Positions 1-64,000 of a stretch of 64,000 nt of DNA are shown here, piece after piece (positions within the stretch are counted from its first letter, which is position 1; every line of letters starts with the position of its first letter). Under the pieces are notes generated by a model that ran no database searches, was not told the origin of the DNA, and worked only from the letters and a program-made list of their open reading frames with translations. The stretch comes from Isoetes taiwanensis (lineage: Eukaryota > Streptophyta > Lycopodiopsida > Isoetales > Isoetaceae), in the NCBI GenBank assembly GCA_021234155.1, contig JAJEKV010000050.1, forward strand, positions 2,365,842-2,429,841, given 5' to 3'. The position numbers were made by a program, and so were the translations under genes.

Positions 1-3000
1 TGTAATTTGATATTCTACATCCTATATTTCGAGTTTTAACATGATGCATGTTTTTAGAACTCGCAAATTGCATGATTTCTCATGGGAACTATAACTTATA
101 GTAGACGTGTACGTATCCAAGTTATATGTATTGGGCATGATGTTTGGAATGGGGTTATGTATAAGCATTCTTATGGTTCGGCAAGCATATCGCGCATGTA
201 TATATTATGTTTGACATGGATAACTGTTGACCTTATTCTATTTCATATTTCATATTTCATATTGCATCAGTATTTGTTATATGTATGTGATATATTTGGT
301 CTATGATGCATTGACATTTGCTACATGTAGTTCCTCTATCTTGCTTATGTTTTTTCTTATGCGGTATGTTTCTTGTCGGTGTTATGACTGCATTAATACC
401 AATATGCCCCGTCATTTCTCTTACCGCTTGTTTTTCCTCATGGAAACTATAACTTACAGTAGACTTGCACATATCCAAGTTATAGGCATTAGGCATGGCC
501 TCTTGCATAAGAGTCTGTTTTTCCTCCAGAGTGCTCGTTGCTTGATCTGACCTTTTTTCATATGTTTAGCAGCGGTGATGTTGGACTCGTTTTTTCCCAG
601 TGGTTTATATGTGTCTCTTATGGGGTTTGGTTCTTGTTGATGTTCAACTACCCTAAGACCTATGTGCCTTTAATCCTATCTTGTTAATTTTCATTGGCTT
701 AGTCATTTTTCTTCTGTCCATGTTACCCATCACATACCTAGTTTTAGTTGTCTATTATTGCTCCATTTGTCTCTCATAATCCGTGAGTTTCTTTAATTGG
801 TTGCTCTACTTTTATACTAGTTCCAATTGTCCCATTTCTTCCTTATAGATCCTTGCAGTTTCACTTGTGCTTCACCCGCTTTTGTAGTTCTTGGATACGC
901 CATCTTTTGTCATCATGGTATCCTTTCTTCTATTCCTTCTACTTTGATTTGTCCCATGTTGCTCCGCTTGTTCTATGGTTGGTTGGTCTTTTTAGTTCTT
1001 TTCAATCTTGCTTTTGAAAGTTTTCAAATCCTTGTGGCTACATTTTTCACCTTTCCTTTCTGTTAGTTTGAAGCTCTATTCTTCTTGTTTCTTTGTTGGG
1101 TTTTATTCTTTTAGTCTAATTAGTTTCATGCTTGGCTGTTGGTTCACTTTGTCCTTACTCATGGTCCATTACTCCTTTTCCAGGCTTTTGTTTACTTGTT
1201 CTATTAGTCATTGTTAGTCTTGTTTTCGCATTGTTTGGTCCATGTGGTTCATGTTACTCCTTTCATCGCAATCTCATTGCTCTATCCCCCTGCTTCGTTT
1301 GTTTCATTTACCATGTGATCTCTGATCCCCTCCATCGCACTCAGTCCTTGAGTCTAGTTGGTCCCTAAGGTTGGCATGCCTCGTCAGTTTGTTGGTTGAC
1401 CATCGTTTATTCATTTTTGGCTTCTATACTTTGAGTTTGACCAGTGCATATTTTCTAGAACTTCTTTTTCGCTTGATTTCTTAGGAGAACTATAACTTAC
1501 TGTAGTATGTCTTTTGTCGTTGTTATGGCTGCTTGTTTTTTTTCATGGAAAATATAACTTATGATAGACTTGCACATGTCTGAGTATAGGCATGAAGGTT
1601 ATGCATGAGCATTCTTTATAGCAATGAGCATTCTATATCGATCATGCATTAAGATGTTTTCTTTAAGCTTAATTTTTTACCTCATTCTACACCAGTGTTC
1701 GTTAATGCATGGATATTTGTCTCATGTGATTGGTTTATCTTATTTTCTATGGGTCTCTGATGTGATATGGTTCTGATTAGTATATATAACGATTACCTTA
1801 AAATCAATGTGTTCCCGTCATTTTCTTATCTCGGTTAATATTCTACTATCCTATCCATTGTCCTCTCTTGGGGTCGCTGGTCACGTCCTTTAGTTCTAGT
1901 TGTCCTTCATTGCTCCATTGTTCTGTAGTCCGTGTGTCTTTTTAGTATTTGCCCTGGTTTCATACTTGTTCCATTGTCCCGTTTCTTCCTATGGTTTCTT
2001 ATAGTCCTACTTATACTCCATTTGCTTCATTAGTTCTTGCTTTTGCCAATTTTGTTCATCTAAGTTGATACTTATGTCTTGTGTCTTTATGCAATCCTTC
2101 TTTGTCCTCTCTATTGCAGCTTATTCATGTGTTCAATTGTCGAATTTGTTCCTCTTGCCCTTCTAGTTCTGACGGTTTTTCTATTGCCTTTATCCAATTT
2201 CCTCCTTTTGCTCCGCCTATTCCATGGTTAGTGGTCTCTTTAGTTCTATTGATGCTTTCCACCTTGTTTTTTGCAGCGTCATTGCTTCAGGGCCTGATCA
2301 CCAATGTGCTGCTTCATTTCTTTGATCTCGATGTTCCACTGTCGTTATTCATTTTTCATAGTGTCTGCCCTGATATTTGTTCTTATTTCAGTCATCCTGT
2401 TTCTTCCTATGGACTCCTGCACTCTTGTTTGTGCTCTATTGCTTCTATAGTTCTTGTTACATTTTTTCTTACTCACTTCCCCCTTATTCTTCCAAGCTGA
2501 TCATCGGACACTTTTCCTGAGTTTTTTCTATCATAGTCTTTCATTGCCCGAATTGTCCCTCTCTCCATTCTATGTCTAGCGGCCATGTTCTATTGCCTTT
2601 AATCATAGTTATATTTCAGTTATATCCACTTGTTCTGCTTGTTCCATGGTTGGTTGGATTCATTTATTTTGAGTTTATTCTTTTAGTCTCATTATTGTTT
2701 AGCTTTGTTATTTTAATTTTCCTTGCTCATAATTTCGTTGCTCATCTTCGTGACCTTCAATTTTACTTGTTATATTGGCCTTGCAGGATAGACATTCATG
2801 CTTTCTTATCTTTGTAGTTTTCTTTATCTGGGTTGTCCGATTCATTGGAGTCTGTTTTTTCGCTTGTTGGCATCATTTTCCATTTTACTGTTGGTTCCCT
2901 GCACCCCACACGGTTCTTGTGTCTTGTTGGTCCCGAGTATTCCCTTGTCTCATTAGTTTTATTTATCTTTTATCCCTTATGGCTCCATTTTTTGTTTCTT

Positions 3001-3740
3001 GTAGTTCTCATCACGTTTTCAGTTGTGTTCAGGCTATGGGGATGTCACCTTGTGTCCCTTGTACCTTTGCTGGTGCATCGCTTTTTCAACTTATCATCAT
3101 TAGTCCCTTCTTAAGATATCAATCAATGTCTTTACCATAGTATTCGGGCCTTCTATTGTTTAGCCTATGGTTGGCACCAGGTTTTTTCCTTTATCTGCAT
3201 GGTTCTTCTGCTTCTTCAGCTCCATTGCTCATACTGCTGTTTTGGTTGATTTCTCGTTTCTTTGTAGTCTGACTGATCCATTTCGTTGCGTTCATTTTGG
3301 TTGCTCCATTTGCACTGTTTGTGTTGGTTCATTAGGCCTCATGCTGCTTTTCTTCATTTTTCATGGTTGACGTCCATTGCTTGTTTGGTGGTCCTTACTG
3401 TACCTCCTTGTTGTCAAGTGCCTCATGGCCTCTAATGACCCTTTTTTGTTCAATTTACCATTACTTACCCCCGTTGTCTTCTCCTTCTTGCCTTGTTTAA
3501 ATTAACATTAGTTACCCCTGTTGTCTTCTCCTTCTTGCCTTAATTGCCCTATTGTTCTGTTGCTCCTTTGCTCTGCTTTATTCTTTATCCATGTATTCCG
3601 GCCTTAGGGTAGTCTGCATATTTCAATCGATTTTCAGTGATCTTACTTGTTTTTGCTCGCAGTCTCAGTCTGTGATTGGAGGAGGTAGGTTCCTCTTTCT
3701 GTCGGATGTTATTGCTTTGCAAAGGATCTTTCCCTAGAAT
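1..3740. repeat. T-rich region of diverged long-period repeats
   Basis: No convincing gene is seen. The + strand is strongly T-rich and carries related blocks: an 'aactataacttatagtagac...atccaagttat' block near 85-150, 441-500, 1486-1510 and 1549-1600, and a 'tccatggttggttgg...tttagttct' block near 961-1010, 2215-2260 and 2636-2670. The blocks are diverged and irregularly spaced, so this looks like an old array or shuffled copies of a long repeat. Translated ORFs here are low-complexity hydrophobic strings that match nothing I recognise. Confidence 0.55.
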
Positions 3741-4284
<544 letters not shown>

Positions 4285-4575
4285 GAGCTCTCTAGAGCTC
4301 TGTGGCTTCCGAGTATTCTCATTTGTTGTGTCATTATCTTTGGAATCCTTTTCCATCCTGCTCATGTATTTTCACGATTAGGTTGGCGTTACGATGCTTG
4401 TTAGAAGGCATCTATCCCCTTGTCTTAAACTTCCATGTGGTATGTTTGTTTCACATTAGCGATGGTAGTCTTTTCAATTTTTGATATTGTGCTATTGTGT
4501 TTGGTTGCTTGTGTTGACTATTAACTATTTGTTTACTATCGGGTTGATTCTCAGTTGGCTATTGGTCGTGCTTTT

Positions 4576-4692
<117 letters not shown>

Positions 4693-4918
4693 GCTCTCAG
4701 CACTTGTAAACTTCAGGTAGGCTCCAAAGGATTCTTCTATTGGATGTGCCTATTTTCTCTTCCTGGCGTAGCTTTGTGGCTTCCAGAGGGCACTGAGGGA
4801 AAGACCCTCGCAGTCGGGCCTAGTGTATCTATATTGGCGTAGCAATGTCGCTCCCAAAGACAGGGCTCCTAACCTTTTCACGTTAATCATATGTGTGATT
4901 GTGCTTTGCAGTTCGGTG

Positions 4919-4962
4919 CGATCCTCTTTCTTGACACTGAGATCCTCTTTCTTGACACTGAG
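4919..4962 (+). repeat. Tandem duplication of a 22-bp unit
   Basis: The unit 'gatcctctttcttgacactga' occurs twice head to tail. No gene is seen in the surrounding 4691-5185. Confidence 0.9.
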
Positions 4963-5282
4963 ATGATAGCCAATTTTCAGCAGTTCCGAGGTGGTTGCGG
5001 TTGCAGTTTTCACTTCTACCCCTTCTTGTTGGGGTGGGGGTTGGGAGTCGATATTTGAGGGTTGCGGGCCGAGGTGCAGCTTTGGTATGGTCAATTCTGA
5101 CTTGGACGGGCTTTAGATGCGGTTTTGGGTTCGGGAACTTTGTGGGTTGTGGGCCCAGTTATATGTTTTAAGTAAGTAGATATGGTTGCGGTCATTGTTG
5201 GATTTTTTTTTCACTCATATTCACTCATGTTGGGGCCTCATTGTGTATGGGTCATTGTATTTTCACTCATTCAGCTCAATGG

Positions 5283-7148
5283 AACTCCACTTCACTAGAT
5301 GTTATTGCTTTGCAAAGGACCTTTCCCTAGAATGTACATATTCTTCTACTAGTGAGCTTTGGAGATCACTAGTTTGTCCAAGGAATGGCGAAACAAATGA
5401 ATGGTATGCACATGACTGTTTGACTCTCAAGTGCAAGAATTGTGGACCTACCAGATTACCAACTTGTCCAAATGAATTGAAATACATTCCAGGACACAAC
5501 ATTGAATGGAAGAAAGGTAAGAATTTAGCTTTCTTTTATCCCAAGTTCTATCACATTGACTCTATCATTACTATTGCAGGTGAGCCCATAGGAGGGCCTG
5601 AGCCTGATGGCAAGGGAGAGTACAACATATCTAACAAACTAGTAACCAAACTAGTTTACAAATGCTCAACTACTGCAGAGATTATCCAAGAAGCCAATGA
5701 ATTTATACCACATAATTATGAGGGGAGATGGCAGGCCAAACATTCAGGAAGTGTTTGGCAGCATTTCCAAAGGACACCATAGTTTCTGTCATAGATTTTG
5801 CTGAGAACTATACTTTTACGATTCAGCAAGAGATACAGAGTCTATACTGGAAGAATGATCAATGCACAATTTTAGTTCATATTACATATCGGCACGCAGC
5901 ATTGTCAAATGATCCAAGTTTCGATGAGAATGACAGAAGAATTATAAAGGAGACTCATTTCTATATATCAGATGATAGGGACTATGATACCTTGTATGTG
6001 CAGTATTGTTTGAATAAGCATCATGCATTTTTGACAAACAGAGGTGTAAAGTACAACGAACACATCATATGGTCTGATGGATGCTCCCATTAGTTTAAAG
6101 GAGCAAGGACCTTTTATTTCCTTGGTAGGAACTACCATAACAATGGCATTCCAATAAGTTGAAATTACTTTGCTTTCTATCATGGCAAAGGTAGCTATAT
6201 TTTTTTATGAATGTATTTGTAGTTTTAATTTGTGTTTTTTTCTGATAGTTAATGGAAGAGGTGAGCATGATAGCGCTGGAGCTGTCATTAAACGAGCTCT
6301 TACACATGAAATGTTGAAAAGAGGATTAGTACCACTAAGGAATGCACATGATGCAGTCGTCTTCCGGGTTAAACATTTCAGGGACAACTCCACACTCGAG
6401 GGCAAAGACAGATTTAGGTATGTTGAAATACTGCTTTGTAACTGTTAGGGTTTAGGGTTTATATAGACATTGAAATTTTCTTTCTTACATAGGTTTTTTC
6501 AGGAAATTGGGGTAGAGAGGTTGACAGATCAGATAGATATGATTGTTCTACACTTTCTGGTTCAAGCAAGTTCCATTCTATCAGGCCAATTCAAGCTACA
6601 GGTCCTACACAAGTTGATCAAATGGACTACAGTTGTTCCTGTCATAATTGTTGGTTAGGCAAAAATAGCAAGTGCCCTAACAAAGGTAGAATAGGTACAT
6701 GGCAATATTCTAAGCTAAGATCAGGTGCTGATTATGTGGAAGATGTTCTGGATGGCCCTATTTTTGAAGGTGATCCTCAATGGAACTCTGACATTCTTGC
6801 AGTTGGAGATAATTTTTCTGTAGTTTCAGAGCCAGAAAATAAGGAGAACGTGGACTTTTACGTGCTAAAGTGCATTAAGGTGAAACATGTAGTGGAGAAG
6901 GCATTCAAAGATCCATGTTTGTCAGAAATGAGGTAGTTGTTATTGGATTATTCTACAAGTTCTTAGGGAGAAACAAATATGAGTTACTGGTAAATGAACC
7001 AGAGTGTAATGTTTATAGTCATTTGGTTACTTCTGTTTATTTTGAGTTGAGTAAAATTAGTGGTAACTGTTTTGAGCTGCCAGAAGATACATATAACCAA
7101 ATATTGGACAGCTTGCCACAAAACAGTGCATTAATTGCTCAAAACTGA
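5283..7148 (+). pseudogene. Transposase-like gene, decayed (SDGC...HGKG family)
   Basis: This looks like a DNA-transposon transposase. The N-terminal part has a Cys-rich stretch (CLTLKCKNCG, near 5420-5450). The core reads SDGC-H-stop-FKGARTFYF near 6070-6110 and then HGKG-EHDSAGA-KRAL across a 70-bp intron (6191-6260). The C-terminal part has CSCHNCWLG...CPNKG near 6635-6680. A 63-bp GT-AG intron fits 5517-5579. The gene is broken: a frameshift near 5740, an in-frame TAG near 6092 where Gln is expected, a TGA near 6158 where Trp is expected, a frameshift near 6515 and another near 6930. The SDGC/HGKG core recurs in plant and animal transposon-like proteins I have seen, but I cannot name the superfamily with confidence. 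A partner gene lies downstream in convergent orientation. Terminal inverted repeats were not found. Confidence 0.6.
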
Positions 7149-7868
7149 GATCAACCTACATCAAGGAGATGAATCCAACAAGTAGAACAAGAAACTCTAA
7201 GACTTCTGCACATGGGAAGAAGAAGAGAACAGACTAGTTGTTCTTTTTAATTGTAAATTTCAGACCATTGTAATATGATTGTAGATCATTGTAATATGCT
7301 TTTTAATTGAAACAAGGTAGATCATGTAATGAAATTTTAACCATTGCTTCAATTCAATTTGTGTTTGAATTCCATTGATTTGTGTTTGAATTGAAATTAA
7401 AATTGAATTGTGTATGAATTGAAGTTGAAATGAACGTGTGTTTGAATTGAAATTGTGTATGATTGGAATGGTAAGCTTTAATTGAAATTGTGTATGATTG
7501 GAATTGTAAGCTTTAATTAGAATGAGTGTTTGTAAAACATAGATCACATTCATAACAGAAAATGATATTGCAAGGGTTACAAATCAGTGTAATATTGAAA
7601 ATGATATTGCAAGATTTACAAAGTTTACAAAATAGAAAATGATATTGCAAGGTTTATTAAACAGATATTACATTCATAAGAAAACAGTGCTTTACAAAAT
7701 CTCTGCACCTAAGGGGAAGATTGGTCCAGTATTAGTCTTGAACAAGAAGGCAAGTTTTTAAGCTGCCTCAAACATAAGTTTTAAGACTTAATTCATCACT
7801 TAGTTCATCACTTAAAATTACATAAGATGTCTTCCTTGTAATAACTTAGTTCATCACACTTAGCTTGA
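7149..7868. other. Spacer between convergent transposon-like genes
   Basis: AT-rich. Near 7340-7520 it contains imperfect repeats of 'gaattgaaattgtgtatga' and 'gtttgaattgaaattg'. Near 7560-7660 are three copies of 'gaaaatgatattgcaag'. No coding sequence is recognised; it is probably the shared 3' region of the two flanking genes. Confidence 0.5.
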
Positions 7869-9957
7869 TCACTTGAATATATTCTTCACAGTACCCATCA
7901 TATGCAACTTCTTCTCCAACCATTTTTCCATGGTAACATCATCCTCCATGGGCTGTCTGGGCTTTGTGGAGACAATAGAACTTTTCTCTGTAATGGAGAA
8001 AGTATCTCACACACTGGTGAAATCACCGTTGTGCTCAATTCTCGACCTGCAAACCCAAACAAGTAAATAAAAATTTATTTCTGCAAGCAAATTGTGCAAT
8101 CTAACGCTTACAAATGCTTAAGGTAGTTGGAATTCGCCCAGACTCAGCCATCAACTGGAACTTGAGGATCTGCATGATACAACTTAGGTTAGTCTACAAA
8201 TAAAACTCCTTACACATGTGCTGAAAAACTGCTTACCTTTTTTAAGTGGAGTGTTCATTGGAGATAATCCTTTGTCTGGAACCTTAGTTTCCATAGCACC
8301 CTCCTACCGAACCTCATTAACTACTTTTGAAATTTTTTCTGCATCAAAAAAGCTGTTGTAAGTTGTATACACATCAGTGAATGTTATGCTGAAATGTTGC
8401 TTAGCTTTCATTTATGGAGACAAATTACGCTTGGCAAAATAATGCTGGACAATGTTGTCTACAACACCATCACAGCTATTGTCTGCAACAAAAAAATCTT
8501 AAGTAAGGTAGTACATCTTATATCTCAATGTTAAATCAATTACCTGCTGATTTAATGGCTATCTGAGGACTCTCTTCACGAGTTAAGTATGAAAACTTCA
8601 TTGGACTTACCTTATCTACATCAACTGGATCTGCAAGGAATAAACAAACATGAAGCTACTAAATCAATTGAGAAAATACTAATAAATACCTCTGTCTATT
8701 GGTTTTTGACCACATGACTTAGTAGCACTCCTTGTTATTTTTTTCTTTGCCACTCTGACAGGCTGAAAGTCTATGCTTGCTGGATCATTGAATAAAGGTG
8801 TGCTGGAGCTAGTTTCTTCTCTGAATCTCTTCTTAGGTGTCACCTCCTTCTTACCACTCTTAACCTTGCTGCTTTTTTCCAATTCTTCTGCTTCAATTTC
8901 TTCACCTTCTTCTTCTTCATCTGAATCTGGTAGTTTGAGATCCTTGAAACCAAGTTTGTCCAAACTGCTTGGAGGAACCTCAACATCACAACCAGATGCA
9001 ATGCAAGCATGCTTTCCAGCACAACAGTGAAGCATATAACATGGTATATATGACCACAAGATTTAAGTTTTACATGCAATTCATATTCTTTTGAAAGCAA
9101 AAGACCACAACCCTCACATGTGGTTGCCCCTTTGAACATTGGGAAATTATAAGTTCCCATTCCTAGTTTTGAGAGATTCTTCTTAGATTTGTCATTCTGA
9201 TGAAAATATGCAGCATGCTTGCAATTGGCATGCCAATACTTCATATTGCTTTCATAACTCTCAATATCAGATTTAAGGTTAGAATTTCTTTCTTTAATTC
9301 CTGCAAATCTGCCTTTATCTCTTTTCAAGATCCTTGAAGTTTGCATTTGAGTTACTGATGAAACCTTCCATTCTGAATAGGTCTACCTGTTTCTGCATCA
9401 TTTCTTTCTTACTATCCTCTTACGTTAAAGAAAGTGACCTTATGTGATTCAGCAATGCAGTAGTGTTCTTCTCGAAAGCATTCACATGCTCTTTGTTCAG
9501 CTAAGCTTGGCAATCATATAAGCATCTGCTGCTAGACTCGCCCAATTAACCGTAAAATCATCAGGATTTTGCAATGCCTTTGCAGAATATGACCAGGCAA
9601 AATTTCTTACAAAAAGGGTTCTCAGTTCATTATTTGGAAGTGGTTTTTGATAAAATCTCTCTACCAAATCAGCGAGTGTTGCCTTGAACTAGGGTTTAAT
9701 TAACTTGATGTGTATCTTGCCAGTCTTAAGCATAAATTTTTCCCAAACCTGCAAAAAATCAGCACTTAGAACATGTGTCCACTTGATACTTCTTGGATTC
9801 TTTCCCTCCATCGAAAGTTTCCGCTTTCTTGCAAATTTAATGAGTGTTCTTGTAAAAAGTAACTCCTGCAAAACTGAATTCTTAGCCTATTCCCTTAAAA
9901 ATAAATTAGAAATGCAAGAGGGAGATCATACCTCGCCGGAATTGGGTTTAGTCGCCA
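7869..9957 (-). pseudogene. Convergent partner gene with Cys/His zinc-binding domain, degenerate
   Basis: Read on the minus strand, an ATG at 9957 begins MATKPNSGE and a GT donor follows. Later exons include a WTHVLSADFLQVWEKF segment near 9740-9790 and FKATLADLVERFYQKPLPNN near 9625-9690. Next come a coiled-coil-like stretch and a Cys/His cluster (CEGCGLLL...SCGHIYHVIC, near 9040-9120) resembling a RING-type zinc finger. An acidic Glu-rich segment (LPDSDEEEEGEE) and a basic tail follow near 8700-8950. Short exons continue to a stop at 7869. In-frame stops and a frameshift near 9045 show decay. The family is not one I can name. Its position, facing the transposase-like gene, suggests a transposon accessory protein; this is inference. 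Confidence 0.45.
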
Positions 9958-12740
9958 TGATAAAGATCAAAAAACAGATTTTCCCCATCTTCCTTGGTAT
10001 TCATGGCCTTCTCCCAAGAGGGTGGTCTGCATCTGCTCCGCTTGCCTTGAATACTTGCTTTGGTTCCATCTGCGCTGCACTCTACTCACATCAGAGCAAC
10101 TCTAAGAACATGTGGTCCTCCCATCCAATGTCCTATTGAATCCCTTACCTTGCAATAGATTGCTTTCCTGATGCAGATACCTGAAGTCCACACCTCCTTC
10201 CAGCTGGGATAGAAGAGCGACAATAGGGAAAGACAAACTCCTTCCAAGTTGTATATGTTAAGCATCTAAAACAACCATGGCTAACTAAACAAGACTCTGC
10301 TGCAACATACCTCCAAAGCCCTCAACAACAACCAAGTATCAGTCCAGCTAAAATCTACTATTCCTGAAGGGCTTTCTTTGCACACCCTTAAGCATCTCTG
10401 AAACATTTCATACGAAGGAATCTGCTCAAGAACAAGAAGACTAAGTCAATCTCAGGTCCAATCAACTGCAAGCCAATCACCTGTGCTAGGAGTACACTTA
10501 GATGCTAGCTAAATAAGTCCAATGCACTCCTCTCACTGTGCCTAATCTGTAGCAGATTAGAGTCAAGACAAACCTCAAGCTGAATGAGGTCTAGCAAAGA
10601 ATCTCAGATAATAAGACGGCACAAATTCTAGCTCTTGCTTGCCCCAACTGTATCTCAATGCAATAACATACAGACTTAGAAAAAATAGCTTGTGCTTCAT
10701 GTTTGAAATGGAAGAAACACAACCAACTACTATTGCTCAAGTACCTTTGCAGAATGAACTAACAAAGACCAATATAATATATAAAGCCCAAGAAGCTGCA
10801 GTGAGTGCAGCATTTTTTACTGCAGTGAGTGCAGCTATATAGAAAGCTGCAATGCTGCAGCATATTTTCTGAACTCGAGAAAGAAAGACGGTGCAGCATA
10901 TCAATCCTAAATTTGAATGGAAAGTCTGGCCAAGTATACATATGAAGAAAGGGCATAGAGCATTACCAGAAAGATTGATACTTCTCCCGAGCAAGAAACA
11001 GAGCTAACGGAACAAAAGCCTTGTTGATGCAGGATACCTTCCCATTCCATGGTTTAAGACGCAAAAGAAAGGCAGCACAACCACAAAGGCAATTCAGAGC
11101 ATCATCATAGGGCTCTTCAGGCACTAAGATGAGCTTTGAAAAACCCTTTACTTCAAACTAAGTTGTTGGCACTTTGCACCCTACTTCAATCTACAAAAAA
11201 AACCACTAAATCACAGAAGCAAGTGGCCAAGGATGCTATCTTCGACCACTCTTCCAACAGGAAAGGGATGAATTGGAGAGATGGGCGGCCGCCTGCCGCC
11301 GCCCTAGCCGCAAAACCCTAGCGCCTGCATTACCCACTAAACAGCTGGGAATAAGAAAACTTACTTCTATACCTTGCAAATTGCTTCTAGCAGCCCTTGT
11401 ATGTTGCAATCTGCAATGAGCACCTATAGGATGTATGCTTTTAAAAAACCTAGAGATTTCTTGTCTGCAATGTGTAGGCTGGAAAAACTGTAAACAAAAT
11501 CAATATAAATTGCTGGATCCAGAAGCTGGCACCATAGCATGTCCATTGCAACTGCCCATCTGTCTACCAAGCCCATGCTAGATCTAACACCTCCTCCAAT
11601 CGAAACCATCATTCGATGGCTGTGATAATTGCCAACTTGGGATCCCAAGAAATATATGAACCTACACCTGAGCCATATGTCCAATTATGGATCCATAAGA
11701 ACCTGTTGTAGATGCCTCCAGAACATCCAAATAAATTTGATAATCTATAAAGTCAAACCATGACAGAGTGCAAAAACCGAGTGCTGCTTTAAGCAATTTG
11801 AGATTATGAGCACTAAATATTGCCAAGTTTGATGGCACCCACATTCACAGAGGCAACACATACAAAAATCTTGATGATTTATTATTGGAGGAAATAACTA
11901 GCATGATATCTTGGGTAGCACAGGGTCCTGCCTGGCATGTTTACTACAAGTCATCCTATTATGCACAGGGCATGCTTTTGATCTGAAGCAAGGGCATTCG
12001 TAACTAGGTATACAACAAGTTCGAGATCATAAGCAAATCTGACGAAACAGAGAATCGAATTGAATTGAATTGGATGTTTTTTATCGTCTATGGAGACCAA
12101 TCAGCCTATGGGACTCAATACAAAAGCGCAGTAGGTGTATTACTACCCGCATTAAAAAATCTCGCCCTGAAGGGTTTTCGAGGGAAAAACTGTGGCAGCA
12201 ATAAGGCTGCTAACAAGCTGTACAAATATACATGATAAAGTATATATACATGTTAAGTGTTTATCCAGGGGCATATCTGAGCCCTCATATCCATTACCTC
12301 ATGAATGGATGATCCCTATTATCGCATTGAAGCCGTGCTCAGTATCATGTGTAACGGCTCGTGGGGCTTGACTAACAGAGCGTAATGTATCTGAATTTGA
12401 TTATATGGCAGGCAGCTCTAGAAGGCGTGACATTCATCCTCAACAGCACCCATCTGGTAGCACTGACAAAATCTGTCCTGGTGTGGCTCCCCAGTCCATC
12501 TGCCCGTCTCAATTTGGAGATGGTGGGCACCTATGCAAATGGAGGCGATGAGTTTGCGCTTTTTCATGGGCAGATGTGAATGCAGGTAGCACTATAGGTC
12601 TTGTTTCAATGTGGGATTTATGTTTCACCTGTAATGTGCCGTTTTGACATGCTCTAGGGCAAATGAGAGTATGCAGATGAAATTGAAAGTTGCACTCATA
12701 ATCGAAGTTAGCATAGTTAGGTATAATTAATAAAAGAAGG
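9958..12740. other. No recognised gene; possible remainder of the transposon
   Basis: Nothing is recognised with confidence. Near 10793-10855 the motif 'ctgcagtgagtgcagc' is repeated in tandem and a further 'gctgcaatgctgcagc' follows, a small palindromic cluster. A GC-rich patch lies near 11283-11325. ORFs are short and match nothing I know. Confidence 0.4.
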
Positions 12741-12748
12741 TCCACGTG

Positions 12749-13035
12749 GTTGGGTAAGGGGGGAGGGAGTTTGGACTACAATACAATCATAATCAAAAGT
12801 AGTAGCCAATTTTAAGTGTACTAAATGATGAATTAACCTCAAGCGGATAAATAAGATTCCATGAAAAGTTTAATGGGTTTACAATTATGGAGGTAGGTAT
12901 GGTTAAGGACGAGGACCAGAGGGTTGGAGGGAAGGGGGGCTAGAGTTAGGTTTACAATCATAATCAAAAGTAGTAGACAATGTCAGGTGTACTACATGAT
13001 GCGATTAACCTAGAGTGGATAAGTAAGATTAATTT
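12749..13035 (+). repeat. Tandem duplication, about 170-bp unit
   Basis: The segment around 12749-12860 ('caatcataatcaaaagtagtag...') recurs diverged at about 12920-13030. Each copy starts with a G-rich run (aggggggagg / aagggggg) and ends with 'gataaataagatt' / 'gataagtaagatt'. No coding potential is seen. Confidence 0.75.
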
Positions 13036-13241
13036 AGAGTAGAGTGCATTAACATTATCTTTTTCTTTATACTTTTTGGGTTTCTATGCCCCTTTTGTTG
13101 TTTGGGTCCCATGGCCAATTTAATCTCCGTAGACATTAAAAATCTATCCATCTATCTATCTATTATATTTCAAAAACGTTATTATCACGAAACCATTTGA
13201 ATCTATCTATTAGTTAAGATCTTGCGCTTCTACATTTTGTT

Positions 13242-13372
13242 GGGGAACATGGGAGCCCATTGCATTAAGATACATCCCTCTTTTGATAGGGAACACGGGG
13301 AGCCAATTGCATTAAGATACGTCCCTCTTTTGGTAGGGAACACAGAGAGCCAATTGCATTAAGATACGTCCC
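13242..13372 (+). repeat. Three tandem copies of a unit of about 58 bp
   Basis: The block 'gggaacacggggagccaattgcattaagatacgtccctctttt' (split here from a longer unit) occurs three times with few changes. Units abut directly with no unique spacers. Confidence 0.85.
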
Positions 13373-15734
13373 TTCTTGTGTTGTTGCGTGCATGCGTGAG
13401 TAATGGAGAGAGTACCAATCAAGTTAATACACTTTACTTGAGGTCCTTGAGATAAATGCACTTTATGGGCTTTCTTCTCTCAAGAGAGAACTATTATAAA
13501 CGAATAATAAGTTCACTTCTATTTGTTTCAAAGAATAGCTTTTGGATAGCAAAATATGTGTCACATATTAAAAAACAAAAAGAAAAGGCCATTAGTTCCA
13601 AGGTCGATGTTGGTGCTGACAACCAGGTCATGATGTCATGGATATTAACATGTGACAGGTCAAAGGTCAATCTCAACGAACATTTGGGAGAACGGATCTG
13701 GGTCAATTCAAAGCTTCACAAAAAACAGAAAGAAAAATTCGAGTTCAAAGATTGGGCATAAGAAAACGTCAGCATGACAGATTGTCAAGGTCGTCGCAAT
13801 ATCTTCCATTAAATTGCATTAAACAATTGGTAAGGAAGGCGGCCATTTGTCTGGTTGCCCTTGCTTTGCTGACACATTGCACGATATTTATGCACAGCGC
13901 TCTTTGTCGTGATATTTTTGTCACAAAAATCGTTGACATGGTCCTTTTGGATAATTTCTTTTGACCATTAGATAGTAGATATATGATACTTTGTCCAAGG
14001 ATTTGGTTGACATTTTCAATTCCTCCTCTTTGATAATCTCTTTTGACCACTAAATGTATACTTTGGTGACATTTTGGTTGACATTTCCATTTCCTCTTGC
14101 ATGTTCACATCTGGATAGTTTAGATTGGCTCTTTATATATAGCCTTCAAGATGTCAAAATATGTACTTACTAAATGTGAACGACGTGTATCTTCATAAGG
14201 CATTTGGAAGCCCCAAGAAAGATGCATGTAGGGTGTTTGGGCACGTTAGTATCCCTTTTACCCAACACACAATTGCTCTTTTCTTCTTTTCCCAGCATAA
14301 AGTCCTATGGGCATTCATCATTGCTCTGAAATTCTAACAAGGACGTATGCATTTACAAATGTGGCATGCAGTGATGGCTATGATTTCTTATTTCTTGCTC
14401 TAACCATTAACTTGTCTGTGGAAGTCTCATTGTAAAAAAATTTCTTCCTCGTAGTGTATTACTACTTTGATTGCATCACTACTTTTCAAGATCCCATAGA
14501 CCGTTTAGTCTTCATGGATGATAGATATTACCTCCTTTCCATTCTTATCCTATGGAATTGTTGAAGAAAGGATGAACATATGTATCTAACAATGATGCTT
14601 CTAGGCTAAGTATCAGGACTTTGTTGTGTGTAAAGAACTTGTATTTCCAATCAAGATAGACGTGTGTTGGATGCATAAGGGCACGTAAATGCGCACTTTA
14701 CCTAATAAGAAAATGCGCTTTCTTCTCAAATTCTGAACATGCAAGATGTGTCGTATGATCTACAAAAGCTTGTTTTGCCAGTAGTACAAATTCGCGAATG
14801 TGGCAACATTGATGCCCATGATTTCTTATCTTATTTGTTGCTTAGCCATTAACAACTTGGTGGAAGTTTCATTCTACAAGAAGTAAATATTTTTTTCCTT
14901 TATGAGTTTTTCCACCCTCGCAACTACTTTCTTTGTTCATGTTACAAGAACTAAAAATTATCATTTTTTAACGAGTTTTTCCACCATGACAACTATGATA
15001 TGAAATTAATTCACTTCCATATGCACAAGAAAATGAATCTATTTAAAATAATATGTTCACGTCTTTTTGAATACTTAGGTCCATAAAGCAAAGCAAAGTA
15101 CATTTGTTTTTACAAAGGTCGTCAACATATCATCAATAAAACCGATATTATCTCTCCATGATACCTTAACATAAGTTGATGATTTATTTTTGCACATATG
15201 CAACAAGAACAATATCTAAATTCATGTGGCACAAAACGTCTTTGCATCCGACCTAGTTCTATCTCTAAACAGCGTCAGTTTTAGTGGTTATATTTTGTAA
15301 ATTGCTATATTTTCTATTTTTTAAAAACCTTGTTGCCATGGCTTAGTAAGCTTCCTTCGGCCAAAATCTGAAGTTTTTTGGGAAGGCCTTCTTACTTCTA
15401 CCATCTTTGCCAAGTATATGAACTAAATTAAAAAGCTTTTCCACCTTCCTATTGACATATCCAACAGATTGCCTACTTACTATCAAGATTTACTTGTTGG
15501 TTTCCATGTCGTATGGAACATAGACAAAAAGCTTTTGAATTCTAATTGTGTCGTCCTTATAGATTTGTGATTGCATTCTTCCATATCAATCTAAGTCGAG
15601 TTTATTGTTGCTGCAATGTAAGGTGATTGGTGGCAAGACCCAATAAGCAAAGTTGGTGTGGTGCCCCTCATGTATGGATCGTTACATTTACACTACAATA
15701 TATTTCTTCGGTCGCAATTTTCTAGTTGGATTAA
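13373..15734. repeat. Intergenic region with local duplications
   Basis: No gene is recognised. A unit of about 85 bp containing 'tcttttgaccactaaatgta' and 'ggttgacatttccatttcct' occurs twice between 13948 and 14100. A longer diverged pair runs from about 14170-14450 to 14645-14890, sharing 'aatgtggca', 'gatgcccatgatttcttat' and 'ccattaac..cttg.tggaag'. The right edge is the 5' flank of an LTR retrotransposon. Confidence 0.5.
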
Positions 15735-16095
15735 TGTTGGGGTGGTCACCACACTCACCACTCACCACTCACCACTCGCCACTCACCACTCACCACACTC
15801 ACCACTATTGAGGGGGTATAGGAGATCGTATACCGTATATGGAGTGATATACGCACATGCACGTGTGCAGGATATTTGCAAGTATGCATTATGGTGTGAG
15901 GAGGTATTATGATCACTGTATTATCTGAGCAGAGAGAGAAGAACAGAGAGACGGTGTATTGGGAGAGAGTGTTTTGCTTGATCTAGCTATGGAGATGATG
16001 ATTCTTTATGTTGTGCATTGCATAGATCTGATAGATTGAGCTTGGATTGTTGGGTTTTTCATCCTTCTTGCAAGGTTAGAGTTCAGGCTCTAACA
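15735..16095 (+). repeat. 5' LTR of the Tat-like element
   Basis: 361 bp, nearly identical to the 3' LTR at 22879-23209 over 'gagggggtataggagatcgtata...' and 'gcttggattgttgggttttt...'. It differs mainly by extra CACCACTCAC units near its start and by a short 'tctgataga' insertion. It begins TGTT and ends AACA. The CACCACTC minisatellite near 15750-15800 is length-variable between the two LTRs. Confidence 0.95.
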
Positions 16096-16118
16096 ATTTG
16101 GCGACCACGGTGGCTCGA
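16096..16118 (+). promoter_or_regulatory. Primer-binding-site region
   Basis: Immediately after the 5' LTR is ATTTGGCGACCACGGTGG, the position of a tRNA primer-binding site. I do not assign the tRNA. Its inverse complement, with one mismatch, lies directly before the 3' LTR. Confidence 0.6.
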
Positions 16119-16286
16119 CAGACCATTGATTGACAAGAATTTCCATTGGAAAAGGAGTTGTTACCATTGGTATTGGTGATCGTCGGTAAAGAATGACACC
16201 ATTGAGAAAGGAGCAATTTCTTGGGTGAAGGGGATTTTGCCGTAATTGATTTGTGCAGTACAATTTGACAAAGGGAGCATAGTTTT

Positions 16287-17492
16287 ATGCCCAAGAGAAG
16301 TAAGAAGGATATACCACCAAGCTCCATCGTAACAAGAAGGGGACCGGTGACTCAATCTTTGGACTCAAAATTGCATCAAGATTCAATTTTGTTTTTAGAT
16401 TTGGGAGCAGATCTGGGGTCTAATTCTCAGATCCAGGAGGTTCTGATTCCATTTACAGATCTAGAAGGTAATCCAATTTCGTTTTTCAAATTGAAAGGAG
16501 ATTCCATTTCGTTTTTTCAATTTCAAGAAACCCAAGAAGAGGCAGAGATGGATGTATTACCACCTATGGTATGGGGTTTTCAGACAATGGGGATTCCAAA
16601 GTTTGATGATCTGGTAGATGGGGATTCTTTGAAGTATATTGTGAAGTTTGAGAGGTATTGCCAGCAATGTAAGTTACCGGCTGGTGATTATTTGCTTTGG
16701 TTTCATGGTTCTTTGCAAGATTCAGTGGAGGAGTGGGCACAAACTCAGCCAGATACCATGACATATCAGGAATTAAAGGAAGCTTTCATTGCTAATTATC
16801 AAGAAGTTCATGGTAAGGATAAGACTATGGAAAGGTGGACCAATTTCACACAAAAGGAAGATGAATCAATTAGAGAGTATAATCAGAGGTATATTGCAGT
16901 TCTTAAAGCCATGGTCCATTGGAAGATTGCAAGGAGTGATGAAATGGATATTCAATGGTATGTGAAGGGGCTGAAACAAGCTATTGCTCATAAGGTGAAG
17001 ACCAAACAGCCTACAACATTACTAGAGGCACAAAAGTATGCTCTCAAGGCTGAAGATAAGCTAGGATACATTCATGAAGTTGCTGCTCTAGAGCATAAAA
17101 CAGAGGATATTGCAGCCAAGATTTTTAAGCTTACAATTGGTGAGAAGCCAAGGGAGGTTCAGTTTATTACTTGTGAGTATTGTGGGTCTATTGGACATTC
17201 TGATACTACATGTAGATTGCTGAAATTCTGCTCAAGATGCCAAATAGAAGGCCATAATGATCAAGAATGTCGGGAGAAGAGATTCTTTGAGAGGGCCAAT
17301 CCGGTATTTGATGTTATGCAACAAGCACCACCTATTCCTATTCAGCCAATGCAAGCAGCACCTATAATACCACAAGTTCCAATGATGCCACAAGCTCCAA
17401 TTGCCCAACAAGCTCCAATCAGTTCCACACAAATGGTGCAGCCAAAACAGGGATGGTATCCAAGTAAGACATTTGTATTGCAAGTTATGTGA
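16287..17492 (+). CDS. Gag of the Tat-like element
   Basis: A 401-residue reading frame starting at ATG 16287. The central part (about residues 110-260) reads as a retrotransposon Gag capsid domain, with FERYCQQCKLPAGDYLLWF, WAQTQPDTMTYQELKEAF and FTQKEDESIREYNQRY as recognisable stretches. Near residues 298-340 there are two CCHC zinc knuckles (CEYCGSIGHSDTTC and CSRCQIEGHNDQEC), which bind the genomic RNA. A Pro/Gln/Met-rich tail follows. The frame then stops, and a third knuckle (CKLCDKFKHDESTC) continues in another frame at about 17478, so a frameshift separates Gag from the rest. The protein would form the virus-like particle. The start is chosen as the first ATG downstream of the primer site. 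Confidence 0.85.
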   Translation: MPKRSKKDIPPSSIVTRRGPVTQSLDSKLHQDSILFLDLGADLGSNSQIQEVLIPFTDLEGNPISFFKLKGDSISFFQFQETQEEAEMDVLPPMVWGFQTMGIPKFDDLVDGDSLKYIVKFERYCQQCKLPAGDYLLWFHGSLQDSVEEWAQTQPDTMTYQELKEAFIANYQEVHGKDKTMERWTNFTQKEDESIREYNQRYIAVLKAMVHWKIARSDEMDIQWYVKGLKQAIAHKVKTKQPTTLLEAQKYALKAEDKLGYIHEVAALEHKTEDIAAKIFKLTIGEKPREVQFITCEYCGSIGHSDTTCRLLKFCSRCQIEGHNDQECREKRFFERANPVFDVMQQAPPIPIQPMQAAPIIPQVPMMPQAPIAQQAPISSTQMVQPKQGWYPSKTFVLQVM

Positions 17493-18756
17493 TAAATTCA
17501 AGCATGATGAGAGTACTTGTTGGAAAATCCATGGGAAACCAGAATGGGCAACCAGCAAGTATCCACCAAGGCAACAAGTGTTTGAATCCGTACCTCTTCC
17601 TAATAATGATGTTCGCATTCAAGATGCAAAGTACATTGATAATCCTCAAGTTAAGGCTCTTAGTGAGAAGCTTAAGAAGCAAGAGAAGGCAAAATCAGTA
17701 GTAAATTGTGGATTTGTTGAGGTGGAGAATGATCCATTTCAGCAAGAAGAAGAGATTGGAGAAGTAAATGCGTTTACAAGATCACAAAAGGTGGTTCAAG
17801 AACCAAGAGTAGTACCAATTGCGGAGAAGACAAAGACCTCTTTTCCAAAGTCTTTGAAGGAACAAGCTTTGAAGGTGTCAGCACCTAAGAAGGTGCAATT
17901 CAATGTGCTACCCACAGAACAGTTTCAGTCTATAGCAGAAAATCAGCCCATAGTGATGCCTCCTATGATGGATGAGGAAATTCAAAATGAAGATGATATG
18001 ATCAGCCAAGTTTTGGCCACTAAAGTTACACTTACTCTTGAGCAATTGATGCATTATTCTCCAAACTTGTTGCAAGAGTTAGGGGGAAGAACAAAATCAG
18101 AAATTTTAGTCCAGCAAATCATCTCAAATGATACCAATAAGAGTAGAATGGAGCCACCAGCCCGGCATTCCAAGGATCCAGGGCCATTTCTTTGTGATGT
18201 GAGTATTAATGGATATTTAATCAAAGACGCCAACATAGATTCCGGCAGTGGAGTGAATCTAATGCCTTACCACATAATGCTTCAAGTTGGATTGAAAATG
18301 ATGGAACCGACAACTATGATGCTCAAAGCATTCAATCAAATGAAGGTGCAGCCTATGGGAGTCATAACAAATGTTTTATGCAAGGTTTATGAGGTGGAAG
18401 CAATCTTGGATTTCATGGTTTTGAAATTTCCAGAGAGTGTGCATGCTGAAACTTATACTTTGTTGCTGAGTCGTACATGGTTAGATGCCGTACAAGCTGA
18501 GACTTCATGGAGGAAGCGTGAAATGAATATCTTTCAAGGGGAACACAAAGTTACTATAGATCATCATCTGAAATCAGAAAAAGGTACCTTTCTTTGCAAT
18601 CCTTCTTTGACCAGTCCGCAGTTAGAAATCAGCAAAGAGAATGCTATGGTGTCAGTGCAGCAAGGTCTTAGTTGTTTTCATGTCTTGGAAGTGGGTGATA
18701 AGAAAGATAAGACTTTGTACAAGTGGTTAAAAGGTACCCAAATTTTAGAAATATGA
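17401..18756 (+). CDS. Gag C-terminus and aspartic protease of the Tat-like element
   Basis: This frame overlaps the end of gag and carries the third CCHC knuckle near 17478-17520. A linker of about 230 residues follows. Next comes an aspartic protease near 18180-18500: LCDVSINGYLIKDANIDSGSGVNLMP, given here in its two parts LCDVSINGYLI and DSGSGVNLMP. DSG is the catalytic triad; the enzyme acts as a dimer to process Gag-Pol. The frame ends at a stop at 18756, before the RNase H domain. The element probably once had a single Gag-Pol frame, and the present breaks are decay or frameshift sites. Confidence 0.8.
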   Translation: MPNKLQSVPHKWCSQNRDGIQVRHLYCKLCDKFKHDESTCWKIHGKPEWATSKYPPRQQVFESVPLPNNDVRIQDAKYIDNPQVKALSEKLKKQEKAKSVVNCGFVEVENDPFQQEEEIGEVNAFTRSQKVVQEPRVVPIAEKTKTSFPKSLKEQALKVSAPKKVQFNVLPTEQFQSIAENQPIVMPPMMDEEIQNEDDMISQVLATKVTLTLEQLMHYSPNLLQELGGRTKSEILVQQIISNDTNKSRMEPPARHSKDPGPFLCDVSINGYLIKDANIDSGSGVNLMPYHIMLQVGLKMMEPTTMMLKAFNQMKVQPMGVITNVLCKVYEVEAILDFMVLKFPESVHAETYTLLLSRTWLDAVQAETSWRKREMNIFQGEHKVTIDHHLKSEKGTFLCNPSLTSPQLEISKENAMVSVQQGLSCFHVLEVGDKKDKTLYKWLKGTQILEI

Positions 18757-18939
18757 CATTTACAGCAGCAAGTTGCAGATAAGTATATCCAAAGACTTGA
18801 AAGTATTGGTGAAGGTGAGTTACAAGACACTCTTGTAAACATGCAGGCGGAGTCCATTCAAAGACTCATTGGTGAGACTTTATTTCAGCAAGGTATTGAT
18901 CAAGATCAAGTAGAGATGTTGATTTTGACATCAAGCATG

Positions 18940-19345
18940 GATGGGATAAACAGAAATCAGCCCACTATAGAAGGACAAATGTATTTTGATGGTGCATTCT
19001 CTAAACTCAAGAATTATGGAGGTGTAGGAGTATTTCTGATATATGGGCATAAGAAGAAGATTGTTACATTGAGTATACCATGCAATGCAAGCAGTAATAA
19101 TGAGGCTGAATATCATGCACTTATTCAAGGGATGACTTTGGCACAGACGAAGCATGTTGATTGTTTGACATTTTTTAGAGACTCTTTGTTGGTGTGTCAA
19201 CAACTTATGGATCAATTTCAGGTTTTAAGTGCTAATTTGAGAGGCTTATATCAACAACCATGGATTTGAAGTCCTATTTTCAGCAATGCATTGTGGTACA
19301 ATTCCAAGGGAGCAAAACAATGTGGCGGATGTTTTAGCACAATCG
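18940..19345 (+). CDS. Additional RNase HI-type domain located before RT
   Basis: The sequence reads MYFDGAFSKLKNYGGVGVFL, then NNEAEYHALIQGM, then FRDSLLVCQQL. After a frameshift near 19270 it continues as IPREQNNVADVLAQ. These are the four acidic positions (D, E, D, D) and the 'RxxNxxAD' ending of an RNase HI fold of the kind called archaeal-type or plant-type in Tat elements. It would degrade RNA in RNA-DNA hybrids during reverse transcription. It is complete apart from the frameshift. The Ty3-type RNase H after RT (near 20720-21090) lacks the first Asp, so this domain probably supplied the activity. Confidence 0.8.
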
Positions 19346-19404
19346 GCAATGGTGCAAGCAGCTTGGTGGCATGCGCAAATTCAGGAGGACGAGGTAAATC
19401 ACAT

Positions 19405-19635
19405 CAGTCCATGTTCATTACAGTCACCACAGTCACCACATTCACCACATTCATCACCTGCGCCATATTCATTACAGTCACCACATTCACCACAGTCATC
19501 ACCTGCACCACATTCATTACAGTCGCCACATTTACCACAGTCACCACATTCATCACTGTCACCACATTCACCACGGTCACTACATTCACCACATTCATCA
19601 CCACACTCACCACATTCATTACAGTCACCACATTC
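19405..19635 (+). repeat. CACCA-rich minisatellite encoding a Ser-Pro-His/Gln linker
   Basis: Imperfect 9- and 12-bp units based on CAGTCACCA / CATTCACCA / TCATCACCT fill about 230 bp. In the pol frame they encode repeats such as [17 protein letters not shown]. The linker joins the extra RNase H domain to RT. The same CACCA-based units occur in the LTRs. Confidence 0.9.
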
Positions 19636-19639
19636 AGTC

Positions 19640-21100
19640 AAGAACGTCAATATTTCTCAAGGAAATCAAGAAGAATTGGTTATTATTGGAGGAGATCTTA
19701 CTCAAGAGGCGGAACGAGATTTAATATCTTTATTAAGAGAATTCAGGGATGTTTTGGCAAGAAATTACAAAGAATTGAAAGGCATTCCACCAGAGATTGT
19801 GGTTCATACCATTGATTTGAAACAAGGATCAAAATCAGTCCAACAAGCTCAAAGGAGGATGAGTCCAGCCATAGAGGAGCAAGTAAAGGTTGAAGTCATG
19901 AAGCTTTTGGAGGCGGGATTTATTGTACCAATGCCGAATTCAGATTGGATCAGTTTTATTGTACCAGTGAGAAAGCCAAATAACTCAATCCGAGTATGCA
20001 TTGATTACAGGGATCTCAACAAAGCTACCAAAAGATATCATTTTCCTACACCATTCATAGACACCTTGTTGGATATGGTTGCAGGAAATCAGGCATATTC
20101 TTTCTTGGATGGTTACTCCGGATATAATGAGATCCAAATTTATCCACCACATCAAGCAATGACGGCTTTTTGAACACCTTTTGGCATCTATGCTTATAAG
20201 GTATTACCTTTTGGCCTCACAAATGCTCCAGCCACATTTCAGCGAGATATGACATATGCTTTTCATAATATTTTAGACTTTTTGAGAGTCTTTATAGATG
20301 ACTTAACAGTGTTTTCGAATCCAAGAAGGGATCACTTGGATCATCTCAGAAAAGTTCTTGAAAGATGCCGATTGTATGGCATAAGTTTGAATCCTGCTAA
20401 GTGTATTTTCTTCACTAGAGGAGGAAAACTATTGGGCAATTATGTTTCAAAAAAGGGGTTACAAGTGGATCATGGTAAGATTGCAGCCTTGGAGAAGGTG
20501 AAACCACCTACAAATGTATCCCAAGTGAGAAGCTTATATGGCCAACTCAGTTTTAGTAGGAGGTATTTGCACAATTTTGCTAAAATAACCCAGCCACTTG
20601 TGGATTGTATGAAGCAAGGTCAGAATTTTAGATGGAAGGAGGACGCTCAAGAAGCATTTGAATGGTGCCTTGGACAATTGAAAGAGAGAACTTTGCTGAT
20701 TCCTCCAAGAATGAGTGAGCCATTTCATTTATTCTTTACAGTTTGGGAACAAGCTTTGGCTGTCACACTATGTCAGAAAAATCAGCAAAAGCATTAAGAT
20801 GTGAATTACTATGCTCACAGGTTGTTAACTCCACAAGAGCAGAAATGGACTCATGTGGAGCATCTTGGGTTGGCATTGAAGTGGGCCTTGAATAAATTTA
20901 GACATTATCTTCTTCCTTCACAATGGAATTCAACAAATGTACAATATGTTTACATTCATATGGATGTGAACCCATTGCCATGCATTTACAACAAGACTGT
21001 CCAAGATCCTAAGTTTACAAGATGGGCTCTTATCATACAAGAATTTGAGTTGAAGTATGTTAAATGGTTCAAGGAGCTCATAATCCAAATGCCTATTTGA
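19640..21100 (+). pseudogene. Reverse transcriptase and degenerate RNase H of the Tat-like element
   Basis: RT motifs in order: VRVCIDYRDLNKAT-like (IRVCIDYRDLNKAT) near 20000, SFLDGYSGYNEI near 20105, LPFGLTNAPATFQR near 20210 and VFIDDL near 20290 (the catalytic YxDD region, here FIDD). The connection domain (LLGNYVSKKGL..., QLSFSRRYLHNFAKI) follows. The next block, FFTVWEQALAVTL near 20735, occupies the place of the first RNase H motif but lacks the catalytic Asp. Stops occur at 20173 (TGA, where a CGA Arg is likely) and 20797, and a frame change near 21060. The enzyme would copy the element's RNA into DNA; this copy cannot make it. Confidence 0.85.
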
Positions 21101-21154
21101 GTAGTGGTGCTGAAGTAGAAGCGAAAACAGACCAGCAAGTAGCAGTTCAAGATA

Positions 21155-22462
21155 ATGGCGTATTACAAGGGTTCATTGAGACCGTGGATCTTTGGTATGC
21201 TAACATATACAGGTATTTACAAGATCAGACTTATCCTTCCTCATTTTCAAAGCAACAAAAGCATGCACTTAGAGTACAAGCAGCTGGTTATGTGGTGCAT
21301 GAGGCTATTCTTTATAAGAGGACTAATGGAAGGTCTCTTATTAAGGTGTGTTGCTGGCCAGCAAACTCATGACTTGTTGCAGCAAGCACATGATTGCCAA
21401 GGGTATTTTGCAGCCAGAACAACACCTAGGAAGATCCTTCATTGGGGATATTATTGGCCAACTCTTTACAAGGATACTAGAGACTTTGTTAGCAAATGTG
21501 AAAGGTGTCAAAGGCACAAGCAGTTAACAGGCCATAATAATATGCCATTTCATCCTATTTTGAGTGTTAGTCCGTTTCATATGTGGGGATTAGATTACAT
21601 TGGGCCTATCAATCCTCCATCTTCTAAAGGTCATAAGTATATCTTGGCAGCCACATGTATGTTTACGAAGTGGGTAGAAGCAATTCCAGCAAAGCATGCT
21701 ACAGAAAATACCACAGTAAGCTTTCTTTATCACAATTTAATTTCTCGGTTTGGTATTCCAACCATTCCTTTGTCTGATCGGGGAACTCATTTCATGGGGA
21801 AAGTAGTAGCTCAGTTAACAGAAAAGATTGGTGTTCAACATGTGCAAGCTTCTGCTCATTATCCACAGGGAAATGGGCAAGCTGGGTCTACTAACAAAAT
21901 TTTGAAAGCTATCTTGGCCAAAACAGTGAAGAATAATCAAAGAAATTGGCATGAAGCCTTGATAGGTACCTTATGGAGTTTCAGGTGTACTTACAAGTTG
22001 GCTACAGGATTTACACCATTTGAATTGGTTTATGGAGTGCAAGCTGTGATGCCTATTCATTTGGACATTCCTTTATGTTCATTTGTGGAGCTCCCTTATT
22101 ATGAGAATTTAGGAGAAGTTCCAACTCCAAATCAAGTGCATAATAGGATGGATGATTTACTGCAATTGCAAGAGATGAGACAAGAAGCAGCAGACTTCAA
22201 TATGAGGCATAAACAAAAAGTAAAGCTTATCAAAGACAAGTTACAGGTTGTCAATCCATTTGAGGAAGGGCAATTGGTATTGTGCAGGACCACTAAGAAG
22301 CATCTATCCAAATTTCAAAGCCCATGGGAAGGCCCATTTCTGATTGATAAAGAGGTACCAGGTGGGGCTTTCTACTTGATGACTCCAGAAGGGGAATTGT
22401 TGCCTAATCCCAGAAATGGCAAGGATCTCAGGCCTTATTTTGAAAGAGAAGTGCTTTTATAA
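21155..22462 (+). CDS. Integrase of the Tat-like element, catalytic Glu replaced
   Basis: The N-terminal zinc-binding part (H...GYFAARTT...YYWPTLYKD...CERCQ) lies near 21385-21510. The catalytic core has MWGLDYIGP (first Asp) near 21590 and LSDRGTHF (second Asp) near 21770. The block normally reading GQAE, with the catalytic Glu, reads GNGQAGSTNK near 21880: GAG has become GGG. The C-terminal part has GFTPFELVYG and a GPFLIDKEVPGGAFYL-type end near 22340. No chromodomain is seen. Integrase would insert the cDNA; loss of the DDE Glu should inactivate it. The 5' part of this frame overlaps the end of the preceding pol frame. Confidence 0.85.
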   Translation: MAYYKGSLRPWIFGMLTYTGIYKIRLILPHFQSNKSMHLEYKQLVMWCMRLFFIRGLMEGLLLRCVAGQQTHDLLQQAHDCQGYFAARTTPRKILHWGYYWPTLYKDTRDFVSKCERCQRHKQLTGHNNMPFHPILSVSPFHMWGLDYIGPINPPSSKGHKYILAATCMFTKWVEAIPAKHATENTTVSFLYHNLISRFGIPTIPLSDRGTHFMGKVVAQLTEKIGVQHVQASAHYPQGNGQAGSTNKILKAILAKTVKNNQRNWHEALIGTLWSFRCTYKLATGFTPFELVYGVQAVMPIHLDIPLCSFVELPYYENLGEVPTPNQVHNRMDDLLQLQEMRQEAADFNMRHKQKVKLIKDKLQVVNPFEEGQLVLCRTTKKHLSKFQSPWEGPFLIDKEVPGGAFYLMTPEGELLPNPRNGKDLRPYFEREVLL

Positions 22463-22878
22463 GGGATTCAGATTTGGCATAGCTCCAATTACAGAGAAAT
22501 TTGTGGAGAACTTTTGGGTTACAGCAGGTCGTTTTTCTGTAAAAACAGATGGTGACAGTTCACTAATACACAATATATCCTACATCAAAAGATGTATTTC
22601 GGTGATACGAATCCAACAAGCTATGGTGCAGGTCAAACGGAGTTCTGGAACTCAAGATATCAGCTTTCAAAGTTGCCACAGTTACAGAGGCTCTGTTTCG
22701 TCACTGTCATTTTGGACCAGTTTGTTTGTATCAGTCATTTGGATTTTAGGAGGGTAATTTTCTTTCTAAACATACATGTAAATGTGTCATTTGGGGACAT
22801 GTCCCAAGGACCATATTAGTACGTTTTGTTGTGGGTTCTCCGCTACGAAGTGGCACATTTTCCCACTGTGGTCGCCAC

Positions 22879-23209
22879 TGTTGGGGTGGTCACCACACTC
22901 ACCACTCACCACTCACCGCACTCACCACTACTGAGGGGGTATAGGAGATCGTATACTGTATATGGAGTGATATACGCACATGTACGCGTGCAGGATATTT
23001 GCACGTATACATTGTTGTGTGAAGAGGTATTATGATCACTGTATTATCTGAGCAGAGAGAGAAGAACAGAGAGACAGTGTATTGGGAGAGAGTGTTTTGC
23101 TTGATCTAGCTATTGAGATAATGATTCTTTATGTTGTGCATTGCATAGATCGAGCTTGGATTGTTGGGTTTTTCATCCTTCTTGCAAGGTTAGAGTTCAG
23201 GCTCTGACA
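22879..23209 (+). repeat. 3' LTR of the Tat-like element
   Basis: 331 bp, starting TGTTGGGG and ending CTCTGACA. It matches the 5' LTR apart from fewer CACCACTCAC units and point changes. The sequence just before it is GTGGTCGCCAC, not an obvious polypurine tract; a purine block (ggattttaggaggg) lies at about 22741-22754. Confidence 0.95.
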
Positions 23210-24129
23210 GTTAATTTTGTGCAGCCATATGGCAGACAATTCCATTGTAGAATGGTAGTTGAGTCTACCATTCCGCGTCTCCGATTCTGACACAACAATG
23301 ATGATGGGCACGGATGGATATGGCACAGGGGACAAAGCGACAGGGGAAAAATGCCATAGTTGTTTCTTAGTATTGTGGCTTCAAGTCACTTGATCTGATA
23401 TTCCGGCATGGTACTAACCCATTCTAGCTAGCGACAATCGCGGGACCCCAGCGATCCATGCCAGAATGCAATCCCAAGTGTCTTGAAGCCATACATAATG
23501 TCAATGGTAGGTATATAATTATTTATGGATAAAATTTACCGCCACTTAAAACTTCTTCGAAAGCTACAATATTTGTCGTAATAGGAATAGTCATATTGAT
23601 GATATAGTAGCACCAAAATCATCACTGCAACTAAGTAGCGTGGGCTTACACAATTCAACTAGCATCTAGCTTACTTCGTAAAAAATGGATGCTTACTTTG
23701 TAAAAAATGTCTAATATATACTTAGGCTCAAGTATGTTTTAGGTATCCAAAAACTTAATCATCTCAGGTATTAATAAGTTGCTAATGAGTTGCCCTCTAT
23801 ACCAGAATAGAACCAATTTCTCTGCAAGAAACAACGAAAAATAAAACATAAGCCTGAAAAATGCTTTAACTCGAGGAAAAAGACCACAACCTTTCTTATG
23901 GCCTGCCATACAGTATCATGAGACTCAGCCAGAGGTGAAAGATCTTGGAAAGAGCTAGATTGAAGGAATCCCAGCCATGAATGCTGCTTTGAAACCTCAT
24001 CTTCTGGGCACCCACAGAACTCCTATTGCAAAGAACGCACCTTTCGGGCATCTAAAACTCCTATTGCAAAGATCTACCAGTTCTTGGTACAGTTTTCTAT
24101 AGCCCTGAAGATCAATCGGCCTTAATTCT
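23210..24129. other. Intergenic sequence, no feature seen
   Basis: No coding potential, RNA gene or repeat of note was recognised, apart from a short repeated phrase ('ctcctattgcaaaga' at about 24017 and 24059). Confidence 0.4.
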
Positions 24130-24556
24130 AGGGAAAATTCCAAGTTTGCAGATATTCCAAAAATACCCTCCAAATGAAGAGCATTTTTGAAAATATAGTG
24201 ATATAGTTTTGTTAGCTCCTCAAATACAAAGGTGGCCTTCATGAACATTAGAGATTAGAATAAGATCTTTCCAACAAGGACAAATTCATCTAAATCGGAG
24301 CTGAAATTCACAAGGTATGCTCATTTGAGTTGCTTTTTTGTAACACTTTTTAAAACACTGTAACTTGAAAATTTCAACTCCGTTTTTTACGATTTAGTAC
24401 TTCGGAAAGGCACCTTTTTATTTGATTCATCACAAAAATGTTATTGCCAATTGAACCGAATATCCTGTTTCTAGGGGTATTTTTTGAATATTTGTAAACT
24501 TTTTTTTTTTTTTTTTTGGGAGGGGGGATGGGGTTGGTACATTTGGAATTTTCCCT
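24130..24556. mobile_element. MITE-like element, about 427 bp
   Basis: The left end reads AGGGAAAATTCCAA...ATATTCCAAAAATACCCTCC. The right end is its diverged inverse (AGGGGTATTTTTTGAATATTTG...TTTGGAATTTTCCCT), interrupted by a T-run at about 24497. The flanks TAATTCT and TAATTTT may be a target duplication. Related copies occur at about 46430-46825 and 43330-43560. There is no coding capacity. Confidence 0.7.
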
Positions 24557-25640
24557 TAATTTTATGCCCCTTTCAAAGGCATTTACTATCACACCTTCTA
24601 ATCTTACCAGAGCATAAAATTATTCAAATTATTCTTACAAAAGTCTGACGCCCAGAGAATCGAGCCTCAATTCGATGGACAATTTGCCCCGACAATTTCA
24701 ACTCGTTTACTAAGTCCCATAGCATTTTGCAAAGGTTTGCCTCTCAAATGCTAGTGTTCTTGCAGAAAAGATCCCAAATCTAGGATGTTAGAGAAGGATG
24801 AGGAAAAGGACAAAGGATAAAAGCTGAAGAGTTTTTCAACATGAATAGCTTTCTTGGATGAAAAATGAATGATTATTGTGAAACAAATACAGAGGCTAGA
24901 AGCAAAGCCCTCTTTCCTTGAAGCCATAGAGTGCAAATCTGTTTATTTCCGGGTTGGGTATAAAGATTATCAATCAAGGAAAAGCAAAGGCCGGAAAGAT
25001 GCAAGAGCTTAAGCCTACTATAGTAACCTTCTTCAACTGCTCTACTTCAATTCTCTGATCAGATGGGAGTGTTGTTTCTAACCATGAAACATTTGTCCTG
25101 ATCATAATACTAATCAGCCAACTCATAAAATCATGGATGGCTAAGGAGCTCCTTATTTGAATGAATCGGTGAAGAATAGAGCAAGATTGATTACGGTATG
25201 CCTAAACCATTTCAACCAACCTGAACCAGAAAAAACTCTACGACCATTTTCCAACCATGGAAGCAGAGAAGAATAACTGGCCATATCTTTGCTGCCAATC
25301 ACTCGTACTCTCTAATTTTTAAGGCTTTACAATGGGAAGTCCCTCCATGTTGAATCTCGGCATTTCTTTAAGCTTCTTGGTCAAAATTGTACCTTCTATT
25401 TGGTACGTACACGACGTATTCTATATGCACTCCCTCTAGCCTTAGATCTAGCCTTAGGATTTGTCCTTCGGGCAACCCAAAAAGAACATGATGTTCTCAA
25501 ATCTTTTTCTTTTTTATGTGCACCGGTTTTGTAATGCATGTATCTTTGGAGCATCATGGCATCATTAACTTGATTTGTGATTACCAAATTAGACTAGAAA
25601 AGCTAGTTCAATTCACGTATTCGTGAGGTTAAAGATTGTT
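24557..25640. other. Intergenic sequence, no feature seen
   Basis: No gene, RNA or strong repeat was recognised. ORFs are short and unremarkable. Confidence 0.4.
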
Positions 25641-26208
25641 GAGACATAGAGCCTCTCCACATGCATCGCCACATGGATTTCCATCTTGGCAATCTGCCTA
25701 CATGGCCTAGAGTCATTGGTCATGTCCTAGAGTCATTAGTCGTGTCTCTTAGTCGGTGCATGTGCCTCTTGGAGGCGTATAACTATGTGTCACGGCTGGG
25801 GCTTTTCCAACAAGCCAGCCATCTCTATATATCTTTCAGTTCTATTTTCTTGCCATGGTTAGAGCCTTCAGGCTAATCTTGGAGGCGAACCAACCAAAGA
25901 CCTGCGCATCAGATTCTGCAACCAAGCTTTAGGGTTTTTTGTGTGCTTACTTTACCGCGGCTACAATGATTATTTAAGCTTTGATTTGGGGCCTTATCTT
26001 CAAAAGCAAGTTATTTCTAGAGAATCATCATGGATTATGGATAGAAGAAGCAAATATGGCTACTCCATTTCGGAACAAGGTCATCAATGGAATTGAGGTA
26101 AATTTTGTCGATTTCAAGCATTAATTGAGAGGAGGTGAAGAATTTGAGTGGATTAGAGGGCTAGGTGAACTATTTATATGCAACCAAGAATCCTTGTAAA
26201 GCAAACTT

Positions 26209-26850
26209 ATGGCCATATCTGCAACCTATCAAGCACTATCTCCTGCAACAATGGAAAATTTTGATGAAGATAAATTTTATATTTGGAAGATTCGCATTAA
26301 TTCCTTGCTGCTAGAGAGAGACTTAGTTAAGATTGTAGATGGCACTGAACCTCAACCTGCTGATGCCGATGCTGCAACTAAGTGGGAGCAGCGAGATGCT
26401 AGAGCATGAGCTCTTATTCAGCAATGTCTCAGTGATACTATTGCACTGACTCCTTGCCTTTAAAACTACTAAAGAGATATGGGATTTCTTGGAAAGCATT
26501 TATGACGATAAAGAGAAGTCTACCATGGTGTTCTTGCGCACTGAATTATTGGATCTGATGCTTATAAACAGTAGCAACGTAGTCACTTTTGGCAGTGAAT
26601 ATAATGCTCTACAACAGCAATTATCAGCTATTGGATCTCCCATTGATGTGATCCAAGCTTTACTTAAGGAAGGTGTATTTTTACTTAAGGAGGATGCAAG
26701 ACAGAAAATAAAAAAAAGGTCGTCTGAATCTGCATTCATTGCTCGAAATTAGCCTAGAAGAGAAAGAATTTGTTATTATTGCAAGAAGCATGGTCACCAG
26801 AAAAGAAGAAGAGAGAACGTAAGGGTTTTGGACGTCTAGACTCTTTTAGA
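26209..26850 (+). pseudogene. Ty1/copia Gag remnant
   Basis: It starts MAISATYQALSPATMENF and continues FYIWKIRINSLLLERDLVKI, typical of the first Gag motif ('fdg.ny..W...m...L'). After a TGA at 26407 and a frame change it continues KEIWDFLESIYDDKE and TMVFLRTELLDLML, the usual next block. A degenerate zinc knuckle (CYYCKKHGHQ) lies near 26770-26800 after another stop. This order and spacing match a copia Gag of about 220 residues. It is broken by at least two stops and one frameshift, and no pol follows. Confidence 0.7.
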
Positions 26851-26946
26851 TGAAGTGAGGGCTATATGTGCAACTGCTCAGTGGTGCGCTATGTGCTGAG
26901 TGGCTATTAAGTGGCGCTTAGTGCACATTTATGGTATATAGAGCTA

Positions 26947-26973
26947 TTATGGTATAAATGTGTTATACCATAA
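26947..26973. repeat. Perfect 11-bp inverted repeat, 5-nt loop
   Basis: TTATGGTATAA and TTATACCATAA are separated by ATGTG. It lies in the AT-rich 3' part of the copia relic. Function unknown. Confidence 0.8.
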
Positions 26974-27100
26974 ATGTAATTTATGATTATATACCATCAT
27001 GTATATTTTAGTGCACATATATAAATGGTCTAAATGGTTGGGCTTTTCCAGCCAGCCAGCCATCTCTATATATCTATCAGTTCTATTTTCTTGATCCACG

Positions 27101-30100
27101 TGTCATCAACGTACAGGAGGAGGACAATATTTTTAACATCCAAGAGCCACAATAACAAGAAATACTAATATAGATAGACCTAATGGCGACTAACGACCAA
27201 ACCACTTGTAAATGGGAAGTGAGAACTACTAATTTTCTTGAAGAAATTTCACAAGATTTAAAAGTTCTTTTGTTTATTTAGCTTTTCATTATGTTTTCTA
27301 GTGTTCAACATATAAAGATAAACCTTATAAAAGGTTTTCAATGGCCAATAAGCTCGGAAGCACATTGCTCAACAAGCAGCAAATGGGTGAGAAAAGAAGA
27401 GGCCAAAATGTGTGAATTGAAATTCCAAAATCCACATGCAAAACTACTATGGCAACAAAAGCCATATTCATGCTAATATGATCCAGAAAGCTTCAGCTAG
27501 TAGTACACTGTGAAATTCTGGATTCTTCATGCAGCAGGGGCAAGATCAGGAGGGCTATCATCATCATCGCCATATTTTTCCCAGGGCTCAAATCCGGCAA
27601 CACAGAGCATTTTTGTCTCAGATCTGAGCGCCCATGCGAACAAACAAAAAAGGGTTTAGATTCGGGCCGAGGAAACAAAATAGCGATCTGGTTAAAAAAA
27701 ATAAGCCCATTTACCTGGAGCTTGGAGCCATGGCTTCCATAAACCTGCTGCTTTGCATTGTGACCTCTTAGGTCCGGTTGCGCATTAAAAAAAGAGTAAC
27801 TTGGTTGACGTGGCATGGCACGTGGATAACCATGTTCCCCACAAGCTTCCACACGCTTTTCTTGTGTATAACGTATAACACGAGATTGCTCTCTCTCCCA
27901 TCTGGTTGCCCACATGTAATGTAATGCAATGCAATGTAATGTGAGAAATACATTTCAATGGTAGCATACAAATTGGCCATTCACTACACTAGGGCCAGCT
28001 GTGCCTCGACCACACGAATTTGCCGTCCATAAACATAAAAGACAACGACAAAAAATTTTGTCCATCTGATGATGACATATGCATACATAGAGTGCCCTAC
28101 TCCATTTTTGTTGTAACATGAAATTCAAACATTCCTACTTTTTACATACTTTACATATCTCACACACACACACACACACACACACATCCATCATCCCCGG
28201 CGCCCCCAAAAAAAAACAAGAAAACACCAAATAATAATCACACCTACAGATGCAGACGTGGTCCGATTAACCTAAGGCATAATATCCCCATACATTTCTC
28301 ATCACACAAGCCATGTCATTCCCACTTTTTGGCCACTTGGGGAATTAAGGTATCGTATTCCATCAAAAGAATTGAATTGAATTGAATGAAGCCAACAAGA
28401 ACTTTTGCATTTTAAATACTTTTAAGATGCATTGCTTCGTTTAGAATTGATTGAACCATCTTCCATGCACAAATCTTGAGTGACACTATAATGGGTACTA
28501 GCAAATAAAGCTGAATATATCGGCTATGATTTAATAAAGCAAGGACCCACCATTTTACCAATATTGAATTGAATTGAATTGAATTGATAGTTCACGCCTT
28601 TAAAAGACCCTCGGGTCCATATATAAGGAGATTGTTGCAATATTCTGTCACTAACATTCAAACAAAATAATGACAATTAAGATGAAAAATTTTGTTGGTT
28701 TTTGCAATGTCTAATAATTCTAGCAACTCTTCGCGTTGCAATAAAAATGTTTTCCCTTCGAAAGCATAGTGTTAGTCATTACAATTTCCTTCAAACATAA
28801 TAACAGGGTGCTTTGTATCTTATTACACACTCTCACCTATGGGCATTGGTAGGATCTTTTCGCAAAGAATGCCCACAATATCTTGGTTGAATTATCATTG
28901 TTCCTCCCATCAAGTTCTTGTGGAGGTTACGAAGCTCCAAATCTCAAGTATTAAATATGATATTTAACATCTAGAACTTCTTGTTTTATCTTCCAACAAA
29001 ATCAAAGTCATAAAAGAACTTAGTATGGAAGCCATCAATCTAGTCTTTCCACGCGAATCGCAATACAAGTCAAGTTCGATGTCAGTCTTTGGATTTAGTG
29101 CATAGATATTTCAATAATGCAATTCAATAACATAAAATAGAACTCTATAGTCCACCCTTTCATGCCTATTGATCCTTAGCCATATGTGTGATGGACTACT
29201 ATGTAGAAGCAAATAGAACAATAGGATAGTAAAACCAAATTGAACACTAAAATAGGCAATAGAAACACATTTGGGGGGTGGGGCAAATATTTCTTTCACA
29301 TGGCCTCCTAGGTCTTTGCTTGGCATGCTGCAATAAACTTTGCAAATATCTCATTAAAAGCTATAATAAGCTTTTCCACATCCCCTGTACTCTAAATTGT
29401 CCAATTTTACCTCTAAAGCTACAAGATCTGGCGATACTTCTTGATGAGAGTAGTCATAGCTTTCAAAAATGCTTTTTTCAAAAGATTTGATCCTTTAAGA
29501 GGTTTAACATAAAGGCAGCTTTGTAGAAGTATGTAGCACCATCAAGACTACAATGGAGACAAAGCAAGTTGGGAGACATGCGAAAGAGGCGGTGGTGTTC
29601 AAGGTATATATATACAAATATTGGTAAGATACACGAGGATGGTAATGGTCATTGAGGACATTAAATTAACAATGGAAAATTTGCCAACATTGAGAATAAC
29701 TACTGAGCTAATTTTTGGCAAGGTTTTAGCAAAGCACAAGAGCCAGAATGTGAAAAATATTGCTCCAAAAACAAGTCCAACAAATGCTGCATTCTATGTT
29801 GACTTAAAAAATGAAAATAAAGGTATGTTTATATCCCCTAATTGTTGTGGTGAGATTTAGAACACTATAAGAGAGGGGATCACACAGATGACGAACCAAA
29901 TCACTACTTTTCTAACACCACAGGCAATCACTCCGAACAGTCGGAGTCAACCATATAAAAAACTATGTGAAAGCTGGTTAACAAGGACTACCACCACATT
30001 TGTTGACTATTGAATTACAGCTTTCCCTTGCAATTATTTACACATTTCTGAATGCCATGTAAATATCTGACATGCATGTTCTGGTGACAGTTAAATTTAA

Positions 30101-30204
30101 ATACAATTGCTATAGTCTGCTGGCAAGATAAGCTGAAGATTGAACAGCTAATATACATTCACAGCATATGACACAATTGCGCAAAGTGCAATTTTTCAAT
30201 CAAC
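27101..30204. other. Intergenic region downstream of the host gene
   Basis: A (CA)n tract lies at about 28158-28186 and a (GAATT)n tract at about 28563-28588; a shorter GAATT run is near 28370. At 29621-29860 a short frame ends in PNCCGEI, which could be a copia Gag scrap, but I cannot support it. No other gene is recognised. The 3' UTR of the minus-strand gene should lie just below 30205. Confidence 0.4.
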
Positions 30205-33200
30205 CTACAAGGTATGCTCATCAGTTGGTACAACTTGTGACTCTTGTGATGTATATTCCTTGCTTGCTTCAACACGTGAATTGCTGGTTTCCAACTCTAC
30301 TGGCTCATCTGTTTTGCTATTAATGGCCTTTCGTAACTGATCAAGGGCACTGATGTAACTCATAATTTTCTGTTCAACATCAACCAATGACCTACAAGCA
30401 AACATAAATCCAAAGGAAATTTAGACACAACTAGAGCAGAAATGCTATGAGATGTAGCGCCATTCTTCGTGAGTTCAATCAACCATCACTACCGAGGGGA
30501 TGGAAAGTACATCAAATGTATGCTAAATATGTAACAGACATGCTAGTGGCAAAAGGCACTTGGTTAGTGCTTCTCAATATTGGAATAAGGCTTGCATGCA
30601 ATGACCAGCTATATGGAACCCCATATGTAAGCGGCATTGATATTACCTGTCTTTCCCTAGAAGGGGCTGCAGTTCCCTCGCCAACTTCTCCATGATATCC
30701 AAACCTCTTAGAGCCTGCATAAAACGCAAATAGAATTTGTAAGATGACGAATGAGACATTCACATGAAGAACTCTAGTACAATATCAATACACTTTGACT
30801 GCAAACATTCTTCAAATTGCTAAAACATGTGCCAACTTCTGCTGCGCATCTATATAGAGCGCTTGTGCAATAGGTCAACGTATACGGATGTCAAGTATAG
30901 GCCCTGGGCTTGCACGAAAAAAATGGAAATGTATTGAACCAGTCCAGAAACGTTTCCTTGCAAATGAGCTTGGGGTTAAAGCTCAAATGCCATATCCGAT
31001 CATGCTGGCAGAAAGAAACAGGCATGATGCCTTTAGAAGGTGAGGCAAGTTTCCAGTTTATCATGTTTGTGCATATAGTTCAATTCCCGTCTTTTCAGAT
31101 GACTGCCATCATGCAGAGCTATAGAGGAAACAAAGGAAAATGGATGGTATCAAGAGGTCATGTTATGGTTGAAACGTTGGGATATAACAATGGCTGTCTT
31201 ACCTAAGAGTTATTGATAAACTGTGGGCATTTGGAATATAATAATGGCTGGCTTACCTACACAAGCTGAAGGAGTTAGAGTAAAGGTGTTAGAGAGCAGT
31301 GTGAGCAAACGCAAAAAGTAAGATGGCTTTCTACAAAAATGAGATAAATCCTAGATTGTTTATACAGCTTCTCTCGACAGTATCTTTTAGACCATTTTGC
31401 AAAATGTCTCTCAACATTTCATTTGTAGGATGCCCATCACCTCCAAGTCGAATGTGGCCAATGGTATAAGATTCCTGAAACACAACGGACATGTGGTTCC
31501 AAAGAGTTGGAGATGAGCACCACATTCTTCTAGATTGCATATGAGGTATATGCGATCGTCATGGCATTCATAGTACTGATTCTCCCGATGTCTAATACTC
31601 TATTACAGATCCATCAGAAAAACTAACTGCATTTCTTAAAGTAATAACATAAATGCGCACATCTATCCTGAATGATAAAACCAAGCTATAAGGTTCTGAA
31701 TCTTTCTTTATCGTCCCGTCGACTGTAGGGTCTTTATAAGATTGTCAATATATATTTTCTATTTCTAAAACAAACAGTGAGAAAAAACAGACACAAGCCG
31801 CTAGCGGAACACTTACTTGATTTTTGGCATGAATGTACTTATCCTCATACATTTTTTGCTGAATGCTGCCTTCAGATGCTGTTAATTGCTCAGATGCTGC
31901 ATTCTCAACACTTGTCTCACTGCCAATTTCCATAAGAAGGTATGCATTCAACAAACAAACAAATAAGCGCGAGCACGAGATATGATGTCTCTTGGAAAAG
32001 AACCAAGATAGCTTGATGTATAGAAGCTGATAAGTTGACACGGCATACATTATCAAATCATTGTAGGAAAGGGTTCTAGGAATAATGGCTAACCTCTTTG
32101 GAAAAGCCCTCACTTTTTCCTGCAATGACTTTAACTGGTCCAAAAGAAGCTTCAATTCCTCCTAAACACACAAAACCACAAGTTTATTTTTCAAAAGCAA
32201 TACATTGACTGCACAAATAATGGGACATTGACACTGTTGGCAGACTCAGGATGCCTACAAGAGAAGTCAATGGATCTGAAGAATATCCTATAGATGATTT
32301 ATCTTTTAATACTTGAACGGGAATCCATAATTTTAGTTTACTTTTGCATTACTGCAGTAAGCTGAAGAAGAAAGCAATCACCATCAGAACATATTCACAT
32401 CATTTCAGCATCGTTTAGCATACATTGTGAAGTATCCATTGAGCACTTTAAGAGTACGATTCAGAAACTTAGCAAATGTGCCTGTTATGGTACTTCTTGA
32501 ATCCAAGTACTGGCTCGAAGCAGAGATTCACAACCAACAAGTTACCTTTCTTAAGTTAAAAATGATAATGGTGTCCTGGAATAAAATATGGAACCAATGG
32601 TTTATGAAAATAAAATAAATGTTGAAGTGGCTGATAATTGGTCAATTGAATATCTCCCCGACGCCATTACTTGGATGGAAGTACCATAACAGTGCCAGCC
32701 AGAACACTCCACCTAATCACCACAACTTCCATGGTCTAGACGTGACACATTACTTCCATGGAGCTGCAATTGGAAACAACTAGATAAGATGAAAGAAAAC
32801 TGTGTCTTCCCCTGCACATGAATGGTTCTTCATCTTGCAGAGATATCTTTCTGGATACATAGAGTAAAATCTGCATGGAAGGGAAGCTGTCCAATGAAAA
32901 GCACTAAAGTTTTTCTAGGACGGAATTAGGATTCTCTACTAATGTACAAGACCCGTGCCACAGTTGAACATAACAAGTTAAATCTCCACAGACATGATGG
33001 AAAGATGTGCTAACAATACCAGATGATATGCTAGATTTGTAGAGCCAATAAAAAGGAACCTTGTCCTTGCATCATCAATAACATGCCTGCAGAAGACGAG
33101 GGTCAATAATACATTTCATTATTTCCAAATGCATTCCTCACAAAACCTATAGAACTATGCGAAATAACCTTCCCTGAATGAGTGTTACTTGTAAGCAAGA

Positions 33201-36200
33201 AGATATGATTAATGTTAGCTAGTTGCACCTGTGCTACAATATATGAAGTGGAGACATGTAACAAGAAATTAAAAGTAAGTGGTTACAAAGCTGAATCTTC
33301 TATAGCTAGCAGATGCAGCAGCAGTGGTAAGAACGTACGCCACTTCATTGTTCATTTCTTCATTGACAGTAGATTGCAGGCGCCACATATCTTCAAGAAA
33401 ATCCATCCATGTACTTAACACTCCAGTTTCTGTCGCCCTTGCTGTCTTTGAATGTGACAGTTGTTCTTCCTACAAGCAAAAAAAATTATTCTCCAATAAA
33501 GCTACCTCTCACTTACAACTCTGAACACAAATTAAAACCAGCAATGCTACCTCACTCACAGATTATGACAATAACGCAAGATAAAAGGCACCATAACCAT
33601 ATCAAACACACTCATGTTACCCCTGTATTATTGTTTTCAGCTTCACGTCTGGATCAGAAACCTGGTCGCAGCTTGGGACATGTTTTGTGATGTATACCAA
33701 TTGCATAAAAGGGGTTAACATCATCTTAAAATGTTATATGACATTAAGATGGAAAGGATGGGTTAAAGAGAAAATTATTGGCAGACTCTGAAGAAATGCA
33801 TAAGGTAGAATGAACTTGTATAGATGAGAAATAAATTCTATGAATATCTACACTGTGGAGCAGTCGATTACTGAGCGACACTTCATATATAGCATGAGGG
33901 TTAACTACTGTGGGCAGTGCCCCAACGTTTCCTACTCTCAAAAGACCTGCGAAATATGTCCCTCAAAGGAAGTTGAGGATGAACACCACTTTCATATAGA
34001 TTCCCTGCCTATGAGACAGCCGAGAACGACTTCACATTCAAGATACAGATTTATTACATGTATATGCTATTTTGCAGTTACTCTCAAAGGGACTTGCAGG
34101 ATTTCTCTGGAGATAAAATTCTCCTGCAGGGTTGGACTCACTTGTAACTCTTTCTTCGAGAGTCTGTTTATGTGTTTATGAGCATGCATGTTGGTACTTA
34201 GCATTCTTTGACCGCGTGGATTGGCGGTGGCGATGGCGGTAGCGGCAAAGTGAGTCGGGACAGCCCGACTGAGCGTCGATGACAATTTTTTATGTCGACG
34301 ACCACCTTTTACCAATTTTTGGTGTCGACTACCACCTTTCACTTTCCACTTTTTGACGTTATTTACGTTGTTTGATTTTCGGGCCTGGCTCGTTCATCAA
34401 CCATAGCGGCAACTTCGTCACCATTCTAGCCTCCCGACATGTCTGTTCAAGACTCTCTGACCCCGATAGACACCCCAGTTCAATCACCTACTGGGTGCAA
34501 TGCAGGAGTTGGCACCCCCTATTCACCCACTGCTGGGCCAGACATAATGGCCGAAATCTCTAATAGACATCTGAGTGAAATGCTTGACAGGTTGCTCAGA
34601 ATTGAAACAGAACTGGTAAGCCTGAAGGCTAAGGTGGTAGAGCAGGACTCTAGAATAATGAGTTTGAAAGCCACTGTGGCGGAGCAAGAGAAGGAAATTA
34701 TCAGCATCAAAGTACAGTCAAATCAGATTGACAAAATTGAGGAATTACAGACTGTTATTAAGGAACAACAGGCAGAAACTAATAAGTGGGTTGAAGTTAA
34801 AAAGCACAGACCTACTGAACCATTAAATGATATGAAAACACCATTTCAGCCCCTTTAGAAGAAGGGAAAAGGAGAGCCCATAAAGTTCACAATATCAGAG
34901 TTACAGGATTGAAGGATTTAATTTGTCCAGCATAATCTTGATATCCAAGATCATGAAATTGATAGATCCTGGAAGGTGATCAATGGAACTCGCAGTCCAG
35001 CATTGATTATATGCTTTCGGTCAGCAAAAGCGAGGCTGGAAGCTTTGAAAAAGAGGAGGAACTTGCAGAAATTCCCAGATATCTTCATGGATGAAGATTT
35101 AACCATGATACAAGTGGTAAGTGGGTTGTTTATCGGGATGGCCGAGTGATCATCAGGGATAAGCGTCCCAAATAGGGATTGAGGGTCTATGAGACCACAG
35201 GCCCGTTATCACTGGCAGTCTGGAGTTGCAATGGGAAATTATGGAATTAGCCTGCAGATTTTATGGATGTCATAAAAGAGAAAGATATCATTTTTCTTAC
35301 AGAAACATGGGAATTGGAAGAAGAAGGCGGGTACTTATGGGAATCGGTGTATAGGAAGATTCCACCAAATAAAGACATTTTCAAAGGCTCAGGTAGGGTA
35401 GGAGTTCTATTTCGCAAGAATCTTGCAAAGACATTACAGGTAGTGAAAAAGGATGATAAAGCAAGTTTTATTTGGATGAAGCTCTCTAGATCTCCATGTC
35501 GAGATCTATATATTGCAGCATGCTATTTTCCTCCTAAAGGCTCGGAATATACAGATCAGGAAATATAAAAAGGAGCCTCCCCATACCAAGCACTCTATAT
35601 GGATATTGCGGAATTTTCCACTTTTGGAGATGTGATTTTGGTTGGTGATTTTAATGAGCGAACAAGAGATGAACACCTCAATGATTTTAGCTCCGAATGA
35701 ACAGGTATAGCAAGAACATCTGCTGATATAAGAGAAAATGCACCCATAACTGAATATGGACGCCATCTTTTGAATCTTGGGCAGATTCATAACCTGATTA
35801 TATACAACGGGCTCCTCCCATGGCCTGATTCTGCCAAATACACATGTTTTCCACACAAAGGTGGAAATAGTGTTGTGGACTATCTTATTGGTTATCCTGA
35901 CTTCATATGTGAGATCGATTCTTTCTATGTTGATAAGAGACCTGCAAAAGAAGATCATGTTCCTTTGGTTTTTACCATTAAATCACCAAATACTCAAGTA
36001 GAAACAAAACCAATCGGTAGGATACTTGATTATCATTTTGAGTTTGATCACTGCATGGACACAGTTTATAATGCTGTCTTCAATTCTTACCTTCAAGGTA
36101 TTGAGGAAAGGGGCTCACTAGAGAACAAAGCGGCGCTTCTATCTCACGCCATGCTAGAAGCTTCTAAAGGTTGCTTTCCATATTCTGTCAGGGAATGCAA

Positions 36201-39191
36201 AGAACAGCGGGCAAAAGTTGGGTCTATGCCTCAAAATGGCTGGTATGACCAGGATTGTAAAACATTGCACAGGAAGTTGAAACGTGCTTTGAACTTCAGC
36301 CCTGATATAGTACCAGAAATTAAAGCTGAGTATAAAAGATTGACACGGGGCAAAAAGAGGGCACATGCTAAATCTTCTTTATAGTAATGCTTCTGGGCAG
36401 TTTTGGAGGAAATTGTCAGCTAGAAAATCAGATTGTCCTTGAAAAGATCTAGTGGTATGGTCAGCCAACAGTCCTCTCAGGATGAGCTAGATCCGAGGCC
36501 TCAAGCTCTTTTTTATGGTCTCTCTCATTGAAAGGGCCATACAAAAGTTAAACACAGGGAAAGCAAAAGATTGTGAAGAATTACAAGCTGAAATGATTAT
36601 ACATGGGGCTAAGACATTGGCACCAGTGGTTGCAGATTTGTTTAATGAAGCTATTTGCATTGGTTTCCCGCTGGTTTGGTCAAATAATGTTATAAAGCCT
36701 ATCCATAAGGCGGGCGATTCTACGAATCCTATTAATTATCGCCTAATTATGATTAGGCATGTGATGGCAAAACTGTATGAATCCACCTTGGAAATGGTCC
36801 TTAGTGATTTTGCAGAAAATCACAGCCTTAGCGCCAAGGAACAAGCTAGTTTCAGGAAAACCTTTTCCACAATTGATCATATTTTTCCTTTGAGGGCAAT
36901 CATTGAGGAAGCAAAGGCAAGAAAAAGTAAAGTTTATTGCTGTTTTGTTGATTTCCATAAAGCCTTTGATACTGTTCCTCGGAACAGGTTGTTTCAGAGG
37001 CTCAAAATGTTGGGGCTTTCTCATGAGCTGATCTGGGCAGTGTTGACATTATATGAGAATGTAATAGGTAGAGTGAAAATAGATGGGATGGGCAGTTTTC
37101 AGAGGAGATTTTCAGTACAATTGGGGTTAAACAAGGGTGTCCCCTCTCTCCTACTCTATTTGGCCTTTACATTGACGAGCTTGAAAACTTTGTTCATTCC
37201 TTAGGCGGAGAAGGCTCCATGCTTGCTCAGGAATGCATTCCAATTTTGCTTTATGCAGATGATGTGGTTCTAATCTCACCATCTCCTCAAGGGCTCCAAA
37301 AACATTTGGCTGCCCTAGAAGCCTTTTACAAAGATAGAGAGCTGCAAGTAAATCTCTACAAGGCCAAAGTGATGGTACTTAATGCCTCTTGGAAAAATTG
37401 GAAAAATAACTCTTTTACTTTCCAAGGACAGCTGTAGAAATTGTTTCTACATACACCTACTTGGTTGTGGAGTTTGCGGGCCCTCTTTTCAGATTGAGGG
37501 AGGCTGGTCAGGCAAGGATTGCAAAAGGATATGCTTCTCTTGTACAGCTAGAAAAACAGTGCTACCAACTCAATTTCCAAGATGTTCATACAAAGCTCTA
37601 CCTGTTCGACAGTTGGTGAAGCCGGCAGCTTTATATGGTGCACAAATATGGAGAGTTGACCTACGAGCCGATGACTGGGGTCAACTAGAGAGGCTCCAAA
37701 TTTCTCTTCTTTCTAGAATGATTAGAAGCAAACATTCTGTACCCCATGATATAATGCTTGCTGAATTTAATGCGAAACCTCTGAAGGTTGAAATTGCCTT
37801 TTAAACAGTGACTTATTTACATAAGTTACACCGTTTTGGACAGTCACAAGAAGGTCAAAAAAGACTTCCCTGGTTGGCATATGTGTCGTCTAAAACATTG
37901 GCAGACCATGGTAAGCGCTGTTCTCAAGTAAACAGTAAAGGAAAAACATAAGCAGTCCTTCAAAAGAGAAAACAAGTCTGGCATCACTTTATACTTTGGG
38001 CCCGTGGCCAAGAAGACAAATGTCTCTTAACTTCATTTGTTTTAGTTTTCTTTTTCCTTTTTTAAACAATATTTCCAGGTGGCTGCAAATGCGCCCCTAG
38101 CTGGACATGATTGATGTATATATGGCTTCATAGACCCAAGCGGTCTTTCGTAGATGTTAATATAATCTTTCTTTCAAGGACGTTTAAATTGTTTGAAGAG
38201 ATGGGTTTCTCTATGGGAAATATCCGACCTTTTCAATACAGTATAGTGGATAATAGTCTGAATTTTACTCAACAAGAAGTTAATCAGCTTATACAACATG
38301 ACTTGGAGTGTCTTTATGTTTCAAATACATGGGTAAATCCCATCAAAGATCTGCCTGCTAAAAAGAAATTCTATAAGGATAACTTCCTAAATATATCAGC
38401 AGATGGTTTCATCGTAAGGCCTGGATATTTGGATATTGATCTGCCGAATAAAGTGAGATACTCTATGGGGCAGTTTAGAGTGTCATCTCACCAGTTGGAG
38501 ATTGAGGTTGGTAGGGCGAAAAATATTATCCATGAAGATCGGAAATGCCCAATGTGCGATCTAAATATGGTTGAGTCAGAAGAACATTTTATTTTTGCCT
38601 GCCCAACCTACTACATTATTAGAGGCAGATATCATTGTCTTTTTAGAGACCCCACATCTCTACAACAGCTGGTAGAATATTACGATCAGAAATGTGTATC
38701 TCATTTTGCATATGAACTATCTCTAGAAAGGAGAAATATTCTCAAGCAAAAGAATCCAATGGGCCTGAAGCAAACAGAAATAACTGATTTCTTTTCATCC
38801 GAGTCAAACAATGATAAGATGGTAATGGAGTCATCACAGAAGAGAAAGTATCCTGAACCCTAAAGGGGTGACTTTGGCACTGTCTAAGAAGATAAAATGA
38901 TCAGCAGCCATGATACATAAAAGGTCTTTCCAGAAGAGACCAAGCATCAAGCATCACAGCAGATCAAGAAGGGGTATTATGAATTACTTTACAGCATTCA
39001 CAGGAACGAATGGGCTATCTCCATCAAACCCTATCTAAGCAGATTCTTAGATTTTCACTATAAGTTTTTGTTTAACTTAATATTTTTGTTTGCATACTTT
39101 AGATAACAGGAGGGTTTTCCTCTTGGAGGTCTTGAATTCTGTATGTATTATGGTCTCATAGACCCTTCGGGTCTTACGTAGACGTTAATAA

Positions 39192-39235
<44 letters not shown>

Positions 39236-42200
39236 CCTAGACTATGGGATGATGGACAAAATTATTGTATATCATTATTGTGTAAGTCATTAAAATTATA
39301 ATTACTATATCTTAAATTTATGGAACCTATGTCCTTCAGCCAAAATAGACTTGCATGGGAGCTACCTGGATTGACAGATGAGTTATTATACTGCTATTCG
39401 CATCATCAAATTGCTCCTTCTCTTCCTGAATATTCACATGGCGGGCTGTTGCAACTGCTAAAGCTGCATTCACCTTCAGAGAGAGCTAACGTTAGAAACA
39501 GCCACTAAAATAAAGGAAATATCGTATAAAAAGGTACAGGTTAAGTAGCTCACTTCCTTCAGCTCGGATTCAAGCTTTTGCCTTCTCGTTTCAAGCTCCT
39601 GAACCTCTGTTGAAAGAGCCTAAAGGTGCTTGAAGAGTATAAAACTATCAATCAAAATGAGATTAGCATCAAACCAGCCGCTAGGACTTTCTTCTAAAGA
39701 ATATAGAAAATGCAGTACACATGAATGAACCAATGTCTTAGCATAAAAGATCATTGGTATACTAAAGCTTCACCTCACTCGTGCTTCATTTGAAACACCC
39801 GTGCCTTATCGATATATGTGCCATATAGTCATATAGCTAGAGGAGACATATAGTCACAAAGATGCAGTTTTTCAGGGACCATTTTCAACTAGGAAGGATC
39901 ATCTTTCCAATGTCCATTCATAAATTGTAATTGCATATCCAAGAATACGACTATGACTATCCAGAATTTTATAAGAAAAAGATTACATTAACATCTAAGA
40001 GCAATGATTCCTATCTATGTGGCAGTTCTTTCTTGGGCAGAGACATTACTTGCTGCAAACATAAGTCAAATGCATTTTTAATTGGATATCCATCGCACCA
40101 GAAGGCTGCAAGCTATATGATCCATACCTTGCGAACTGATAGGGGTTCTTTTCAGAAAGAAGATCTTCAATTTTCAGCGTCTTCACTTTATTTGATGAGA
40201 AAAAAATAATGGACTTAGCAAGACGTGCAAGCAAACGGATTCCTATCACACAGCTTGGCCAATATACCATGCTAATGAGCCAATAACTAGCCCTGCTAGT
40301 GGCATAGTGGGGATATAAAAATATGGTGGCGGTCGTAGACTTGATAGGGATGAAAAAGCATTTGCTTCATCAGGGAACAAATAAACTGGCAATTTTGAAT
40401 CTTCAATGTTGCTCACCTGATGCACTGGCATGATTAAAGAAATAATTAACATGCTGGGGATCATGTCATTGGAGGTAAATGAAGAAAAGGAATAGTTTCA
40501 AAAACATTGATTCGTGGCTAATTAGTGTTCGGTTCCAACCCGCACCAAAGAAAATGGACATACAAAGTGAACAAGGGAAAGATCTCACAAAAATAAACTC
40601 CAATTGTTGTGCTCTCATATCCACACACCTTTTCTGCTTCTGCTACCTCATTGGTCTTCACAAGCCGGTAATTCAAAGCTTTTTCCTTCTCTTGCCTGTA
40701 CGAGATATAGGACATATGAACTTTTCATTGCAATTCAACTTGCCCAAAAGGGTCTCACTGAACTGTGACATTTAATCTGTAACTGATCATTTTGCTATGC
40801 TCAAGGAATTTTGAAATAAAATGAAGGTGTAAGACATACCGATTTTCGAGCATTTGCTTTTCCAAATCCTCGGTTGACTTTATGAGACCTTCCTTGAGTT
40901 CCTTCAGTGTAGTCACCTGATAATAATGGGACGTCTTCTTGTGAACTCATAAATTCAAAGTGGATGGACTACGGGAGATGGGAAAGATGGAAGTTTGGGC
41001 CATAAAGATAAATGCATAAAAGAATGCTCGACTAAATAAATGGACACAAGAAATATCAAACAAGACCAAATATGAATGAAGTTCGAAAAATACACCAATA
41101 TTATGCCAGCCAAGTGAAGAGATACAATACAAAAAGGAAGATATACATGCAGAAGAGTCATAAGAGTTTTATAGTTACAGCTTCAGTGCCAGTTGGTCGT
41201 CCAGCCCAACTCCATTTTCTGAGTTGAACTTTTCTAGCATATCAAACCAGAAAATATCGAACTTATAGCACTTGGTTGATAGTTACCTTTTGCTGCCTAT
41301 GTTCTTGTATATCGCAAGCTTTTTGAACAAGCTCATGCCTCTGCAAGCAATCCCGTAATCGTTCACCAAAATCAAGAATAGCTCCTGTTTCCTGTAAATG
41401 AAAGTTTCTACTTCGTAAAAAGCAAATCTAACCAATTAAAAAATGAAGTTCGCATTTTACACACGACCAAAGTTATATCAACACAGTATATACTGCCATC
41501 ATGCAGGAGTTTATCATGAATGAAAATAATCATATGATAAATTTGCCTCCGCAAGTGCATGCTAGAAATGTCCAATGAAGTTTGACTTATTACATACAGG
41601 AAAAGTGAGGCTGGATTAACATTTGGATAGATCCCCGAAACTTCTTGAAATACAATGATGCTTTTCAGCATTCTTACAACGATGAATTGGAGAAGTTTTG
41701 TTCAGATTTAAGAAGATAAGTATCAATGTCGCACAAGGAGACTTTACATTTAGACGCATCGAGCAGCGAAAGGCAGTTGTGACTAAACTGCAAAACATCA
41801 AATATTGATCTTAAAACCTCTTTCAAGGTACTGAAAGGTAACTCTTTCTTTCTCCAAGGGCAGCATGTGCATATCAAAAGTTTTAGAAGATTTAATGCTA
41901 AGAAAGCACCTTCACCTACAAATAAATATCAAGTAAGATACTTGCTAATGCACGTCCGAAGGTACCATGGGAAAGTCTTTTAGACGCGCTGGCTAGTGAA
42001 ATTTCTATATGCATTTGTTGACAAGCCCATCCAAAGCTATTCTGAGAGAAATTATAGCTCAATATAGATACCTAGGAATGTAGCTTTCATGACCTCTTTG
42101 GATTAAAGCACCCAATTCACAGTACTATCAAATGCACGTTCAAAACAAAACTCCTTTTGTTTAATATGCTGATGAAACGTGTAGCTTTAAATGGATCACA

Positions 42201-45200
42201 AATTTGGGAAGTTGAAATGAAGGATAGGGACTCGAGTCGAAAGGCTTGACATATCATTTTTCTAGAGCAAACCTTCCCTGCCATACCGGCTGACATTCGC
42301 ACAATTTTAAGAGTAATATTCATTCCAACCCACATCTAGTTTCACAATGACATGACAGTAGGTAGATCACCGTATATAGAAAACCACCCCAACACAGTGC
42401 TGCCCATCAAAGAACTTTTTTGAACATTTCAAGTGACAGCATTAGTGTTAAGACCTGGCTATATCTAGGTATTGGTCCCAGAAGCAACGTGATCGTGATA
42501 TTTCAAAGGAACAATTTATGGTGTCTCTCGGCTGAGGATTGAGACAGTCGAGCTGAGCATATTACCCATGCGGACAAAAAATTTCTCATGTGGTTATGAC
42601 ATTGTACGTTGTTTGAACTTGAGATCTAGGCAGCGAGAAACAAACCAAGAAAAAGATAGATAGAATTAGAACGAAACAAGGCCTAAATTCTTGCTAAAAA
42701 GAGCAAAATACATCTTTGTGCAATCTGGGTTGCCTGATAACTGCTAACGTCTAGGACTTCCTAAAGACCTAGGAACAACCTCATTAGTCCAAACTCGGTG
42801 TTGATGCTTCTTGAGCCATACTTTGGATAGTGGAAGGATTGCCGTTTAACTTAATGAATTTTTCCTTCTAAACTGAATTGTTTCATTTTAACTTTGGTAT
42901 TGGTTGAATTCGCCTGAGGAGATTTCGGATTTGTAGGCAACAGCCAAGAAATACTCGATATGTAAAGCAACAGGTTAATATGGACTTTAAGCAGTGGCAT
43001 GACCCACTCTCTTTTTTTTTGTCTTCCATGCACGTATTCACCAAGACAGATGTTTATCACAAAATTAGCTAACCTCAACAGTACTTTGAAATTCTCCACT
43101 CTTTTCATTCTCTGAAGCCGGAATCTTTGAATTGTCCTTTAGCTGGAATAAACCATGTCCCTCCAAATAGGAAAGTTCCATGCTGAGCCTGAATGGTATT
43201 AGGTAGAATTAATTAGGATAGTAAACAAAAAACAAGGCAATTTGTCAAATCTACCCGCATGCTTTATTCTAGAAAGAACCAACAAAAGATGAAGGCCTTC
43301 AAAATACTTGTATATGAGAGTGAGATCTTTGCAATGACAGTAGAATCATCTGAAAGGGAGTTGGAATCTTCAAGTTACAGTGTCTTGAATAAGTGTTTTA
43401 AGGAACAATTCAAAAGTGCATAACTTGTAAATTCCAACTCCAATTTAGATGAATTTGATCTTGTTAAAGACAACTTTCGAATTTGATGAGCCACAAAAAC
43501 TATATTACCATATTTACCAAAATGCCCTTCATTTGGAGGGCGTTTTGGTGATTCTAACAAAAAGTAGCAGCATTCTAGTAAATTCCCCAATGTAGAATCG
43601 CATAGGAAGCAAAAGCATAAATCATACCTTTCTTCCTCTGCACTTATCTTCAAACCGCATAGAGCATCTTGAGCCATTTGCAATAATGTTGCATTTGTAA
43701 TCTGCCAATCAGCAGAAAACAGTAGAACTAAGAGATAAAAAAACCCATAAATCCAAATTGCCTATCAATAACAATGACCACAAGCAACTGGAAATCAAAG
43801 ACACAAACCATGAGAAATATGCAAGAAGTAGAGTAGCTATGTCATAACCATGGCTGCTCAAACATTGGATTGCCTTTTTATTAAAAGGCCTCCAGCAACT
43901 AATGCTTTACATGTTATGATATATGCTTTAAACATATGAAAACTGTAACGACCTTTAATGGGCCATATAATTTCATAAGCATAAGTCATCTGTTGTAACA
44001 TTTATCCTGTTGCCCATATAGTTTTGTCCTATGTCCCAAGATCTACATATATTAAAGGCATTGCTGGTTCATGTCTGCAGTTATATATCTTTCAGTCGGA
44101 CCTGCTTTGTCCTGTTTTATCTCATGAAATAAGTAGGTTAAAAGCACACCTCTACTTCTTCTTTGTGAGACGACAATGCCTTTGCAAGGTCTTGTATCCC
44201 ACTGGCAATTGCATTATGCAATTCTTGGCCACCCTTTAAGCATAACCTGCATAATCCAAGAGCAACGAACTTAATTAATCTTCTAACAGGACTTAAGGAT
44301 CTATCCTCGCTGGCTAATTTGTCTGCTTAAGCTCGAATCTCACAAGCTTGCTTCATTACCAGAGGCTGCTTCGGAAATATTAACCAAATGCAAAAGCAAC
44401 AAAACACCCCCATTTTACTATTCTTAAACATTCGTAACTTAAAAAAAAGCCCCTTCCAGAAAGATAACTGAGGCTTTACAAACTGAATTGCCCCTAACAA
44501 TTATCCTCTTGGACTAGCTTTACCAACCGGTTCGTCCTCGCGTGTTCGTTAAGCATTCATTCTATCGTCATACTTTTGACTAGTTCACAGTCATTTATAC
44601 TACAATGAATGTCATATATGGATGGTGCATGAATTGATTAATGTGCGGGTTTCATAACCAGATCATCATGCCTTAATTTATTCAAGAAGAATATTAGATC
44701 TGCTGAGCCTTAATAGACTCAGCAGATCTAATATGGTACAAAGTATTTAGACATTGTTTCCCAAAAACAATACCTGAAAATGTCTAGAAGCATTGCAATT
44801 TCTTCATCAGTCGGAGCTTCTAGAATCTGCCAAAAAAAGTACGTTGTAGATAAGAGCTTTTGGCAAAGCAAACAAAAAACCATGGTAACGATGCTCACAT
44901 TTTCATAATTTGATAGGGCACAATTAAAGAGCTTCAAAGAAAATCCAAGTCACGCTCTATGGTATAACTAGCAATTTTTATGCCTTATTTGCTTCATGTA
45001 CTATTAAGTGCAAAAGAATAAACCAACTATGTACATCTCTCATGTACATAATTAATATCTAGGTAAAACAGATTGGTGTAAATTAGGAGGCCAAGAACTT
45101 AAACACTGTCTAATCAAATAATGTCTACCATGGAAGCAACAATGTTCTCAAGTGCATGACTTAAAAGAAAAACATCACGGAAGGTCATTGGTTGCCCGCC

Positions 45201-46353
45201 ATTATCGAAGTCGTAAAACAATGCCTGTTTCATCAAGTGCAACATGTTAGAACAATACCAGTTACAATTTACACATGCCAGTTATGAATCCACAAACATC
45301 TGTTATGATAAACTTGTCACACTGATAAGTATTAGCTGTTCAATGAAAACTTACAATGAATGAATGGCCATGGCCATGCAATGACTCTAGGGTGCAAGAA
45401 CGGCAAATCAAAACAGAGACCCTGAACAATTTCATATGGTCAACAATATTCTGCGCTTTCTTATGAATTTGTAGCAATTACGTAATTATTTGGTCCCGTT
45501 TACATTTAAAGCAGAAAGTAATTATTTTGGCCCTGTTTGCATTTGTCTCAGCAGGCTTAACCTGTTCCTAAGTTGAAAGTGAGCCATATTTCATCAGGGC
45601 TTGTCATTCCCGTGGCACAGGCCATGTGCAGGTTCACAAAAAAGCAGCCAGGTAATGTTGTGAACCAGGGATGTGTCAACAATCATTTCAAGGGTGTATC
45701 ATAAATGGCTTAATATGATCTTCAAGTAGCAATGACGGAAACAAAATGAATAGCCTTGTCAAGTTGTCCATGAAATTTCTAGAGGCAAAACAATAGAACA
45801 TACCAAAGCTGATCTTGGAGAGATAAGACTGCCATCATTATCCAAGTGTGATGGAGAGGCTGGATCAGTATCTGCATTGTCTTCTTTCTGAGATGGCTTT
45901 CTCCTGTCAAGTTCAATGGACTTTAACGCACTCAACCACCGAGAAAGTGCCTGAGTTCTCTCAACTCCTCTTATATGAAGGGATACTTCATTCAAACGCT
46001 TAACTGCATTCTTGAAGTTGTTTAAATTTCTTCCAGACTGCACAACCAAGCCACCACATTACTCTTTCCTGCATTAAGCTGGATATATGGTTGTAATGAG
46101 AATGAAGTATTGTGAGCCTTGAACACAGTTACAATTGTGTAAAAGGGCAATTGGGCTAAAATGATAGGAAAGGGAAGGGTTAGATGAAGAATCATACCAA
46201 GCGCTCCTGCATGACCTTTGCACCTCCAGAAACAGCCTGTTCCGCATGCTGGTAGACTGTACCAGCATAGTTGCGGACAGTACGAGTAAGATTAGGTCCA
46301 ATATTCTTGGGAACATCTGCAGCTTTGTGCAGAGCTGAACGGATCCACGACAT
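30205..46353 (-). CDS. ELKS/Rab6-interacting/CAST-family-like coiled-coil protein, 18 exons
   Basis: Minus-strand exons (high to low): 46353-46198, 46037-45804, 45224-45129, 44826-44774, 44246-44150, 43701-43628, 43188-43074, 41391-41287, 40916-40840, 40695-40629, 39619-39554, 39473-39366, 33469-33339, 33086-33020, 32161-32094, 31919-31817, 30714-30647, 30391-30205. All junctions are GT-AG and phases agree, giving 1872 nt (623 residues plus stop). The N-terminus MSWIRSALHKAAD, then LTRTVRNYAGTVYQHAEQAV, the block GGQPMTFRDVFLLSHALE and WMDFLEDMWRLQS resemble plant proteins annotated 'ELKS/Rab6-interacting/CAST family' (recalled, not searched). Most of the rest is predicted coiled coil (for example exons 9-12). 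It is probably a cytoplasmic or membrane-tether protein; its precise role is not shown by sequence. A small exon between 33020 and 32161 may have been missed. Intron 12 holds a LINE in antisense. The start codon is supported by family similarity. Confidence 0.75.
31430..31650 (+). pseudogene. LINE ORF2 C-terminal relic in an intron
   Basis: On the + strand, antisense to the host gene, the sequence reads HHLQVECGQWYKIPETQRTC and, after a frame change, VGDEHHILLDC. This is the Cys/His motif that ends ORF2 of the nearby LINE (which has CPMCDL...SEEHFIFACP). It is 5'-truncated and frameshifted, and lies between host exons 17 and 16. Confidence 0.6.
33840..34060 (+). pseudogene. Second LINE ORF2 C-terminal relic
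   Basis: The sequence reads MRVNYCGQCPN...KTCEICPSKEVEDEHHF, again the Cys/His end of a LINE ORF2. It lies directly upstream of the full LINE and may be the tail of an older copy. The final Cys of the motif is lost. Confidence 0.55.
34439..34858 (+). CDS. LINE ORF1-like coiled-coil protein
   Basis: A 139-residue frame from ATG 34439 to TAG 34858. The first 45 residues are Ser/Thr/Pro-rich. Residues about 46-120 form heptad-rich coiled coil (LSEMLDRLLRIETELVSLKAK, shortened here as LSEMLDRLLRIETELVSLK). LINE ORF1 proteins are RNA-binding chaperones that trimerise through such coils; no RNA-recognition motif is visible here. The protein probably continued in another frame through 34860-35170, where further LINE-like sequence is interrupted by stops. 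It precedes the endonuclease by about 400 bp. The assignment rests mainly on position. Confidence 0.55.
   Translation: MSVQDSLTPIDTPVQSPTGCNAGVGTPYSPTAGPDIMAEISNRHLSEMLDRLLRIETELVSLKAKVVEQDSRIMSLKATVAEQEKEIISIKVQSNQIDKIEELQTVIKEQQAETNKWVEVKKHRPTEPLNDMKTPFQPL
35240..38863 (+). pseudogene. LINE ORF2: endonuclease, reverse transcriptase, Cys/His end (broken)
   Basis: The endonuclease part has IIFLTETWE near 35288, VILVGDFNERT near 35635, VVDYLIGYP near 35875 and EDHVPLVF near 35952, the usual order of an APE-type nuclease that nicks the target. The RT part (36515-37430) has INYRLIMIRHVMAKLYE, FVDFHKAFDTVPR and, after a frame change near 37150, ILLYADDVVL, the catalytic YADD box. The C-terminal segment (38111-38863) ends with CPMCDLNMVESEEHFIFACP, a CCHC-like zinc motif. 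At least six stops or frameshifts occur (for example at 35568, 36384, 37204 and 37437). The region near 38030-38166 interrupts ORF2 with a foreign LINE 3' end. Confidence 0.8.
38030..38166 (+). mobile_element. Nested LINE 3'-end fragment
   Basis: The sequence 'tcatagacccaagcggtctttcgtagatgttaatataatctttctttc' (38130-38166 region) matches the 3' end of the host LINE at 39155-39205 ('tcatagacccttcgggtcttacgtagacgttaataaatc...'). It sits inside ORF2, so it is either a 5'-truncated LINE inserted into the larger copy or an internal duplication. Confidence 0.6.
39199..39236 (+). repeat. (TTTC)n tail of the LINE
   Basis: About nine TTTC units directly follow 'gttaataaatc'. The tail replaces a poly(A) tract and marks the 3' end of the element. 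Confidence 0.9.
43330..43560 (+). repeat. Partial copy of the 24130/46430 MITE family
   Basis: Shared phrases with the other copies: 'gaatcatctgaaagggagttggaatcttcaag', 'gatgaatttgatcttgtt' and 'cacaaaaactatattaccatatttac'. The inverted termini seen in the other copies are missing or diverged. It lies in an intron of the host gene next to exon 6. Confidence 0.65.
44691..44734. repeat. Perfect 17-bp inverted repeat with 10-nt loop
   Basis: ATATTAGATCTGCTGAG and CTCAGCAGATCTAATAT flank CCTTAATAGA. It lies in an intron, about 40 bases downstream of the donor site of host exon 4 on the minus strand. The RNA would form a strong hairpin. It could also be a foldback remnant of a mobile element. Confidence 0.9.
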
Positions 46354-46429
46354 CGTAGCTCCAAACCTTGGTTGTAAGAATGAATCTTGACTTTCAAGTA
46401 TAGAGAAGAATATGCTTAAATTCCGCGAA

Positions 46430-46825
46430 TAAAAATTTGGAAATAATTCCAAATATACCCCTCAATTTCGTAAATATTTCAAAAATACCCCAAAAAACAG
46501 TGTATTTGGCTGAAATGGCATTAACATTTTTGTGTTCGATCAAATAAAAACCTGCCTGCGTGAAACTTATACATACCCTAAAGCACTAGAATCATCTAAA
46601 GTGGAGTTGGAATCTTCAAGTCAAATGAGCATAACTTATGAATTTCAACGTAGATGAATTTGATCTTGTTCGAAAGGTTTTATTAAAATCTACAATGTCG
46701 TATAGACAAACTTTTAATTTGAGGAGTCACAAAAACTATATTACCATATTTACAAAAATGCTCTTTATTTGGAGGGTATTTTTAAAATATTTGCAAGATT
46801 GAGGGGTATATTTGAAATTTTCCCT
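46430..46825. mobile_element. MITE-like element in the 5' flank of the ELKS-like gene
   Basis: The left end (GGAAATAATTCC...ATATACCCCTCAATTTCG) and the inverse of the right end (AGGGAAAATTTC...ATATACCCCTCAATCTTG) match over about 50 bp. The inside contains 'gatgaatttgatcttgtt' and 'cacaaaaactatattaccat', shared with the copies at 24130 and 43330. The element ends about 80 bp upstream of the ATG at 46353, so it probably contributes 5' UTR or promoter sequence. Confidence 0.75.
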
Positions 46826-47159
46826 AAAACTTTTGAATTCGATGAGTTCACCGGGAACTTTTTGTAATTTTATTTATTTATTAGCAGGTTTGCCTTTTCT
46901 GGGGTACAAACTTTTCTTAATCCTCAGCATATCCACGTGGATAGCCACCTCAGCTTAATTATCCCATGTCGTCAGATGTCAAAACTTCGTAATCAATGGT
47001 GATGAAATTATAAAAAATGAAGAAATTTTTTTCCTTCTTCATATTGACTTTTATGGCAAGAAAAAATGGGTTGTGTCGTGTCCTCGTCGGATCTTCAAGT
47101 TTGTCCTTTTTTGCCAAAAGTAATTGGACGAAGGGGGTGAAAGCCATACAAATCTCTTG
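46826..47159. other. Spacer between MITE and LTR retrotransposon E1
   Basis: No feature recognised. If the MITE is recent, this is the displaced promoter region of the minus-strand gene. Confidence 0.4.
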
Positions 47160-48080
47160 TGTGACGTTCCAGTACGATATACGGTCTCAACTCATTGTAT
47201 TGGGGAGGGGGATAGAGACCTACAGCTTAGTAGTTGATGCTCCTAGCTAGCCTCCTTAGCACACTGTAATTTCGGCCTGTGTACAAGAACCACGCCTGGT
47301 TGTGGGTGAAGGGGCCAGACTGGCTCAGAAGGAGGTTCGTGTTCTGACTCTTGACCAATCCCTCTAGTGTGTAAAGTCTACCGGGGATCATAGTGGACTA
47401 GGTCTAATGGCTTGCCACTGAGTGTGGGCAAGGCATGGGCTCGACACCCGTGGGGTGATGCGTCACTCTCCAGTGGGTTCAAGTCGAATAAGGGTAGTGG
47501 CCCTCTAGTCACCTTGAGTCAGCGCAGGGATCTCTGGAGGGAGTGATCCCTACCTGCCCCATCGGAACTGGGGAGATGCAACCCAGGAATAGCCCCTTTG
47601 GCTATGCATCCGGCGGGCTACAGTCAGGTCCCAACACTCTTCAACCTACTCTGCAAAGTGTGCACAGGAGGGGCGGATGGAGTGGATAACCCTATGCCAT
47701 GTTCTCATGCCAGCCAAATCCATTGTTATGAATTCTGTCTGCAATGAACTCTGGAGACCCAAGCCGTCAGTCACCCCCTGAAGTCTGAGCCTTGGGTAGG
47801 AACCCATATGTATTGTGCTGATCTTTGTCTATGCAGATGTTGATGTACCACCCTTCGAGGTGGATATGTGATGATGTTGTATACTGACATGTATGTTTAC
47901 GCTTCCGCAGCTAGGTAGGCCCTGAGGGAGACGGGGTAAAATGACCGCTTCATTCTTCCCACTGGAACTCATTACGGTTGCAGTGATATGTGGAGGGCCC
48001 TGTATCAGCATGGAGCTGGTATGGGGGATGAGCTCTTGTTTGTATACGGTGAGTGCACCGTATACGAGTAGGGGACGTCA
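47160..48080 (+). repeat. 5' LTR of E1
   Basis: 921 bp, beginning TGTGACGT and ending GACGTCA, so the ends are inverted over TGACGT/ACGTCA. It shares long stretches with the E2 LTR, for example 'tgtgcacaggaggggcggat' at 47658 (E2: 56483). The primer site starts three bases after its end. Confidence 0.85.
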
Positions 48081-48083
48081 TAG

Positions 48084-48095
48084 TGGTATCAGAGC
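48084..48095 (+). promoter_or_regulatory. Primer-binding site, initiator tRNA-Met type
   Basis: TGGTATCAGAGC is the common plant retrotransposon primer site, complementary to the 3' end of initiator tRNA-Met. It marks the LTR boundary. Confidence 0.95.
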
Positions 48096-48287
48096 TATGT
48101 TCTTGGAAACCAAGAGCAAAGCACTGACCATGCTCCCAGTAGTACTAACTTTATAGGATCCTCAAACCTCGAAAAATGGGAAATTTTTTCTCATTTTTTT
48201 ATAGTTTTATGCTAAGCTAGTAACAGTAAGTGAAGTAGAACATAAAAAGATTAAAATTAGTGAGCCAAACCCTTCTAAAGCAAGAAG

Positions 48288-48354
48288 GTCTCACACGTCG
48301 CGCCAGGAGCAAAAATGAAACTCCCATTTTTGAGCTGGGCACAACGTGTGAGAC
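48288..48354 (+). repeat. Hairpin copy 1 upstream of the H3-like ORF
   Basis: Outer arms GTCTCACACGTCGCGCC and GGGCACAACGTGTGAGAC pair over about 16 bases. An inner stem AAAAATG/CATTTTT encloses AAACTCC. It is one of four copies in E1. Confidence 0.85.
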
Positions 48355-48502
48355 ATTGAGCCAAAAACACCTTAAAAAGTGATGAATTTCAGAAAAGTAA
48401 CATGCTAATTCGAATTTCAAGCTAAGAACTAGCCAGATTAGTATATTACATTCCTAGAAACATGCTTAGAAAGCATAAAATTTAGCATCAAAAACCCACC
48501 AT

Positions 48503-48569
48503 GTCTCACACGTCGCGCCATGAGCAAAACTGGAACTCCAGATATTGATCTGGGCGCAACGTGTGAGAC
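48503..48569 (+). repeat. Hairpin copy 2 upstream of the H3-like ORF
   Basis: Same outer arms (GTCTCACACGTCGCGCC / GGGCGCAACGTGTGAGAC). The inner stem is a different sequence, CTGG/CCAG around AACT, so the inner stem is kept by compensating changes. Confidence 0.85.
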
Positions 48570-48669
48570 CATGAGGTTAGAAAGGTCTAAATTAAGCCAT
48601 GTAATAGGATAATAAGTGTTTTAGCTCATCCAAAAGGGTAGCTTGTAATTTGACCCAGAATTGGTCATC

Positions 48670-48677
48670 TATAAATA
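48670..48677 (+). promoter_or_regulatory. TATA-box-like element before the H3-like ORF
   Basis: TATAAATA lies about 110 bases upstream of the ATG at 48781, inside CTATAAATAGACC. The same string precedes ORF2 at a similar distance. Confidence 0.55.
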
Positions 48678-48780
48678 GACCTAGGACCCCCCCTCATTTG
48701 TACGTTCCTCCTTAGAAAAATCGCTCCCGTTGCTGAGGCAATTTTTGGGCGCCCGACATCGGATTGACGAGCCGTCAAAC

Positions 48781-50031
48781 ATGGCCAGGACGAAACAGAC
48801 TGCCAGAGTTCCTCCTAGAGATGCAACCCCCAGCGCCCTACTCCATGAAATGCTTCGGGAGCGCCCCTTTCACCAAGGAGGCCATCCTTCATCGAGTGAA
48901 GGGACATTGTCCGAGGAGCGTCCCGATAACCCCACCAACCAAGGAGGGGATGAGACGGAGGTCGAGGAGGACACACACTCCGATGCGGGAACAGAAGTCC
49001 TCGACAACGAGGAAGGAGACGTAATGCAGAAGGTCTTCGAAGAGATGGAGGAGGAAAGGAGACAGAAGGAGGAGCAAGATCGGGTGGTCGAGCAAAATGA
49101 AGAACAGAGGGAGCCGACGCTCGAGCCAGCCGAAGAAGAAGAACTAGCGGCGTGGATCAAGAGGCACGAAGCAAAAGAACGCCGCAGGGAGAGGAAGAGG
49201 GAAGAGAAGAAAAGGAAGAGGGAGGAGCAGGAGGCCAAGGACGCCGAGTTAAAGAAAAAGCTCAAGGGCAAAGGCGTGGCGCAGCCCAAGAGGAAGCTGA
49301 AGGAAACTCCCCGCACCAAGGTCGTCATCCAAGAACGACCCGCAGACCAGCCCCCATCCTCCTCGGGTGACTCGGAGGATGATGATTTTAACCCCCATGA
49401 TAAAGAGGCGGGTTCTTCAAAGGATCCCGTCAATGAGCAGGCAGTACCGGACCCGGAGCGGCCCGAGCAGGCGCAGAAGCCCCCACCATACCCGACGTGG
49501 GATAGAAACAAAGCACCGCGGCCAGCCCGAGAGGCGTATGTGATAGACCCCATCAAAGTCTATCAGAGGAAACTAAGGGAGTACAACGCCTTCATGGCGA
49601 AGTGGGAGGCATATAACTCCTACTATCAGGAGAACAAAGTAACGTTCGTTGAAGGTGGAGTGCCCTCTAAGAAGAAGACGCTCAGGCCACCACCCGAGAA
49701 GCTCAAGCCTCCTAGGCGACCAGCAAAAAGAAGAGCCAGCAAAAAGGAGAGCGAGAGGAAAGCGCTGCGGGAAATCAGGCATTTTCAACGTAGCTTCGGT
49801 TTCTTAATCCCCCGTGCACCGTTCGCCCGACTGGTCCGAGAAGTTATTCAAGAATACAACACGGAAATAAGGGTGACGGACGAGATGTTGCTGGCCCTGC
49901 AAGAGGCAACAGAGCAAAAACTAGTGCAGCATTTTGAAGATTCGATAGCCTGCACAGTTCATGCGAAGAGGGTGACACTCATGAAGAAGGACATGCAGCT
50001 TGCCAGCTACATCAAGGGAGATCCACAGTAA
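48781..50031 (+). CDS. E1 ORF1: histone H3-like protein with long internal insertion
   Basis: An intact 416-residue ORF. Residues 2-9 are ARTKQTAR, identical to residues 1-8 of mature histone H3; the next residue is Val where H3 has Lys9. Residues about 30-320 are an insertion: acidic stretches (EEDTHSD, DSEDDD), Glu/Lys/Arg-rich coiled coil, and basic candidate nuclear signals (KRRASKK, PKRKLK). From about residue 326 the H3 alpha-N helix and histone fold run to the end: ALREIRHFQ, then RLVREV, LALQEATE, FEDSIAC and HAKRVTLM. By hand, 37 of the last 71 residues match canonical H3. It could enter nucleosomes or bind H4 (inference). It lies between the 5' LTR and ORF2, after two hairpins and a TATA-like box. 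The ATG is fixed by the H3-like N-terminus. Confidence 0.92.
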   Translation: MARTKQTARVPPRDATPSALLHEMLRERPFHQGGHPSSSEGTLSEERPDNPTNQGGDETEVEEDTHSDAGTEVLDNEEGDVMQKVFEEMEEERRQKEEQDRVVEQNEEQREPTLEPAEEEELAAWIKRHEAKERRRERKREEKKRKREEQEAKDAELKKKLKGKGVAQPKRKLKETPRTKVVIQERPADQPPSSSGDSEDDDFNPHDKEAGSSKDPVNEQAVPDPERPEQAQKPPPYPTWDRNKAPRPAREAYVIDPIKVYQRKLREYNAFMAKWEAYNSYYQENKVTFVEGGVPSKKKTLRPPPEKLKPPRRPAKRRASKKESERKALREIRHFQRSFGFLIPRAPFARLVREVIQEYNTEIRVTDEMLLALQEATEQKLVQHFEDSIACTVHAKRVTLMKKDMQLASYIKGDPQ

Positions 50032-50175
50032 AATTTTGTAAATGATGAAAAAAATTTGTTAATATAAAGAGTTTTGGACTAAATAACATGTGTAATCTTG
50101 CTTAATTAAGTTGAATTAGTAAGTTCCAGCTTTTGTTTTAGTCAAAACAGACATCTTAGACCAATTTGAGAGGAT

Positions 50176-50244
50176 GTCTCACACGTCGCGCCAGGAGCGA
50201 AAATGAAACTCTCATTTTTTTTATCTGGGCGCAACGTGTGAGAC
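50176..50244 (+). repeat. Hairpin copy 3 upstream of ORF2
   Basis: Outer arms GTCTCACACGTCGCGCC / GGGCGCAACGTGTGAGAC; inner AAAATG...CATTTT. It lies 145 bases after the ORF1 stop. Confidence 0.85.
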
Positions 50245-50376
50245 CATGCCCACATTTGCCCAAAATAGCTCCAAATCGACCAAATAAGGGGTCAATTCTG
50301 CCTAGCTCGATGACTCTAGCAGGATTAGACCCTCATATCACCCAAATTGGACAAGTTTAACCCACTTAAAGTCGAT

Positions 50377-50443
50377 GTCTCACACGTTGCGCCAGGAGCA
50401 AAAATGAAACTCCCATTTTTTATCTGGGCGCAACATGTGAGAC
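50377..50443 (+). repeat. Hairpin copy 4 upstream of ORF2
   Basis: Outer arms GTCTCACACGTTGCGCC / GGGCGCAACATGTGAGAC, with AAAAATG/CATTTTT inside. In this copy the C-A mismatch of other copies is repaired to T-A, and another mismatch appears. Confidence 0.85.
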
Positions 50444-50635
50444 CTCTTAGCATTTTCTCCACCATGCCATATCCAAATGACCTCCAGTTTGTTGCAATAG
50501 GTTCATTAGCAAATCTTAACATGCTCAAACCCCAAAAGTAGCCTTCAAATCCTCATTTGGACCTCCTAATAGGTCAGAATTGTCCAACCCCCATAAATTT
50601 TCAAGTCACCCAAAAATTAGGGTTTTTCACTTGTC

Positions 50636-50643
50636 TATAAATA
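50636..50643 (+). promoter_or_regulatory. TATA-box-like element before ORF2
   Basis: TATAAATA within CTATAAATAGACC, about 120 bases upstream of the ATG at 50757. It mirrors the element before ORF1. Confidence 0.55.
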
Positions 50644-50756
50644 GACCCCCATTTCCCACTTGGCACCCTACAAGTCTGCTCTCGACCCTCTAGGCAATTT
50701 CCCAGCTCCCATAGGCGCTCCTGCATCTGTTTGTTATTCACATCTTCCCCAAAGCA

Positions 50757-52287
50757 ATGGCAACTGCTGACTTCAGGCGATGGTACAGCGCCAGTGCACA
50801 TGCAGCTGAGACCAATGTCAACACCATCTTCCAACTTTTCCAGAAAGAGATAGAGGTCCAAGCAACTCTGCATGCAACGCCGGCATATAGGCGAGTTTTA
50901 ACTGAGTTCCAAGCTAGGGTAGGTCAGTCCCTAGTGCAGCTTCTCCCTTGTATAGGCTATTTTGTTCCCCGCCCATCCCTTCAATCAGCCTTGGGTGATG
51001 TCCCGAACATTGCCAAGTACTTGACCAACAAGGCACAGAGCTAGGTTGTCAGATTACATGGTCCTGACAGTTGACAGGACCAAGTATTTTTCCTACACCG
51101 CCGCCTTGGCCATATTCCTTTCCCATCGTGCTGAAAACCCAATGGGAGAAACCTCTATTCCTCCCATGGAGGTGGACCCCATAGCGTCCTCAGCAGCAGA
51201 CCAGCTGCTTTTGCAGTACCAGTGAGAGCAAGAAGGAAGAACAGAAGAAGAAGAATCGGAAGATGAGGAATACGTGGAGCTCGACCCAGCAGAAGAACAA
51301 CGGCTAGCAGAAGAGGAGTTACCCAACTTCGAGCGAAGCCGGCAGACCCTCAGAGTCGCTCCCCCACTTGGGCTAGGCATCACAAGCCTAGCCCCCATCA
51401 TCATTGACGGTGAGGAATACCTGCTCCTCAGCGATATCCGGAATCTCCCTGAATGCAGGGAGAGAGAACTCCGACTCGATGAGTTGCTGCACCAACTACG
51501 GCAGCAATCAGACCTAGATGATTTCATCGTCCGGGGAGTCTCAGACTTCTCGCTTCAAGTGAGAGAAGCCGACACCTATACAGGGGAGTCGACTTCGGAC
51601 ATCCAAGCCTACAGCAACATAAGGCAAATAATGGAAGCTCGAGAACTGCCATCTAAGGAGGAGTTCTATGCCATCCAGGAACGGATGAGGATCCGTGGCA
51701 AGACCACAAGCATTTTGATGCCGAGCTCTTCGACACCAGCTCGCACAAGAGGAGCAGGAATCGACATCAGGCGAGTTTCATTGACAATCAGAGATTACAG
51801 AGAAATCACTGAGGTAGAGGTCGATGAATACGCCGGAAGACATAGAGCTGGAGGCCAAGCGGGTGACGAGTCATCAACGACACACAATGACAGGTCGTTG
51901 AGGTACTACCTTCCCCTGCTACTGGATGGGAGAATAGCGGTAATACACCGCAAATTCAGTCTCCGGGACGAAGAAGGAGTGTTTATGCTCATTGCACTCT
52001 CTGGCTTTGGCATGCATGCTTGGATGGCTGCAAACATCGACTATGCTGTCTTAGTCAAGAGAGCGATAGCACTTGACATCTTCGACTTCGCTGTGCCCTA
52101 CCGACGGCAGGGAAGATTAGCAGTAACCGCGGCCTACACCTCCGACCGCAGAGTAGAGGAATTGGTGATAGCCTTGCAGGGCGGGACGTCAACCGATATC
52201 CTCAGGAACTTGGGACGCTCGGTAGGAACGGCCCAAGTTAAGAAATTTCTTGAGGATAACCCATCCTACCGGCGATTTCAAGAATAG
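50757..52287 (+). CDS. E1 ORF2: protein of unknown function shared with E2
   Basis: It begins MATADFRRWYSASAHAAE at ATG 50757. The first frame stops at 51044. The adjoining frame continues (KYFSYTAALAIFLSHRAE), meets a stop near 51225, and then runs open from about 51227 to 52287 (LAEEELPNFERSRQTLR..., DGEEYLLLSDI..., LLLDGRIAVIHRKFSLRD..., ending SYRRFQE). E2 has the counterparts QYLEATFALAIL, LAEELPHRREQA, GQEYLLLDDI and YGQVLFIARDLG in the same order, so this is one conserved protein of about 500 residues. Here it is broken by one frameshift and one stop. I recognise no domain. It lies between the H3-like ORF and gag. An AATAAAA follows at 52332. Confidence 0.7.
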
Positions 52288-52331
52288 TTAAACTCTTGAT
52301 CCCGGAGGACTTGTATCTAAAAATATTATAT

Positions 52332-52338
52332 AATAAAA
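52332..52338 (+). terminator. Poly(A)-signal-like AATAAAA after ORF2
   Basis: AATAAAA lies 45 bases after the ORF2 stop, preceded by 'ttgtatct'. It fits a plant polyadenylation signal, but AT-rich chance matches are common. Confidence 0.35.
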
Positions 52339-52425
52339 ACATTTTGTTGCCAATATTAAACTACTTTGTTGATTGTATTTGGTTTCAAAAATTATATCGG
52401 CAAATACATGAATACAATAAAGTAA

Positions 52426-53700
52426 ATGAATCTAATCGTAAGGCCATGGTCAACTGTGTATGCAGATAGAGAACAAAGAATAGTCGAACAAAAAAGGAGG
52501 CACAACAGAGATGAAGAGACCCCTGACAGGCAACCCATCCCAAGGAACCTATTCGAGGCATTTGGTCCCATGACCCCAGAAGAGGAGACGTCGCAAATGA
52601 GAACCGAACTCGACCAGATAAAGGCTCTACTAGCGGCACAAGCATCAGCCGGGCCACAAACAACACCTCGAAAGTCGGGGAAGGATAAGAAGAGGAGTAA
52701 GAGAAGGAGGTCTCCTAGTACAGAAACCTCCGACTCAAGCTCGATCTCGGACTCTGAGTCCGAGAAAGAAGCTGAACAAGTGCAGGACCGTAGGGACGGC
52801 AGGCAGAAGGACGTTAAGGTCTTAGACTACCAAGAGCATTGGGCAACATATGGAAGGCCAGGAAGCTTGAACAATTCTCAGGCGAGAACAGGTCAGGCTT
52901 GGAAGCAGAGGCGTGGCTCGATGAGATGAGCGAGTATGGTAACGCCTATGGGATGAAAGACAAGGACAACGGCAGGGTGGCAACAACCAACCTGAAGGGA
53001 GCAGCACGAATCTGGTGGAAGGGTTATGCCAAGGCCCATGGCTTAAGCAGAGATAGGTGCAGATTCAAGAAGTTTGCTAAAGCCTATAAGCGCCATTACG
53101 TCCCACGGGAACACAAGTCCAACATGATGCAGCAGTTTCACAGGTTGCAACAAGGGTACAAAACAGTCCAGAAGTACACCGAGGAGTTCATGAGACTAAG
53201 GTTCTATGTGCCGAAGTTGAGTAAAAAGCACGCAGTGGAGAGCTACATTGAAGAACTGAATGAAGAGATCCGTAAGCTTGTAAGGGCAATAGACCCCAAG
53301 ACGGTATCAGAAGCAGAATCCAAAGCAATCAGCTTGCAAGGAACGGGGCCTCAAAACAGCGGGCAGAAGCAGCCACACTACCAGGATAGAGGCAAGGCAA
53401 TAGGGAGTTATAGCCCTAGAGCATCCAACCCAAGTCCAGCTAAATCCCCATATAGTAGCAACCAGGGGAGACAGCAGGAGAGGAAGCAGGTGTCCTTCAA
53501 GGACAAGCAGGAAGGGTCGAACTACTCAAAAGCAGTGCGATCTTTCTTACAAGCAATGCCCAAAGAGAAGAGACAGGAGTGTATAGAGAAGCAGCTTTGC
53601 TTCAGATGCTTCCAGCCAGGGCACAGAACGGCGAACTGCCCCTTCGTCATGAGTGCAGCGCTAGCGGAGTTGGGTGGATGGGACACTACGTCTGACGATG
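52426..53700 (+). CDS. E1 Gag
   Basis: It starts at ATG 52426. The N-terminal part has a coiled stretch ([20 protein letters not shown]) and a Ser/Arg-rich basic segment. A frame change is needed near 52838. The capsid domain then reads [41 protein letters not shown] and [13 protein letters not shown]. The CCHC knuckle [14 protein letters not shown] is at about 53600-53640. It corresponds segment by segment to E2 Gag. It should assemble particles and bind RNA. The frame after 52839 is open into pol, so Gag and Pol are one fused polyprotein, as in several plant Ty3/gypsy lineages. Confidence 0.85.
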
Positions 53701-55317
53701 ACGGCGAGGCAGCACGCGATTATATTGAGGGTGAGTGCCACATTTTTGCTGCTATAGATATAGAACAAGCAGATAATCAATATAGAGTAATTTCCACAAT
53801 AGGGAAGGCCAAAACCAAGTCTTTCATAGTTTTAATAGACTCGGGAAGTAGCCACAACTTCGCCTCCCCAAGGATGGTCGACATGTTGAAGTTGAAACCC
53901 TTAAAATCCAAACCAAGGCCCGTAATCTTGGCAAGCAGAGCAGTAAGACAAATGGCAGGGAAGAGGATCAATTTCGACATTGACTTGCCGGGTATTAATA
54001 TCCTGATGGGAGCAAAAGTAATGGGCATCGGCAAGTACGACTTGATAATAGGAATGGAGTACCTTGGACCAGCAGGGGCCATCATTGATTGTGGAAAGCG
54101 GAAGGTGACCCTCACAACGCCCGACGGCAAAGTTATTGAGATCACAGGTAAAGAAGTTGCTCCCATCATGCAGTGTATGTCTATTAAGAAGCTGCTCAAA
54201 TCTATCAAGAGCGAGCAAGTAGCATATATCTTCAAACTTGAGATTGAAGAACCCGAGTCGGAGGAAAGCAAGGAAGACAAAGTGCTCAGCAAGTTGCCCA
54301 ATCAAATAGCCAACTTGATCACGGAGTTCCACGATCTCTTCCCAGATGAGATCGAGCAGCTTCCTCCTTACAGGGGAGTCGAGTGTGAGATAGCATTCGA
54401 ACCAGGAACCAAGCCGACGAGCAAGGCTCCGTATAGAATGATGATGCAGGAACTGACGGAGCTAAAGAAACAATTGCAGGAATTGCTCGACCTAGGCTTC
54501 ATTAGACCTAGCGTCTCACCATTTGGGGCACCCATTCTCTTTGTCAAGAAGAAGGATGGCAGCTTGAGGATGTGCATAGATTACAGACAGCTGAATAAGC
54601 ACACCATCAAGAACAAGTACGCGCTCCCCAGATCGGACGACTTGATGGATCAGCTCCAAGGGGCAAAAGTCTTCTCCAAGATCGACCTAAGGTCAGGTTA
54701 TCACCAGATCAGCATAAAGGAAGAAGACGTCCACAAAACGGCCTTCAAGACCAGGTATGGGCATTACGAGTTCACAGTAATGTCATTTGGGCTATCAAAT
54801 GCCCCAGCAACATTCATGAGACTCATGAACGACATCTTCAGGGAGTTCTTGGACACCTTCGTGATAGTGTTCTTTGATGACATTCTGGTGTATAGCAGAT
54901 CCATTGAAGAACATGCACAACACGTAAGAAGGGTGCTCGAGAAGTTGAGAAGGCACCAGAGTTGTCGAAGTGCCACTTCGCAACAGAGAAGGTGGAATAC
55001 CTAGGTCATGCGATTTCAGCAGAAGGAATCTCGACGGATCATGCCAAGATTGAAGCAGTGATTCAATGGCCGGCGCCAAAGAACGTCCACGAGGTCAGAA
55101 GTTTCCTTGGCCTAGCAGGGTACTACAAGAAGTTCGTGAAGAACTTCGCAAAGATAGCAGCCCCACTAACAGACTTGACAAAGGCGGAAAAGGTGAAGAA
55201 TTGGGCAGATCATTGGCTCAAGAAAGCCCAAGCAAGCTTTGAATTGTTGAAGGAAGCTTTAACAACCGCCCCCGTCTTGACCCTGCCAGACCCAGAGAAG
55301 GACAAGTTAGTGGCGAC
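53701..55317 (+). CDS. E1 Pol: protease and reverse transcriptase, interrupted by E2
   Basis: The protease has [14 protein letters not shown] near 53825 (DSG catalytic) and IIGMEYLGP near 54045. RT motifs follow: [17 protein letters not shown] near 54565, [12 protein letters not shown] near 54675, [15 protein letters not shown] near 54780 and [10 protein letters not shown] near 54870, the catalytic YxDD box (FFDD here). A frameshift near 54950 separates LRRHQ from [15 protein letters not shown]. The connection domain continues until LVAT, where E2 is inserted, just before the first RNase H Asp. Residues are well conserved, so apart from the frameshift and the insertion this pol looks fairly young. 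Confidence 0.9.
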
Positions 55318-56931
55318 TGTGACGTTCCACGTATTTATACGGTCTACCTCACGTATTTATACAGGACATGTACAAATACAAGCACGTCACCCCCTAAAGG
55401 TACGCCACTATGGCGGGTATGGGAACTTAATGGTAACCTAGGGGGTTACTCTTAAGTGGATTAAATTAGCTATGCTAATTTAATACATTAAAGTTAATAA
55501 CCTAATTAGGCTAGTTGCTGTTTGGGGAAGGCGCCACCTGCCCCAATCAATTGGGCAGCATGGGGGTTGCCAAGTTTGGATGCCAACTTGACCCCTATCC
55601 CTGGGATTGACTCCTGAAGTTCGACCAAGGAAGGCCAGGAGCTGAGCGCCATCATACACCTGCAGAGAACCACCATACCAGTCGCCCCTGTGAAGCAACA
55701 GCTGAATTCTCAACTCCCCGGAGATGGAGGCGCCCCATGGAAACGAGTCCAGCCAGAATTCAGGTAGGTGACTATGTGAATTCTGGATAACACTTGGTTG
55801 TGTTCATCTCTCTGTTCTCTTTGTGATTCAATCATAGAAACTAACCCTTGATTGTACAAGCAAGTTTTCTTTATATTCAATTCTGGTTCTTACTCTGAAA
55901 GGATGGATTGTTAGTTCTTTGTTTAATCTGACTCTGAAACGAGGGGATTACGGGGGGTAGAGACCTCTGAACCGTGTATGGTAGCATGTTCCTAGACAGC
56001 GCCATGTAGAGTCCCATTAAATGCGGCCTGTGCACAAGAGCCCACCGGGTCCTAGATGCTATGGTCTGGCTTAGCACCAGACAAGGAACACAGTGGTGAC
56101 ATGAGGGGTGGGGTCTTGCATGAGCATACAAGGCTCCCCGAGACTCCTACAAAGGGCTAGGGCCCGATAGCCTGGCCACGGAGAGGGCCGGGTATGGGTC
56201 CGACACTCCCTCGGGTGTAGAGGTGTGATCCGTATGGAGCACCTTTGCACTTTGAGTAGATTTAGGGTGAGTAAGCTCTGCACGGATGCGGGGTCGCTGA
56301 TGCGCACGTATTCTCTAGCTCACCCATGGAACCACCGTGATTCGGAAGGGGCGCTTCCCCCCACCTGCCTCATCGGACCAAAGCGCCATGAACCCGAGTA
56401 GGCTCGGCGGGTGATCCCTTGAACCTCGCTCTCCCTAAGGCTATAGCAAAGCCATAGCATGAATTGACCCATCCGCAAAGTGTGCACAGGAGGGGCGGAT
56501 GGAGTGGACAACCCTAGCCGATGTTCTATGCCAGCCAACGCCATGCCAAGACTCTACTGGCTGATCTCTTGAGGCCCAAATTCCGGTCGATCCTCACCGA
56601 GTCCGAGCCGGGTAGAACCCGGTTTTGGGTGTTTTCTTAGGATTAGATGCATATTCTATGCCGCTGGTATTTTGAGGGACGCCCACCCTTTCGTGGTGGT
56701 TATTTATGTATATTCATGCTGTGTGCTAACCCTTGTATTCATGCTTCCGCGACGTAGGAGTCCCATTGAAGGCGTGGGCCGAATGACCCCTTCGTGTCCT
56801 TCTTTCGGGCCTCATTTTATAGATGGCCTGAAATAGACGGAGGGCCCTGCTCATGGTGAGATGATTGCCATGGGAGGGGAAAGTCCCCGTATGTATACGT
56901 CCGAGGGTCGTTATATATTCCTGGATCGCCA
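55318..56931 (+). repeat. 5' LTR of E2
   Basis: About 1.6 kb, with the right end uncertain. It is longer than the E1 LTR because of about 600 extra bases near its start (55330-55940). Shared stretches include 'tgtgcacaggaggggcggat' (56483) and 'ggtagagacctct' versus 'gatagagacctac'. The primer site is poorly preserved ('gcaggtagagcc' at about 56934). Confidence 0.7.
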
Positions 56932-57681
56932 CCGCAGGTAGAGCCGTGATTTCGGTTGCTCGAAATCATAGCACTGGCCAAACACTAACTCGTAGCACGG
57001 TAGTTAGGAGGAGGCTAAGTCAATGTGTCGTTAGTTCTCTTTGTTGTTTGGCTTGGTGTTAGGTTAAGTTAAGAAATTGTAGCTTTGAAGTGGAGGGGCC
57101 AAGATTGGAGGCCTAACAGGTGCCAGTGGGTGGCTCAAATGACGAAGATGATGGTTCCATTGGATCGGGCGGGCGTTTACCCCCGAACAGGAGCAGTCAA
57201 CTCTAGGCTTAAAATGGTCAAGGGCAGGCCCAAAAACGAACTCGGGCGCCGCTTGCCTTTTGAAGTTTTGTAGTCAAGGTAGACGCGCCCGAAATGCTGT
57301 CGGCGCCCGATCGTCGATCCCAAGTCAACGCTGGCCCGCCAGTCAACTTCGGCGCCACTTGCATTCGGCGACGCCGGTCGAGGCGGAAGGCCGTATAATG
57401 CCGTCGGCGCCCGACCGTAGGGTGCGCGTATTTCCGCCGTATATTTTTTTTAATAATAAAATTTCGAAGTTAATAAGGAAAAAAAAATTTGAAATTTTAA
57501 AAGTTAAGTGGCCGTTTAACAAACCATTTCTTGTCATTTGCTTTTGCTTCCGCGCCTCCAACCGCCTGAGCCGCCCTCCGCCATCGCCACCAGACCGGAC
57601 CTTGCTCCTGCGCCCTTGTGCCTTGTGCATCTTAGCGCCCCCTTTGCCATCCTCTTCGCCGCCAGCGCCTCACTATCCCCT
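56932..57681 (+). other. E2 leader with GC-rich inverted repeats
   Basis: TCGGGCGCCG at 57242-57251 is complementary to CGGCGCCCGA at 57301-57310 and again at 57405-57414. These may pair in RNA, as the E1 hairpins do, but the sequences differ from the E1 hairpins. An AT-rich stretch lies at about 57433-57510. Confidence 0.55.
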
Positions 57682-58896
57682 ATGGCCATCACCAAGAGCG
57701 CTCCAGATCCAACCACCTTGAGCATCGTGGAGATCTATGCCATGATTGCTAAGCACATGGCTACTGACCCAGCCCTCATTGACATCTTGTTGGATGAGCT
57801 GGTCAACAGGTTTGAGAACAACGATAGGATTCCATATCCTATCTATCACTTCTCAGAGCCATTCCTCATCCGGCTGAACCTACGCCACCCCATATACCAT
57901 TGTTGAGCAACTGATATGGTGATGATGCTCATCAAATTTTATCCGCCGGAAAGGGGAAGGCCATACGGAGGGAGGAAGATGTCGCAGGCAGGGCCGTCAT
58001 CGGGGTTTGGCCAGAGAGGATGACCACAGGGAGATTGAGCGGGCCGACACGGCAGCCCGGGGAAAGGAGTAGTGTATTACCTCGGGGGCGGCTTTGTTGG
58101 CCATTGATGGTCGCACCATCGAGGTTCCCCATACCATTGGCATGAGGGTTCCAATAGTTTTGAATGGGGAGAAATCCCCGACATCAGCTTAGAGTATCCG
58201 ATAACTATTCGTGATAGATATGGGTCTCATGCTGCCAAACCGCACTCCACGCGAACTTAACCGACGCGGTCGAGCCCAAATTTTGCTCAGTTCAGAAGAT
58301 CCGAGGAGAGCCCGAAGAATCCGAGAAACTTGAGCAGGAGGAGCGGACCGGCAAAGAAGAGGCAGGTGCATTCGGGAGTGGGCCGGGCCCACCCCAACGC
58401 ATCGACTATCAAGCACCGGGCGAAGGCCATCGCCCATAAGGCCTAGGCAATACAAGGAGAAATTAAGGACCGCCGGGGCTTTTGGCAAGAAGACGAGTGC
58501 CGCCGAGGAGGCAGGGCTGGTGGACAACTCCCCACCGGTTGCCGGAGCTAAGACGGTGCCGGGCAGACCGACGGGCCACCAGAAAGCCCAGCGCAGACAA
58601 ATGGAAGCCTCACCGTACCGACCCTGACCGTAGCATTGCGGAAATCCGCAAATTTCGAAGTCTACCACCTTCCGAGGAAGCTACCTTTTCACAGGGCGGT
58701 ACGTGAGATCGCACAGCAGTTCAAGACCGATCTCCGTTTCCAGACCTTTGCCATTTTGGCGCTCCAAGAGGCTGCTGAAGCCTACTTGGTGGCACTTTTT
58801 GGTGACGCCAATCTTTGCGCTATCCACGCAAAGAGGGTCACTATAATGCCTAAGGATCTAGCCCTCGCCCGTAGGATACGGGGGGAGCAACCTTAG
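57682..58896 (+). pseudogene. E2 ORF1: histone H3-like protein, frameshifted
   Basis: The ORF begins MAITKSAPDPTTLS at ATG 57682, which weakly resembles the E1 start (MARTKQTAR...) and closes at 57906. A GC-rich degenerate insert region follows. The H3 part starts with [19 protein letters not shown] at 58605, clearly the H3 segment before and through the alpha-N helix. A frameshift near 58665 follows, then [37 protein letters not shown] and [16 protein letters not shown] to the stop at 58896. By hand alignment 58 of 71 core residues equal canonical plant H3, more than in E1. The product cannot be made from this copy without correction. Followed by AATAAA at 58942. Confidence 0.85.
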
Positions 58897-58941
58897 CCTA
58901 CTTGCGGGAGTCCGCATTTGTAAATATTTCTTGTAATATTT

Positions 58942-58947
58942 AATAAA
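58942..58947 (+). terminator. Poly(A)-signal-like AATAAA after the H3-like ORF
   Basis: AATAAA lies 46 bases after the stop, with TGTAA-type upstream motifs (tgtaaatatttcttgtaata). This looks like a plant 3'-end region. Confidence 0.45.
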
Positions 58948-59096
58948 GAGACTTTTATTTTGAATTAAAAAGTTTAATGATTTCCATGTTAAAAATAAAA
59001 TAAAATGCTGACGTCAGCGTTAATAAAAAGGGTTTAAACGTGGACTTTTGAGGTTATTCCAAACGTTTCTTCTCCTCTCTCCTCCCTTCTAGCGCC

Positions 59097-60499
59097 ATGG
59101 CTGCCGCCGCCGACCTTGCCGCCTGGTACCATGATGGAGAGAAATGGGATCCACAAGTTCCCTTTGATCTGCTGCAACCTTTGCTATGCCAACGCATAGA
59201 TCTCCTTACCAATATGCAGCGGCATCCGGACTACGCCGGATTCCTTGATTTCTACATGGAGGAAATCCTTCCTCTGTGTATTCCTCTTGGGGATCCTCCC
59301 CAGCTGTACTTGGAGCGGGAGATAGTCCGGCAGATGTTAGGTGGGGACACACATGCTTATGACGTCTTGAAGGGGAAACTCCGATGGGGTAAACATCCAC
59401 CCGCTGGTCCAAAGATCGTGGGGCAGCAATATCTGGAAGCTACTTTTGCCCTAGCCATCCTCATGGACCAATACGTTGAGGATGAGACCTTGCCTCTAGA
59501 GAAGGGCAACCGCCGTAATCCTCCGGTGAGGGGGGATGAGCATATAGGAATGGGCGACTTTGGCGTTGGAAAGAGCTAGCGGAGGAGTTACCACATCGCC
59601 GTGAGCAAGCTATAGGCTTTGTCGGGGTTAGACGGCCTTCCGGCATATATCACCAAGGGCAAGAGTACCTTCTCTTGGATGATATTATCCGACTTATCAC
59701 ATGGTGGTTTGGATTCGAATGCAAGCGCAAGGACCATGTACTTTTACGAGCTTATGGAGTATTGCATGGATGATTTTATCGACTTCACTTCCACCGAAGC
59801 TTCCTTCGGAGGTGCACCACCGCTCAGGTTCCTCGGGGAGACCATAGAGCCGGCGGAGACTCTATTACGCCTTCGAGACTTAAGTGATGCGTGAACCAAA
59901 CGCAACTTTGCACTGTGATGCCTTCCGGCTATGGGACCTCACGCCCCAAACATTAATATGGTTGAGGTTCCCTCCGACTCGGATGATGAGGGTGAAGATT
60001 TATATCATAACCCTAAGACAAGAAGGAGGAGCAGCAGGAGCTCAAGGAGGAAGAAGTCCCCATGGACTTGGATAAGGAAGTGGCGAGATCTCGAGACTCA
60101 TAAGGGAAGGTCTTTGGGTAACCACCTTACCCGTTTCTTTTGTCGGCCTTCAAATACGGGCAAGTCCTCTTCATAGCCCGGGATCTAGGGCCAGAGGCTG
60201 AAGCTTCATGGTGGGCCCTCCGTGCACTCTCTACACTGGCCGGCCACAAGAAGCTTCCCTATCGTACGTTTACGTATGTACTCGTACGACGGGATCTCGC
60301 CCTGACGGCCTTGGGCCAGGATATTGCGCCTTGGATGGGCATGAAGCTCCTCACGGCAGCTCCATTGGTCGTTGCCTATCCACCGGAGGTTGCATCTGTT
60401 GCGGCTGCCACAGTAGACCCTGGGGTAACTCTGCTGAGACACCGACCGCCTCCACCACCTCCTAGGGCCAGGGATAAAGAGGCAGGGCCTAGTTCTTAG
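59097..60499 (+). pseudogene. E2 ORF2: counterpart of E1 ORF2, frameshifted
   Basis: It begins MAAAADLAAWYHDGEKW at ATG 59097 (E1: MATADFRRWY). The segment QQYLEATFALAILMDQYVED near 59430 matches E1 KYFSYTAALAIFLSHRAE. After a frame change near 59567, WKELAEELPHRREQAIGF and GQEYLLLDDI match E1 LAEEELPNFE and GEEYLLLSDI. The last part, in a further frame (60140-60499), reads YGQVLFIARDLGPEAE...LRALSTLAG and ends Pro-rich. No domain is recognised. At least two frameshifts are needed. The conservation between E1 and E2 shows that the ORF was under selection in an ancestor. Confidence 0.65.
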
Positions 60500-60711
60500 A
60501 CTAATGGTGCTATACAATTTTTGTTTATATATATATATATACGTGTATTTATGAGATTTTGCATTGGCCATTGTTTGGACCAGATTGAAAAATGGTGTAC
60601 CTTATTTACTTATTAAATACAAAGTTCTCTTGATGAGTGTAACTGAATTGTGTTTTTTTTATGACATCCTCTTCAAAAGCATTAAAGTTTAGATTATAGT
60701 GGAGTTACAAA

Positions 60712-61200
60712 ATGTTCTCTATTCATTCCAACTATGTTGCAGAGGAAACCATTTGGGAATATGAGGAAAGAATCACCGATATGGTTAGGAGAGACGATCC
60801 CGGACCACCGGATCAAGACTATGGCCAGAGATATGGTGAATATCCAGAGTGGGAGGAAGGCTATGAGATCGAACCACCGCCGCCAGGAGAACTCTACGAC
60901 CCTGACAAAGGGCTGGAGATAGTTAACATCCTTAGGGATCGAGCTTTTGAAGATCTGAAGATGACCCTGTGTCGTACCTGGGACTACTGGAATATGAGCA
61001 GGCACGAAGCCTTCGAGGACGCCAACGACCACCTTTGGCAACTCTTTTATGCTATGCGAAGGCTCTTTAACCTTCTGATTATCAGCCCGACATGGGAGTA
61101 CCAAGCAATCATTGTCCAAGCCTGGGCACGCTATAAACTCGTCCGAGCTGTACGGGAAAGTACCCGCTACGCGATCCTGTACCCCTTCGCCAACCCCTAG
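60712..61200 (+). CDS. E2 ORF3: unknown 162-residue protein, intact, absent from E1
   Basis: An uninterrupted ORF starting MFSIHSNYVAEETIWEYEER at ATG 60712 and ending LYPFANP at 61200. It is acidic and aromatic-rich in the first half (YGEYPEWEEGYEIEPPPP). The second half looks helical (HLWQLFYAMRRLFNLLIIS). No family is recognised. It lies between ORF2 and gag; in E1 only about 140 bp separate these two genes, so it was lost from E1 or gained by E2. An AATAAAA-like signal follows near 61339. It is the best-preserved accessory ORF of E2. An alternative is that it is the detached N-terminus of E2 gag, but the E1 gag start does not resemble it. Confidence 0.6.
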   Translation: MFSIHSNYVAEETIWEYEERITDMVRRDDPGPPDQDYGQRYGEYPEWEEGYEIEPPPPGELYDPDKGLEIVNILRDRAFEDLKMTLCRTWDYWNMSRHEAFEDANDHLWQLFYAMRRLFNLLIISPTWEYQAIIVQAWARYKLVRAVRESTRYAILYPFANP

Positions 61201-61429
61201 GCTTGGTCTCTTCCGTTATGTTTTCTTGGTTGCTGTTACGCTGTGTGCGAATAGAACTTTAAGAGTTTCCACTGTATCATACCTACTTTCGTCTCAACCC
61301 ATGTACCAATCAACTTGTTTTGTACTCAACTTGAATGAAATAAAAATATTGTTTTCTGTTTGTATATTCTTTTTTGTCTCGATTATTTTAAAAGGATTGT
61401 ACATTAATGTAAATCTGCTTGTATGTTCA

Positions 61430-62690
61430 TGAATGCTCCTTATAGACGGTGTACGTAACGCCGCTTGGCAAACACCCTCCAATGCCAGTAGGCTCACCCC
61501 TGAACAAGAATTGATGTTAATGAAGAGGCAACTCGGCGAATTATAGGCCTATGTGTTGCATACCAATCCACTGCAACAAACTCAGGAGGACGGACCGGAA
61601 TTACCTCCGCGACCATTGAGTCCACCTGCACAACAGCCATCTTCTCCCAGAGCTAGCCCTGTACCTATACAAAGGAGGACTCATCCTAAGCGTCATCGAA
61701 GTTCCTCTAAGGATAGTGCCGCTTCCTCACATTCAACCACTTCGGTGTCTTCGGGGTCATCGCTATCAGACAGTGACCATTCGAGGCGTAAGGATAAGGA
61801 ATACCGGAAAACCGTTGACACAGCCATAACTAGTATATGGAAGAACCGGAAGCTGGCCCAGTTTGATGGGAAATCCAGAGGAGGCTTGAATGCAGAATCT
61901 TGGTTGGATGAGATGAAGGAATTTGGGAAATCCTATGGAATGACGGAGAAGGATACAGGGAAGGTCGCGACCACCAACCTTACCGGAGCTGCCCGTATTT
62001 GGTGGAAGGGTTATGCCAGAGCCAAGCACCTGGACAGGAGCAGATGCAAGTTCAAAAAGTTCGCTAAGGCTTTTAAATCGCATTATGTGCCTCGTGCGCA
62101 CAAATGCCAACAATTGATTCCTTCTACAGGTTGGAAAGGAAGGGCATGTCCGCTCGAGCCTACACGGATGAATTTATGCGCTTAAGGTTGTATGTACCGG
62201 GAATGAATGAAAAAAAAGGGCGTGAGGGCTACATTGAAGGGTTGGCCCCATCCATTAAACGCATGGTCAAGGCCATAGACCCAAAATCGAGCGCGCGAGG
62301 CGGGAAGCTAAGGCATTAAGCCTCGAGGAGGACACGCCAAGGAACCAAGATCCGCGACCGCCTCCTTACTGCAGCAGCCCACGCCTGCCCACGCCTTTAC
62401 AAACCCGTTCGCCAAGTCCGGGGCCCTCTCAAAGACAATTCTTCGGCCGCCAGGAGAAGAAAGTCGCCAAAGACGCCCGGATAAGCGTAACAATGCCGGC
62501 AAGGAAATTCGGGCCTCTTCACGGTCCCATTCCTAAAGAGGCCGTGAGAACAGCTCGGCCGGGATAAGGCATGCTACTGTGTGTATGAGGCACGGACACT
62601 TCATGCACTTGCCCGTACGCGTCGCAGACGCCTACCGGTGGCCATGGCCGACCTTGATTGGGAAGATCTGAGTCCAATCTCCTCACGGAG
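61430..62690 (+). pseudogene. E2 Gag, frameshifted
   Basis: The first part (LTPEQELMLMKRQLGEL, near 61490-61540) matches E1 [13 protein letters not shown] and ends at a TAG. A Ser/Arg/Lys-rich stretch follows. The capsid domain reads [42 protein letters not shown]; a frame change near 62105 leads to YTDEFMRLRLYVPGMNEKKG. The segment to 62690 is degenerate and the expected zinc knuckle near 62570-62610 is no longer readable. Compared with E1 it has the same domain order and length but is clearly more decayed. Confidence 0.8.
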
Positions 62691-64000
62691 GACGAGGCTC
62701 CCCGAGTACATTTCACCCGGTCGTCTCATATTCTTGCCGCTATAGAAACAGGCAACGCTGAAAGTCAGCCTTCTGTTATTTCTACAATAGGCCAAGTAGA
62801 CAGTAAGCCTTTTATAATTTTGATGGACACGGGTAGTACGCATAATTTTGCTTCTCCTAGAATGGCCCAGGTACTGCATCTGGAAACGTTGAGATCCCGA
62901 CCTAAGCCAGTCACATTAGCCAGTGGTAAGATCAGACACACTCATGGCCGCCGTATTAACCTTAAGATGCAGTTGCCAGGTGCACCAGTTGCCTTGGGTG
63001 CGGAGTTAATGGACATTGGCAAATATGATCTTATTGTTGGAATGGAGGGCATATGCATGCTACACCCTGCCATTTTTGGAACCTGCCAAAGTACCTGCAC
63101 TAGGTACTTTTGGAGTGGGTACTATTTTCTTGTTCTTTTGGTCAAAACTAATTCAAAAGTTCAATATAAAATGTCAAAAGCATATCAATATTCAAGGTTA
63201 AGATAGAGATAATACTATTGGAGGCCAAAATGAATGCATTCAATTTAACATTTGTAGTTATTGAGATATTATAAAAGTACCCAGTACCCAGTATTGGGTA
63301 CTTTTTTAGGTAGTTTTATGGTTCCTAAATGGTACTTTTTTTGATAGGGTGTAGCATGCTTATGCCCTGGAGTTTTTAACATCTGCCAAGGCCAACATAG
63401 ACTGTGAGAAACGGGAGGTCACCTTCAACGCCGCTAATGGAGCACGTGTGACTATAAAAGGTGATTCATTCCACTTCGCTATGCAGTCAATGTCAATAAA
63501 GAAGTTAGAAAAAGCTATACGCAGGAATGAACTCCTTTGCCTCATTACACTTGCCTCCATTGAGTCTGACTCCAAGCAGAAGCAAGTAATCGACGCCTTA
63601 CCACCAGACATTGCTATCCTTCTTCGAGAGTTTAGCGATCTTTTTCCAGATGAGATCCATAAGCTTCCTCCTTTCAGAGGGGTAGAATGTGAGATAACTC
63701 TTGAACCGGGTACTAAGCCTACCAGCAAGGCCCCGTACCGAATGAGCCCTCCAGAGTTAGCGGAGCTTAAGAAACAACTAGAAGAGTTACTGAACCTGGG
63801 GTTTATTCGGCCCAGTGTTTCACCATTTAACGCTCCTATTCTTTTTGTCAAGAAGAAAGATGGCTCCTTAAGGATGTGTATTGATTATAGGCAACTCAAT
63901 AAGCATACCATCAAGAATCGCTATGCTTTGCCTAGGGCAGATGATCTTATGGACCAGTTACAAGGGGCAAAATATTTCTCAAAGATTGATTTGCGCTCCG
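62691..64000 (+). CDS. E2 Pol: protease and RT N-terminus, interrupted by a MITE
   Basis: The protease has [14 protein letters not shown] near 62820 (DTG catalytic) and YDLIVGME near 63030. A 321-bp MITE then interrupts it. After the insertion the frame resumes [14 protein letters not shown] at 63372, and RT begins: [19 protein letters not shown] near 63640, [17 protein letters not shown] near 63870 and SKIDLRS at the window edge. If the MITE and one TSD copy are ignored, the frame is continuous. RT is close to E1 RT in every readable block, confirming the two elements as one family. The catalytic YxDD box lies beyond the window. Confidence 0.9.
63047..63367. mobile_element. MITE-like element, 321 bp, with 4-bp target duplication
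   Basis: Terminal inverted repeats GGGCATATGCATGCTACACC (left) and GGGCATAAGCATGCTACACC (inverse of right) match in 21 of 22 positions over their full length. They are flanked by TGGA on both sides (63043-63046 and 63368-63371). Inside are several GGTACT/AGTACC motifs. There is no coding capacity. Removing the element and one TGGA restores the pol frame, so the ends are exact. Confidence 0.9.

What the first reader, a model, noticed from the sequence alone, without database searches (positions are those of the whole stretch)
48781..50031. Intact retrotransposon ORF carrying a histone H3 fold
The last 91 residues align end to end with the H3 alpha-N helix and histone fold (ALREIR, RLVREV, LALQEA, HAKRVT), with 37 of 71 core residues identical by hand. 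The ORF is open for 416 codons, between the LTR and gag. Histones in mobile elements are very unusual, and I know of no LTR retrotransposon family with H3. It might form nucleosomes on element DNA, guide integration, or interfere with silencing.
Basis: partly seen in the sequence, partly recalled or inferred. Interest (0 to 1): 0.97.

Follow-up and report, generated by a model that had tools for sequence, protein, structure and literature searches.

The report
Plant retrotransposon carrying histone H3
A jumping gene in a plant genome (probably the quillwort Isoetes taiwanensis) carries its own, selectively maintained version of the DNA-packaging protein histone H3, keeping the first residues of the H3 tail and the H3 core but replacing what lies between, which suggests that it re-dresses chromatin for its own benefit.

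Summary
A charged linker of about 300 aa lies between. The element is a Ty3/gypsy chromovirus; other copies encode integrase with a chromodomain. A degenerate pattern for the tail tip (Ser also allowed at its two Arg) matches 1,888 genome sites, reversed control 0; only 15 of 150 scored matches look like canonical H3. Constraint sits on the two H3 parts: pN/pS tail 0.05, core 0.14, the rest 0.28-0.51 (16 open ORFs); reverse transcriptase 0.09. A second, related family has a near-canonical core (73-74 of 84 residues in two copies; pN/pS 0.036) behind a different N-terminus. Best reading: an element-encoded H3 variant with a swapped tail that enters chromatin and resists silencing. Identity and selection are shown; mechanism is inferred. 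Nearest precedent found: an H3-like gene on a fungal hAT DNA transposon (PMC3538342, passages).

The parts
47189..48083 (+). partial 5' LTR (about the last 0.9 kb of a ~1.5 kb LTR)
   Evidence: 91.7-92.3% identity to LTRs of two other copies
48084..48095 (+). primer binding site TGGTATCAGAGC (initiator tRNA-Met type, recalled)
48288..48354 (+). hairpin element 1 upstream of ORF1
   Evidence: repeat; RNA fold z -7.4
48503..48569 (+). hairpin element 2 upstream of ORF1
   Evidence: z -7.6
48670..48677 (+). TATA-box-like TATAAATA, 111 nt before the ORF1 ATG
   Evidence: present at about -100 to -123 in 12 of 12 distinct family-1 copies examined, this one included
48781..50031 (+). ORF1, 416 aa: H3 tail residues 1-8 + charged linker + H3 fold
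48781..48807 (+). MARTKQTAR (initiator Met + H3 residues 1-8)
   Evidence: 30 of 44 family-1 copies exact, 21 DNA spellings; degenerate pattern 1,888 places, reversed control 0
48808..49758 (+). charged linker with two predicted long helical stretches (residues 77-163 and 257-285)
   Evidence: pN/pS 0.28-0.51 by part
49759..50028 (+). H3 histone fold (residues 327-416)
50176..50243 (+). hairpin element 3 upstream of ORF2
   Evidence: z -8.3
50377..50443 (+). hairpin element 4 upstream of ORF2
   Evidence: z -7.9
50636..50643 (+). TATA-box-like TATAAATA, 121 nt before the ORF2 ATG
   Evidence: a second such box 1.76-1.87 kb after the ORF1 ATG in 7 of 8 copies examined, this one included
50757..52287 (+). 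ORF2, no known domain; broken here into 50757-51044 and 51274-52287
   Evidence: one homologue found, P0049, 501 aa, 51% identity; 86 scored places in the genome
52426..52929 (+). ORF overlapping the gag start, no confident domain
52839..55004 (+). gag (PF03732), weak zinc knuckle, protease (PF08284), reverse transcriptase (PF00078)
54962..55441 (+). probable remnant of the end of RT and start of RNase H in another frame (by eye); integrase not found after it
   Evidence: no match of integrase-region DNA of other copies
56472..56793 (+). distantly related LTR piece (about 69-70% identity), probably of the second element
57682..58896 (+). second element (family 2), ORF1, frame-broken here; H3 fold at 58552-58896
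   Evidence: PF00125 7.6e-29 on 58636-58893; start; open 413-aa copy elsewhere
59097..60499 (+). second element, pieces of ORF2
61547..62185 (+). second element, gag piece
   Evidence: 69% DNA identity to element 1 gag
63355..64000 (+). second element, protease/RT piece running off the window
   Evidence: 66% amino-acid identity to element 1 over 215 aa

Best explanation
ORF1 is an element-encoded histone H3 variant of a Ty3/gypsy chromovirus lineage. SHOWN: the H3 fold; exact H3 residues 1-8 at the N-terminus; a replaced tail between them; many diverged copies; purifying selection concentrated on the tail tip and the core, the core about as constrained as the element's reverse transcriptase; an upstream hairpin + TATA-like module. 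INFERRED: the protein is made from its own transcript, pairs with host H4 through the retained interface, and is built into chromatin (on newly made element cDNA, on integrated copies, or host-wide). It offers the K4 end of H3, which active-chromatin enzymes and readers use, but mostly no K9 and no recognisable K27 region, so nucleosomes that hold it could not be marked for heterochromatic silencing. The element would thereby keep its chromatin open, or poison the silencing of its family. In family 2 the core is almost canonical while the tail is a different region of some 300 aa, so what both families share is an H3 core carrying a foreign tail.
For: H3 fold by profile, sequence, model and fold search. 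Residues recalled as H3-H3', DNA or loop contacts are retained in 34 family-1 cores: C110 34, H113 32, K115 34, R116 34, T118 32, D123 34, L126 34, R83 33, R69 32, R72 32 of 34. Tail: 30 of 44 exact MARTKQTAR; next residue V 30, K 10, L/I/R/P 1 each; degenerate pattern 1,888 sites against 0 reversed. pN/pS by part in 16 open ORFs: tail 0.046, residues 10-76 0.51, coil 0.28, linker 0.40, second helix 0.29, basic 0.45, core 0.14; in 9 close pairs tail (0.07) and core (0.12) are again the lowest. Core in 34 copies 0.10; family-2 core 0.036 in 10 copies; RT yardstick 0.087. Two LTR-flanked copies hold ORF1 and pol between LTRs 96.5% (1,532 columns) and 98.3% (1,552 columns) identical. Upstream hairpin + TATA-like modules before ORF1 and ORF2.
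Against: No expression, H4-binding or chromatin data. R63 is P in 34 of 34; R129 is replaced in at least 33 of 34; K122 is Q in 17 and K in 16; K56 is R in 32, so a family-1 nucleosome may be unstable or not form. 10 of 44 copies keep K9. Three of 10 family-2 copies have an internal ARKS motif, which could be K9/K27-like. In the closest pairs (synonymous divergence 0.1 or less) the ratios are higher: core 0.24 (4 pairs), tail 2.2 (3 pairs), and 0.27 for the tail in the next bin (36 pairs), as expected of dead copies that decay. Copies were chosen by protein similarity and often for open frames, and the 16 ORFs by a tail motif, which lowers pN/pS, most of all for the tail there; the 44 tails (0.065) were not chosen by that motif but needed at least 5 of 9 matches. 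No H3 with a comparable insertion between tail tip and core is known to me (recalled).
Confidence: 0.45

Rival explanations
1. Packaging and targeting: ORF1 coats element cDNA or enters the particle or pre-integration complex, and the H3 tail tip or core, together with the chromodomain of the integrase, steers integration. It need not enter host nucleosomes.
For: The ORF lies upstream of gag in the same element; the integrase of 2 of 2 copies scanned ends in a chromodomain (PF00385 at 1.4e-9 and 1.6e-10); DNA-contact residues are kept; long predicted helices could join it to Gag.
Against: ORF1 is not fused to gag and has its own TATA-like module. A DNA-binding or particle role does not by itself explain retention of both the exact tail tip and the H3-H3' contact residues.
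Confidence: 0.25
2. Soluble decoy: ORF1 uses the tail tip to occupy readers or enzymes of H3K4 (PHD-finger, WDR5- or LSD1-type proteins, recalled) or uses the core to occupy histone chaperones, without lasting incorporation.
For: The strongest constraint is on residues 1-8 (pN/pS about 0.05-0.07), the part bound by such proteins (recalled); changes at R63, K56 and K122 could disfavour stable nucleosomes.
Against: In family 2 none of the 9 of 10 copies whose start could be read begins ARTKQTAR, yet the core is almost canonical and under stronger constraint, so tail mimicry is unlikely to be the common function.
Confidence: 0.2
3. Passenger capture: a host H3 gene fragment was transduced and is carried without function.
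For: Transduction of host gene pieces by plant LTR elements is known (PMC7264820, passages); the youngest pairs show little constraint on the tail.
Against: Synonymous sites strongly diverged with pN/pS 0.04-0.14 in tail and core; 21 DNA spellings for the same tail in 30 copies; two diverged families.
Confidence: 0.03
4. The H3 is a centromeric variant (CENH3) captured to target centromeres.
For: Chromoviruses of the CRM clade colonise centromeres (PMC3059260, search listing only).
Against: Cores align to canonical H3 without a loop-1 insertion; two grass CENH3-like rows form a separate supported group in the tree.
Confidence: 0.05

Closest known systems
Histone H3-like H3L gene on a hAT DNA transposon of Pyrenophora tritici-repentis (PMC3538342; passages read)
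   Same: An H3-like protein carried and multiplied by a mobile element, next to an ORF of unknown function.
   Different: DNA transposon, fungus, 10 long and 16 short highly similar copies in the reference genome. Here: LTR retrotransposon, many diverged copies, separated tail and core, measured selection.
AlkB-type RNA demethylase ORF of orchid Ty3/gypsy elements (PMC9289625; passages read)
   Same: A plant Ty3/gypsy family that acquired and kept an extra ORF with a host-like regulatory domain.
   Different: RNA demethylase, element with Tat-like dual RNase H; not a histone.
Plant chromoviruses of the REXdb survey (PMC6317226; passages read)
   Same: Pol with C-terminal chromodomain; [quoted passage not shown]
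   Different: 'Histone' occurs once in its main text, for H3K9; no histone ORF in the passages seen. The clade of the present element (Galadriel, Tcn1, Tekay, Reina, CRM) was not assigned.
Canonical plant histone H3 (host loci L095-L097)
   Same: Residues 1-8 of the tail; fold; 44-47 of 84 core residues in the three family-1-type ORFs compared, 73-74 of 84 in the two family-2 copies compared.
   Different: Residues 9-46 replaced by about 300 aa in family 1; tail replaced in family 2 up to about KPHRFRPG.
Virus-encoded histones (bracovirus H4, giant-virus histones; recalled, not searched)
   Same: A parasite-borne histone that could alter host chromatin.
   Different: Other histones, other genetic elements; recalled only.

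Membership tests
Histone H3 | H3-type histone fold with alphaN | tested here: met
   PF00125 5e-25, PDB H3 about 1e-23, model and Foldseek
Histone H3 | N-terminal ARTKQTAR | tested here: met
   window copy exact; 30 of 44 family-1 copies exact; not met in family 2
Histone H3 | rest of the tail (K9-S10, K14, K27-S28, K36) | tested here: not met
   residue 9 is V in 30 and K in 10 of 44; the residues after it do not resemble H3; family 2 keeps KPHRFRPGTV or similar before alphaN
Histone H3 | residues of the H3-H3' interface and main DNA contacts (positions recalled) | tested here: met
   C110, H113, R116, D123, L126, R83, R69, R72, K115, T118 kept in 32-34 of 34; R63, K56 and R129 are not kept
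Histone H3 | assembles with H4 into nucleosomes | not testable with these tools
   no complex prediction or assay available
Centromeric H3 (CENH3) | longer loop 1 and grouping with CENH3 | tested here: not met
   ungapped against canonical H3; tree with two grass CENH3-like rows
Ty3/gypsy chromovirus | LTRs, PBS, gag, PR, RT, RNase H, integrase in that order | tested here: met
   pieced together from the window and other copies; in the window copy RNase H is cut and integrase missing
Ty3/gypsy chromovirus | chromodomain at the C-terminus of integrase | tested here: met
   PF00385 in 2 of 2 copies scanned (L053, L066)
Ty3/gypsy chromovirus with H3K9me-binding (type I) chromodomain | three-residue aromatic cage | tested here: inconclusive
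   by eye, P0050 lacks aromatics at the first and last cage positions and keeps the W, the type II pattern described in PMC6317226; no alignment to HP1 was computed
hAT H3L transduplication | TIRs and hAT transposase | tested here: not met
   the element has LTRs and RT; no hAT family in the Pfam scans of its ORFs; TIRs were not searched for
Non-functional captured gene | no purifying selection within the element | tested here: not met
   pN/pS 0.04-0.14 in tail and core over all pairs; weaker in the few closest pairs

The most novel reading that the evidence does not exclude
A plant retrotransposon lineage builds its own chromatin: it supplies a replacement histone H3 that keeps only the activating end of the tail and the nucleosome-forming core, mostly lacks the K9/K27 silencing region, and is expressed from its own promoter, so that element DNA is wrapped in nucleosomes that the host cannot silence; the integrase chromodomain may even read the element's own H3.
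Probability: 0.3. Interest if true: 0.96.

Novelty: new variant of a known kind. Interest (0 to 1): 0.88.

Why it matters
If the protein enters chromatin, this is a histone variant that evolved in a parasite of the genome and not in the host. It would be a natural experiment in which parts of H3 a selfish element needs (residues 1-8 and the core) and which it discards (K9 to K36), and a natural counterpart of laboratory H3K9 mutants. It would also make testable two open points: what the cage-less type II chromodomains of plant chromoviruses bind (their partner is called unidentified in PMC6317226, passage), and how retrotransposons counter H3K9-based silencing in seed-free plants, if the host is indeed a quillwort. 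Even without the mechanism, a genome with 1,888 sites that match the H3 tail-tip pattern but only 15 canonical-looking H3 loci among 150 scored matches matters for histone annotation and for antibodies against the H3 N-terminus.

Tried and rejected
CENH3 origin: rejected. Passenger capture: rejected by selection. Chance match: rejected. A single capture of H3 versus two: not settled; family 1 and family 2 share related gag-pol and pieces of ORF2, yet family 1 sits on a long branch and family 2 near canonical H3, with weak support (84/0) for the fork that joins them (92 columns; six of 34 gathered rows dropped as chimeric, deleted or near-duplicate, and only 4 of 10 family-2 copies entered). 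ORF2: no Pfam domain; structure model poor, mean pLDDT 37, not interpreted, no fold search made. Dating of the window copy by LTRs: not possible, no matching 3' LTR. Target-site duplications of two LTR-flanked copies: looked at by eye, not established. Wider occurrence: the first protein search gave 48 hits, of which I read 15; two, P0001 and P0022, are long MARTKQTARK-starting H3 proteins from unnamed sources that may be relatives of ORF1; the other 13 looked like extended canonical H3, grass CENH3-like proteins or other H3-fold proteins. The search with a family-2 ORF1 was flooded by H3 proteins: 5,477 hits, 120 listed, none with a local alignment over more than 41% of the query; full-length relatives further down cannot be excluded. 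Host H3 genes: 3 of 15 strong matches read. Host name: inferred from assembly size (1,658,258,908 bases in 1,110 contigs, against 1658.30 Mb in 204 scaffolds + 909 contigs for Isoetes taiwanensis, PMC8566536, passages); no tool named it. Genome searches with P0001 and P0022 never got an answer.

Full report
WHAT WAS CHECKED. The ORF at 48781-50031 is open for 416 codons. Its C-terminal part matches the core-histone profile at 5e-25 and histone H3 chains of the PDB at about 1e-23. Without gaps, 46 of 84 residues equal a plant H3 (P0011) from A47 to I130 and 47 of 84 equal each of three H3 loci of the host genome. AlphaFold on an alignment of 36 rows, all H3-fold hits or the query, puts helices at 321-338, 345-358, 367-394 and 402-411, with pLDDT 90-94 over residues 341-410. 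Foldseek's 50 listed matches are histone or nucleosome entries.

The protein begins MARTKQTAR: after removal of the initiator Met these are H3 residues 1-8. In 44 family-1 copies (of 46 loci examined) the nonapeptide is exact in 30, with 21 different DNA spellings; the other 14 differ at one to three positions, one of them by a stop. The next residue, K9 in H3, is V in 30, K in 10, and L, I, R or P in one each. A degenerate DNA pattern for the nonapeptide occurs 904 + 984 = 1,888 times in the genome; the reversed control pattern occurs 0 times. The pattern also admits Ser at the two Arg positions, and the last base of the last codon is not read, so 1,888 is an upper count of exact tips; the first 50 of the 100 listed places read MARTKQTA in 50 of 50, in 32 spellings. 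I fetched 12 of the 100 listed places, chosen by eye for different spellings: 12 of 12 read MARTKQTAR, 0 of 12 were canonical host H3, and 8 of 12 have the HAKRVT core motif within about 1.45 kb; 4 of 12 do not and may be remnants. A search with a plant H3 found 15 strong matches (84-96% identity, 269.9 bits or more), then a gap to 189.5 bits; many of the places below it are also in the list of the family-2 search; 150 of 8,813 candidates were scored. Three of the 15 were read: each holds a canonical 136-aa H3.

THE ELEMENT. The window copy has a partial 5' LTR (47189-48083), a primer binding site (48084), ORF1, a broken ORF2, then gag, a weak zinc knuckle, protease and reverse transcriptase. 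The pol frame breaks at the end of RT, and integrase is missing in this copy. Other copies go on to RNase H, integrase and a chromodomain: PF00385 in 2 of 2 copies scanned (L053, L066). Two copies have paired LTRs of about 1.5 kb around ORF1 and pol, 96.5% and 98.3% identical (5 copies tried; of the other three, one gave no match, one a 42-base match only, one matches that do not form an LTR pair). One of the two has an open 451-aa ORF1, the other an ORF1 with a deletion inside the core. With 30 and 23 mismatches, and a rate of 1.3e-8 per site and year recalled from rice and perhaps wrong for this host, the LTRs are roughly 0.8 and 0.6 million years old.

PROMOTER-LIKE MODULES. Before ORF1 and again before ORF2 of the window copy stand two hairpin elements (GTCTCACACG...CGTGTGAGAC; folding z-scores -7.4 to -8.3), then TCTATAAATAGA. 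The TATA-like box lies about 100-123 nt before the ORF1 ATG in 12 of 12 distinct family-1 copies, and a second one 1.76-1.87 kb after it in 7 of 8. I infer separate transcription; no start site was measured.

SELECTION. In 16 open full-length ORFs (15 family-1 copies and one from the pattern sample, chosen by start motif, length and core motif) pooled pN/pS is 0.046 for residues 2-9, 0.51 for 10-76, 0.28 for 77-163, 0.40 for 164-256, 0.29 for 257-300, 0.45 for 301-326 and 0.14 for the core. In nine close pairs, six of them among four sequences, tail (0.07) and core (0.12) are again lowest, the rest 0.20-0.39. In 34 ungapped cores of 46 loci the ratio is 0.10, in 44 tails 0.065 (two cores hold a stop). 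Against this, the closest pairs of all (synonymous divergence 0.1 or less) give 0.24 for the core (4 pairs) and 2.2 for the tail (3 pairs), and the next bin gives 0.13 (31 pairs) and 0.27 (36 pairs): old differences are filtered, recent ones much less, as expected of dead copies. The element's reverse transcriptase gives 0.087 in 6 rows, of which two are the same copy; 4 of the 10 loci tried were left out, two with gaps and two without a match. Choosing copies by similarity and by open frames lowers all these numbers; the contrast between parts of one ORF is less affected, though the tail of the 16 ORFs was part of the choice. The core is thus kept about as strictly as the reverse transcriptase, and the linker less.

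SECOND FAMILY. From about 57.7 kb the window holds a related, decayed element with its own H3 fold (PF00125 7.6e-29). A genome search with it scored 150 of 7,852 candidates, many in frames of more than 400 codons. Ten copies were fetched: ORF1 is about 413 aa, starting MAITKS or similar in the 9 whose start could be read, with an N-terminal region without Pfam match and without visible similarity to family 1, and a core 73 and 74 of 84 identical to host H3 in the two copies compared; core pN/pS 0.036. Three of the ten have an internal ARKS motif. Gag-pol of the two families is related (66% amino-acid identity over 215 aa). In a 28-row tree family 1 and family 2 are each one supported group (100/99); family 2 lies near canonical H3, with weak support for the joining fork.

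DISTRIBUTION. A search with the larger part of ORF2 found one protein at E <= 0.001 among 4,311 candidates, P0049, 51% identical over 98% of the query. P0049 matches 86 scored places of this genome at 46-52%, so it does not come from the copies scored here, and related elements exist in some other, unnamed sample. P0001 and P0022 are long MARTKQTARK-starting H3 proteins from unnamed sources; their link to an element is not shown. The host is probably the quillwort Isoetes taiwanensis, by assembly size; the word 'histone' was not found in the main text of that genome paper.

MECHANISM. Shown: identity, architecture, selection. Inferred: that the protein acts as a histone. The retained H3-H3' and DNA-contact residues (C110, H113, R116, D123, L126, R83, R69, R72, K115, T118 in 32-34 of 34; roles recalled) and the near-canonical family-2 core favour pairing with H4. 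The loss of K9 in 34 of 44 copies and of a recognisable K27 region in family 1 favours nucleosomes that can carry K4 but not silencing marks. Against it: P at position 63, Q or K at 122, R at 56 and loss of R129, no expression data, and K9 kept in 10 of 44. Rivals: coating of cDNA and steering of integration with the chromodomain; a soluble decoy for H3K4 readers or chaperones. I give the incorporation reading 0.45.

COMPARISON WITH WHAT IS KNOWN. A fungal hAT DNA transposon carries an H3-like gene (PMC3538342, passages). Plant LTR elements often carry extra ORFs, mostly without known domains (PMC9289625, passages; PMC6317226, passages; PMC7264820, passages; PMC12786077, passages). Ten searches of the held library listed no LTR element with a histone ORF that I could see from titles, abstract starts and the passages named (one search was aimed at the host genome). 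The library lacks most subscription journals and all bioRxiv preprints, so absence there is weak evidence.

Noticed in passing
48288-48354, 48503-48569, 50176-50243, 50377-50443: Four strong hairpins in two pairs, each pair upstream of a TATA-like box and an ORF (ORF1, ORF2), with arms found at like places in the family-1 copies examined. None was found near ORF1 of the family-2 element of the window. They may be regulatory palindromes.
   Followed up: partly
L073-L082: Family-2 ORF1 has a conserved-looking N-terminal region with no Pfam match, ahead of an almost canonical H3 core.
   Followed up: partly
34 family-1 cores: The dyad residue K122 of H3 is Q in 17 and K in 16 of 34 copies, a two-state polymorphism at a site known for acetylation (recalled).
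   Followed up: no
L083 and equal spellings: One DNA spelling of MARTKQTAR recurs often in the list but in the one copy read is followed by a stop after 14 codons, with no HAKRVT motif in the 1.5 kb; perhaps a derivative that lost the core.
   Followed up: no
window 16287-22462: Another Ty3/gypsy-like element with gag-, RT- and integrase-like ORFs and a serine/proline/histidine-rich stretch (by eye).
   Followed up: no
window 35770-38863: Non-LTR retrotransposon-like ORFs with reverse-transcriptase motifs (by eye).
   Followed up: no
window 1-5000: Strong strand bias: AT skew -0.37 to -0.52 with negative GC skew, so the + strand is very pyrimidine-rich for 5 kb.
   Followed up: no
window 46426-46841: Inverted repeat, 60-nt arms 82% complementary in the ungapped search and longer in BLAST, MITE-like, just upstream of the element.
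   Followed up: no
P0031 (620 aa), P0025 (424 aa): Long H3-fold proteins from unnamed sources: P0031 has an H3 with MARTKQTAR start fused to a large C-terminal region; P0025 is a long H3-fold protein seen on 605 contigs.
   Followed up: no
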